A stretch of 38,931 bases of DNA from a virus: positions 1 to 38,931 of IMG/VR virus record IMGVR_UViG_3300047463_000043; one strand, given 5' to 3'. Shown here piece after piece: positions 1-38,931 of the stretch. The position numbers were made by a program, and so were the translations under genes. Every line of letters starts with the position of its first letter. Positions within the stretch are counted from its first letter, which is position 1. The notes below the pieces were generated by a model. It searched no databases. It was not told the DNA's origin and saw only the letters and a list, made by a program, of their open reading frames with translations.

Positions 1-16
1 AGTGTTAATTGGTTAG

Positions 17-48
17 TGGGGGAGGGGTAGTGTCCTCCCCCATTTTTT
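17..48 (+). terminator. Intrinsic terminator downstream of the capsid position (copy 1)
   Basis: A perfect 9-bp stem (TGGGGGAGG / CCTCCCCCA) with an 8-nt loop is followed by six T residues. The identical structure in copy 2 lies just after the major capsid gene, so here it represents the end of a capsid transcript whose gene lies outside the window start. It stands directly before the tRNA. Confidence 0.85.
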
Positions 49-55
49 AAAAAAT

Positions 56-126
56 AGCGGATTAGAGAAAAGGTATCTCGTTAGGTTCATTCCCTAAAGT
101 TTGCAGTTCGACTCTGCAATCCGCAA
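56..126 (+). tRNA. tRNA-Met (CAT anticodon), copy 1
   Basis: The segment folds into a full 71-nt cloverleaf. The D-stem is GAGA/TCTC with loop AAAGGTA. The anticodon stem is TTAGG/CCTAA with loop TTCATTC, giving anticodon CAT. The variable loop has 4 nt, and the T-stem is TGCAG/CTGCA with loop TTCGACT. The acceptor has six pairs (GCGGAT/ATCCGC); the outermost pair would be A1-A72, a mismatch. CCA is not encoded. The base after the anticodon is T rather than the usual purine. CAT could be elongator Met, initiator-like, or Ile with lysidine; the anticodon stem lacks the three G-C pairs of an initiator. Confidence 0.8.
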
Positions 127-133
127 CGAAAAT

Positions 134-346
134 ATGTTATTACTTCTACCTCAAAATAAACTGACTTGCTGGATGAAAGGACACCCATTGCCTTTAGCCA
201 TTTTATCTTCGTTTTCCTCTTTTCTAATAGCCAATGTACAAACTACTGAAATAGTAACGATATACCTTAAATTCATCGGTGCGTTATTTGCTACATTGTT
301 ATCCGTTTGGTTTGTGGTAAAGGAGATTAAAAAGAACCTTAAATGA
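134..346 (+). CDS. Small membrane protein, holin candidate (copy 1)
   Basis: A 70-residue protein with two hydrophobic stretches (about residues 19-35 and 43-62) and a lysine-rich C-terminal tail, which fits a small two-helix inner-membrane protein. An upstream in-frame ATG at 101 lies inside the tRNA, and copy 2 starts only at the equivalent of 134, so 134 is chosen. The end overlaps the next gene's ATG (ATGA-type coupling). Holin function is inferred only from size, topology and position before a DUF5675-like protein; no family is recognised. Copy 2 differs at 5 of 70 residues. Confidence 0.75.
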   Translation: MLLLLPQNKLTCWMKGHPLPLAILSSFSSFLIANVQTTEIVTIYLKFIGALFATLLSVWFVVKEIKKNLK

Positions 347-744
347 AAGAAGCAATCTTGATAAGAATCAGCGATGATGGTAAGCAGACATTAGGTGCTT
401 TGACCATTAAAGGAACTGACTTCGGATGCAAGACCATTGAAAGACCGTACATAAAGAATAAGAATAACATTAGTTGCATCCCTAAAGGAGTTTATGTTTG
501 TAAGTGGACAAAGAGTCCAAGATTAGGCAGAAGCACTTATGAGGTATTAAACGTACCAATGCGATCGGGAATAAGAATACACCCGGCTAACTATGCTTAT
601 GAACTGCACGGATGTATCGCTTTGGGAAGTGCTTATAAGGATTTAAATTTGGATGGTCTTAACGATGTGATACATAGTGGCGAAACTTTGCGTAAATTTG
701 AGGAACTATTAAGCGGAGAAGATTTAACTTTAACAATAAAATAG
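343..744 (+). CDS. DUF5675-like phage protein, possible cell-wall lysis enzyme (copy 1)
   Basis: 133 residues matching the DUF5675 pattern as I know it: a CIPKGVY segment (about residues 46-52), a VPMRSGIRIHPANY block and an ELHGCIALG block near residues 83-101, with conserved His, Asn and Cys. The family is common in phages and prophages. Its enzymatic role is not established to my knowledge; an endolysin or peptidase-like role is inferred from the histidine/cysteine-containing core and from the small membrane proteins on both sides. It overlaps the upstream gene by 4 nt, and the next start lies 2 nt downstream. Confidence 0.8.
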   Translation: MKEAILIRISDDGKQTLGALTIKGTDFGCKTIERPYIKNKNNISCIPKGVYVCKWTKSPRLGRSTYEVLNVPMRSGIRIHPANYAYELHGCIALGSAYKDLNLDGLNDVIHSGETLRKFEELLSGEDLTLTIK

Positions 745-745
745 T

Positions 746-916
746 ATGAAAAACTGGAGAACAACGATTGCTGGTCTTTTGACTGCGGTAGCATTACCGA
801 CTTTAGAGATGATTTCTAACGGCACTACAAACGGCAAGACAATAGGTTTATCAATCGGTATAGCCTTTATCGGTTGGTTCGCTAAAGATGCCGGAGTAAG
901 CGGAACTGAAAAATAA
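746..916 (+). CDS. Small membrane protein of 56 residues (copy 1)
   Basis: A short gene starting 2 nt after the DUF5675-like gene. It encodes a basic N-terminus (MKNWR), a weakly hydrophobic segment at about residues 8-22 and a stronger one at about 33-45, then a polar tail ending in SGTEK. Copy 2 has the same frame and length with two conservative substitutions (R5K, I8V), which supports real coding. Similar small proteins accompany lysis genes in many phages, so a holin or spanin-like accessory role is possible but unproven. Confidence 0.7.
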   Translation: MKNWRTTIAGLLTAVALPTLEMISNGTTNGKTIGLSIGIAFIGWFAKDAGVSGTEK

Positions 917-921
917 AAACA

Positions 922-1431
922 ATGATACTATCCACATCGGACTTCACAGGCTTTTATGAACTTTCATTATCAATCTATGACACACCACGTCTTCAGGAAG
1001 CTATTGATCGTTACGAAAGGTATTACCTTGTCCGTCTTTTTGGTCTTACGATGGCTGATAGTTTTATCGCTGACCTTGTTAACGGTGAGCCTGTTGATTC
1101 CGATTATCTTACTTTATACAATGTTTTGGATTACGAAGATGAGTGTCATCTCTTTCAAAGCAAGGGTATTAAAGACATCTTAAAAGCTTGTGTTTATTAC
1201 CATTACATAAGTGAAAAAGCGGTTCGTGACTCTCAAAGCGGAGTAGTCAAAACCGAAGCTGAAGTAGGAAGGATAGTGTCTTTTGACAATACGCATAGGT
1301 CAGCCGAGATACGTTTTAACGGAATGCTTGAAAGCTGGGAAGCCATTCAAAAGTATTGCATTGAGCATTCCGATACTTACCCTGACTTCAAAGGCAAACA
1401 CGAATACCCTAAATACAGTAGCTTGTTATGA
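922..1431 (+). CDS. DUF6712-like head-tail connector protein (copy 1)
   Basis: 169 residues, largely helical, containing YYLVRLFGLTMAD and KACVYYHYISEKAVRDSQSGVVK segments. This resembles the DUF6712 family of Bacteroidota phages, generally placed just after the capsid gene and regarded as a head-completion/connector protein (gp6-like role). Position after the capsid block and before the tail tube agrees. It starts behind the leader AAAAACA and its stop overlaps the next ATG. Copy 2 differs at about 5 residues. The family name is from recall; the connector role is inferred. Confidence 0.7.
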   Translation: MILSTSDFTGFYELSLSIYDTPRLQEAIDRYERYYLVRLFGLTMADSFIADLVNGEPVDSDYLTLYNVLDYEDECHLFQSKGIKDILKACVYYHYISEKAVRDSQSGVVKTEAEVGRIVSFDNTHRSAEIRFNGMLESWEAIQKYCIEHSDTYPDFKGKHEYPKYSSLL

Positions 1432-1529
1432 TTGACAAAGAGTCTTTAGAGGTAGTTTCTTTCGTTGTGATAATGGCTTTTTTATTCATCGCTTATCAAT
1501 GGTGGGAAGACCGCAATCCTTTTGAGTAA
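1428..1529 (+). CDS. 33-residue single-pass membrane peptide (copy 1)
   Basis: Starts with ATGA overlapping the stop of the connector gene. It encodes an acidic/basic N-terminus, a hydrophobic core at about residues 9-23, and a WWEDRNPFE tail. Copy 2 keeps frame, length and start/stop overlap with only V9I and A22V, and the next gene starts 5 nt later. This conservation makes it a likely real microprotein. Function is unknown; a small membrane peptide inside a head-tail gene string is unusual. Confidence 0.6.
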   Translation: MIDKESLEVVSFVVIMAFLFIAYQWWEDRNPFE

Positions 1530-1534
1530 ATCTA

Positions 1535-2272
1535 ATGACCTACAAGAAAGACATCACCGAGATACTTCAAAACCTCATTGCAATGTTTAATCATTGGTGC
1601 AATGTCATTGATTGGACTGAAAGCGGAGGTATTATTAACATCCAGTTGGATGATGTCAAGTGGTTACAGACCGACTGGATATTTGAATTTAATTGCCGGA
1701 CTATCGAAGATATGAATATACACGGGGTTGAATGCGTGGTAACTTATGTCGGAGATAATTATATAACAATTAAAGGATTAAAAGAAACATTGGTATCTTT
1801 TAATGATCCAATTGTCTATGCACCTATGCTTTATTTCTTTCACGGCACACCTATTGCGATAGGGGCAGAACTGAATAAGATAAACGATGCAAGTAATAAG
1901 ACTCCGATGATTTGGATGATGGAGAATTTCCAAGAGAGGTTTATTGACGATCCGTTAGACCGGCACGAAAGAGAAACAACCTTGCGTTTATTCTTCCTTA
2001 CCCAAGCCAACCATACCCAATGGATTACCCAACAAGCTTATGACCATTGTATCACTCCTATGAGAAGATTAATGGAGATATTTGTGGAAGCGGTAAAGAA
2101 CGATGGTACTTTCGATGTTACCGATTTGACTTATAATGTCTATAATTACGCAAAATTCGGGGTATATATCAATGAGAAGGGAATGCCGACAAATAAGTTC
2201 GCTGACAACCTTTCGGGTGTAGAGATGGCTTTCACTTTAAAAAGGTATAAACCCGATTGTTGCGACTGTTGA
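1535..2272 (+). CDS. Head-tail joining or tail-completion protein, unassigned family (copy 1)
   Basis: 245 residues with an N-terminal helical start, a beta-rich middle and a tail ending in KPDCCDC. Copy 2 has only about five substitutions. It lies between the connector and the tail tube candidate, the usual place for neck, tail-terminator or tail-completion proteins, so a structural role at the head-tail junction is inferred. I do not recognise a named domain. The cysteine cluster at the extreme C-terminus mirrors the CTC at the N-terminus of the next protein. Confidence 0.6.
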   Translation: MTYKKDITEILQNLIAMFNHWCNVIDWTESGGIINIQLDDVKWLQTDWIFEFNCRTIEDMNIHGVECVVTYVGDNYITIKGLKETLVSFNDPIVYAPMLYFFHGTPIAIGAELNKINDASNKTPMIWMMENFQERFIDDPLDRHERETTLRLFFLTQANHTQWITQQAYDHCITPMRRLMEIFVEAVKNDGTFDVTDLTYNVYNYAKFGVYINEKGMPTNKFADNLSGVEMAFTLKRYKPDCCDC

Positions 2273-2292
2273 TTTTATTTGACCATAAAAAC

Positions 2293-2322
2293 TTGCAGAA
2301 AAAGAAATAATTTATAACTTTG
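2293..2322 (+). promoter_or_regulatory. Bacteroidota-type promoter for the tail tube gene (copy 1)
   Basis: TTG (2293-2295), a 19-base spacer, then TAACTTTG (2315-2322) match the Bacteroidota housekeeping consensus (TTTG/TTG then TAnnTTTG). Copy 2 keeps both elements and spacing. The tail tube ATG lies 27 bases downstream of the -7 element, after an A-rich leader. Confidence 0.75.
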
Positions 2323-2349
2323 TATTACTAACTCAAATTAAAAAAAACA

Positions 2350-3309
2350 ATGTGTACTTGCAAACAAGGTATCGCCAATACAGGCACTCCTAACTGTTCG
2401 ACTTCAATCGAAGTTCCAGTAAAACTTTTCGTTCAATCTCTCTATGATTCCGAAGGAAACAAGAATATGATTGACCTTTCCGTTATCAACGATCCTACTG
2501 ATTTAGACAATGCGTTCTTTTCAGCGATGATTAACGATACTGACAAATCAAAGCGACTCTTTCCATTCCCAAAGATGAAAAATGTGGAAAATACTCGTGG
2601 TGAGAACCGTTTGGAAACATTCAAAGATGGTTCTAAACTTTACATCGGACAAGGTACTCGCACTTTCAAGGCTTTAATCGTTGGTAAAGAAGCTACACCT
2701 CAACTTGCCGGTAAGCTTGAATCTTTGCGTTGCACCGACTTCGGTATTTATATGGCTGGGCAGACTGGTTCTTTCATTGGAAGTGATGCTACTGCTGGTT
2801 ACCTTCAGCCGATTAACATTGACCAAGATTCTTTCTCTGCTAAATATATGCCTCCAACGGATGATGCAGTACAAAAGATTGAGATTTCTTTCGACTTCGA
2901 TGTTACTGAATACGATCAAAACCTCCGTGCTATCCAAGCTGAAGAAATGACTTGCGATGTTCGTGAACTTCGTGGTCTTTTGGATGTATATTATAATGTA
3001 GTTTCTTGTTCTACAACTACTTTGATTTGTGACCTTTACACCGACTATGGTACTGCGTTGAACCGCATCCCTGTCGAAGGTCTTGTAGCAAGTGACTTCA
3101 TCTCTTCCGATACTTTAGCAACAAGTAATATATATGACATTACCGATAATTCGGATTTGTCAATAACCGCTTCCGAAAGCGCGACTATTCCCGGCAGATA
3201 TACATTGACTTATAGTGGTGCGGTAAGCTCCGAATTAATTCAAGTGCTTGGTAAGAAGGATGGTTTCGATTTCACTCCGATGCTGAATACACAAGCAACT
3301 GTTGCTTAA
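2350..3309 (+). CDS. Major tail (tube) protein candidate (copy 1)
   Basis: 319 residues starting MCTCKQG. The first ~215 residues look like a mixed structural domain; residues ~220-319 form a beta-rich segment ending in GRYTLTYSGAV and FTPMLN, reminiscent of an Ig-like domain as found at the C-terminus of some siphophage tail tube proteins. Its own promoter and its own strong terminator point to a highly made structural protein, and it lies upstream of the tape measure, which suits a major tail protein. Differences from copy 2 cluster at about residues 43-75 and in the Ig-like part. No enzymatic motif is seen. Confidence 0.65.
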   Translation: MCTCKQGIANTGTPNCSTSIEVPVKLFVQSLYDSEGNKNMIDLSVINDPTDLDNAFFSAMINDTDKSKRLFPFPKMKNVENTRGENRLETFKDGSKLYIGQGTRTFKALIVGKEATPQLAGKLESLRCTDFGIYMAGQTGSFIGSDATAGYLQPINIDQDSFSAKYMPPTDDAVQKIEISFDFDVTEYDQNLRAIQAEEMTCDVRELRGLLDVYYNVVSCSTTTLICDLYTDYGTALNRIPVEGLVASDFISSDTLATSNIYDITDNSDLSITASESATIPGRYTLTYSGAVSSELIQVLGKKDGFDFTPMLNTQATVA

Positions 3310-3330
3310 TAAAAAAGGGTTAGTAAAATG

Positions 3331-3365
3331 GAGGGGGAGGTGGTGTTCACTTCCCCCTTATTTTT
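3331..3365 (+). terminator. Intrinsic terminator after the tail tube gene (copy 1)
   Basis: Stem GGGGGAGGTG (3333-3342) pairs with CACTTCCCCC (3348-3357), 10 bp with one G-T, loop GTGTT, followed by TTATTTTT. The next ATG lies 3 bases beyond the T-tract, so downstream tail genes must be expressed by read-through or from another promoter. Copy 2 keeps the structure exactly. Confidence 0.9.
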
Positions 3366-3367
3366 AA

Positions 3368-3817
3368 ATGATAGATAAGGTTGAAGATATAATAAAAGGA
3401 CTTCAAAAGGTCGGCTCTCCGATGATGTCGGAGGTGTTTGACAATTCCTCTATCCAAGCACAAAGCATTGACAGGAATCAGTTTCAGTTGTATGAAAAAG
3501 GCATCAATGCTGATGAAGAGTCATTAGGGCAATATGCTTATAGTACGATTGAATATAAAACAAGGATAGCCGGAGGACTTGGGAACGATACAAGGAATGA
3601 CCACGTTACATTAAAAGATACTGGTGATTTCTATCGTTCAATGAAGTTTGAGAAGGATGATGAATCCTTTTGGATAAGTGGAGATGCTGATAAAGGTGGA
3701 CACGATTTAACACGAATGTATGGGAATATACTTGGACTTACTGCGGACTCGCTTGACTACCTTCGGGAAGAAATTGTTGAAAGGTTTCAGGACAAGATTT
3801 GGGAAGAAATTACCTGA
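3368..3817 (+). CDS. Minor tail/neck protein with LNRxQL/DTGDFYRS-type motifs (copy 1 variant)
   Basis: 149 residues. The pattern DRNQFQLYEKGINADEESLG, a YSTIEYKTR stretch and DTGDFYRSMKF, then an ISGD segment and a helical C-terminus resemble a family common in Bacteroidota prophages, usually called a tail or neck protein; the assignment is by recall and position. The copy 2 counterpart (33681-34163) shares only scattered motifs (DxNRxQL, FxRTIKF, KDDE), so the gene has been replaced or has diverged fast. The 3' end overlaps the next coding frame by 98 nt. The TGA stop is followed by C. Confidence 0.6.
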   Translation: MIDKVEDIIKGLQKVGSPMMSEVFDNSSIQAQSIDRNQFQLYEKGINADEESLGQYAYSTIEYKTRIAGGLGNDTRNDHVTLKDTGDFYRSMKFEKDDESFWISGDADKGGHDLTRMYGNILGLTADSLDYLREEIVERFQDKIWEEIT

Positions 3818-4280
3818 CCATTACGAGTCTATTGATGAACTACCGATTTATAATTGGTTTAAAGTTCACGAAACGAGTTCTTTTGAGTATCTTTTGTACG
3901 CACGGAAGAAGCTTGAAAGGTGGGAGATAAGGAGATTGAATGAAGTGTGGATGGTTCTTTATAAGCAATACATTGAGAGGTTTGGTTATTCGGAACAGTT
4001 TATTGATGTGATGTCTAAAAAAAGAGAGATTGCATTATTGAAAGTTGATTACATAACTACTGGAGATAAGAGTTTAAAGGTCTTTATTCAAATAGCTGAA
4101 AAAGAACTTGAAGAAATGAACGGTGCTGATGTTGACTTTTATGAGTCTAAAAGTATGCTTGAAAAGAGTTTAGGCTTTTATATTGACATCCATAAAATGA
4201 CCGTTGCTGAATACTACTCACATTTCCAAGTCGCTAAAAAAATCAAACCAAATGAAAGACATCAGGGGAGAATATCGTAA
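3720..4280 (+). CDS. Possible tail-assembly chaperone; start uncertain, overlaps upstream frame (copy 1)
   Basis: Up to 186 residues, helical and charged. Conserved sequence shared with copy 2 starts only at SIDELPIYNWF, just after the upstream gene's stop; there is no ATG, GTG or TTG in frame between that stop and the conserved block. Translation must therefore start inside the upstream gene (ATG at 3720, or a TTG further on) or arise by +1 (or -2) frameshifting from it. Its place immediately before the tape measure is that of the tail-assembly chaperones (lambda G/GT type), so that role is inferred. The C-terminal ~115 residues are almost identical in both copies. Confidence 0.6.
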   Translation: MGIYLDLLRTRLTTFGKKLLKGFRTRFGKKLPDHYESIDELPIYNWFKVHETSSFEYLLYARKKLERWEIRRLNEVWMVLYKQYIERFGYSEQFIDVMSKKREIALLKVDYITTGDKSLKVFIQIAEKELEEMNGADVDFYESKSMLEKSLGFYIDIHKMTVAEYYSHFQVAKKIKPNERHQGRIS

Positions 4281-4407
4281 GTTAATAGACCTTGAACGAG
4301 AACTCATTCACAAGCTTGAGATAGTTCGTGAACGAATGAAACTCTATCAAACAGGAGAGCATATCAAATCAAAAAGAGTGTACGCAAAACCTTATAAACT
4401 TAAGTAA
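4252..4407 (+). CDS. Small basic helical protein before the tape measure (copy 1)
   Basis: 51 residues, rich in Lys, Arg and Glu, probably one long helix with a basic tail ending YAKPYKLK. The ATG at 4252, preceded by AACCAA, is preferred over an upstream in-frame ATG at 4204 because copy 2 keeps it and the extra residues would lie wholly within the upstream gene. It overlaps the upstream gene by 29 nt and shares its last base with the tape measure ATG. A tail-chaperone-associated role is inferred from position; no family is recognised. Confidence 0.6.
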   Translation: MKDIRGEYRKLIDLERELIHKLEIVRERMKLYQTGEHIKSKRVYAKPYKLK

Positions 4408-6941
4408 TGGCTGAAGGTAAAAAGATAAAATACGAAGACTTATTCGATCCCAAACTCGAAGACCAAGTTAAGAAGTTAGAAGCGACTTTTACTTCTTTGA
4501 AGGACTCGTTAAAGGAGTTCGCAACGGTAGCCGGAAAGGAGATTAAGATGTCGGGGATGAAGACTCCCGAAGATATGCAGAAACTCGCTAAAGGTATCAA
4601 CGATGTTGAACAAGCGGAGAAGGCATTAAAGGTTGTAACCGATGAAGAATTAAAGGCTCAACTCGCTTTAAAAGAAGCACAAAGAGAAAGGACTGCGACA
4701 TTAAAAGCACAAGTCAAAGCCGAGAAGGAAGCTGAAGGAAGTGTGGCTCAACTTCGTGCAAAGCTTTCTTCAGTTACTTTAGAGTGGGCAAAATTGAGTA
4801 AAGAGGAAAGGGAGAACACTAAAGCCGGTAAGGATTTAGTCAAATCAAAGAAGCAACTGACCGAAGAATTAAAAAAGTTAGAAGCTGCTACTGGAGATCA
4901 TCGTAGGAATGTAGGTAACTATACGGATGCAATCAAAGGCTTACCCGGCCCGATTGGTGATGCGACAAATTCAGCTATTGCGATGGGTGAAGCATTATGG
5001 GCATTAGTCGCTAATCCAATCGGTGCGGTTATAGCTGCTATTGCTGCTGCTGGTTATGTATTGTATCAATCATTTACATTTACTGATACTGGAGCAAACA
5101 AATTGAAGGGTACTTTGATGGGCTTAAAAGATGCCTATGACAATATCAAATTTGCAATCGGGGAATTTTTAACCAATAACGAAAAACTTGCAAGTGGTTT
5201 TAAAGCTCTATTAGGTGCTGCAAATCCGTTAATAGCAGCAACATTATATTTATTTGAAAAACCGATTGAAAATGCTCAAAAATATGTAGATGCTATTGAT
5301 GAAGTTGAAGATAGAGAAACGGCATATATATCGGCTGCTGCTGAAAATCGAAATAAGATTGCAAGATTAGAATTTACCGCTGCGAATCCGGCAGAATTAA
5401 AACAAAAAAGAATACAAGCTTTACAAGATGCTATAAATCTTCAAAATGAAGAAGCTAAAAAAGCGGTTGAATTTGCTCAAAAGAAATATGATGCAGAGGT
5501 CAATAGGATAGCAAGTAATTTAACAATAAAAGCGGATGAGGTCAAAAGAATAGTTGCTTTGAATGATGTTCAGCAAATGGAAGAGGCAAAGAAAAACAAG
5601 GCAATTCGTGATTTGATGGAGTTTGCTGGAGGCGAAAGGTTAAAGACTTTGGAAGAATTGAATGCTGCTATTATAGATGCTGATACTAAAAAGTTTGAGG
5701 AAGAAAAGGGGAATATGAAGAAGATGGAAAAACTTCTTATGGATTTAGACAAGGTTGATGAGGAGAGAAGAAAGAAGGCAGAGGAAAAAAGAAAGAAAGA
5801 AGAAGAAGCTAAACTCAAACAAATAGCAGATGAAGAAAAGAGAAAAGCCGATTTAAAGGCTTTCTATAATAAATCTATACAAGACCAAGTATTCGCTTTG
5901 GAAACCGAGCAAATGGACTTGGAGAACAAGCAAGGTGAACTGTCTTTCCAGCAGAAGATTGATTTTGAAAATAGAAAGTATGCTTGGATGATTCAAAAAG
6001 CCGACTTGACTTATGATGAACTTGAACGATTAAGGGTTGAACACGAGAAGCGACTCAAAGAGATTATGGGTGGAGAAGGCGATGGGGGTGCAGAATTTCA
6101 AAACGCGATGAAAGAGTGGGAGGATTGGAAGAAGGTTGAGCAACAAAAGAGAGAAGACCAAATCAAAGAGATTGAGCAGACCGCATCACAAATATATGAT
6201 GCGATTAAAAAAGGTCTTGAAGACAGGGCGAAACTCCAACAGGAACACGATCAAAAAGCCATTGACCAGCAGAAGAATATGGTTGACCGTCAAGCTAAAT
6301 TAGCTGCCGAAGGTAGAGAGAATGCCCTTGCAGATGCAGAAGCACAACTTGCTAAAGCTGAAAGGAAGAAATTAGATGATGCGAAAAAGGCACAAAGGCA
6401 ACAAGAATCGTTGGAATTGGCGAAGGTTTTTCTTAATTTAGTGGCTGAATACTCAAAGGATAATCCGAACAACGCAACCGCCAAAGCACTCGCAATGACT
6501 CTTATCGCCAAAGGAATTTCAAAGAGTATTGCCGGTGCATTTGCAACTGGTGTTGAGGGTTTAGAAGGAGAAGGAACGGAAACATCCGACTCAAACATCG
6601 CTTTACTTTCCAAAGGAGAGTCGGTTATTACGGCACGAGGAACGAGAAACAATCCCGGTCTTGCTACGGCTATGAACAAAGGATTGGTTGATGAATACTT
6701 TCAACAAGTTTACTTACCTCAATTCTCCGCTTCTAATCGTTTAGACATTCCAAAAGGAGAACAAGTCAATAATGCTCTTTTAAGTGTATTGAATCACAAA
6801 TTAAGTGCATTAGAAACGGCTATTAAGGATAAGCCAGTATCAACCACTAAATTAAACGGCTTGGGCGAGTGGACTGAAGAAGTCCAAAGTAACAACATTC
6901 GTATCATTACGCATCATCGTAAAGGCAGAAACCGCTTCTAA
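4407..6941 (+). CDS. Tail tape measure protein (copy 1)
   Basis: 844 residues with long heptad-like Lys/Glu/Ala-rich stretches (about residues 30-165 and 330-680), a hydrophobic segment near residues 190-222 (ANPIGAVIAAIAAAGYVLY) and an Ala-rich region at about 690-715. Length and composition fit a siphovirus tape measure, which sets tail length and is held in the tail tube. The N-terminus and the C-terminal ~380 residues are close to copy 2, while residues about 195-305 differ strongly, giving 844 versus 836 residues. The stop overlaps the next ATG (TAATG). Confidence 0.85.
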   Translation: MAEGKKIKYEDLFDPKLEDQVKKLEATFTSLKDSLKEFATVAGKEIKMSGMKTPEDMQKLAKGINDVEQAEKALKVVTDEELKAQLALKEAQRERTATLKAQVKAEKEAEGSVAQLRAKLSSVTLEWAKLSKEERENTKAGKDLVKSKKQLTEELKKLEAATGDHRRNVGNYTDAIKGLPGPIGDATNSAIAMGEALWALVANPIGAVIAAIAAAGYVLYQSFTFTDTGANKLKGTLMGLKDAYDNIKFAIGEFLTNNEKLASGFKALLGAANPLIAATLYLFEKPIENAQKYVDAIDEVEDRETAYISAAAENRNKIARLEFTAANPAELKQKRIQALQDAINLQNEEAKKAVEFAQKKYDAEVNRIASNLTIKADEVKRIVALNDVQQMEEAKKNKAIRDLMEFAGGERLKTLEELNAAIIDADTKKFEEEKGNMKKMEKLLMDLDKVDEERRKKAEEKRKKEEEAKLKQIADEEKRKADLKAFYNKSIQDQVFALETEQMDLENKQGELSFQQKIDFENRKYAWMIQKADLTYDELERLRVEHEKRLKEIMGGEGDGGAEFQNAMKEWEDWKKVEQQKREDQIKEIEQTASQIYDAIKKGLEDRAKLQQEHDQKAIDQQKNMVDRQAKLAAEGRENALADAEAQLAKAERKKLDDAKKAQRQQESLELAKVFLNLVAEYSKDNPNNATAKALAMTLIAKGISKSIAGAFATGVEGLEGEGTETSDSNIALLSKGESVITARGTRNNPGLATAMNKGLVDEYFQQVYLPQFSASNRLDIPKGEQVNNALLSVLNHKLSALETAIKDKPVSTTKLNGLGEWTEEVQSNNIRIITHHRKGRNRF

Positions 6942-9199
6942 TGATAGTCAGGCATTTATTAAACGGAGTTGAAGTCAATCCGATAGATCGGAATGGTGTT
7001 TACATTGAGGTTAACTTCGACCAAGAAGCCGTTATAAACCAAGTTAGACCGCACGTTTCTATTGGTAATCTTTACTTTGCAAGGGAAGATGTCGCTTTAT
7101 TTAGAGATTACATTGATGCTGGGATAAACGGAACTGCACCGGGTATCTTTGAAGGTCTTCCGTATGACATTGAAATTACCCATAATGACGGAAGTGTCAG
7201 GACTTTAAATTATTACGCAGACCTAACCGAAGGTATAAAGATTTCAAAGGATGGTGTTCAAGTGGGGATGAAACTTTACGAAGGGTTGGATTGGTTGAAT
7301 GACCGTGTTGACGGCTTTACTTTTCAGTCAATTTACGATTCAGGAGATGATGCTTTTAAGGAGTTGATTAAGTCGAAATATGTCTATGTGCCTTATGTGA
7401 TTAACAATACCGTAACTGGTATGGAAGTATTCACAACGGTACTGACAATGACCACAACCGTTCTTCAAATAATCAAAGAAATTACATCAATAGTAAAGCA
7501 AATAGCTTTATTGATTGCGGCTGATTTTGTTGGAGATATTGGTGTTATCATCGGACTCATTATCGAACTTGCTTATGTGGCTTCGATGCTTATTACTTTG
7601 ATAGGTCTTTTAACTGACTTTGTTTTAACAGTCATTCAGCCTATTAAATATCAGGTAGGGATGTATTTAAATGACCTTCTTGATTTGACTTGTCAGCATT
7701 TAGGTTTATCTTATGATTCTGCTACGTTAAAATCTGCACCTTTAAAAGACCTTGTTATCCTTCCGCAGAGGTACGAATTAAAACCGATGAATGATGAGTT
7801 AGGAAGTTATGGTACAGTATTAAATGGATTACAAGCATTATTAGTACCAATTTTATCAATTGAGGACATTTTAACAGGTTTTGCTTATGATGTAATACAT
7901 CCCATTTTTGATGCTATTCAAAACATTATTGATAATGTAATAGGTTTTGCATCGGATATATTTTTGGGTAAATTAAAAGGCTATCCATCTGTATCTATTG
8001 CACAAGCTTTTGGTGCGGTTGGCTTTCCTTCAGCGACTGGTGGAGATATTTTGATGTTGGCTAAACAACTCATTAACGGAAAGATTGTCATCAAGAACGG
8101 CACTCTTTACATTGAGCCACGAGATTATAATTTAAGTTCTGCTTTGTATCAGCTTCCACCGGTTAGAAAGGATTGGGTAGGATATAACACAAACGAGTTC
8201 TATGCTACTCAAATCTTCTCTTTCGCTAAAGATTTAAACGATAAGAATGTTATTGATAACTATATGGGTACTTCTTACGAAGTATATCAAAAGCCGGTCA
8301 TAGTAAACGATGAAAGACTTGTCCTTACAAAGTCAATGAATCGGATTGATATTCCGTACGCAAGGGGAATAAATAAAAAATCCTTAACCGCACCTGAACA
8401 AATGGTTACTTTTATGACTGGAGTAATGGGTGCTTTCGTTGATGGCTTTGAAGCGATTGTGAATGTAGGAATAGACATAACTAATCTGCTTTTAAACATC
8501 GTTCCTGACATTTTAAACGCAATAACAGGACTGTTTACAGGGGTAATAAATTGGTTTATCGATCAAATCAATTCCGTAATTACTCCTTTGGAGATTCCAT
8601 ACGTTACAATCCCATCTTCGATTATAGATGCTTTTGCAAGTGCTATTTATATCGTAATAGGTATTGGTACTGCAAATATTTTTGTCTTTTTCGGCTCAAT
8701 TCTTGGTGCATTACATGTCAATTTTAATAACATAAACATTCCGTCAACGGCAGATTTGCTTGGTACTGATCGCATTGATTGTTTGATGTTGGAAAACGAT
8801 ATGCTTGATACTCCTAAACTGATTCATGTTGGGGAGTTGAGTGAAAGCAGAGTGGCTAAACTTTCAACTATTAATCCATTGGTAGTGAGGGCAAAATACT
8901 TCTATGATAATTACTATAATACGAATAACTTTGTGGTAGAAAACGGTCAGCATAACCAGTACGAGTTAATCACTCCAGCTTTAAACAAACCGGGCGATGA
9001 AAACAAGATACCATTCACATCGGATGACCTTGAATTACTTATTGCTGATAATAAGTTTTTGGATGATAACGGAGAGGTTTGTTTACTGGACACGATGAAG
9101 TATTACATAGAGCAAGACTTTGCCTTTTTGACTTATAGAAAGAAGAAAATATACACTAACAATTTAAAACTTCTCAAAAGAGAGCCAACAGGAAACTGA
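6941..9199 (+). CDS. Large tail-tip/distal tail protein with hydrophobic regions (copy 1)
   Basis: 752 residues following the tape measure, the position of distal tail or tail-associated proteins. The first ~145 residues are soluble and start MIVRHLLNGVEV. Two strongly hydrophobic regions follow, about residues 160-235 and 490-590, each long enough for several membrane helices. The middle (about 345-470) and the C-terminal part are polar. Such segments may form part of a tip that inserts in the host envelope, but this is inference; no named domain is recognised. Residues about 287-335 differ strongly from copy 2. It overlaps both neighbours by one base. Confidence 0.65.
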   Translation: MIVRHLLNGVEVNPIDRNGVYIEVNFDQEAVINQVRPHVSIGNLYFAREDVALFRDYIDAGINGTAPGIFEGLPYDIEITHNDGSVRTLNYYADLTEGIKISKDGVQVGMKLYEGLDWLNDRVDGFTFQSIYDSGDDAFKELIKSKYVYVPYVINNTVTGMEVFTTVLTMTTTVLQIIKEITSIVKQIALLIAADFVGDIGVIIGLIIELAYVASMLITLIGLLTDFVLTVIQPIKYQVGMYLNDLLDLTCQHLGLSYDSATLKSAPLKDLVILPQRYELKPMNDELGSYGTVLNGLQALLVPILSIEDILTGFAYDVIHPIFDAIQNIIDNVIGFASDIFLGKLKGYPSVSIAQAFGAVGFPSATGGDILMLAKQLINGKIVIKNGTLYIEPRDYNLSSALYQLPPVRKDWVGYNTNEFYATQIFSFAKDLNDKNVIDNYMGTSYEVYQKPVIVNDERLVLTKSMNRIDIPYARGINKKSLTAPEQMVTFMTGVMGAFVDGFEAIVNVGIDITNLLLNIVPDILNAITGLFTGVINWFIDQINSVITPLEIPYVTIPSSIIDAFASAIYIVIGIGTANIFVFFGSILGALHVNFNNINIPSTADLLGTDRIDCLMLENDMLDTPKLIHVGELSESRVAKLSTINPLVVRAKYFYDNYYNTNNFVVENGQHNQYELITPALNKPGDENKIPFTSDDLELLIADNKFLDDNGEVCLLDTMKYYIEQDFAFLTYRKKKIYTNNLKLLKREPTGN

Positions 9200-9489
9200 T
9201 GAACACGCAACAACACTACGGTAAAATAATGGCTGAAGGACTGTTTAAAACCTCCGAAGGTTTAAAGAGTACCTTATTAGCTATGAACGAGTTCAAAGTG
9301 AAATACAACGAAGAACTCAATGAAAAATTAAAAGTTACTGAAAGCGAGGAAGAACGAGCCAAAATTCGCACCGAACTTGAACAACTGAACAAGCCTGAAG
9401 TTAGGAGTAGCGAGTTGATGATAGGGCAGATTGATTCAGCGATGCAAAGATTGAACGAAGCTTTACAAAAGGTATTTAAAATAAGCTAA
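9199..9489 (+). CDS. Small coiled-coil protein in the tail region
   Basis: 96 residues, almost entirely helical by composition. A central Glu/Lys-rich region (about residues 30-70, containing LNEKLKVTESEEERAKIR) looks like a coiled coil. It is tightly packed, starting on the last base of the upstream stop and ending directly before the next ATG. It may be a minor tail protein or an assembly factor; function is unknown. Confidence 0.6.
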   Translation: MNTQQHYGKIMAEGLFKTSEGLKSTLLAMNEFKVKYNEELNEKLKVTESEEERAKIRTELEQLNKPEVRSSELMIGQIDSAMQRLNEALQKVFKIS

Positions 9490-11445
9490 ATGGATGTAAT
9501 AATAACAACTACAACGATTGAGCATCCCGATCCGTTAAATACGGCAAGGGTGACAAGCGAATGTTTTCCCGGTGATGAACTGATTTATAATAGTATAGTT
9601 CATTTAGATATAAACGAAGGGGATGGATTTAAGAATCAAATTCAACAGGCACGAATGAGAGTAGTGGCGAGTAAAGCTTCGCCATCTTCATTCGATGAGT
9701 CTTTTGATCCTTCTTTTGTCGGGCAGAAGTTTTTCATTTTAGATGAATTTAATTACTCTTTTGCTGGTGTTCCGTTAAATGTGAATAATTTTCCGAATCC
9801 TAATTTCACGGCAGACCGAAACTGGTTATTAAATCCCGGCGATCCACGCAGACAAATAGCAATCACGCAAATAAGTTCAAGTAGTTCAGTCCAAGAGTAC
9901 AATTTTGCTTTCCCTTCTATCTTTAGGTGGGAATATTGGAAGCAACTTCTCTCTGCTGATGATGAATTTATCAACTATTCCGAGCCACAAAACGGCAAGA
10001 ATCAGTTTTGGTATCACTATCAAACAGGCGAATGGACAATAGGGTATGTCTTTGAAATGGACATTTTAAATCACGGCACTGGACTTGTAACAACGCATCG
10101 TGCTACCAATGTTTTAACGGCTAAAGACTACTCTTCAAATCCGAAATGGATAAATAAATCAATAACTCTTTTTCAAAACGGAGTTCCGATGCCTGAAGGA
10201 TATATGTCAGGCACTACCGATACTGAAGTTATCGCACAATTCCATTGCGATGACCTTTTATTAACGGATGAAGTGAAGGGTGTGATGTGGATTGAGTCAT
10301 TTGAGGGAGATGGAATCACCGAAAGAACAAGAATTTCAACTGAATACGATGTAGAATCTTTTTCTTTGTGGAAATCAATCAATGGAAGCAACCGTTTACT
10401 CTTAACAAATGATGGTAATGGTAATATAATTCTTTCGGCAGCTATTGATTACACAAAACTACTCCCAAATAAGATAAAATATACCTATTATGCACGGATT
10501 TATAACGATACTGTCGGTATTTTAGGCGAAGAAATCAAGGAGTCGGATATTATAAACATCCCCGAAGAACCGAAACAAAAAGACCAACCGATTGTTAGAC
10601 CTGACACACCCGGTTGCGACTTTGCTTTAGTAGTTTTCGGAGATAAAGACTCTACTGATAGTCTAAAAAATGACAAATCGGAGGTACTTCGATGGGGTGC
10701 TGGTGGGATAACTAACATTCAGTTAGAACTTCAAAGACAAGTAGGTAATTCTTGGTCATTTGTGGACTATTTAAATGATGATGATTGGGGTACAAACTTC
10801 GCTTATGGTTATCGGACTGATGCTTATGGTAAAACGTATGCCGGTTATCTCATAGATTGGAAGAAAGTAATAGATAACGTAGGCGAATCAACGTATAGAG
10901 TGAAGACTACTTACACCGATGCTTACGGAGTGGACACTTATGCTTATAGTCAAGAGTTTTGCCTTCAACAATATTACGATTTCAGGGCGAAAAAGACCGT
11001 AAGAATCGAGTCTTATATGCGAGGGTTAAATGGGGATATATTAATACCTAATCTTTTCATTGATTATGGTTCTTCTTGGTATCAGCAAATCCGTTTGTGT
11101 GGTCGCTTACTTTATACAAAATCTGCATATACAAAGGAGTTTAACCAATACGGAGATACATCGTTCAATGCTTTTAAACCGATTATAAATGAGCAAAGTC
11201 CGAAGTTCAGTTTGGAGTTGAAACCTATTCCCGGATGGCTTGACTTTTATTTATCTACCAATGTTCTTCAAGCTGATAGCATTCAAATCACCGATTATAA
11301 TCCGTTGAATAGACACGCACTTGTTCAAATACCAGTAATAAATGATGGTGAGTACACACCTAAAAACAACAATGGTCTTGATCCATTGTCCGCAGTTACG
11401 TTAGAATTTTCTTATGCTCAAAACAATTTAAGAAGTCGCAAATGA
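9490..11445 (+). CDS. Large tail-tip/baseplate-like structural protein
   Basis: 651 residues, beta-rich throughout with many aromatic residues. Segments such as YTYYARIYNDTVG (near residue 325) and STYRVKTTYTDAYGVDTYAYS (near residue 470) look like fibronectin-type or Ig-like strands in tandem. No catalytic motif is visible. Between the hydrophobic tail-tip protein and the fibre genes, it is probably a tail-tip or fibre-attachment component. Its stop overlaps the next gene's start (ATGA). No second copy is present, because the duplicated segment ends earlier. Confidence 0.6.
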   Translation: MDVIITTTTIEHPDPLNTARVTSECFPGDELIYNSIVHLDINEGDGFKNQIQQARMRVVASKASPSSFDESFDPSFVGQKFFILDEFNYSFAGVPLNVNNFPNPNFTADRNWLLNPGDPRRQIAITQISSSSSVQEYNFAFPSIFRWEYWKQLLSADDEFINYSEPQNGKNQFWYHYQTGEWTIGYVFEMDILNHGTGLVTTHRATNVLTAKDYSSNPKWINKSITLFQNGVPMPEGYMSGTTDTEVIAQFHCDDLLLTDEVKGVMWIESFEGDGITERTRISTEYDVESFSLWKSINGSNRLLLTNDGNGNIILSAAIDYTKLLPNKIKYTYYARIYNDTVGILGEEIKESDIINIPEEPKQKDQPIVRPDTPGCDFALVVFGDKDSTDSLKNDKSEVLRWGAGGITNIQLELQRQVGNSWSFVDYLNDDDWGTNFAYGYRTDAYGKTYAGYLIDWKKVIDNVGESTYRVKTTYTDAYGVDTYAYSQEFCLQQYYDFRAKKTVRIESYMRGLNGDILIPNLFIDYGSSWYQQIRLCGRLLYTKSAYTKEFNQYGDTSFNAFKPIINEQSPKFSLELKPIPGWLDFYLSTNVLQADSIQITDYNPLNRHALVQIPVINDGEYTPKNNNGLDPLSAVTLEFSYAQNNLRSRK

Positions 11446-11891
11446 GTGGAATAGTATCAAACACGGCTACGTTAATAGCCAATGCAATAGACCGAGTGTA
11501 TCAAAACACTATGGGTTTAATATCGGGAACTAACCTCCAGCAACAACTGTTGGATATGAACGTTTCCCAAGTGAATAGAATTAGTGATTCATACCTTTTA
11601 AACCTACGGACATACGATGCAACCAATAGAACCGTTGACAATCCATACAGGGTAGGAGAGTGTTGCGTAAGAGGTGGGATAGTTTATCAATGTACTACTT
11701 TGACTTATGGTACTTGGAATGCGTCAAATTGGGTATCTTTGTCAGTAGCACAAAGCACAAGACCTCAACTTACGATGGCTCAAATGGACTTATTAACGGC
11801 TTCGGATAATACAATAGCTTACGATGTCCTTTCAATTGATGAGGGTGGAATACCGAGAACTTGGAGTCCGCAACAAAAAATATGGTTATAA
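11442..11891 (+). CDS. Tail protein with carbohydrate-binding-like module
   Basis: 149 residues. The N-terminal ~60 residues are helical; residues about 66-98 contain NPYRVGECCVRGGIVYQCTT followed by TYGTWNASNWVSL. That spacing (Y..G..V...G..Y.C......W) resembles small chitin/cellulose-binding modules used by phage tail fibres. A role in fibre attachment or surface glycan contact is inferred. It overlaps the upstream gene by 4 nt and is followed by 25 bases before the fibre gene. Confidence 0.55.
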   Translation: MSGIVSNTATLIANAIDRVYQNTMGLISGTNLQQQLLDMNVSQVNRISDSYLLNLRTYDATNRTVDNPYRVGECCVRGGIVYQCTTLTYGTWNASNWVSLSVAQSTRPQLTMAQMDLLTASDNTIAYDVLSIDEGGIPRTWSPQQKIWL

Positions 11892-11916
11892 TCATTAATT
11901 TTACACAAAAAAAGAT

Positions 11917-14256
11917 ATGAAACACCTGATTTTATTAATTATTTTACTTGTTTTATTATTCAATGCCGATGCACAAGTGTATCAAGATGTCAAAAAGTAT
12001 TCATCTACCTATTGCCGTTTAGACACGGTTGGTAATGGTGCAAATCATTATTCAGCGAGGAATAATTCCTTATATGCGAAGACTGACTCTTTGTGGTTTA
12101 AGATGGGGCAAGACTCCGTTTATCACGGTCTTCAAATTACAGGCAAGATTTTAAAAGAGAATACCGGTGCATCTTATTTTAACTATAATAATCTTGGAAG
12201 CAAAGAGATTAAAGTAGGTACTTCATCGTTAAGCGGTGGTGAACTCAAAACGAATCAGGTTGTAACATTAACTTATGATTCTACTTACTGGCAACTTTCA
12301 AGCGGTTTGATGGGTACAACAGGCAGTACTGGTGCAACCGGTGCGACTGGCTCTAATGGCTCAACAGGTTCTACTGGAGTTACAGGTGCGACAGGACTTC
12401 AAGGAGTAACTGGTGTAACAGGTGCAGACGGTCAGTCAAATTCTATCTATTACTACCAAGCAAGGACAACAACTACTGCAAACTATCCGGGTGATGGTCA
12501 TATCTCTTGGGATAACGCAACGCAAACATCGGCTACAAATATTAATATCTCGCATTTAACGAACTCAAATGCTGCTACGGATATTGATATTTACCTTGCA
12601 TATTTAAGACCTTATCAAATAATTTTAATTCAAGACCAAAACGCATCTACAAACTATCAAAAGTGGATGATAAACGCAACCACAACAAATAACAATAGTG
12701 GAACGGATTCATCTTATTGGGTAGTTCCAGTCACTCTTTTAGCTTCGAATGGTACAGGCACAACGAACTTCGCAAACAACCACGATTTATTTCTTGGGAT
12801 AATAACTCCACAAGACACTCTTGCTTGGTCTATCAATGGAAATTCGGGAACTAATTGGACTGGTAATTTTATTGGAACTACCGACACTCAAAGTTTAATT
12901 TTTAAAGCTGATAATAATTTCGGAGGTGGTTTAGATGTAGCAAAATCAAATACTTCATTTGGTTTATTGTCTAACAATATACGTCAAAGCTACGGATCAA
13001 CTTGCTTTGGTTATTATTCAGGAGGCAATTTTGATTTATACGATGATTACAATACTTCGGTGGGTTATTTCACAATGAATCAATTACATTCGGGCGGTAA
13101 TAATAACACATCAGTAGGTACATTATCATTAGGTCAAATGACAATAGGAAATAATAATACAACAGTTGGTGCAAATAGTGGATTCCTATTTCAACAAGGT
13201 GATGGAAATGTAGCGATAGGGTATGATGCTATGAGAATAGCAGACACAACAAATTACAACACCGCAATTGGTACATCATCTTTACCCGAACTTTCAAATG
13301 GTACTGAAAATGTGGCTTTAGGTCATAACTCCTTACAAAAGGTTACAACAGGAGACGGTAATATAGGTATAGGATTTAGTTCAGGCGGTACTAACCAACT
13401 TGGGAATTACAATACATATATAGGTTACAATGCCGGAGGAAGTGGAGATACAAGACAAGCAATCTCTTTAGGTTATGAAGCTGGAAGTGCGGATAATACT
13501 TTAACATTAAGTGATTCTACCTTATATGTTTTGCCGGGAGATTCAGCCGTAACATATTTAGGTAGTGCATCAAAGCCTTTTAAAAAGTTAATTACTAATG
13601 AATTACAATTACCAACAGGTGCAGTTAGTGGTTATTATTTAAAATCCGATGCTTCAGGTAATGCAACTTGGTCAGTCGGAACGGCTGGTGTTACAGGAGC
13701 AACAGGAGCAACAGGAGCAACAGGTTATAATGGTACTAATGGAACGAATGGAACTAATGGAACTAATGGAACTAATGGTGCTACTGGCGCAACTGGTGCT
13801 ACAGGAGCTACAGGTACTGCAGGTACTAATGGTGCGACAGGAGCGACAGGAACGAGTACAATGGTTTTTACTGTTACTTCAATCGCATTAGCATCACCAG
13901 CAGATGCAACAAATTATTATATAGGGCAAAATGGTGTAGCAATGGGAACAAATGCCGCTATATTTCAAATATATATGCCTAAAACAGGAACAATTAAATA
14001 TGCTCATTTGCTTTGGTTTGCAAGTGGTACGGCTGGAACAAATGAAACTATTACTGCAAATATTCGTGTAAATAATACCACTGACTACTCAATCGCATCG
14101 GTAGGAAATACTAATGCTAATAAAACATTTACAAACACTTCAATGAGTGTATCAGTTACGGCTGGTGATAATATACAAATAAAAATAGTTACACCAACGT
14201 GGGCAACAAATCCCACAACTGCATCAATTGGTGGTTATTTTGTATTAGAATATTAA
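11917..14256 (+). CDS. Tail fibre with signal-peptide-like start, collagen-like repeats and YadA-like head repeats
   Basis: 779 residues. Residues 1-19 look like a bacterial signal peptide (MKH, then a Leu/Ile core, then NADA before Q20). A first Gly-X-Thr collagen-like run spans about residues 133-172. Residues about 370-510 hold repeats of the type NTAIG / NVALG / NIGIG / NTYIG, as in trimeric YadA-like heads. A second collagen-like run spans about 591-648, encoded by near-perfect 9-bp DNA repeats. The C-terminal ~130 residues are beta-rich and probably bind the receptor. It is probably the trimeric host-recognition fibre. The signal-like start is unexpected for a virion protein. Confidence 0.8.
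13690..13857 (+). repeat. 9-bp tandem repeats encoding collagen-like triplets in the fibre gene
   Basis: In-frame 9-bp units: GGAGCAACA-type repeated three times (from 13698), then GGAACTAAT-type about five times (13730-13777), then GCTACTGGC/GCAACTGGT-type variants. They encode Gly-Ala-Thr and Gly-Thr-Asn triplets. The units are in frame, so copy-number change would lengthen or shorten the fibre shaft without a frameshift. Confidence 0.85.
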
Positions 14257-14266
14257 TTATAAAACA

Positions 14267-14548
14267 ATGGCTAAACAAGTAAACTTTACGCATCCTGAAA
14301 CAGGTGCAAACTATCCACAATCTTATTTTCGTGTGCAACAATGTGACATTTTAAGAGATAGTCATAATTCAGTAGCGGTAATTTATTACGGATATGCATC
14401 AAAACAATCTGCTTTAGAAGGAAAGCAAATCATCTTTTCAAAGAGAACACAAATTGATAATTTTAATGTTCTTTCAACGGATGATTTTAGATCATTAATA
14501 TATACGCAAGAAAGTGATGCTTTCTTTTCGGATGCTATTGATGTCTAA
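14267..14548 (+). CDS. Conserved-looking small protein at the end of the late operon
   Basis: 93 residues starting MAKQVNFTHPETGANYPQSYFRV, mixed alpha/beta, with no signal or membrane segment. It starts 10 bases after the fibre stop behind ATAAAACA, the usual leader form here. As the last rightward gene after the fibre it may be a fibre-associated or tail-accessory protein; the family is not recognised. Its stop codon overlaps the stop of the convergent leftward gene. Confidence 0.6.
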   Translation: MAKQVNFTHPETGANYPQSYFRVQQCDILRDSHNSVAVIYYGYASKQSALEGKQIIFSKRTQIDNFNVLSTDDFRSLIYTQESDAFFSDAIDV

Positions 14549-14904
14549 ATAAACATCGCCAGTCCTTCGGCACTTCGGTTGATTGCGTTTGCTCTCTCAC
14601 GGAGGGATTTGACCATTTCTTGTATCTCTTCCTTTTGATACGAAACATAGTACCCATTGGAAGAAGCAATTAAAGGTAGAAGTCCATTCGACCTGATGAA
14701 GTTGCAAATCTTCCGAAGTTTAGGTTCGCTTAATTTACGAGGGTAGTTTAAAGCCAATCGGTTCTCGTTGAATTTAGAAACGATTTCAGGTGCTTTTATT
14801 GGGTTGTCTTTGGTGTACTTCTTAAAAGCTTTGATGATTATCGGGATGATGGTTAAATCAATCTCATCCAGTTCTTCCGTGTAGTGTTCAAAGTTTGTTA
14901 CCAT
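14545..14904 (-). CDS. Putative winged-helix-like protein, last gene of the leftward operon
   Basis: 119 residues. Residues about 18-85 are helical and end with a hairpin-like stretch (ASSNGYYVSYQKEEI), the layout of a winged helix; the C-terminal ~35 residues are a charged helix. A DNA-binding role is an inference from this pattern only. It overlaps the upstream gene by 17 nt and converges on 14267-14548 with interlocking stop codons. Confidence 0.55.
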   Translation of the reverse strand: MVTNFEHYTEELDEIDLTIIPIIIKAFKKYTKDNPIKAPEIVSKFNENRLALNYPRKLSEPKLRKICNFIRSNGLLPLIASSNGYYVSYQKEEIQEMVKSLRERANAINRSAEGLAMFI

Positions 14905-15115
14905 AAGTGTTTTGGTAGAATGTTTCTGCGTCTATTACTTCGGTGTGGTTTACATTGTAATAAGTATCATTTGAGCCGTTAAAATAGCCTGATAAATAGG
15001 CTTGTTTTATTGCTTCCTTTTCAAGCTTTTTAGCCACTTCAATAGCCTTTCTTACAGGCATTGTACTATCGGTTATTTCTCCTATTAAAAAATCTACTGC
15101 GGTTTGTTTACTCAT
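14888..15115 (-). CDS. Hypothetical protein of 75 residues
   Basis: Mostly helical at the N-terminus (VDFLIGEITDS, KAIEVAKKLEKEAIKQAYLSGY), then an acidic/polar tail. No family is recognised. Its ATG follows an AAAACACAAAACA leader, one of the AAACAC-type leaders that recur before early genes. The 286 bases upstream hold iteron-like repeats, a palindrome and a tRNA-like element, so this gene and the one after it may form a small separate unit. Confidence 0.55.
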   Translation of the reverse strand: MSKQTAVDFLIGEITDSTMPVRKAIEVAKKLEKEAIKQAYLSGYFNGSNDTYYNVNHTEVIDAETFYQNTYGNKL

Positions 15116-15138
15116 TGTTTTGTGTTTTAGGTTTCTTT

Positions 15139-15190
15139 TTACCCCTTAAGTTACCCCCTCAAGTTACCCCTTAAGTTATCCCTAATCGGG
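15139..15190. repeat. Iteron-like tandem repeats (TTACCCCTTAAG)
   Basis: Three direct units, TTACCCCTTAAG (15139-15150), TTACCCCCTCAAG (15151-15163) and TTACCCCTTAAG (15164-15175), followed by a decayed fourth (TTATCCCTAATCGGG). Units contain or nearly contain the palindrome CTTAAG. They lie in non-coding DNA upstream of 14888-15115. Origin iterons or a repressor operator are both possible. Confidence 0.8.
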
Positions 15191-15216
15191 TATATTGTTG
15201 GTTAATTATTATTATT

Positions 15217-15234
15217 TATACCTTGTAAGGTATA
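15217..15234. promoter_or_regulatory. 18-nt palindrome between the iteron-like repeats and the tRNA-like element
   Basis: TATACCTTGTAAGGTATA is a perfect inverted repeat of 8 bp around a GT centre. It is probably a dimeric-protein binding site (operator) rather than a terminator, since no T-tract follows on either strand. A related half, GGGTATA, lies at 15188-15194. Confidence 0.5.
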
Positions 15235-15240
15235 TTTAGT

Positions 15241-15347
15241 AGCCAAAGTCGGATTCGAACCGACATCCATCAGGATAATTAAGGAATCCTATTCCCCCTG
15301 ATATGTTCCCCTTTGGTGGTATTCATTCCCACTTACACCATTTGGCT
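15241..15347 (-). tRNA. Atypical 107-nt tRNA-like element, anticodon uncertain
   Basis: Read leftward, the ends form a perfect 7-bp acceptor (AGCCAAA / TTTGGCT) with discriminator A, and a perfect T-arm (GTCGG, loop TTCGAAT, CCGAC). A D-like arm (GTGT / ATAC, 12-nt loop with GGG) follows the acceptor. The middle is longer than in any normal tRNA. One possible anticodon arm is GGGGA-ATAGGAT-TCCTT (anticodon AGG) with a 4-bp variable arm (ATCC/GGAT), but this leaves about 20 extra bases before it; a longer hairpin ATCAGG/CCTGAT competes. It could be a class II tRNA with an insertion, a decayed tRNA or a tRNA mimic. CCA is not encoded. Confidence 0.6.
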
Positions 15348-15401
15348 AAATGTCAACTTTTGTGATTCAAAAACTTGACTGAATATGTGCTTTTTACTGT
15401 A

Positions 15402-15638
15402 CTATTTTATACCATTCGGTATAGTACCACTTGGTAAAAGCTTCTCTCTATTTGCTACTTCCCTTTCAAGATACCAAATAGCCTTTTTCAAGTCCTCAAT
15501 CGGTTTGCCTTTTTTATCGCACCTTGCGATATATTTAACTGCATTACCAAGATGAAAGTTTAACTCCCAAGCTTCTATGACATTGATAGTTTCGTATGCT
15601 GGATAATTAGCTTGGTAGTGGTCAGGGTGGTTTATCAT
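15402..15638 (-). CDS. DUF3310 family protein
   Basis: 78 residues matching the DUF3310 pattern: HPDHYQ at residues 4-9, INVIEAWELNFHLGNAVKYIARCDKKG in the middle and the LKKAIWYLEREV helix. This family is widespread in phage early regions; its biochemical role is not settled as far as I know. It overlaps the upstream NinG-like gene by 4 nt, so the two are probably co-translated. Confidence 0.85.
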   Translation of the reverse strand: MINHPDHYQANYPAYETINVIEAWELNFHLGNAVKYIARCDKKGKPIEDLKKAIWYLEREVANREKLLPSGTIPNGIK

Positions 15639-16027
15639 TTTATCGGATGAATTAAAGAACGATAATGGTCTATTAAGGACTCCATTTCAGGAGTGGAAAT
15701 CTTGACAGTCTTGTTTCTTTTAATGCTCAATTCCTCCAGTATATCACTTCCGTATCTTTTAACTAAAGCAAGGGAATAGTTCGGATAGTTTCCTTTTAAA
15801 AAAATATTACATCTTTTACATTGAGGATAGCAATTTAATTCATCCCAACGAGTTGATCGGTGTACCCGGCTGATGTAATGTCCGCAGTCCATTTCAGTCC
15901 AATGGTAAGATTTACCACAAGAGATACATTCATTGTAGCCATCAATGGCGGTTCGTGTCCTTATCCAAATTGAAAATACTCTATCAAGTTCCTTTTCAAG
16001 CGAACTTCTTGTCCTTCTTTTTTTCAT
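15635..16027 (-). CDS. NinG/Rap-like recombination protein
   Basis: 130 residues with the NinG (lambda Rap) signature: a basic N-terminus, CISCGK (Cys34, Cys37), DCGHYISR (Cys48, His50) and RWDELNCYPQCKRCN (Cys66, Cys70, Cys73), followed by NPNY-like GNYPNY. These cysteines and histidine form a zinc-binding HNH-type core. In lambda, Rap promotes branch processing in Red-mediated recombination. Here it shares the early block with a RecA-like ATPase and a PD-(D/E)XK nuclease, supporting a phage recombination module. It overlaps both neighbours by 4 nt. Confidence 0.85.
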   Translation of the reverse strand: MKKRRTRSSLEKELDRVFSIWIRTRTAIDGYNECISCGKSYHWTEMDCGHYISRVHRSTRWDELNCYPQCKRCNIFLKGNYPNYSLALVKRYGSDILEELSIKRNKTVKISTPEMESLIDHYRSLIHPIK

Positions 16028-16284
16028 AGCTGGGTAAGGAATTTAATATCGGTTAGGATAACATCTCCACATAAAGCGAGATAATCATTTTTAATGTAAG
16101 ATAACAGGCGAGATGCTAATATGTTTTGCTTCATCCCTTCTTCGTAATCTTTCCGGCAAATAAAAATGTAGTAATCGGTAAGGCAGATAACTGAAATACC
16201 ACCACCGACAATCTTCTTTGCTTCTTCAATCGTTGGATTTGAGATAACAAGTTGAGTGCCGGTGGAGGTAATCAGGGTGGTCAT
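16024..16284 (-). CDS. Small early protein, DUF3846-like pattern
   Basis: 86 residues. The order TIEEAKKIVGGGISV, then DYYIFICRKDYEEGMKQNILASRL, then LCGDVILTD resembles DUF3846 (a VGG segment, an N-x-x-A segment and a G-D-V-V/I-L end), a family frequent in phages and mobile elements. The match is by eye. Function is unknown. It ends overlapping the NinG-like start by 4 nt and begins on the last base of the upstream stop. Confidence 0.55.
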   Translation of the reverse strand: MTTLITSTGTQLVISNPTIEEAKKIVGGGISVICLTDYYIFICRKDYEEGMKQNILASRLLSYIKNDYLALCGDVILTDIKFLTQL

Positions 16285-16568
16285 TAAAATGGGAGATCGC
16301 CTTTTAAAATGTCGGGGATATTTTGCTCATTACGTTGAGCAAAAGTACTCAATGGTTCTCCTTTGGGTTCAGGTTTCCAATCATCCACTTTAATGTAATG
16401 GGTTTCGCCGTACTTACCTTTTTCCTTTCGCTTTTGGATTTCGAGATTGAAGTACCCTTTTTCGTTGGTGATTGATTTGATTTGTTCGATAAAATCTTCG
16501 GTCTTTCCGGAGAATTTAATCCCAAATTTCGACTCCTTTAGAGTCACTTTGTTGATGTAGTTAGCCAT
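16284..16568 (-). CDS. Possible single-stranded DNA-binding protein
   Basis: 94 residues: a beta-rich N-terminal two thirds with basic residues (YFNLEIQKRKEKGKYGETHYIKVDDW) and a flexible C-terminal part ending DILKGDLPF. The last residues resemble the acidic DDxPF tip that SSB proteins use to recruit partners. An SSB is expected near a recombination/replication gene set, and none is otherwise recognised here. No OB-fold can be demonstrated by eye, so this is a hypothesis. The ATG follows a TTAAACACTTTAAACACA leader. Confidence 0.5.
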   Translation of the reverse strand: MANYINKVTLKESKFGIKFSGKTEDFIEQIKSITNEKGYFNLEIQKRKEKGKYGETHYIKVDDWKPEPKGEPLSTFAQRNEQNIPDILKGDLPF

Positions 16569-16588
16569 TGTGTTTAAAGTGTTTAAAA

Positions 16589-16813
16589 TTAACGATTATT
16601 TGGTACATAGCCTATTGCTCCGACAATCTCCGACATTTTGCGGTCACAATCCTCGCAAGGACATTTGCCGGGTATATGTTCAGGTTCGGGTGGGAAGCTG
16701 AACCGATGTCTTTCGTACATTCCTTTTCGATATTTTTCTGCAAGGACTTTGGCGAGGTGTTCGGTGTTTAAATTAAATGGATGCTGGACATCTTCGTAGA
16801 GGTTGTAAGTCAT
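16589..16813 (-). CDS. Small protein with CxCxxC motif
   Basis: 74 residues, basic in the middle, with GKCPCEDCDRK near residues 49-59: three closely spaced cysteines that could bind a metal. The gene lies 14 bases after the helicase-methyltransferase gene, and its AAACACTTTAAACACT leader extends into the end of that gene. Function unknown. Confidence 0.55.
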   Translation of the reverse strand: MTYNLYEDVQHPFNLNTEHLAKVLAEKYRKGMYERHRFSFPPEPEHIPGKCPCEDCDRKMSEIVGAIGYVPNNR

Positions 16814-16827
16814 AGTGTTTAAAGTGT

Positions 16828-19035
16828 TTAGAATAATATAGATTGAGATTTAGAAACTATTGCCGTTTTTAAATTAGCCTTTGCAAGATCGTAGTAGCTT
16901 TCTTTTAATTCAAAGCCAATTCCCTTTCTTTCCATTTTTACGGCTTGATAAACTTCTGATCCAATACCCATAAAAGGAGTAAATACAATATCTCCTTTAT
17001 TAGAATACAAAAGTATTAATCTTTCAATGGTATCTAATTGCAAAGGACAAATATGCTTTTCATCATTTTCTTCTCTGCCATTTCTAAAGCCCTGAAGTGT
17101 ATTTCCGTAATCAATATCCATCCATACTGGAGATGCTATTTTTTGCCATAAATCAACACTCATATCTGTATTAGTTACAGGGCTTGTTCTATCTCCATCC
17201 TTTCTAAAAATCATAACATAATCAGGAATGCCAACTCTACTCATTGTACTATCTTTTTTAACTTGCTTATGAAGCAATCCTAATGCCTTTGTTCTTTGCA
17301 TTTCAATTACTGGATCTTTCCAAATTGTAACCCTTGATGCGTAAATAAATCCAGCTTGTTCAAATGCCTTTAATATCATTCCGCTAAAATCTCTAAGACC
17401 AATAAATCCCTCTTTACCTTTTTGAATTGGAAGATCCATACAATGAACACAAACATTCCTACCTTGTTTCATTACACGATGAAGTTCTTTAATCAAATAT
17501 CCAAATTGAGTCAAGAACTCCTTGTAATCTTTTGAATTACCCATATCTTCAAGATGGCTTGAATAAGTATAAAGTTCAGCAAAAGGTGGGCTAAAAACAC
17601 TAAGACCTACGCTTTCATCTTCAAGACTGGTTATAAGTTGGCAGCAATCACCTCTCTTAATATTATACCATTCGTTTTTTTCTTCCGTAATATCATAACT
17701 GGCTTTACTCATCATCTTTCCGCTAAGATTGGCATTTACTGCGTGGCTCATTTCGTCTTGCATAAGTTCAAATTGTTTTTGTTTTTGATTAATAGCTTCA
17801 TTAACATTACTCATAGTATCAGTTGTAATTAAATAAATATCAACTTCATTTTTCTGACCAAATCTATAACTTCTTCTGATAGCTTGATATAGTCCTTCAA
17901 AAGAAAAGTCAAGGCTTGCAAAAATCTGATTACGACAGTTTTGGTAATTCATTCCAAAGCTGGCAATCTTTGTTTTGGTAATAAGTATTCTAAATTCATT
18001 ATTAGCAAATCCTAATAATGTCTTTTCTTTATATTCATTACTATCACTACCCTTTACTTCTCTTGCTTCTGGAAGAAGTTTTTTAAGCATTTCACCTTCC
18101 TCATTTTGTTTAATCCAAATGATAAAGTTTTCATTAGGCTTTTGATTAACAATAGATACAACTTCATCAAGCCTTTCTATTTTAGTAAGCCTAAGTTCCT
18201 GATTAAAATTAGTAGCTGATATTATAGCATCATTAAACAAACTGCCATTATCTCTTTTGGGTGTTATTATTTGTTTCTCAATAAGATTAAGTTTTGGAAG
18301 GTGGTATCCATCCATAAAAAATCCTATATCATGCGGTTTATTTAGCATAATAGCCCAACTACCAACAAATTGATAAAACAATTTAACCGCATGACCTTTT
18401 AATCTCCATTTAGCAGTCTCTCCGCCATCGTGAACAAAATACATAGCAAGCATTTCGTTGCGGCTCATTACATCCAAAAACTCAGAATGATTACCCAGCT
18501 CCATTGGATCATTTGGACTTGGTGTAGCGGTACAAGCTAACTTATACGGAGTTTTGGCAAAGGAATCTATAATAAGTTTCTTGGTAGCCCCTTCGAAGTT
18601 TTTTAATATACTGCTTTCATCTAATACGATACCGCCAAATAAGCTGCAATCAATGTTCTCTAATTGCTCGTAATTACTTATTTGAATTGGAGCATTAGAT
18701 CCGTCATATCTGCAAGTTTTGATATTAAATTTATGCCCTTCTTTCAATGTTTGACCAGCAACAGCAAGTGGAGCAAGAATCAATACAGGCTTATTAGTAT
18801 GCTTATTAACTTGATTTGCCCATTCTAATTGCATCAATGTTTTACCTAATCCGCAATCTGCAAATATTGCATACTTCCCAGCTTTTAATGCACGTTTAAC
18901 TATAAACTTTTGAAAGTCAAACATAGATTTATTTAGATTTGACTCATCTATATCAAATCCACTTAAAATATGACATTTTTGTTTTTGTTCTAAAAATTTT
19001 AGATACTCTGATTGTTTATTAATATTTTGTTTCAT
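16828..19035 (-). CDS. Fusion of SF2 (SNF2-like) helicase and DNA methyltransferase
   Basis: 735 residues. The N-terminal ~430 form an SF2 helicase: Walker A CGLGKT (61-66), DESS (139-142), TATPSPND (169-176) and motif VI QAIRRSYRFGQ (384-394). Residues ~455-735 form an amino-methyltransferase with catalytic SPPF (482-485) and AdoMet-binding FTPFMGIGSE (685-694), in the permuted beta-class order. Such enzymes modify adenine N6 or cytosine N4. No nuclease domain is visible, so this is not a self-contained restriction enzyme. Protection of phage DNA from host restriction, or a remodelling role at replication forks, is inferred. By eye its DNA is more AT-rich than its neighbours. Confidence 0.85.
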   Translation of the reverse strand: MKQNINKQSEYLKFLEQKQKCHILSGFDIDESNLNKSMFDFQKFIVKRALKAGKYAIFADCGLGKTLMQLEWANQVNKHTNKPVLILAPLAVAGQTLKEGHKFNIKTCRYDGSNAPIQISNYEQLENIDCSLFGGIVLDESSILKNFEGATKKLIIDSFAKTPYKLACTATPSPNDPMELGNHSEFLDVMSRNEMLAMYFVHDGGETAKWRLKGHAVKLFYQFVGSWAIMLNKPHDIGFFMDGYHLPKLNLIEKQIITPKRDNGSLFNDAIISATNFNQELRLTKIERLDEVVSIVNQKPNENFIIWIKQNEEGEMLKKLLPEAREVKGSDSNEYKEKTLLGFANNEFRILITKTKIASFGMNYQNCRNQIFASLDFSFEGLYQAIRRSYRFGQKNEVDIYLITTDTMSNVNEAINQKQKQFELMQDEMSHAVNANLSGKMMSKASYDITEEKNEWYNIKRGDCCQLITSLEDESVGLSVFSPPFAELYTYSSHLEDMGNSKDYKEFLTQFGYLIKELHRVMKQGRNVCVHCMDLPIQKGKEGFIGLRDFSGMILKAFEQAGFIYASRVTIWKDPVIEMQRTKALGLLHKQVKKDSTMSRVGIPDYVMIFRKDGDRTSPVTNTDMSVDLWQKIASPVWMDIDYGNTLQGFRNGREENDEKHICPLQLDTIERLILLYSNKGDIVFTPFMGIGSEVYQAVKMERKGIGFELKESYYDLAKANLKTAIVSKSQSILF

Positions 19036-19044
19036 TGTTTAGTG

Positions 19045-19296
19045 TTAGTTGTTAATGTGTCGGTTAGTGATTATTTTATTATATCCTCTTTTTGCGTTAC
19101 GATCTCTATGAGGGCAGATGTGAAAGCCTAAATAAGTATGCGGAGGAACTTCTTTCGGGTTTAAGAGCCAATGTTGGACTCTTAATATCTCCATATCCAA
19201 ATCACGAAGTATCAAGTGACCGTGTCTTTTACCGTTGTTTTGGCGGTACTTTTGCAGTTCCTCAAGGTACTTCGCCATTCTCTCGTGCCTACTCAT
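19045..19296 (-). CDS. Small basic protein
   Basis: 83 residues from the ATG at 19296, rich in Arg, Lys and His, with a helical N-terminus (MSRHERMAKYLEELQKYRQ) and a HICPHRDRNAKRGYN segment near the end. A longer version would need a TTG at 19320. The ATG is preferred because it overlaps the upstream stop (ATGAGTAG), a usual coupling arrangement here. It may bind nucleic acid, judging only by charge. Function unknown. Confidence 0.55.
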   Translation of the reverse strand: MSRHERMAKYLEELQKYRQNNGKRHGHLILRDLDMEILRVQHWLLNPKEVPPHTYLGFHICPHRDRNAKRGYNKIITNRHINN

Positions 19297-19522
19297 AAAG
19301 TGCTTGGATTTCTTTTTCAAACAACTTTTTAAAGTCCTGTCTTAAAAACATCAAATCAATCAAAAAATAAATGTCTACTCGCTTTCCTTCGTTCAAAATG
19401 TAAAGTTCTTGGATTTCAACATCGCAGTATTCAGGTGTGTCGAAGTCACCCGGACAATAATCAATTTCAACAACCGCTTCTAATTCGTAACCTTCGTAGT
19501 TTTTTTGGATAGTGTGTTCCAT
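19289..19522 (-). CDS. Small acidic early protein, first gene of its operon
   Basis: 77 residues, acidic, with an N-terminal beta-rich half (YELEAVVEIDYCPGDFDTPE) and a hydrophobic/helical C-terminus. It directly follows a strong promoter (19554-19585) and its ATG sits behind ACTAAACACTTAAACAA. It is thus the leading gene of the block running to 14545. Small acidic first genes are often host-takeover or anti-defence proteins in phages, but nothing specific is seen here. Confidence 0.55.
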   Translation of the reverse strand: MEHTIQKNYEGYELEAVVEIDYCPGDFDTPEYCDVEIQELYILNEGKRVDIYFLIDLMFLRQDFKKLFEKEIQALYE

Positions 19523-19553
19523 TTGTTTAAGTGTTTAGTGATTAATTATAAGG

Positions 19554-19585
19554 CAAAGATACATCCTCAAAAGCAATTCTCCAAA
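19554..19585 (-). promoter_or_regulatory. Strong Bacteroidota-type promoter (leftward)
   Basis: Read leftward: TTTG (19585-19582), 20 bases, TATCTTTG (19561-19554), an exact match to the TTTG/TAnnTTTG consensus. It lies 32 bases before the ATG of 19289-19522 and probably drives the small-protein, helicase-methyltransferase and recombination genes to its left. Confidence 0.85.
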
Positions 19586-19654
19586 TTTATTTTAAATTAT
19601 TTTCAAGTAGTTTTAAACAAGTGAATGTTTATAACCTTTAAATACTTTAAAATT

Positions 19655-20029
19655 CTACAAATTTCCAAGATTATCACCTTTAGAAGTAAGCCATTCGGCT
19701 TTATATAAACTTATCGCAGTTCGTATGTATTCGATTTTAGTGATGATTGCCTTGTTCAGCATCTTGCAAAGTTCGTGTGTGGCTTGTTCTTCTGCGGTTT
19801 TAGCATTAATAATCTTCGATAGGATAGAAGCTTTTGAATATAGATGCTGGTTATCCTCTAATGCAATCAGTTCGGCTTTCCGAAGTTCTTTTAATGACTC
19901 CGAAACAAGTAAACTTGATAGACCTTGAATCGAAGTAAGGCGAGAAGCGAGATCGGTCATTTGCATTGTTGAACTATTATCCACTGGTTCTTCAAGTAGT
20001 TCTTTTATTTTTTCAATTGCTTGAATCAT
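19655..20029 (-). CDS. Helical early protein of unknown function
   Basis: 124 residues, nearly all helical, with long amphipathic stretches (about residues 30-60 and 70-115) ending YIRTAISLYKAEW. It overlaps the upstream gene by 4 nt, suggesting shared translation with the two replication-initiation-like genes. Similar all-helical proteins occur beside phage replication and recombination genes, but I cannot name a family. It is followed by a 132-base gap that holds the 19554 promoter. Confidence 0.55.
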   Translation of the reverse strand: MIQAIEKIKELLEEPVDNSSTMQMTDLASRLTSIQGLSSLLVSESLKELRKAELIALEDNQHLYSKASILSKIINAKTAEEQATHELCKMLNKAIITKIEYIRTAISLYKAEWLTSKGDNLGNL

Positions 20030-20610
20030 TTCTTTACCTTGTTTAGATGTTCATCAATCTCTTTTACTGTCTTTAAATGAGGTGGGATAATTATCGCCAT
20101 TGGTTCGTTTATAGTCGGACTTATTCGATGATGTATGTCGCTTGACTCTTTATGCTTGGTATTTTCTTTTTCAAAATAATCAAGCCGATCGTTCTCAAAC
20201 CTATTCGCCCAATCTCCCAAAGTTTCATAGCTGAAATTCTTATTGCTCTTGCCGTACTTTCCTGTTATACCATTTCTTAAACACATCGTGAAATCATCTA
20301 AAGACCAATGCTCAAACTCTTGGCTGAACATATCTGCATAGTTCCCTATCTCGTTAGATGTAAGATTATGACCTACGAATGTCAATGCTTCTTTCAGTAG
20401 GTACATTATGCAAGTAACAACGTAAGCTTCCCCCTTGTCTTTTATCAGCCATTTGATTTGATACCAGTTCTTGTTACTGAAAGTCAATTCACTTGCTGAC
20501 CGTGAGGTTATGACTGTCAGGTTATTATCGAACCGAGTCAGGGTAACGCTTTCGTATTTCTGCTGCGATGTCTTCGTTAGTGATTTCTCGTTTTGCGGTT
20601 TGTTTTCCAT
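20026..20610 (-). CDS. Replication-associated protein, DUF6633-like pattern (possible helicase loader)
   Basis: 194 residues. The central region (about 55-145) reads as IKDKGEAYVVTCIMYLLKEALTFVG, then MFSQEFEHWSLDDFTMCLRNGITGKYGK, then FSYETLGDWANRFENDR. This helix-rich layout resembles DUF6633-type proteins and phage helicase-loader-like proteins of Bacteroidota; the match is by recall. The N-terminal 28 residues are encoded in the same DNA as the C-terminus of the upstream gene (86-nt overlap); no later Met is available until well into the conserved part. Confidence 0.55.
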   Translation of the reverse strand: MENKPQNEKSLTKTSQQKYESVTLTRFDNNLTVITSRSASELTFSNKNWYQIKWLIKDKGEAYVVTCIMYLLKEALTFVGHNLTSNEIGNYADMFSQEFEHWSLDDFTMCLRNGITGKYGKSNKNFSYETLGDWANRFENDRLDYFEKENTKHKESSDIHHRISPTINEPMAIIIPPHLKTVKEIDEHLNKVKK

Positions 20611-21352
20611 TTTTTATAGAATGTATGATGTTAGTTAAATTACTTGAAATTTGAACGAGTTTAAGTTGTTTTTGTAGAAAGGCATCCCATTTGACAAAGT
20701 TGTCAAGTATAGCCTTCCAACCTTCTAAAATCTTGGATTCATCCGGATTGATTTGTTTTAAGTAAGCAAGGATAGATTTTAGCGACTTTCCTTCTACTGC
20801 GTTAATGTTCGGTGGTACTCCAGTTTTCTCTTTTATGAAATCATAATACAAGGTCATTGATTCTTTATACAATCTCCCCTCTGCACTCCCCTCTTTATCC
20901 TTATCCTTATCCTTGTCTTTATCCTTATCCTTGTCTTTAGCCCCATATAAGGGGCTTGTAAGGGGCATCGTAGCCCCTTCTTTTTTTATGTCTTCTAAAT
21001 TTTCAAGGTCTATTCCGTGTTTTTCCAAATTGGAAATAACTGAAGAATGCACTCGGTTTGCCGGATTTAACTTGCCGTATTGTTCATTTAAAAAAGTAAC
21101 GATAAACCAAGACTTGCCGTTATCAAGCTGAATAATTCTAACATCGCCAGTATTGAATAAAACAAGGGCTTTTTCAGCATCAATTTTAGCATCTTTTCCA
21201 ATGTAAATTTGTGCGATTTCTAAATCAACTATCCAAATGCCTGAATGATCGCAGTCGAGATTTATTAAATCCCAAAAAAGTTTATATGCAGAAGGTAAGC
21301 TTCGGTAAAAAGGACTTCTAAATTTGTTTGTGTCCGTAAATCTTTTCGCCAT
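20525..21352 (-). CDS. Replication initiation/replisome-organiser-like protein with Lys-Asp linker
   Basis: 275 residues. Residues ~1-105 look like a winged-helix N-terminal domain of phage replication initiators (FRSLPSAYKLFWDLINLDCDHSGIW, then ANRVHSSVISNLEK). A low-complexity linker follows at about residues 138-154 made of seven Lys-Asp pairs. The C-terminal part (about 160-250) is helical, as in DnaD-like domains. Such proteins open the origin or bring helicase to it; with the next gene this probably forms the phage replication-initiation pair. The first gene product after the 21460 promoter apart from a possible 42-residue leader ORF. Confidence 0.65.
   Translation of the reverse strand: MAKRFTDTNKFRSPFYRSLPSAYKLFWDLINLDCDHSGIWIVDLEIAQIYIGKDAKIDAEKALVLFNTGDVRIIQLDNGKSWFIVTFLNEQYGKLNPANRVHSSVISNLEKHGIDLENLEDIKKEGATMPLTSPLYGAKDKDKDKDKDKDKDKEGSAEGRLYKESMTLYYDFIKEKTGVPPNINAVEGKSLKSILAYLKQINPDESKILEGWKAILDNFVKWDAFLQKQLKLVQISSNLTNIIHSIKNGKQTAKREITNEDIAAEIRKRYPDSVR
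20893..20938. repeat. Hexameric microsatellite coding the Lys-Asp linker
   Basis: Plus-strand units TTATCC and TTGTCT/TTTATCC-type alternate about seven times. On the coding (minus) strand they read AAGGAT/AAAGAC, encoding repeated Lys-Asp. The repeat is in frame in units of six, so slippage would change linker length without frameshift. Confidence 0.85.
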
Positions 21353-21446
21353 AAAAAATAATACCCCACCAATCGCGAAGGCTACCCCTTTTGACCTTCA
21401 AGTCAATCGGCATCACGATGGTGAGGATAATTTTAAATGTTTTCAT
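21318..21446 (-). CDS. Possible 42-residue leader peptide gene upstream of the replication initiator
   Basis: ATG at 21446, only 14 bases after a well-formed -7 element, followed by 42 codons and a TAG that lies 35 bases inside the next gene. The peptide starts MKTFKIILTIVMPIDLKVKRG, hydrophobic then basic, and contains RDWWGIIFYGEK and HKQI near the end. It may be a small membrane-associated protein or a regulatory leader peptide. The same DNA carries several inverted repeats, so it might instead be a structured untranslated leader. No second copy exists in the window for comparison. Confidence 0.4.
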   Translation of the reverse strand: MKTFKIILTIVMPIDLKVKRGSLRDWWGIIFYGEKIYGHKQI

Positions 21447-21455
21447 TGGGGTAGC
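21364..21455 (-). promoter_or_regulatory. Structured leader RNA with alternative pairings
   Basis: In the leftward transcript, GCUACCCC (21455-21448) can pair with GGGGUAGC (21388-21381), 8 bp. The overlapping CCCCAAU can instead pair with AUUGGUGGGG (21373-21364) apart from a two-base bulge. A small TTGAC/GTCAA hairpin lies between. The alternatives would differ in exposure of the first ATG and of the region before the initiator start. No known riboswitch class is recognised. Confidence 0.4.
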
Positions 21456-21459
21456 ACCG

Positions 21460-21490
21460 CAAAAATAACTAAAAATAAATCAAATCCAAA
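21460..21490 (-). promoter_or_regulatory. Bacteroidota-type promoter inside the nuclease 3' end (leftward)
   Basis: Read leftward: TTTG (21490-21487), 19 bases, TATTTTTG (21467-21460). Spacing and both elements match the consensus. It lies within the last codons of the nuclease gene and would give the replication genes independent expression. Confidence 0.7.
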
Positions 21491-22152
21491 CGGTCATTCA
21501 AATAATCTTCACGGTTGATGTCGGTATTTGTGATTAAAAGCTTCCTTGACTCCATAAAACCGATTAAATCCGAGCAAATAACTTTCAGCTCATTTTCGTA
21601 TAAATACGGATCATACGGATATAACTCATAATAATACTCTCTAAAATCAGTTACCAAATAGTTGAACTTATTCACGAAAATACCCATTTGATTAGCACCC
21701 ATCAGGTAAACTTTGTGCTGGAAGGACTTATCAAACTTCGGGAAGGAGTAAGAACTGGTTGTTTTCAAATCAATAATTGTATCTCGTGAAATGAAATCCG
21801 AGTAGCCGTAAAGGTTAATCTTGAAATCATCCATTAAAAACGAGTAAACAAGTCCTTTTTGATAGGTTGAACCTTTGACAAAGTGGTGCATTGACTTCAC
21901 AAGGTCAGCATCGAATTTAAATTCCTTTCCTTCGCCACGTTGTACTGTTGGCTCATTGATATAGATAGCCTTTTCAAAAGCACTACCTTTCTCCATTGCT
22001 TCAGTAGGTTCAAAAGGCACTCTATTTATTTTATCTATCAGTTGAGATTCGGAAACAAAAGGGATGAAATCATCCCCTTTGTCATATCCGGCTTCAGTTT
22101 GATATAGATAAAAGTCATTGAGCAATGTTGCCCATATATTAAAGACTTTCAT
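21469..22152 (-). CDS. PD-(D/E)XK nuclease (RecB/Cas4-like phage exonuclease)
   Basis: 227 residues with the core of the PD-(D/E)XK exonuclease superfamily: GSAFEKAIY with Glu60, GYSDF with Asp119, IDLKTT with Asp128 and Lys130, then a helix with FQHKVYLMGANQM (Gln145 and Tyr149, as in the Q-x-x-x-Y motif). Such nucleases resect DNA ends or trim recombination substrates. It overlaps the RecA-like ATPase gene by 14 nt, so both are probably made together, like exonuclease/recombinase pairs in other phages. Cas4-like cysteines are absent. Confidence 0.8.
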   Translation of the reverse strand: MKVFNIWATLLNDFYLYQTEAGYDKGDDFIPFVSESQLIDKINRVPFEPTEAMEKGSAFEKAIYINEPTVQRGEGKEFKFDADLVKSMHHFVKGSTYQKGLVYSFLMDDFKINLYGYSDFISRDTIIDLKTTSSYSFPKFDKSFQHKVYLMGANQMGIFVNKFNYLVTDFREYYYELYPYDPYLYENELKVICSDLIGFMESRKLLITNTDINREDYLNDRLDLIYF

Positions 22153-23035
22153 AAATACCCTCCTCTTTATTGTATTTTAATTTCAGTTCGGCAAGTTTAG
22201 ACCTCAAGTGGTTTTGTGCGATCAATTTAGAATCCCAAATTACTTCCATTGCCTTTACTTCGTTAGTTACTTCAAGAGCCATTTCAGGACTATCTATTGA
22301 GCCTATTTTCTCCTTAATGACATCAACCAAAGTCATATAGTCCTCTAACATTAATGCACTCTCTCCTTGCTCTTGGAAGTATTGCTCAAAAATCCCTGTC
22401 AAATTACCTTCACCAGTAGCCACATCGAATTGTATAGCTTGAAGATTGCAAGTGTTCTTTCCGTAGTAACGATCGGTAGGGGAGCAATTCACTACTCTTC
22501 TATTATTTACCGACTCAATGTAACCAACTAAATCCATTGAACGCATTATAATAGCCAAAGAACCACCGATGATGTCAGGTCGAATAACGGTATTATCACC
22601 ATCTTTACCTTCTTTATCGTGGGCAATAAAGATGATGTGTTTATTCATCGTAGCCATCATCGAAAGGAAAGCGGTAAATCGGTTCTTAAGAACTCCGTAG
22701 CCTTGCAAAGTAAGACCACCATTAGAGCCAAGTTTCGGTTGTTCTTTGATTATTTGCTGGGTTAAGAAGTCCAACATCGAACCGGCGGTGTCAATGATAA
22801 TTGTTTTGTAAGGCGATAAGTCCTCGCGAGTGATGGACATAATATCATCCCAAGAATTAACAGGAATGTAGTCCTTTCGGAACTTCATTGATACACGATG
22901 AATGCCTTTGTCGCAGTCAATTAAAAGTGGACTTGGTGCGGTCATTGCCCAAGATGTTTTGCCGATACCCGGCTGACCATAAAACAATGCTTTAAGAGGT
23001 TGTGTTTGGTCGATTTCGTTTGCTTTTTTAATCAT
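22139..23035 (-). CDS. RecA-like ATPase (Sak4/AAA_24-type phage recombinase)
   Basis: 298 residues from ATG at 23035. Walker A is GQPGIGKTS (residues 20-28) and Walker B is TIIIDTA (Asp82). Downstream are IIFIAHDKEGK (sensor-like) and DIIGGSLAIIMRSMD. This matches phage nucleotide-binding proteins of the AAA_24/Sak4 group, single-strand annealing-type recombinases that pair with SSB. An in-frame ATG at 23071 would add 12 residues, but those codons are the AACACTTAACACA leader seen before other early genes, so 23035 is preferred. The nuclease follows with a 14-nt overlap. Confidence 0.8.
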   Translation of the reverse strand: MIKKANEIDQTQPLKALFYGQPGIGKTSWAMTAPSPLLIDCDKGIHRVSMKFRKDYIPVNSWDDIMSITREDLSPYKTIIIDTAGSMLDFLTQQIIKEQPKLGSNGGLTLQGYGVLKNRFTAFLSMMATMNKHIIFIAHDKEGKDGDNTVIRPDIIGGSLAIIMRSMDLVGYIESVNNRRVVNCSPTDRYYGKNTCNLQAIQFDVATGEGNLTGIFEQYFQEQGESALMLEDYMTLVDVIKEKIGSIDSPEMALEVTNEVKAMEVIWDSKLIAQNHLRSKLAELKLKYNKEEGIYESL

Positions 23036-23040
23036 TGTGT

Positions 23041-23059
23041 TAAGTGTTAATTGGTTAGT
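23041..23059. repeat. 19-bp direct repeat, copy A (before the RecA-like gene)
   Basis: TAAGTGTTAATTGGTTAGT occurs here and, identically, at 30313-30331 after the capsid gene; flanking TTGTGT(T) extends the match to about 25 bases with one indel. Here it is the leader region of the RecA-like ATPase gene (read leftward). The window itself begins inside the same repeat at position 1. Confidence 0.85.
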
Positions 23060-23366
23060 AAAAGTTGACAATTCTTCTAAAGGAACTAATGATGATTGCT
23101 TGATCCGTCATTCCTGTCTTTTCTTTCTCCGAACGCATAAGCTTGTGCATAGCTTCGGGAATTTGAAAGTAATAAGGAGTAGAGCAATACTTAATGTGGT
23201 TTTGTTCGGCAGAAAACTTCACTTCATCGGCTAATTTATATCTAATAGCAAGAGCCAGTCGAAGGAGTTCGGAAGGTTTTTTAAAGTCAGGATGATTATC
23301 TGCTAAATAACTTAAGGCGGAGTTTATATCATCAGGTAGGTTTACGGCTTTGATTTTAGTTTTCAT
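23055..23366 (-). CDS. Putative ribbon-helix-helix DNA-binding regulator
   Basis: 103 residues from ATG at 23366. The N-terminal part (IKAVNLPDDINSALSYLADNH, then KKPSELLRLALAIRY) has the strand-helix-helix spacing of RHH (CopG/Arc-like) proteins; the C-terminal part (YYFQIPEAMHKLMRS, then MTDQAIIISSFRRI) looks like a second, weaker one. This suggests an early transcription regulator. An ATG at 23390 is possible, but 23366 overlaps the upstream stop (ATGAAAACTAA), the usual coupling. It lies just before the RecA-like gene. Assignment rests on pattern only. Confidence 0.5.
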   Translation of the reverse strand: MKTKIKAVNLPDDINSALSYLADNHPDFKKPSELLRLALAIRYKLADEVKFSAEQNHIKYCSTPYYFQIPEAMHKLMRSEKEKTGMTDQAIIISSFRRIVNFY

Positions 23367-23577
23367 ATTTGTCGGTGTTATCGGAAACATATGCTTGTTT
23401 AATTACATCGGTTGAAGGCTCTTTAGTTCGGTTTAAAATGTTGTAATAAACCGACTCTGCTACCTCTAAATCATCGCAAGTCCTTACAAGACTATCCCCA
23501 TACCATACGGCAAAGTAGGTTTCAATGATTCCCTCACGGTTAAATTCGTTCCGTTCAACGATTTTTAGTTCTTTCAT
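23356..23577 (-). CDS. Small early protein, first gene of its operon
   Basis: 73 residues, beta-rich at the N-terminus (KIVERNEFNREGIIETYFAVWYGDSLVRTCDDLEVAES) then helical. The pattern resembles small phage proteins of unknown function. Its ATG is behind an AACTAAACACT leader, 52 bases after a -7 element at 23629-23636. It is the first gene before the regulator, ATPase and nuclease. Function unknown. Confidence 0.55.
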   Translation of the reverse strand: MKELKIVERNEFNREGIIETYFAVWYGDSLVRTCDDLEVAESVYYNILNRTKEPSTDVIKQAYVSDNTDKYEN

Positions 23578-23628
23578 AGTGTTTAGTTTTAAAGTTTCTG
23601 CAAATTAAACACATAAAAACATACAATG

Positions 23629-23636
23629 CAAATATA
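23629..23636 (-). promoter_or_regulatory. Probable promoter -7 element (leftward)
   Basis: TATATTTG read leftward fits TAnnTTTG. No convincing TTTG is found 19-21 bases upstream, so only the -7 half is well supported. It lies in a 183-base gene-free stretch between 23577 and 23761 that also holds a terminator, and would serve the block starting at 23577. Confidence 0.5.
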
Positions 23637-23731
23637 TTTCAAAAATAATTTAAAATAGTTTTGCACAATGGATTGTTAGTCCGTTGTTTAAATGAATTAA
23701 AAAAGTGCTAAAATGAAGAAATTTGTCGGGA

Positions 23732-23760
23732 AAACAACAGTCCGGACTGAATGCGGACTA
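23732..23760 (-). terminator. Intrinsic terminator after 23761-24087 (leftward)
   Basis: Read leftward, directly after the stop codon: stem AGTCCG / CGGACT (6 bp), 9-nt loop, then GTTGTTTT. The loop overlaps the palindrome CAGTCCGGACTG, so an alternative hairpin exists. It separates the metallophosphoesterase operon from the next leftward promoter. Confidence 0.6.
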
Positions 23761-24087
23761 TTAGTTTACTTCAGCACGGATTTTATCTCCAAGTTGTATC
23801 ATATATTCTTGAAGTTTTCCGAAAAGAATATCCGGTTTACCATTGACATAAGCGACATTACCCGACTGAAAGATTACCTGACTGAAGTATTTCTTATTAC
23901 TCTTGCCTTTTGGGATTAGGCATTTAGGGTTAATTTGGACTATTGGATCGTTCAAAAGGTTAAAGTACCCCGAATCAATGGTATAATCTTCGCCTAAACG
24001 AATGCGGTCAAGTTCATCCAGTTCCTCATCTTCGGTATAAAGACTATTAGTAAACGGATAAATGATGTCAATTTTAAATAGTTCCAT
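23761..24087 (-). CDS. Hypothetical early protein
   Basis: 108 residues, mixed alpha/beta, acidic near residues 17-35 (YTEDEELDELDRIRLGEDY) and basic near 60-68. It shares one base with the stop of the metallophosphoesterase gene, so both form a two-gene operon ended by the hairpin at 23732-23760. No family recognised; a partner of the phosphoesterase is possible from linkage only. Confidence 0.55.
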   Translation of the reverse strand: MELFKIDIIYPFTNSLYTEDEELDELDRIRLGEDYTIDSGYFNLLNDPIVQINPKCLIPKGKSNKKYFSQVIFQSGNVAYVNGKPDILFGKLQEYMIQLGDKIRAEVN

Positions 24088-25082
24088 TAGTACACCTTGC
24101 CTTTAATGATTTTAAGATTCTCTAAATGGTATTCCCCTGTATTAAAATCGTGTTCTATATACGCGAAGCCGTGATTGTGTTTATTTATTCGCATATAGTA
24201 AGGGGTAAGAGTACAAAGACACCCAATACTTTGAACTGAAATCACATCACCTCCAAAAGCGGTTTCAACGTGGGAAGAAGTTCGATGGAAGTGTCCGACA
24301 AGGACATTATTTAAAGTTTTAAGGAAAGTACTTCTCGCTGGGTTAACACCCCCACTCCCTCCCGGCATCTCGTGTCCGTGTAAGACTGCAAGTTTACCTA
24401 TTTTAACCGGTCTTCTATCTTTAACTATCTCAATCTTTAACTCTCCTAACCTCAAACGGACTTCTAATTGATATTCAGGATCGTTGAAAAGTTCAGGTGC
24501 TTTGACATATAACCACTTTTCCCATCTTTCATCGTGATTTCCTTCTTTAAAAACTATCCTCGCTTTTGGGAAAGCTTTCCTTAATTCCCTAAAAAACTGC
24601 CTTGCTGACTCAAATTCTTCATAAGGACTCCTTTGCCTCCACTCTCTTTCGTGTCTGCTTAACTGGGCGAAGTCCATTACATCGCCATTTATAAGGATAA
24701 AATTGACATCTTTCTTTAAGCCATAGTTTAAAGCGGAAGTAATGGCTTGATTATCTTGGTAAGGGAAATGTAAGTCGCTGATGATAAGTCCTTTTGTATC
24801 ATCTATTCTAAAGTCCTCAAAATTAGAATCAACTGATTCAGGCAGATTGAAAGGATTGACAGTACCCGGTTTAGTAAAAAATGACTTATCAGTAGTTTTA
24901 TTCCTGTTTAATTCCCCTGATTGACCTCTTACCCTTCTAATAGCAGAACGTACACTCTCAAGGTCTTTAAAGTACTTCGGATGCTCTTTATATATCTTTT
25001 TAGCAAGAGTCATCGTAGGAATATCGGGGAATTTTAAAAGGTTTTCCCGGACTATTTCAGTTCCTGAAGTGTATGGTCGCAT
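24087..25082 (-). CDS. Calcineurin-like metallophosphoesterase
   Basis: 331 residues. Metal-binding motifs in order: SDLHFP (Asp103, His105), NGDVMDF (Asp134), GNHDER (Asn182, His183), LHGHE (His235, His237) and VGHFHR (His264, His266). This is the full set for a two-metal phosphoesterase. The first ~95 residues hold a helical, basic region (LAKKIYKEHPKYF, then SAIRRVRG) that may bind DNA. Phage relatives are annotated as DNA nucleases or phosphatases; its substrate cannot be told here. As first early gene beside the divergent promoter it is probably expressed soon after infection. Confidence 0.85.
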   Translation of the reverse strand: MRPYTSGTEIVRENLLKFPDIPTMTLAKKIYKEHPKYFKDLESVRSAIRRVRGQSGELNRNKTTDKSFFTKPGTVNPFNLPESVDSNFEDFRIDDTKGLIISDLHFPYQDNQAITSALNYGLKKDVNFILINGDVMDFAQLSRHEREWRQRSPYEEFESARQFFRELRKAFPKARIVFKEGNHDERWEKWLYVKAPELFNDPEYQLEVRLRLGELKIEIVKDRRPVKIGKLAVLHGHEMPGGSGGVNPARSTFLKTLNNVLVGHFHRTSSHVETAFGGDVISVQSIGCLCTLTPYYMRINKHNHGFAYIEHDFNTGEYHLENLKIIKGKVY

Positions 25083-25093
25083 CGTTTTATTTT

Positions 25094-25101
25094 CAAAGAT
25101 A
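25094..25101 (-). promoter_or_regulatory. Leftward early promoter -7 element
   Basis: TATCTTTG read leftward, matching TAnnTTTG, ends 11 bases before the metallophosphoesterase ATG, giving a very short leader. The -33 element is weak. It shares the 59-base divergent region with the rightward promoter at 25115-25122. Confidence 0.65.
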
Positions 25102-25114
25102 GCAGATTTTTAAC

Positions 25115-25122
25115 TATATTTG
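25115..25122 (+). promoter_or_regulatory. Rightward promoter -7 element for the terminase operon
   Basis: TATATTTG matches TAnnTTTG and lies 19 bases before the small terminase ATG. No clear TTTG is present at the proper distance, so this may need an activator, as late promoters often do. It nearly abuts the leftward -7 element. Confidence 0.6.
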
Positions 25123-25141
25123 TAATAAATAAGGCAAAATA

Positions 25142-25531
25142 ATGTATAATAGAGAAGATTTAATCGAAAAAGCGGTTAAGGCAATCAAAGATAATAACCT
25201 AACCACGATAGATGAAGCCGTTACTTATCTTCCGTGTGCAAGAAGTACATTTTATCAGCTTGAATTGGAAAAAACGGACTCCATAAGAGAAGCAATCGAT
25301 AACGAGAAGATGGCGATGAAGCAAAAAATGAAGCGAAAATGGTTGGATAGCGATGCTTCAGCACTTCAAATAGCCTTAATGCGTTTAATCTGCACCGATG
25401 AAGAACGGCAGAAGTTAGCGATGAACTACTCTCAAAACGAAATCAAGGTCACTAAACCTATCATCATTGACTGGTCTAACAATTCGCCCGACACCGAAGC
25501 AGAGGGAAGCACACCAAGCACTACAATCTAA
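25142..25531 (+). CDS. terS: Terminase small subunit
   Basis: 129 residues. The N-terminal half is an HTH-like helical region (VKAIKDNNLTTIDEAVTYLPCARSTFYQLELE) of the kind that binds the packaging site, followed by helices for ring formation and a Ser/Thr-rich tail. It directly precedes the large subunit, overlapping it by 65 nt, which is the usual arrangement. No sequence family is certain by eye, but the position and HTH make the assignment likely. It is the first gene after the rightward promoter. Confidence 0.75.
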   Translation: MYNREDLIEKAVKAIKDNNLTTIDEAVTYLPCARSTFYQLELEKTDSIREAIDNEKMAMKQKMKRKWLDSDASALQIALMRLICTDEERQKLAMNYSQNEIKVTKPIIIDWSNNSPDTEAEGSTPSTTI

Positions 25532-26711
25532 TTCGGTAGTCTTATACGGAGGTGCTATTCGTGGTGGGAAGTCCTATTGGCTTTTACTTGAACTCCTTAC
25601 GTTAGCTTTTAAGTACGATAACTCAAGGTGGCTTATCCTTCGTGCGTCTTATACCAATATCTCACGGACTATCCTTGTGTCATTTAGGGAGATGATGGGG
25701 AAAGGCTTCGACCAATATCTTAAAAAGTGGGATGGTCAAACAATGACTGCGACCTTTAACAACGGATCGCAGATTATGTTTATGGCTGAATCCTTTGACG
25801 GAGATAAGGAATTAAACAAGTTTCGGGGATTAGAAATTAACGGTGCCGGGATAGATGAAGTTAACGAAATCCAAGAGCAGACATTTAACAAAGTGATAGA
25901 GAGGTCAGGTTCTTGGAACGGTGCTGGGGTAGTGCCTATCAAAATTATCTGCACCTGTAATCCTACTCACGGATGGGTTAAGAATAGGTTCTATGACAAA
26001 TGGGAAGCTAACAAACTACCCGAAGGATGGAGATACATCCCGGCTAAATTAACCGACAATCCGTACCTATCCCCTGACTACGTTACCAGTTTGCAAAATA
26101 ATATGCCCGAATACGAGTACAAAGTATTTGTGGAGGGTAGGTGGGATGTCAAATTAGAAGGATTACTGTTCGATGATATTGACTTCAAGCGGTTTAAACT
26201 AAACGAGATACAAGGAGATGCGGATAGTGTGTTAGGTTATATAGATGTGGCTGATGAAGGCAATGACAACCTTTGTTTCATATTAGGAAAGATATATAAG
26301 AACAAAGTCTTTATTACAAATGTGGTCTTTACCAATCAAAATGTAGATGTAACCTTACCTCTTTGTGCCGGTCTTATATCCAAAGAAAAGGCAGACTTTG
26401 TTCGGGTGGAAACAAACAATCAAGGCTCGGTCTTCATTAAAATGTTAAGGGATAAACTTTCCCCTGAACGTATATTAGGAGTCAAGAATACCACTAACAA
26501 GGTAACAAGGGTGTTGATGCAGTATGCTTTTATCAAGGAATACTTCTACTTTAGAGATGATTACGAAAGGGGGAGTGAATACGATCTATTTATGAAGCAG
26601 ATACTTTCCTTTAGAAAAGACGGCAACAATAAGCACGATGATGCTCCCGATGCTTTAGCCGGTCTTTCAAAGTTCATCCAAACGATGCTACCTGACAACT
26701 TTAATCGGTAA
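25467..26711 (+). CDS. terL: Terminase large subunit
   Basis: 414 residues. ATPase: Walker A GGAIRGGKS (28-36) and Walker B GAGIDE (127-131 with Asp130, Glu131), followed by CTCNP (coupling motif, 162-166). Nuclease: GYIDVADEG (Asp260) and HDDAPDALAG (Asp391, Asp392, Asp395). It packages DNA into proheads and cuts concatemers. The start is TTG at 25467; no ATG lies in frame before the ATPase core, and the TPKQREAHQAL stretch right after TTG is typical of the family's N-terminus. The 65-nt overlap with the small subunit suggests coupled translation. Confidence 0.95.
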   Translation: MTGLTIRPTPKQREAHQALQSNSVVLYGGAIRGGKSYWLLLELLTLAFKYDNSRWLILRASYTNISRTILVSFREMMGKGFDQYLKKWDGQTMTATFNNGSQIMFMAESFDGDKELNKFRGLEINGAGIDEVNEIQEQTFNKVIERSGSWNGAGVVPIKIICTCNPTHGWVKNRFYDKWEANKLPEGWRYIPAKLTDNPYLSPDYVTSLQNNMPEYEYKVFVEGRWDVKLEGLLFDDIDFKRFKLNEIQGDADSVLGYIDVADEGNDNLCFILGKIYKNKVFITNVVFTNQNVDVTLPLCAGLISKEKADFVRVETNNQGSVFIKMLRDKLSPERILGVKNTTNKVTRVLMQYAFIKEYFYFRDDYERGSEYDLFMKQILSFRKDGNNKHDDAPDALAGLSKFIQTMLPDNFNR

Positions 26712-26723
26712 TAAATAATTTCT

Positions 26724-26731
26724 TATCTTTA
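26724..26731 (+). promoter_or_regulatory. Possible weak promoter before the portal gene
   Basis: TATCTTTA with TTTA 20 bases upstream: each element is one base off the consensus, spacing is right. It ends 15 bases before the portal ATG. Because the terminase stop is only 35 bases upstream, read-through could suffice. Confidence 0.35.
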
Positions 26732-26746
26732 CATATAAACTATTCA

Positions 26747-28144
26747 ATGAACATTTTTCAAGGCTTAATGTCAAGGTGGTTTGGGCAGACTTTCCAACCA
26801 CTCACATATAATCAATTAATAGGCACGAAGACACCAGTTCTCATTGATACTGGTAATCTAATGCAAGTCTATCAATCCGTACCTCATTTGAGGGCGGTGA
26901 TTGATAAGAAGGCTGAAATGATGTCCAATATGGAAGTCAAAGTATTGGATGAATTTGGTAATGAGATTCAGCATCCTGTCCTTAATCTATTCGCCAAGCC
27001 TAATCCATTACAATCCACCGAGAAGTTCATTAGTCAGTATAGCACGATGTTAAACATCTATGCTAATGCTTTTATTTATAAGAATCAAGGTTTACCGAAT
27101 AGCCTTCCTTTAACTATGTGGAATCTTCCTTCGGGGGATATGCAAGTGAATAACACCGGGAAGCTTTTTAATCAGTTGACTATTGATGGTATTATTGAAT
27201 CTTACGAACTCGTTTCAGTCAGTCAAACTTTTACACCAAGTCAGGTCTTACATATCTCAATTGGTGATGTGAACCAGTATTACATAGGTCAGTCGAAGAT
27301 ACATACCTTGACTTTACCTATCTCAAATATCCTCGCTTCACTTAAATCAAGAAACATATTAATAACGGAGAGGGGTGCTATTGGTATTTTATCCTCTGCA
27401 AGTAAAGATAGTGACGGCGGTGTACCATTAGGCAGAGAGGAACGAGAGAGAATCGAAAGACAATACCAAAGAGATCGTGGTTTAGACTCTACAAAAGGTC
27501 ACGTTGTGGTAACGAATAGTGCTTTAAGTTGGCAACCAATGACCATTCCTGTTAGGGACTTGATGTTATTTGAGGAGATTGAAGATGATTTCTCTGCAAT
27601 CTTATCGGCTTATGGAGTGTCAAGGGATATTTTCCCAAGTACTAAAGGTGCTACATTTGAGAACCAAAAAGAAGCCTTAAAAACTACCTATCAAAACACT
27701 ATTCAGCCTGAAGCCGATGGACTGATGAACTCTTTAACTTCGTTCTTGGGATTGAATAGAGAAGGTCTTAAACTCGTAGCAGACTACTCTTGGCTTCCTT
27801 GTATGAAAGAAGATGAGAAACGCATCCAAGAGATTGAAACGGCTAAAGTAACCGCATTACACCAACAATTTACCGATGGTGCTATCACAATAGATGAATA
27901 CCGAAACGAACTTGGTTTAATGCAGAGAGAAGCGACTATTGATAATAGCCAAGAGGACAAGATTGTCAATGCACAAGTAACTATTCGTGGTTCAGTTGGT
28001 GGTGTAACTGGTATTTTAGATATAAATAATGCAGTAGCTAACGGAACTTTGGATAAGACAACTGCTACAAATATCCTAATAAATATATACGGATTTGACC
28101 AAAGCACGGCTTCTTCGATGATTACCAATATAACTATCGGTTAA
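26747..28144 (+). CDS. Portal protein (HK97 family)
   Basis: 465 residues: an N-terminal PHLRAVIDKKAEMMSNMEVKV segment (about 47-67), then LFAKPNPLQSTEKFI (about 82-96), a central stem part and a helical C-terminus. This order is typical of HK97-type portals, which form the dodecameric ring for DNA entry and tail attachment. Position between terminase and prohead protease agrees. The Val/Ile-rich last ~60 residues (DINNAVANGTLDKTTATNILINIYGF) are probably the crown. Confidence 0.9.
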   Translation: MNIFQGLMSRWFGQTFQPLTYNQLIGTKTPVLIDTGNLMQVYQSVPHLRAVIDKKAEMMSNMEVKVLDEFGNEIQHPVLNLFAKPNPLQSTEKFISQYSTMLNIYANAFIYKNQGLPNSLPLTMWNLPSGDMQVNNTGKLFNQLTIDGIIESYELVSVSQTFTPSQVLHISIGDVNQYYIGQSKIHTLTLPISNILASLKSRNILITERGAIGILSSASKDSDGGVPLGREERERIERQYQRDRGLDSTKGHVVVTNSALSWQPMTIPVRDLMLFEEIEDDFSAILSAYGVSRDIFPSTKGATFENQKEALKTTYQNTIQPEADGLMNSLTSFLGLNREGLKLVADYSWLPCMKEDEKRIQEIETAKVTALHQQFTDGAITIDEYRNELGLMQREATIDNSQEDKIVNAQVTIRGSVGGVTGILDINNAVANGTLDKTTATNILINIYGFDQSTASSMITNITIG

Positions 28145-28186
28145 AAAGTATCAACTTAAAGTATTAGTTTAAGTAAAATAAAATAA

Positions 28187-28194
28187 TATCTTTG
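28187..28194 (+). promoter_or_regulatory. Promoter -7 element immediately before the prohead protease gene
   Basis: TATCTTTG matches TAnnTTTG exactly; the only upstream candidates for the -33 element are weak (TTAG, 19 bases away). The ATG follows after five bases, so a transcript started here would be leaderless or nearly so. Confidence 0.5.
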
Positions 28195-28199
28195 TATAA

Positions 28200-29012
28200 A
28201 TGAACGTAATTAAATCGAAATACTACTCCGTTAAGTCCTCCCAAGTTAAAGCCATTACCGATGTCGATACAACTGGTAGGGTAGTGACAGGGTTTTACAA
28301 TGCTTACAACTTCCTTGACTCCGATGGAGATGTCCTTATTCAAGGCTCTGCAAAGAAAAGTATCAAGGAACGCGGACCGAAAAGCAACGCAGTAGCAAAG
28401 ATTAAACACGCATTAAACCACGATCTCACTCAACTGCCGGGTAAGATTATAAACCTTGAAGAGAAGACCGTTAACGGTATCACAGGCATCTATTTTGAAA
28501 CGCAGATGGCTGACACTACTTTAGGCAACGATACCTTAAAGAACTATCTTGAAGGCATCTATGACAATCACTCCATAGGGTTTCAATTTGTTCAATCCGA
28601 GTTCATTGAGAAGGGTGCTAAAGGTTGGGATAAATACTACCAGCTTTTAATGAACAAAGAGGAAGCTGACAAACGTGGTTATATGTTCGTGGCTAAAGAG
28701 ATACTTCTCTATGAAGGTAGCACGGTAGCCTTCGGAGCAAACTCACTTACTCCTTATTTAGGTGTTAAGAGTGATAATAAAGACGCATTAAGACTCGCAT
28801 TCATTGATAGACTTTCCAAGCTTGAACATACATTAAAGAACGGAAGCCAGTCAGATGATATGATGAAGACTTTTGAAATACAAGTTCTGCAATTAAAGGA
28901 GATGGTTGCGGAACTATCGGACAATGTGACCTTTGAAAAGTCCACTCCAAAAGAGCCGGAAGTTAAGAAGACAATTGACCTTAACTACATCGCCAATAAT
29001 TTTAAACTCTAA
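28200..29012 (+). CDS. HK97-type prohead maturation protease
   Basis: 270 residues. The protease domain spans about 1-190, with catalytic His74 in ALNHD and Ser125 in YDNHSIGF, the two hallmarks of the U35/HK97 family. The C-terminal ~80 residues (KLEHTLKNG, then VLQLKEMVAELSDNV) form a helical, scaffold-like part. It cleaves the capsid delta domain during maturation and then itself. It lies between portal and capsid as expected. The capsid ATG follows one base after its stop. Confidence 0.92.
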   Translation: MNVIKSKYYSVKSSQVKAITDVDTTGRVVTGFYNAYNFLDSDGDVLIQGSAKKSIKERGPKSNAVAKIKHALNHDLTQLPGKIINLEEKTVNGITGIYFETQMADTTLGNDTLKNYLEGIYDNHSIGFQFVQSEFIEKGAKGWDKYYQLLMNKEEADKRGYMFVAKEILLYEGSTVAFGANSLTPYLGVKSDNKDALRLAFIDRLSKLEHTLKNGSQSDDMMKTFEIQVLQLKEMVAELSDNVTFEKSTPKEPEVKKTIDLNYIANNFKL

Positions 29013-29013
29013 A

Positions 29014-30300
29014 ATGAAAAAGATTATCAACTTCAATGCTGATGCTACTGAAGGCGGTTCTCCTGAACAACAACTTGTTGAGGTGATGAAGACCGAAACT
29101 TTAAAAGCAATCGAAAGCAAAATCGCTGATTTGAACATTGGCGAAACAAACAAAACCATCGCTGACCTGACCGATGCGGTTAGTAAATCAGCAACTATTG
29201 AGAACTTGGATGCACTCAAAGCTGAATTAAACGAAGCCATCCTGACTATCAAAGCAAACAACGAACCAAAAAAATCAAACAAAAAAATGAACAAATCATT
29301 TGCTCAAAATCTCGCTGAAGCGATCTTCGCTAAAAAAGCCGAGTTTGATGCTATCGTAGCAAACGGTGGTACTCAAAAAGAAAGTGTGAACATCGAAGTA
29401 AAATCTGCGGTAACAATGTCCGTTGATGGCTTCGTAGATGCTTCCACAATGCCTACCCTTCAGGCACAATTCTCTGGTATCATCACTTCAGTACGCACTC
29501 CTATGGATGTGTACTTGGGTGTTGTTTCTACCGGTGCGACTTCAGGTAATATGGTTACTTGGGTTGAAGAAACCGACCAACAAGGAACTCCAGTTTACAT
29601 TTCCGAAGGTTCTGCTAAAACCAAACTTTCAAGTGTATGGGCAGAGAAATTTGCTCCTGTTAAGAAAGTAGGTGTATATGGTAAAGTTACCACCGAGATG
29701 ATGGCTGACCTCCCTCAACTTGTTGCTTATATCCAAAACTCTTTGGTTAAGCGACTTGAAGCTGAAGTTCTTGATGGTCTTTTCAATGGTAACGGTTCAG
29801 GTGCAAATATTACTGGTGTTTACACTTATGCGACTGCGTTCGATGCCGGTTCTCTTGCTGGTACTGTAACAACTCCGAATGCTTATGATGTAATCGAAGC
29901 GGTTGCAACACAAGTATTGATTGCTCACGGTACTCCGAATGCTATCTACGTTCACCCGACAACCATTGCTTCAATGCACTTGTCTAAATCAACCTACGGT
30001 GAGTACGTGTTGCCTCCGTTCCAAACTGTTGATGGTACAACCGTTGCTGGTATGAAAGTAATCCCTACTACTTTTGTAGAAGAAGGTAAGTTCGTAGGTG
30101 GTGATATGAGTGTGGTTAATGTTGCTATCCGTGAAGCTGCGACTATCCAAATCGGTTTGGATGGTAACGATTTCACCAACAACTTAAAGACCATTCTTGT
30201 TGAGAAGCGTCTTGCACAGTTCGTATCAGGTAATGACACTCCTTGCATCGTTAAGGGTGACTTCGCTGATGCGATTGCTGACTTGACTGCGGGTGCTTAA
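29014..30300 (+). CDS. Major capsid protein (HK97 fold)
   Basis: 428 residues from ATG at 29014. Residues ~1-95 are a Lys/Glu-rich coiled-coil delta domain, which acts as scaffold and is presumably cut by the upstream protease. The rest has HK97-type features: FVDASTMPTLQAQFSGIITSVRTPMDVYLGV, then WVEETDQQGTP, KKVGVYGKVTTEMMADLPQLVAYIQ and a C-terminal VEKRLAQFVSGNDTPCIVKGDF. An earlier in-frame ATG at 28933 would overlap the protease by 80 nt and adds unrelated residues, so it is rejected. A strong terminator follows. Confidence 0.93.
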   Translation: MKKIINFNADATEGGSPEQQLVEVMKTETLKAIESKIADLNIGETNKTIADLTDAVSKSATIENLDALKAELNEAILTIKANNEPKKSNKKMNKSFAQNLAEAIFAKKAEFDAIVANGGTQKESVNIEVKSAVTMSVDGFVDASTMPTLQAQFSGIITSVRTPMDVYLGVVSTGATSGNMVTWVEETDQQGTPVYISEGSAKTKLSSVWAEKFAPVKKVGVYGKVTTEMMADLPQLVAYIQNSLVKRLEAEVLDGLFNGNGSGANITGVYTYATAFDAGSLAGTVTTPNAYDVIEAVATQVLIAHGTPNAIYVHPTTIASMHLSKSTYGEYVLPPFQTVDGTTVAGMKVIPTTFVEEGKFVGGDMSVVNVAIREAATIQIGLDGNDFTNNLKTILVEKRLAQFVSGNDTPCIVKGDFADAIADLTAGA

Positions 30301-30312
30301 GTTCTTTGTGTT

Positions 30313-30331
30313 TAAGTGTTAATTGGTTAGT
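30313..30331. repeat. 19-bp direct repeat, copy B (after the capsid gene)
   Basis: Identical to 23041-23059. It lies between the capsid stop and the terminator, where no leftward gene starts. The window's first bases (from position 1) correspond to its third base, so the contig end falls in this element. Confidence 0.85.
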
Positions 30332-30362
30332 GGGGGAGGGGTAGTGTCCTCCCCCATTTTTT
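30331..30362 (+). terminator. Intrinsic terminator after the capsid gene (copy 2)
   Basis: Same perfect 9-bp stem (TGGGGGAGG / CCTCCCCCA), 8-nt loop and T6 tail as copy 1, 30 bases after the capsid stop. It should end most capsid transcripts and limit expression of the downstream lysis-like genes. Confidence 0.9.
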
Positions 30363-30369
30363 AAAAAAT

Positions 30370-30440
30370 AGCGGATTAGAGAAAAGGTATCTCGTTAGGT
30401 TCATTCCCTAAAGTTTGCAGTTCGACTCTGCAATCCGCAA
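30370..30440 (+). tRNA. tRNA-Met (CAT anticodon), copy 2
   Basis: Base-for-base identical to copy 1 over the 71-nt cloverleaf, including the A1-A72 mismatch, the CAT anticodon in loop TTCATTC and the T-loop TTCGACT. Full identity, while neighbouring genes differ, suggests purifying selection on the RNA. Confidence 0.8.
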
Positions 30441-30446
30441 CAAAAG

Positions 30447-30659
30447 ATGTTATTACTTTTACCTCAAAATAAATTGACTTGCTGGATGAAAGGACACCCA
30501 TTGCCTTTAGCTATTCTATCATCATTTTCTTCTTTTCTAATAGCCAATGTCGAAACAACCGAAGTTGTTACTATATACCTTAAATTCATCGGTGCGTTGT
30601 TTGCTACATTGTTATCCATTTGGTTTGTGGTAAAGGAGATTAAAAAGTATGTGAAATGA
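30447..30659 (+). CDS. Small membrane protein, holin candidate (copy 2)
   Basis: 70 residues with the same two hydrophobic segments as 134-346 and five substitutions (Q36E, I40V, V58I, N68Y, L69V), all compatible with a two-helix membrane protein. Here no upstream in-frame ATG exists, which fixes the start in both copies. It overlaps the next gene by 4 nt. Holin role remains inference. Confidence 0.75.
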   Translation: MLLLLPQNKLTCWMKGHPLPLAILSSFSSFLIANVETTEVVTIYLKFIGALFATLLSIWFVVKEIKKYVK

Positions 30660-31057
30660 AGGAAGCAATCCTGATAAGAACAAGCGATGATGGTAAGCAG
30701 ACATTAGGTGCTTTAACCATTGTCGGAACTGACTTCGGATGCAAGACCATTGAAAGACCATACATAAATAACCGTAATAATATCAGTTGTATTCCAAAAG
30801 GTGTATATACTTGTAAGTGGACAAAGAGTCCTCGTTTGGGTAGGAATACTTATGAGGTATTAAACGTACCAATGCGATCGGGAATAAGAATACACCCGGC
30901 TAACTATGCGTATGAACTGCACGGATGTATTGCTTTGGGTTCAGCTTATAAGGATTTGAACTTGGATGGTTTGAATGATGTTGTGCATAGTGGCGAAACT
31001 TTGCGTAAATTTGAGGAACTATTAAACGGAGAAGATTTAACTTTAACAATAAAATAG
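30656..31057 (+). CDS. DUF5675-like phage protein (copy 2)
   Basis: 133 residues; the CIPKGVY, RIHPANY and ELHGCIALG blocks are unchanged from copy 1. About eight substitutions lie mostly in the N-terminal third (I9T, K24V, the YINNRNN region) and at the end. The invariant His/Cys-containing core suggests these residues matter. Same 4-nt overlap upstream and 1-base gap downstream. Lysis role inferred from neighbours only. Confidence 0.8.
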   Translation: MKEAILIRTSDDGKQTLGALTIVGTDFGCKTIERPYINNRNNISCIPKGVYTCKWTKSPRLGRNTYEVLNVPMRSGIRIHPANYAYELHGCIALGSAYKDLNLDGLNDVVHSGETLRKFEELLNGEDLTLTIK

Positions 31058-31058
31058 T

Positions 31059-31229
31059 ATGAAAAACTGGAAAACAACTGTTGCTGGTCTATTGACTGCG
31101 GTAGCATTACCGACATTGGAGATGATTTCTAACGGCACTACAAACGGCAAGACTATTGGTTTATCAATCGGTATAGCTTTTATCGGTTGGTTCGCTAAAG
31201 ATGCCGGAGTAAGCGGAACTGAAAAGTAA
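31059..31229 (+). CDS. Small membrane protein of 56 residues (copy 2)
   Basis: Same frame, length and spacing as 746-916. Only R5K and I8V differ although several silent base changes are present, which is the pattern expected for a selected coding sequence. Weakly hydrophobic segments at about 8-22 and 33-45. Role unknown, possibly lysis-related. Confidence 0.7.
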   Translation: MKNWKTTVAGLLTAVALPTLEMISNGTTNGKTIGLSIGIAFIGWFAKDAGVSGTEK

Positions 31230-31234
31230 AAACA

Positions 31235-31744
31235 ATGATACTATCCACATCGGACTTCACAGGCTTTTATGAACTTTCATTATCAATCTATGACACACCA
31301 CGTCTTCAGGAAGCTATTGACCGTTACGAAAGGTATTACCTTGTCCGCCTTTTTGGTCTTACGATGGCTGATAGTTTTATTGCTGACCTTGTTAACGGTG
31401 AGCCTGTTAATCCCGATTATCTTACTTTATTCAACGTATTGGATTACGAAGATGAGTGTCATCTCTTTCAAAGTAAGGGTATTAAAGACATCTTAAAGGC
31501 TTGTGTTTATTATCATTATATCAGCGAGAAAGCGGTTCGTGACTCTCAAAGCGGAGTGGTAAAGACCGAAGCTGAAGTAGGCAGAATCGTGTCTTTTGAT
31601 AACACGCATAGGTCAGCAGAGATACGTTTCAACGGAATGCTTGAGAGCTGGGAAGCCATTCAAAAGTATTGCATTGAGCATTCAGGTACTTACCCTGATT
31701 TCAAAGGCAAACACGAATACACGAAATACAGTAGTTTGTTATGA
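31235..31744 (+). CDS. DUF6712-like head-tail connector protein (copy 2)
   Basis: 169 residues; differs from 922-1431 at about five positions (including D/S to N/P near residue 58 and Y to F near 66). Most base differences are silent, so purifying selection is strong, as expected for a protein fitting both portal and tail. Ends with the same ATGA overlap. Confidence 0.7.
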   Translation: MILSTSDFTGFYELSLSIYDTPRLQEAIDRYERYYLVRLFGLTMADSFIADLVNGEPVNPDYLTLFNVLDYEDECHLFQSKGIKDILKACVYYHYISEKAVRDSQSGVVKTEAEVGRIVSFDNTHRSAEIRFNGMLESWEAIQKYCIEHSGTYPDFKGKHEYTKYSSLL

Positions 31745-31842
31745 TTGACAAGGAGTCTTTAGAGATTGTTTCTTTTGTTGTGATAATGGCTTTTTTATTC
31801 ATCGTTTATCAATGGTGGGAAGACCGCAATCCTTTTGAGTAA
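31741..31842 (+). CDS. 33-residue single-pass membrane peptide (copy 2)
   Basis: Frame, length and overlap as in copy 1, with V9I and A22V inside the hydrophobic core and unchanged WWEDRNPFE tail. Conservation of the open frame in both copies supports expression. Function unknown. Confidence 0.6.
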   Translation: MIDKESLEIVSFVVIMAFLFIVYQWWEDRNPFE

Positions 31843-31847
31843 ATTTA

Positions 31848-32585
31848 ATGACCTACAAGAAAGACATTACCGAGATACTTCAAAACCTCATTGCACAGTT
31901 TAATCATTGGTGCAATGTCAATGATTGGACTGAAAGTGGAGGAATTATTAATATCCAATTAGATGATGTAAAGTGGTTGCAGACTGATTGGATATTTGAG
32001 TTCAATTGCCGGACTGTCGAAGACATGAATATACACGGTGTTGAATGCGTGGTAACGTATGTCGGAGATAATTATATAACAATCAAAGGAGTTAAGGAAA
32101 CACTGGTATCTTTCAATGATCCAATTATCTATGCTCCGATGCTTTATTTCTTTCACGGCACACCTATCGCAATAGGTGCTGAACTGAATAAGATAAACGA
32201 TGCGAGTAACAAGACTCCGATGATTTGGATGATGGAGAACTTCCAAGAGAGGTTCATTGATGATCCATTAGACCGACACGAAAGAGAAACCACTCTACGT
32301 TTGTTTTTCCTTACCCAAGCCAACCATACCCAATGGATTACCCAACAAGCTTATGACCATTGTATAACTCCGATGAGAAGGTTAATGGAGATATTTGTGG
32401 AAGCGGTAAAGAATGATGGTACTTTCGATGTTACGGATTTGACTTATAATGTCTATAATTACGCAAAATTCGGGGTATATATCAATGAGAAGGGAATGCC
32501 GACAAATAAGTTCGCAGACAACCTTTCGGGTGTAGAGATGGCTTTCACTTTAAAAAGGTACAAACCTGATTGTTGCGACTGTTGA
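31848..32585 (+). CDS. Head-tail joining or tail-completion protein, unassigned family (copy 2)
   Basis: 245 residues with five substitutions relative to 1535-2272 (such as M17Q and I25N) and the same KPDCCDC C-terminus. Many silent changes show the protein is under constraint. Probably a neck or tail-completion protein by position; no domain recognised. Confidence 0.6.
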   Translation: MTYKKDITEILQNLIAQFNHWCNVNDWTESGGIINIQLDDVKWLQTDWIFEFNCRTVEDMNIHGVECVVTYVGDNYITIKGVKETLVSFNDPIIYAPMLYFFHGTPIAIGAELNKINDASNKTPMIWMMENFQERFIDDPLDRHERETTLRLFFLTQANHTQWITQQAYDHCITPMRRLMEIFVEAVKNDGTFDVTDLTYNVYNYAKFGVYINEKGMPTNKFADNLSGVEMAFTLKRYKPDCCDC

Positions 32586-32605
32586 TTTTATTTGACTATA
32601 AAAAC

Positions 32606-32635
32606 TTGCAGAAAAAGAAATTATTTATAACTTTG
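32606..32635 (+). promoter_or_regulatory. Bacteroidota-type promoter for the tail tube gene (copy 2)
   Basis: TTG (32606-32608), 19 bases, TAACTTTG (32628-32635): same elements and spacing as copy 1, while the surrounding bases show small differences. Conservation supports function. Confidence 0.75.
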
Positions 32636-32663
32636 TATTACTAACTCAAATTAAAAAAAAACA

Positions 32664-33623
32664 ATGTGTACTTGCAAACAAGGTATCGCCAATACAGGCA
32701 CTCCTAACTGTTCGACTTCAATCGAAGTTCCAGTAAAACTTTTTGTTCAATCTCTCTATGATTCCGAAGGAAACAAGAATATGATTGACCTTTCAACCAT
32801 CGCTTCTCCTGAAGATTTGGACAATGCGTTCTTTTCAGCAATGATTAACGATAGCGATGTTTCAAAGCGACTTTTCCCATTCCCAAAGATGAAGAATGTG
32901 GAAAATACTCGTGGGGAAAACCGTGTTGAATCATTTAAAGATGGTTCTAAACTTTACATCGGTCAAGGTACTCGCACCTTTAAGGCTCTTATAGTTGGTA
33001 AAGAAGCGACTCCGCAACTTGCCGGTAAGCTTGAATCTCTCCGTTGCACCGATTTCGGTATTTATATGGCTGGGCAGACTGGTTCTTTCATCGGTAGCGA
33101 TGCGACTGATGGTTATCTTCAGCCGATTAACATTGACCAAGACTCTTTCTCTGCGAAATATATGCCTCCAACGGATGATGCGGTACAAAAGATTGAGATT
33201 TCTTTCGACTTTGATGTGACCGAATACGATCAAAACCTCCGTGCTATCCAAGCTGAAGAAATGACTTGCGATGTTCGTGAGCTTCGTGGTCTTTTGGATG
33301 TATATTACAACGTAAACTCTTGCACTACGACCACAATGGTGATTGACCTTTATACCGACTTTGGTACTGCGTTGAACCGCATCCCTGTCGAAGGTCTTGT
33401 TGCAAGTGACTTCATCTCTTCCGATACTTCAGCAACGGCTGAAATATACAACATCACTCACACACAGGATGATTCAATCAGCGTAAGTGAGAGTGCGACT
33501 GTTCCGGGCAGATACACCTTGACATATAGCGGTGCGGTAAGTGCTGATAAATATCAGGTTCTTTGCGCCAAGGATGGCTTTGATTTCACTCCGATGTTGA
33601 ATGTTCAGGCTACCGTTGCCTAA
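32664..33623 (+). CDS. Major tail (tube) protein candidate (copy 2)
   Basis: 319 residues, MCTCKQG start conserved. Residues about 75-215 are almost identical to copy 1, while residues about 43-75 and the beta-rich C-terminal part (about 217-319) carry most changes, e.g. the stretch after SSDT. That fits a conserved tube body with a more variable surface-exposed Ig-like domain. Flanked by the same promoter and terminator. Confidence 0.65.
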   Translation: MCTCKQGIANTGTPNCSTSIEVPVKLFVQSLYDSEGNKNMIDLSTIASPEDLDNAFFSAMINDSDVSKRLFPFPKMKNVENTRGENRVESFKDGSKLYIGQGTRTFKALIVGKEATPQLAGKLESLRCTDFGIYMAGQTGSFIGSDATDGYLQPINIDQDSFSAKYMPPTDDAVQKIEISFDFDVTEYDQNLRAIQAEEMTCDVRELRGLLDVYYNVNSCTTTTMVIDLYTDFGTALNRIPVEGLVASDFISSDTSATAEIYNITHTQDDSISVSESATVPGRYTLTYSGAVSADKYQVLCAKDGFDFTPMLNVQATVA

Positions 33624-33645
33624 TTAAAAAAGGGTTAGTAAAATG

Positions 33646-33680
33646 GAGGGGGAGGTGGTGTTCACTTCCCCCTTATTTTT
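33646..33680 (+). terminator. Intrinsic terminator after the tail tube gene (copy 2)
   Basis: Stem GGGGGAGGTG (33648-33657) with CACTTCCCCC (33663-33672), loop GTGTT, tail TTATTTTT, as in copy 1. The next ATG starts at the base after the T-tract. Sequence similarity between the copies collapses right after this point. Confidence 0.9.
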
Positions 33681-34163
33681 ATGTTAGATAAAATAAACGA
33701 AATATACAAAAGTGTCCGAAGATTAACTGGACAATATCTTGGTAAAAAGGCATTAAAGGATAGGGAATTAAAAAAATCCATTGCCGATTTAAACCGAGAA
33801 CAATTGCTTTCAGGTAGAGGTGCGGATGGCGAATATCTACCAAGATATGTGGATGATCCGTACTTTAAATCAGTAGAGAGTGCAACAAGATATGAGCAAT
33901 GGAAAGCTACAATATCAATAGGTGAAAAACCAACAGGAGTGATGGATTTTTATATTGATGGTACTTTTCATAGAACAATTAAATTTGTAAAAGATGATGA
34001 GGGGTTCACTACTAAATCCGATTCATCTATTATATCTTCGGTTCAGTCAAAAACAAATAATCAAGCACTTGGTATAAATGAAACATCTATTGAGCAAATC
34101 ATACCGGAAGTTACTGAATATCTTCAATCAATACTGCTTACGGAAATACAAAAAAACATTTAA
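33681..34163 (+). CDS. Minor tail/neck protein, replaced allele (copy 2 variant)
   Basis: 160 residues at the same place as the 149-residue protein of copy 1 but nearly unrelated in sequence. Shared elements are few: LDKI/IDKV start, DLNREQLLSGRGADGEYL versus the NRxQ...GINADEE stretch, and FHRTIKFVKDDEGF versus FYRSMKFEKDDESF. Both are probably distant members of one family that exchange by recombination. The copy 2 DNA here looks more AT-rich. The 3' end overlaps the next frame by 86 nt. Confidence 0.6.
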   Translation: MLDKINEIYKSVRRLTGQYLGKKALKDRELKKSIADLNREQLLSGRGADGEYLPRYVDDPYFKSVESATRYEQWKATISIGEKPTGVMDFYIDGTFHRTIKFVKDDEGFTTKSDSSIISSVQSKTNNQALGINETSIEQIIPEVTEYLQSILLTEIQKNI

Positions 34164-34632
34164 GAATAAGTGCTTTACAAGTATAGATGAATTACCTATT
34201 TATAATTGGTTTAAAATACACGAAACGAGTTCACTTGAGTATTTATTAAAAAGCAGACATAAGTTAAATATCATAGAAAAGGTATTGATAAGTGAAGTAT
34301 GGAAAAAGTTATACTCTCAATACATTAATCAGTTTGGATTTAGTGAAAAATTTCTTGAAATAATATATAAAAAGAGAGAGATTGCATTATTAAAAGTTGA
34401 TTACATAACTACTTCGGATAAGAGTCTAAAGGTCTTTATACAAATAGCAGAAAAGGAACTTGAAGAAATGAACGGTGCTGATGTTGACTTCTATGAATCT
34501 AAAAGTATGTTAGAGAAGAATTTAGGCTTTTATATTGATATACATAAAATGACCGTTGCTGAATACTATTCACATTTTCAAGTCGCTAAAAAAATAAAAC
34601 CAAATGAAAGACATCAGGGGAGAATATCGTAA
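34078..34632 (+). CDS. Possible tail-assembly chaperone; start uncertain, overlaps upstream frame (copy 2)
   Basis: Up to 184 residues. As in copy 1, no ATG, GTG or TTG lies between the upstream stop and the conserved SIDELPIYNWF block, so translation must begin inside the upstream gene or by frameshift from it. The upstream gene ends with a run of seven A (CAA AAA AAC) before ATT TAA. Residues ~30-75 differ from copy 1 and the last ~110 are almost identical, marking the end of the divergent patch. Confidence 0.6.
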   Translation: MKHLLSKSYRKLLNIFNQYCLRKYKKTFKNKCFTSIDELPIYNWFKIHETSSLEYLLKSRHKLNIIEKVLISEVWKKLYSQYINQFGFSEKFLEIIYKKREIALLKVDYITTSDKSLKVFIQIAEKELEEMNGADVDFYESKSMLEKNLGFYIDIHKMTVAEYYSHFQVAKKIKPNERHQGRIS

Positions 34633-34759
34633 ATTAATAGACCTTGAACGAGAACTCATTCACAAGCTTGAAGTAGTTCGTGAACGGATGAAACTTTATC
34701 AAACAGGAGAGCATATCAAATCAAAAAGAGTGTACGCAAAACCATATAAATTAAAGTAA
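34604..34759 (+). CDS. Small basic helical protein before the tape measure (copy 2)
   Basis: 51 residues, identical start context (CCAAATGAAAGAC) and one substitution (I21V) relative to 4252-4407. It overlaps the upstream gene by 29 nt and the tape measure by one base, as in copy 1. Function unknown; a chaperone-associated role is possible. Confidence 0.6.
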   Translation: MKDIRGEYRKLIDLERELIHKLEVVRERMKLYQTGEHIKSKRVYAKPYKLK

Positions 34760-37269
34760 TGGCTGAAGGTAAAAAGATAAAATACGAAGACTTATTCGAT
34801 CCAAATCTTGACAATCAAGTTAAAGAACTTGAAGCGACATTTAAATCGCTTAAAGATTCTTTAAAAGAGTTTGTTGCATTGACTGGTAAGCAGATAAAAG
34901 TTATTAATGTAAAAACCGCAGAAGATGTTGAGAAACTCGCTAAAGGTATCAACGATGTTGAAGAAGCAACAAAGTCATTAAAGATTGTAGAGGATGAAGA
35001 AATAAAAGCTAAATTGAGATGGAAGGAAGCAGAAAAAGAAAGGACTGCAATTCTTAAAGCACAAGTAAAAGAACAACAAGCTGCGATAGGAAGTATCGAA
35101 CAAATGAGAGCAAAGCTTTCATCGATTACAATTGAATGGGCAAAATTAAGCAAAGAAGAGAGGGAAAATTCAGCAAGGGGCAAAGAACTTGTAGCATCAA
35201 AAAAACAACTAACCGAAGAACTAAAGAAGTTAGAAGCTGCTACTGGAGATCATCGTAGGAATGTGGGTAACTATACTGAAGCTTTAAAAGGAATACCCGG
35301 CCCAATTGGTGCAGTAGTTAATTCTGCAATTTCAATGGGTAAAGAATTGTGGGCATTGGCTATGAATCCTGTCGCAATTACAATTACTGCAATTGTTGGT
35401 GCTTTATATCTTTTATACGAAGCCTTTACATTTACTGATACAGGCTCTAATAAAATGAAAGCTATGATGACAAATCTATCCGATGGATTTGACAAGCTGA
35501 AATTTAAATTAGGTTCAATGTTAACAGGGGAAGGTAGTTTTCAAGGAGTCATTGATGCTTTAGGTCAAATGACAACAGGCTTTAATAGTTCAGCTACCGC
35601 TGCACAAGTTTATATAAATGTTTTAGATGATGTTGAGGATAGGGAAACGGCTTACATTTCAAAGTCAGCAGAGAATAGAAATAAGATAGCTAAACTTGAA
35701 TTTATTGCATCCGATCCTTCGGAGTTAAAAGCACGAAGAATTAAAGCACTTGACGATGCTATTAAACTTCAAGAGGAAGAAGCTAAAAAAGCGGTTGAAT
35801 TTGCTCAAAAGAAATACGATGCCGAAGTATTTAGAATAGCTACAACATTAAATATCAAAGGTGATGAAATCAAAAGGATAGTTTCATTGGATGATGTTCA
35901 GCAGATGAATGAAGCCAAAAAAAATAAAGCGATTCGTGACCTTATGGAGTTTGACAAAGGGGAAAGATTAAAACTACTTGAAGAATTGAACAAAGGTGTT
36001 ATAGATGCTGATACTAAACAATATGAAGAAACTAAAGCCAACAATAAGAAGAAAGAAAAGCTGCTTATGGACTTGGATAAAATAGAAGAGGATAGAAGAA
36101 AGAAGGCAGAGGAAAAGAGAAGGAAAGAAGAAGAAGCTAAACTCAAACAAATAGCTGATGAAGAAAAGAGGAAAGCCGATTTAAAGGCTTTCTACAATAA
36201 ATCTATCCAAGACCAAGTATTCGCTTTGGAAACGGAGCAAATGGATTTGGAGAACAAGCAAGGTGAACTATCCTTCCAGCAAAAGATTGACTTTGAAAAT
36301 AGAAAGTATGCTTGGATGATTCAAAAAGCCGACCTGACTTATGATGAATTAGAGAGGTTAAGGGTTGAACACGAGAAGCGACTCAAAGAGATTATGGGTG
36401 GAGAAGGCGATGGAGGTGCGGAATTCCAAAACGCAATGAAAGAATTGGAGGATTGGAAGAAGGTTGAGCAACAAAAAAGAGAAGACCAAATCAAAGAGAT
36501 TGAGCAGACCGCTTCACAAATCTACGATGCGATTAAAAAAGGTCTTGAAGATAGGGCGAAACTCCAACAAGACTACGATCAAAAAGCCATCGACCAACAA
36601 AAGAATATGGTTGATAGACAGGCTAAATTAGCATCGGAAGGTAGAGAGAATGCCCTTGCAGATGCAGAAGCACAACTTGCGAAGGCTGAAAGGAAGAAGT
36701 TAGATGATGCTAAAAAGGCACAAAGGCAACAAGAATCGTTGGAATTGGCGAAGGTTTTTCTTAATTTAGTGGCTGAATACTCAAAGGATAATCCGAACAA
36801 CGCAACCGCCAAAGCACTCGCAATGACTCTTATAGCTAAAGGAATTTCCAAGAGTATTGCCGGAGCATTTGCAACAGGTGTTGAAAATTTAGATGGAGAA
36901 GGAACGGAAACCTCCGACTCAAATATCGCTTTGCTTTCTAAAGGCGAGTCGGTAATTACGGCAAGAGGAACGAGAAACAATCCCGGTCTTGCTACGGCAA
37001 TGAACAAAGGAATGGTTGATGAATACTTTCAACAGGTTTATTTACCTCAATTCTCTGCCTCTAATCGTTTAGACATTCCAAAAGGTGAACAAGTCAACAA
37101 TGCTTTATTTAGTGTTTTAAATCACAAATTAACTGCATTAGAAACGGCAATTAAAGAAAAGCCAGTATCAACCACTAAATTAAACGGCTTGGGAGAGTGG
37201 ACTGAAGAAGTCCAAAGTAACAACATTCGTATCATTACGCATCATCGTAAAGGGAGAAACCGCTTCTAA
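34759..37269 (+). CDS. Tail tape measure protein (copy 2)
   Basis: 836 residues, eight fewer than copy 1. The first ~190 residues are moderately diverged, residues about 195-300 (around the hydrophobic segment, here MNPVAITITAIVGALYLLYEAF) are strongly diverged, and from about residue 440 to the end the protein is almost identical. The shift is from recombination or fast change rather than frame damage, since the frame stays open. Eight residues of helix would alter tail length only slightly. Confidence 0.85.
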   Translation: MAEGKKIKYEDLFDPNLDNQVKELEATFKSLKDSLKEFVALTGKQIKVINVKTAEDVEKLAKGINDVEEATKSLKIVEDEEIKAKLRWKEAEKERTAILKAQVKEQQAAIGSIEQMRAKLSSITIEWAKLSKEERENSARGKELVASKKQLTEELKKLEAATGDHRRNVGNYTEALKGIPGPIGAVVNSAISMGKELWALAMNPVAITITAIVGALYLLYEAFTFTDTGSNKMKAMMTNLSDGFDKLKFKLGSMLTGEGSFQGVIDALGQMTTGFNSSATAAQVYINVLDDVEDRETAYISKSAENRNKIAKLEFIASDPSELKARRIKALDDAIKLQEEEAKKAVEFAQKKYDAEVFRIATTLNIKGDEIKRIVSLDDVQQMNEAKKNKAIRDLMEFDKGERLKLLEELNKGVIDADTKQYEETKANNKKKEKLLMDLDKIEEDRRKKAEEKRRKEEEAKLKQIADEEKRKADLKAFYNKSIQDQVFALETEQMDLENKQGELSFQQKIDFENRKYAWMIQKADLTYDELERLRVEHEKRLKEIMGGEGDGGAEFQNAMKELEDWKKVEQQKREDQIKEIEQTASQIYDAIKKGLEDRAKLQQDYDQKAIDQQKNMVDRQAKLASEGRENALADAEAQLAKAERKKLDDAKKAQRQQESLELAKVFLNLVAEYSKDNPNNATAKALAMTLIAKGISKSIAGAFATGVENLDGEGTETSDSNIALLSKGESVITARGTRNNPGLATAMNKGMVDEYFQQVYLPQFSASNRLDIPKGEQVNNALFSVLNHKLTALETAIKEKPVSTTKLNGLGEWTEEVQSNNIRIITHHRKGRNRF

Positions 37270-38931
37270 TGATAGTCAGGCATCTTTTAAACGGAGTTGA
37301 GGTCAATCCGATAGATCGGAACGGTGTTTATATTGAGGTAAACTTCGACCAAGATGCTTTAATAAACCAAGTTAGACCGCACGTTGCAATAGGTAATCTT
37401 TACTTTGCAAGGGAGGATGTCGCTTTATTTAGGGATTACATTGATGCTGGAATAAATGGAACTGCGCCGGGTATCTTTGAAGGTCTTCCGTATGATATTG
37501 AAATTACCCATAATGATGGAAGTGTCAGGACTTTGAATTATTACGCAGACCTAACCGAAGGAATAAAGATTTCAAAGGATGGTGTTCAGGTGGGGATGAA
37601 GCTTTATGAGGGTTTGGATTGGCTTAATGACCGTGTGGATGGATTTACTTTTCAATCCATTTACGATTCGGGTGATGATGCTTTTAGAGAACTTGTAAAA
37701 TCGAAATATGTCTACGTGCCTTATGTGATTAACAATACCGTGACTGGTATGGAAGTATTCACAACGGTACTGACAATGACTACAACGGTTCTTCAAATAA
37801 TCAAAGAAATCACATCAATAGTAAAGCAAGTGGCTTTGTTGATTGCGGCTGATTTTGTAGGGGATATTGGTGTTATCATCGGACTCATTGTTGAACTTGC
37901 TTATGTGGCTTCAATGCTTGTCACTTTAGTAGGTCTTTTGACTGACTTTGTTTTGACTATTATTCAGCCGATTAAGTATCAAGTAGGGATGTATCTAAAT
38001 GACCTTCTTGACTTAACTTGTCAGCATTTAGGTTTATCTTATGACTCCGCTACGTTAAAGTCAGCACCTTTAAAAGACCTTGTTATCCTTCCGCAGAGGT
38101 ATGAATTGAAACCGATGAACGATGAGTTACAGTCTTATAACAAGGTATTAAATAACCTTGAGCAATTCATAACGATTTCATTGGCTATTGTGGATGGATT
38201 GAATGACTTTGCATTGGATATTATTACATTGATTTTCGATGCTATTCAAAACATTGTAGATAATATATTAGGCTTTGGTACGGACATCTTTTTAGGTAAA
38301 TTAAAAGGCTATCCATCGGTAGCCATTGCACAAGGATTTGGTGCGGTTGGTTTTCCTTCAGCGACTGGAGGGGATATTTTGATGTTGGCTAAACAACTCA
38401 TTAACGGAAAGATTGTCATTAAGAACGGCACTCTTTACATTGAGCCGAGAGATTATAACTTGAGTTCTGCTTTGTATCAGCTTCCTCCTGTTAGAAAGGA
38501 TTGGGTTGGATACAACACAAACGAATTTTATGCTACACAAATTTTCTCTTTTGCTAAAGATTTAAACGATAAGAATGTTATTGATAACTATATGGGTACT
38601 TCTTATGAAGTATATCAAAAGCCGGTCATAGTAAACGATGAAAGACTTGTCCTTACAAAGTCAATGAATCGGATTGATATTCCGTACGCAAGAGGGATAA
38701 ACAAAAAGTCCTTAACCGCACCTGAACAAATGGTTGGTTTTATGACTGGAGTAATGGGTGCTTTTGTTGATGGCTTTGAAGCGATTGTGAATGTGGGTAT
38801 AGATATAACTAATCTGCTTTTAAACATCGTTCCTGACATTTTAAACGCAATAACAGGACTGTTTACAGGGGTAATAAATTGGTTTATCGATCAAATCAAT
38901 TCCGTAATTACTCCTTTGGAGATTCCATACG
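37269..38931 (+). CDS. Large tail-tip/distal tail protein, cut off by window end (copy 2)
   Basis: The frame opened by ATG at 37269 stays open to the window end (554 codons), matching residues 1-554 of the 752-residue copy 1 protein. It is therefore a partial gene, not a pseudogene. The first ~285 residues and those after ~345 are close to copy 1; the stretch between (NNLEQFITISLAIVDGLND region) is different but similarly hydrophobic. Role as for copy 1. Confidence 0.8.
   Translation, partial: MIVRHLLNGVEVNPIDRNGVYIEVNFDQDALINQVRPHVAIGNLYFAREDVALFRDYIDAGINGTAPGIFEGLPYDIEITHNDGSVRTLNYYADLTEGIKISKDGVQVGMKLYEGLDWLNDRVDGFTFQSIYDSGDDAFRELVKSKYVYVPYVINNTVTGMEVFTTVLTMTTTVLQIIKEITSIVKQVALLIAADFVGDIGVIIGLIVELAYVASMLVTLVGLLTDFVLTIIQPIKYQVGMYLNDLLDLTCQHLGLSYDSATLKSAPLKDLVILPQRYELKPMNDELQSYNKVLNNLEQFITISLAIVDGLNDFALDIITLIFDAIQNIVDNILGFGTDIFLGKLKGYPSVAIAQGFGAVGFPSATGGDILMLAKQLINGKIVIKNGTLYIEPRDYNLSSALYQLPPVRKDWVGYNTNEFYATQIFSFAKDLNDKNVIDNYMGTSYEVYQKPVIVNDERLVLTKSMNRIDIPYARGINKKSLTAPEQMVGFMTGVMGAFVDGFEAIVNVGIDITNLLLNIVPDILNAITGLFTGVINWFIDQINSVITPLEIPY

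Follow-up and report, generated by a model that had tools for sequence, protein, structure and literature searches.

Proteins and gene pairs that combine a helicase-type motor with a DNA methyltransferase are already known; the architecture occurs in many phages and the dyad is already in print. The closest relatives belong to PHROG 16, the phage 'DNA helicase/methylase' family of actinophages and Flavobacterium phages, whose members are full-length homologues of the protein discussed here, either fused or encoded by adjacent genes. The FCV-type relatives of Flavobacterium are annotated only as hypothetical. The portions of the literature covered by our search contain no description of a clamp-binding tail in this family. 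A comparable combination, an SNF2-type ATPase with an amino-methyltransferase and without a nuclease, is found in the DarB/polyvalent-protein dyad, for which an anti-restriction function was proposed in the sections available of PMC5512222. In the DarB type described there, a gamma-class methyltransferase is located N-terminal to the helicase and an LPD36 domain is present. MhgA from a gut Bacteroidales ICE also joins, as described in PMC8102008, a methylase and an SNF2 helicase in one protein without a nuclease signature. A methyltransferase and an SF2 ATPase are likewise united in the type III restriction-modification systems (Mod + Res).

Two further systems are relevant for the coupling of methylation to replication. 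M.EcoGIX and M.BceJIII are characterized in PMC7736820, in the part available, as plasmid replication-associated methyltransferases, which act with DNA polymerase I on single strands. They share with the present proposal a replication-tied methyltransferase that aids a mobile element against restriction, and the same part of that paper describes neither a motor domain nor a clamp motif. M.EcoGIX, acting with DNA polymerase I, provides a precedent for replication-associated anti-restriction methylation. In Dnmt1-PCNA, a methyltransferase is bound to a sliding clamp via a short motif (PMC9690074, as excerpted). Dnmt1, however, is a eukaryotic C5 methyltransferase that performs maintenance methylation. 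A clamp-binding phage DNA methyltransferase was not encountered in the literature searched.

The window, i.e. the whole analyzed stretch of 38,931 nucleotides, encodes a 735-residue protein whose features are collected in Table 1. The initial annotation, which left the strand unstated, had read it as an SF2 helicase followed by a permuted beta-class amino-methyltransferase in a single polypeptide without a nuclease, and this description is confirmed.

Table 1. Position of the helicase-methyltransferase gene and its functional elements in the window.
Feature	Position	Strand	Basis
Whole gene, 735-aa helicase-methyltransferase	16828..19035	-	ORF and translation; PHROG 16 over 29-734, E 2.8e-75
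SNF2-type SF2 ATPase, residues about 31-432	17740..18945	-	Pfam; AlphaFold2 model vs INO80/ISWI motor cores
Walker A, DCGLGKT, residues 60-66	18838..18858	-	Identical in 81/81 sequences
Beta-class amino-methyltransferase, residues 456-730	16846..17670	-	PF01555; model aligned to TTHA0409 (2zie)
Methyltransferase motif IV, FSPPFA, residues 481-486	17578..17595	-	Identical in 81/81
Methyltransferase motif I (SAM binding), TPFMGIGS, residues 686-693	16957..16980	-	77/81 identical; other 4 with a one-residue difference
Loop 574-604, position of likely DNA-recognition loop, unusually conserved	17224..17316	-	Conservation percentile, dN/dS
C-terminal clamp-binding-like peptide QSILF, residues 731-735	16831..16845	-	Q731 nearly invariant in alignment A1; motif counts vs controls

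In the helicase half, Pfam recognizes ResIII (40-172), SNF2-rel_dom (67-182) and Helicase_C (285-393), all above cut-off, and the motifs GLGKT (Walker A), LDESS, TATP and QAIRRSYRFGQ are present. The second half matches N6_N4_Mtase (PF01555) over residues 478-719 with 76.9 bits (cut-off 26.7). Its motifs are permuted as in the beta class, with motif IV (SPPF, 482-485) ahead of motifs X (660-667) and I (PFMGIGS, 687-693). Both sets of motifs are intact, with small changes at most, in 81/81 sequences. An AlphaFold2 model built from 39 sequences (mean pLDDT 79.5) shows an SNF2 fold in the motor half, which aligns to the INO80/ISWI cores with Z 30.6 over 368 residues (3.3 A), while the methyltransferase half aligns to TTHA0409 (2zie) with Z 26.3 over 222 residues (2.6 A). 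The similarity to PHROG 16 extends across both domains (PHROG profile; tblastn), making the protein a member of that family. The median dN/dS amounts to 0.065 for the helicase and 0.068 for the methyltransferase, indicating strong purifying selection, with many synonymous distances saturated and 29 and 65 of 80 pairs usable, respectively. Because of these low values and the hundreds of homologues, a chance open reading frame is excluded and the gene is real.

None of the six Pfam matches at E <= 0.1 in the protein is to a nuclease family, which supports the earlier reading, although a nuclease foreign to Pfam is possible. The nine neighbours scanned together with the gene also contain no nuclease family except that of the NinG resolvase (15635-16027). 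Thus, the nuclease carried by the helicase subunit of type III systems was not found by Pfam in this protein, which also differs from them in being one polypeptide without a large variable target-recognition domain. The proposed likeness to DarB does not extend to family membership, which is rejected since the present protein, of 735 residues, is of the beta class and starts with the helicase. MhgA differs in its size (1659 aa) and is described as an N6-adenine methylase (PMC8102008). Identity with the actinophage methylase family, as far as presented in PMC9957025, was rejected as well, as ShiLan_65 lacks full-length homology to the window protein.

The two halves are closely associated. Among 31 loci from phages and genomes (L082-L112) both halves are found in 30, fused in 20 of them and as separate neighbouring genes in the other 10. 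The split halves can lie in reversed order with one gene in between (L083) or be separated by an HNH gene (L085). A tree of 50 sequences requires 5 changes between the fused and the split state, of which at least 3 are forced by well-supported branches; the tree is provisional owing to long branches in several rows. The divergence of the halves is correlated (Spearman 0.89, n = 25, none of 2000 permutations as high), as would also be expected from common descent alone. Since fused and split forms alternate, the helicase and the methyltransferase probably function together. One alignment of relatives left out L088, L093, L106, L107 and L112.

The gene is widespread. The protein matches 412 records of the phage collection, 304 of them over at least 80% of its length (tblastn); among the matches listed, the annotations are helicase, methylase, 'DNA helicase/methylase' or hypothetical. 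A pattern scan of viral contigs yielded 515 relatives among 522 matched stretches, compared with 29/30 for the portal, 4/7 for the terminase and 1/4 for Sak4 in scans of this kind with those genes of the window. The single Sak4 locus was too little for a control set of neighbouring methyltransferases. Relatives occur on contigs assigned to many bacterial phyla, and bacterial genomes and plasmids contain homologues too. The best 80 of the 515 relatives (80-88% identity) are referred to as the close loci. In 78 of these, DNA similarity to window 14000-21999 is restricted to the helicase-methyltransferase gene, the exceptions (L043 and L077) having one extra similar piece each. When 21 other window genes were tested, 13 had no homologue in the close loci; the commonest of them all (24087-25082) occurs in 12. 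From this confined similarity and the rarity of the other genes, the gene looks like a mobile single-gene cassette, a property that the initial annotation had missed together with the C-terminal tail. The two small open reading frames proposed as partners (16589-16813 and 19045-19522) have homologues in 0/80 close loci, which speaks against the partnership, short frames being hard to detect.

The tail is the new element in this family. The window protein (P0001) ends in KSQSILF, and in alignment A1, built without regard to any motif, the tail consensus is KxQxxLF with a nearly invariant Q731. According to the parts available of PMC11139829 and PMC9690074, clamp-binding motifs take the form Q-aliphatic-x-[LM]-[FL] or QL[SD]LF, are often C-terminal and tolerate variation at position 2. 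A loose form of this motif is found in the last 16 residues of 76/78 complete close relatives and in 24/577 control open reading frames from the same loci; a narrower expression gives 69/78 and 6/577, and the strict published motif is present in 42/78. The window copy fails the strict form because of the serine at position 2 of QSILF. The loose and narrow expressions were designed after the first tails were known, and only the distant set, obtained later, is an independent test: here the loose motif occurs in the last 20 residues of 48/79 relatives (35/714 controls) and the narrow form in 16/79 (2/714). Many of the 31/79 distant relatives without the loose motif retain an SLF/DLF-like core without the glutamine. 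When all 187 tails are reduced to 30 representatives with <60% identity, 21 match compared with 67/1291 controls (Fisher p 1.6e-19), and the overall rate of the loose motif in control frames is about 4-5%. These counts omit L030 and L045 (close) and L229 (distant), where the protein runs past the sequence end, and L107, whose methyltransferase is truncated at the end of the contig.

The motif follows the methyltransferase: split methyltransferases mostly carry it, and it was found in 0/10 split helicase halves. A set of 26 complete PF01555 methyltransferases, taken from genomes of one Bacteroides family, gave a single match, itself a member of the helicase-methyltransferase family, leaving 0/25 for the others. 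The long subfamily (L086, L087) ends in MPDLF/MPSLF without glutamine. In the AlphaFold2 model the tail residues have poor confidence (pLDDT about 55). Judged by its sequence, QSILF resembles the bacterial beta-clamp-binding motif Q-x-x-L-F.

Sliding-clamp genes are found next to some of these pairs. In Alteromonas phage XX1924 a DNA polymerase III beta clamp gene sits between the methyltransferase and the helicase. With this clamp as tblastn query over the collected loci, nine more matches were obtained, all in loci of the helicase-methyltransferase family; Pfam confirmed the five of these that were checked. The clamp gene lies directly downstream of the pair in L224, about 270 bp downstream in L188, and nearby in L112, L174 and L178. 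The latter two belong with L180, L182, L183 and L185 to a group of close relatives in which it is located a few kb upstream on the opposite strand. Of about 194 family loci, 10 have clamp genes in total, which amounts to roughly five lineages since six of the 10 are closely related. In the phage collection, a different one that allows a rough comparison only, this query detects a clamp in 79/50,697 records. In Rhizobium phage RR1-A a clamp gene and a family gene are about 8 kb apart.

Among 31-residue windows of 50 non-redundant sequences, the likely DNA-recognition loop (574-604) ranks in the 96th percentile for conservation, and in the 25 most divergent sequences in the 93rd; its median dN/dS is 0.022. 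A variable target-recognition domain is therefore rejected; the recognition segments suggested in the initial annotation do not have the look of one. The conservation points to one fixed short target, or to relaxed specificity, rather than to a specificity domain that diversifies. S-P-P-Y/F as motif IV is a mark of N4C methyltransferases. As motif IV is SPPF here, N4 of cytosine is more likely as the predicted target than N6 of adenine. The long subfamily, from Pseudomonas and Mycobacterium phages, contains SIPF as motif IV and a ~100-residue insert after 612, near the recognition region.

We give about even chances to the reading in which the enzyme, docked on the sliding clamp, methylates the phage's own DNA in step with its replication, as a protection from host restriction. 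The 735-aa protein would then be a phage self-modification enzyme. Its SNF2-type motor would translocate along double-stranded DNA, driven by ATP, and the beta-class domain would methylate an exocyclic amino group, probably that of cytosine N4. The last five residues would dock the enzyme on the host beta sliding clamp, and in some relatives the docking partner would be the phage-encoded clamp. New phage DNA could in this way be methylated behind the fork, ahead of cutting by host restriction enzymes. Of the initial annotation, the architecture stands and the function in part, as motor-assisted self-methylation remains attractive with methylation and anti-restriction as predicted steps; the partners and the membership of the DarB family find no support. 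Diffusion is the usual assumption for how phage methyltransferases reach their sites. If the enzyme is indeed docked on a clamp and driven by a motor, this would explain the complete modification of new phage DNA before restriction; a viral DNA methyltransferase would join the known clamp clients, and the tail would offer a directly testable peptide. More tentatively, the enzyme might be a phage counterpart of Dnmt1-PCNA: a motor-driven, clamp-riding methyltransferase that marks nascent DNA at one fixed short target, travels as a single-gene cassette and in some phages is accompanied by their own clamp.

Self-methylation against restriction could also proceed without a clamp, the motor carrying the methyltransferase on the DNA and the tail having another role or capping the C-terminus. 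This would agree with the coupling and mobility of the two halves, with the action proposed for the dyad in the available part of PMC5512222 and with the distant relatives that lack the loose motif. It is considered the less probable option, as the tail peptide shows conservation and is particular to this methyltransferase family, and several lineages have adjoining clamp genes. A UvsW-like recombination or replication helicase with an accessory methyltransferase is unlikely. Its early location with Sak4 (22139-23071) and NinG would fit, as would the primases, DnaB, RecT and YqaJ adjoining the relatives, and a related staphylococcal phage helicase is paired with VRR-NUC without a methyltransferase. 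However, a second, separate SF2 helicase is encoded by XX1924, snusmum6-1 and a Rhodoplanes plasmid, 16/80 loci have a DnaB-like gene no more than 2.5 kb away (flanking-gene clusters were named by eye and single members only checked), and the mobility as a single gene is contrary to such a role.

An epigenetic regulator, whose methylation would time phage replication, packaging or transcription, is more doubtful still. A fixed short target is plausible, given that conservation in the recognition-like loop exceeds that in most of the protein, but the patchy spread of the gene between phages whose DNA is otherwise dissimilar suits an accessory function better than a regulator bound to one genome. 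Least credible is a prophage-borne component of defence or superinfection exclusion. Helicase-methyltransferase pairs are known from defence systems, the bacterial genomes and plasmids contain homologues, and PADLOC, whose matches here are to generic models of methyltransferases and helicases, has ZorD and DrmD among those of the helicase. Against this, no effector nuclease was found beside the gene in the window by Pfam, and no restriction endonuclease family appears among the 25 commonest of the 76 Pfam families that were found in 115 neighbours of bacterial copies.

Some minor observations concern the relatives and the surrounding sequence. In a homologue from a Dethiobacter MAG (L106:7998-11180) an intein (PF14890, 38.6 bits) is located in helicase motif II, and on the Rhodoplanes serenus plasmid (L148:4004-7192) the split helicase and methyltransferase genes flank one for a C5 cytosine methyltransferase. 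The small protein encoded at window 16284-16568, which matched no Pfam family, ends in DLPF, by eye similar to the tails of single-strand-binding proteins. The early genes (NinG, Sak4, metallophosphoesterase) occupy window 14545-25082 on the minus strand and the head genes 25142-30300 on the plus strand; an integrase was not seen among the window proteins scanned. The ends of the window are homologous: 1-127 and 30315-30441 share exactly 127 identical bases, including tRNA-Met, and beyond these 129-8603 and 30442-38931 are related with about 91% and 85% identity. The window looks like one genome of ~30.3 kb whose contig was continued via the shared 127-mer into a related strain.
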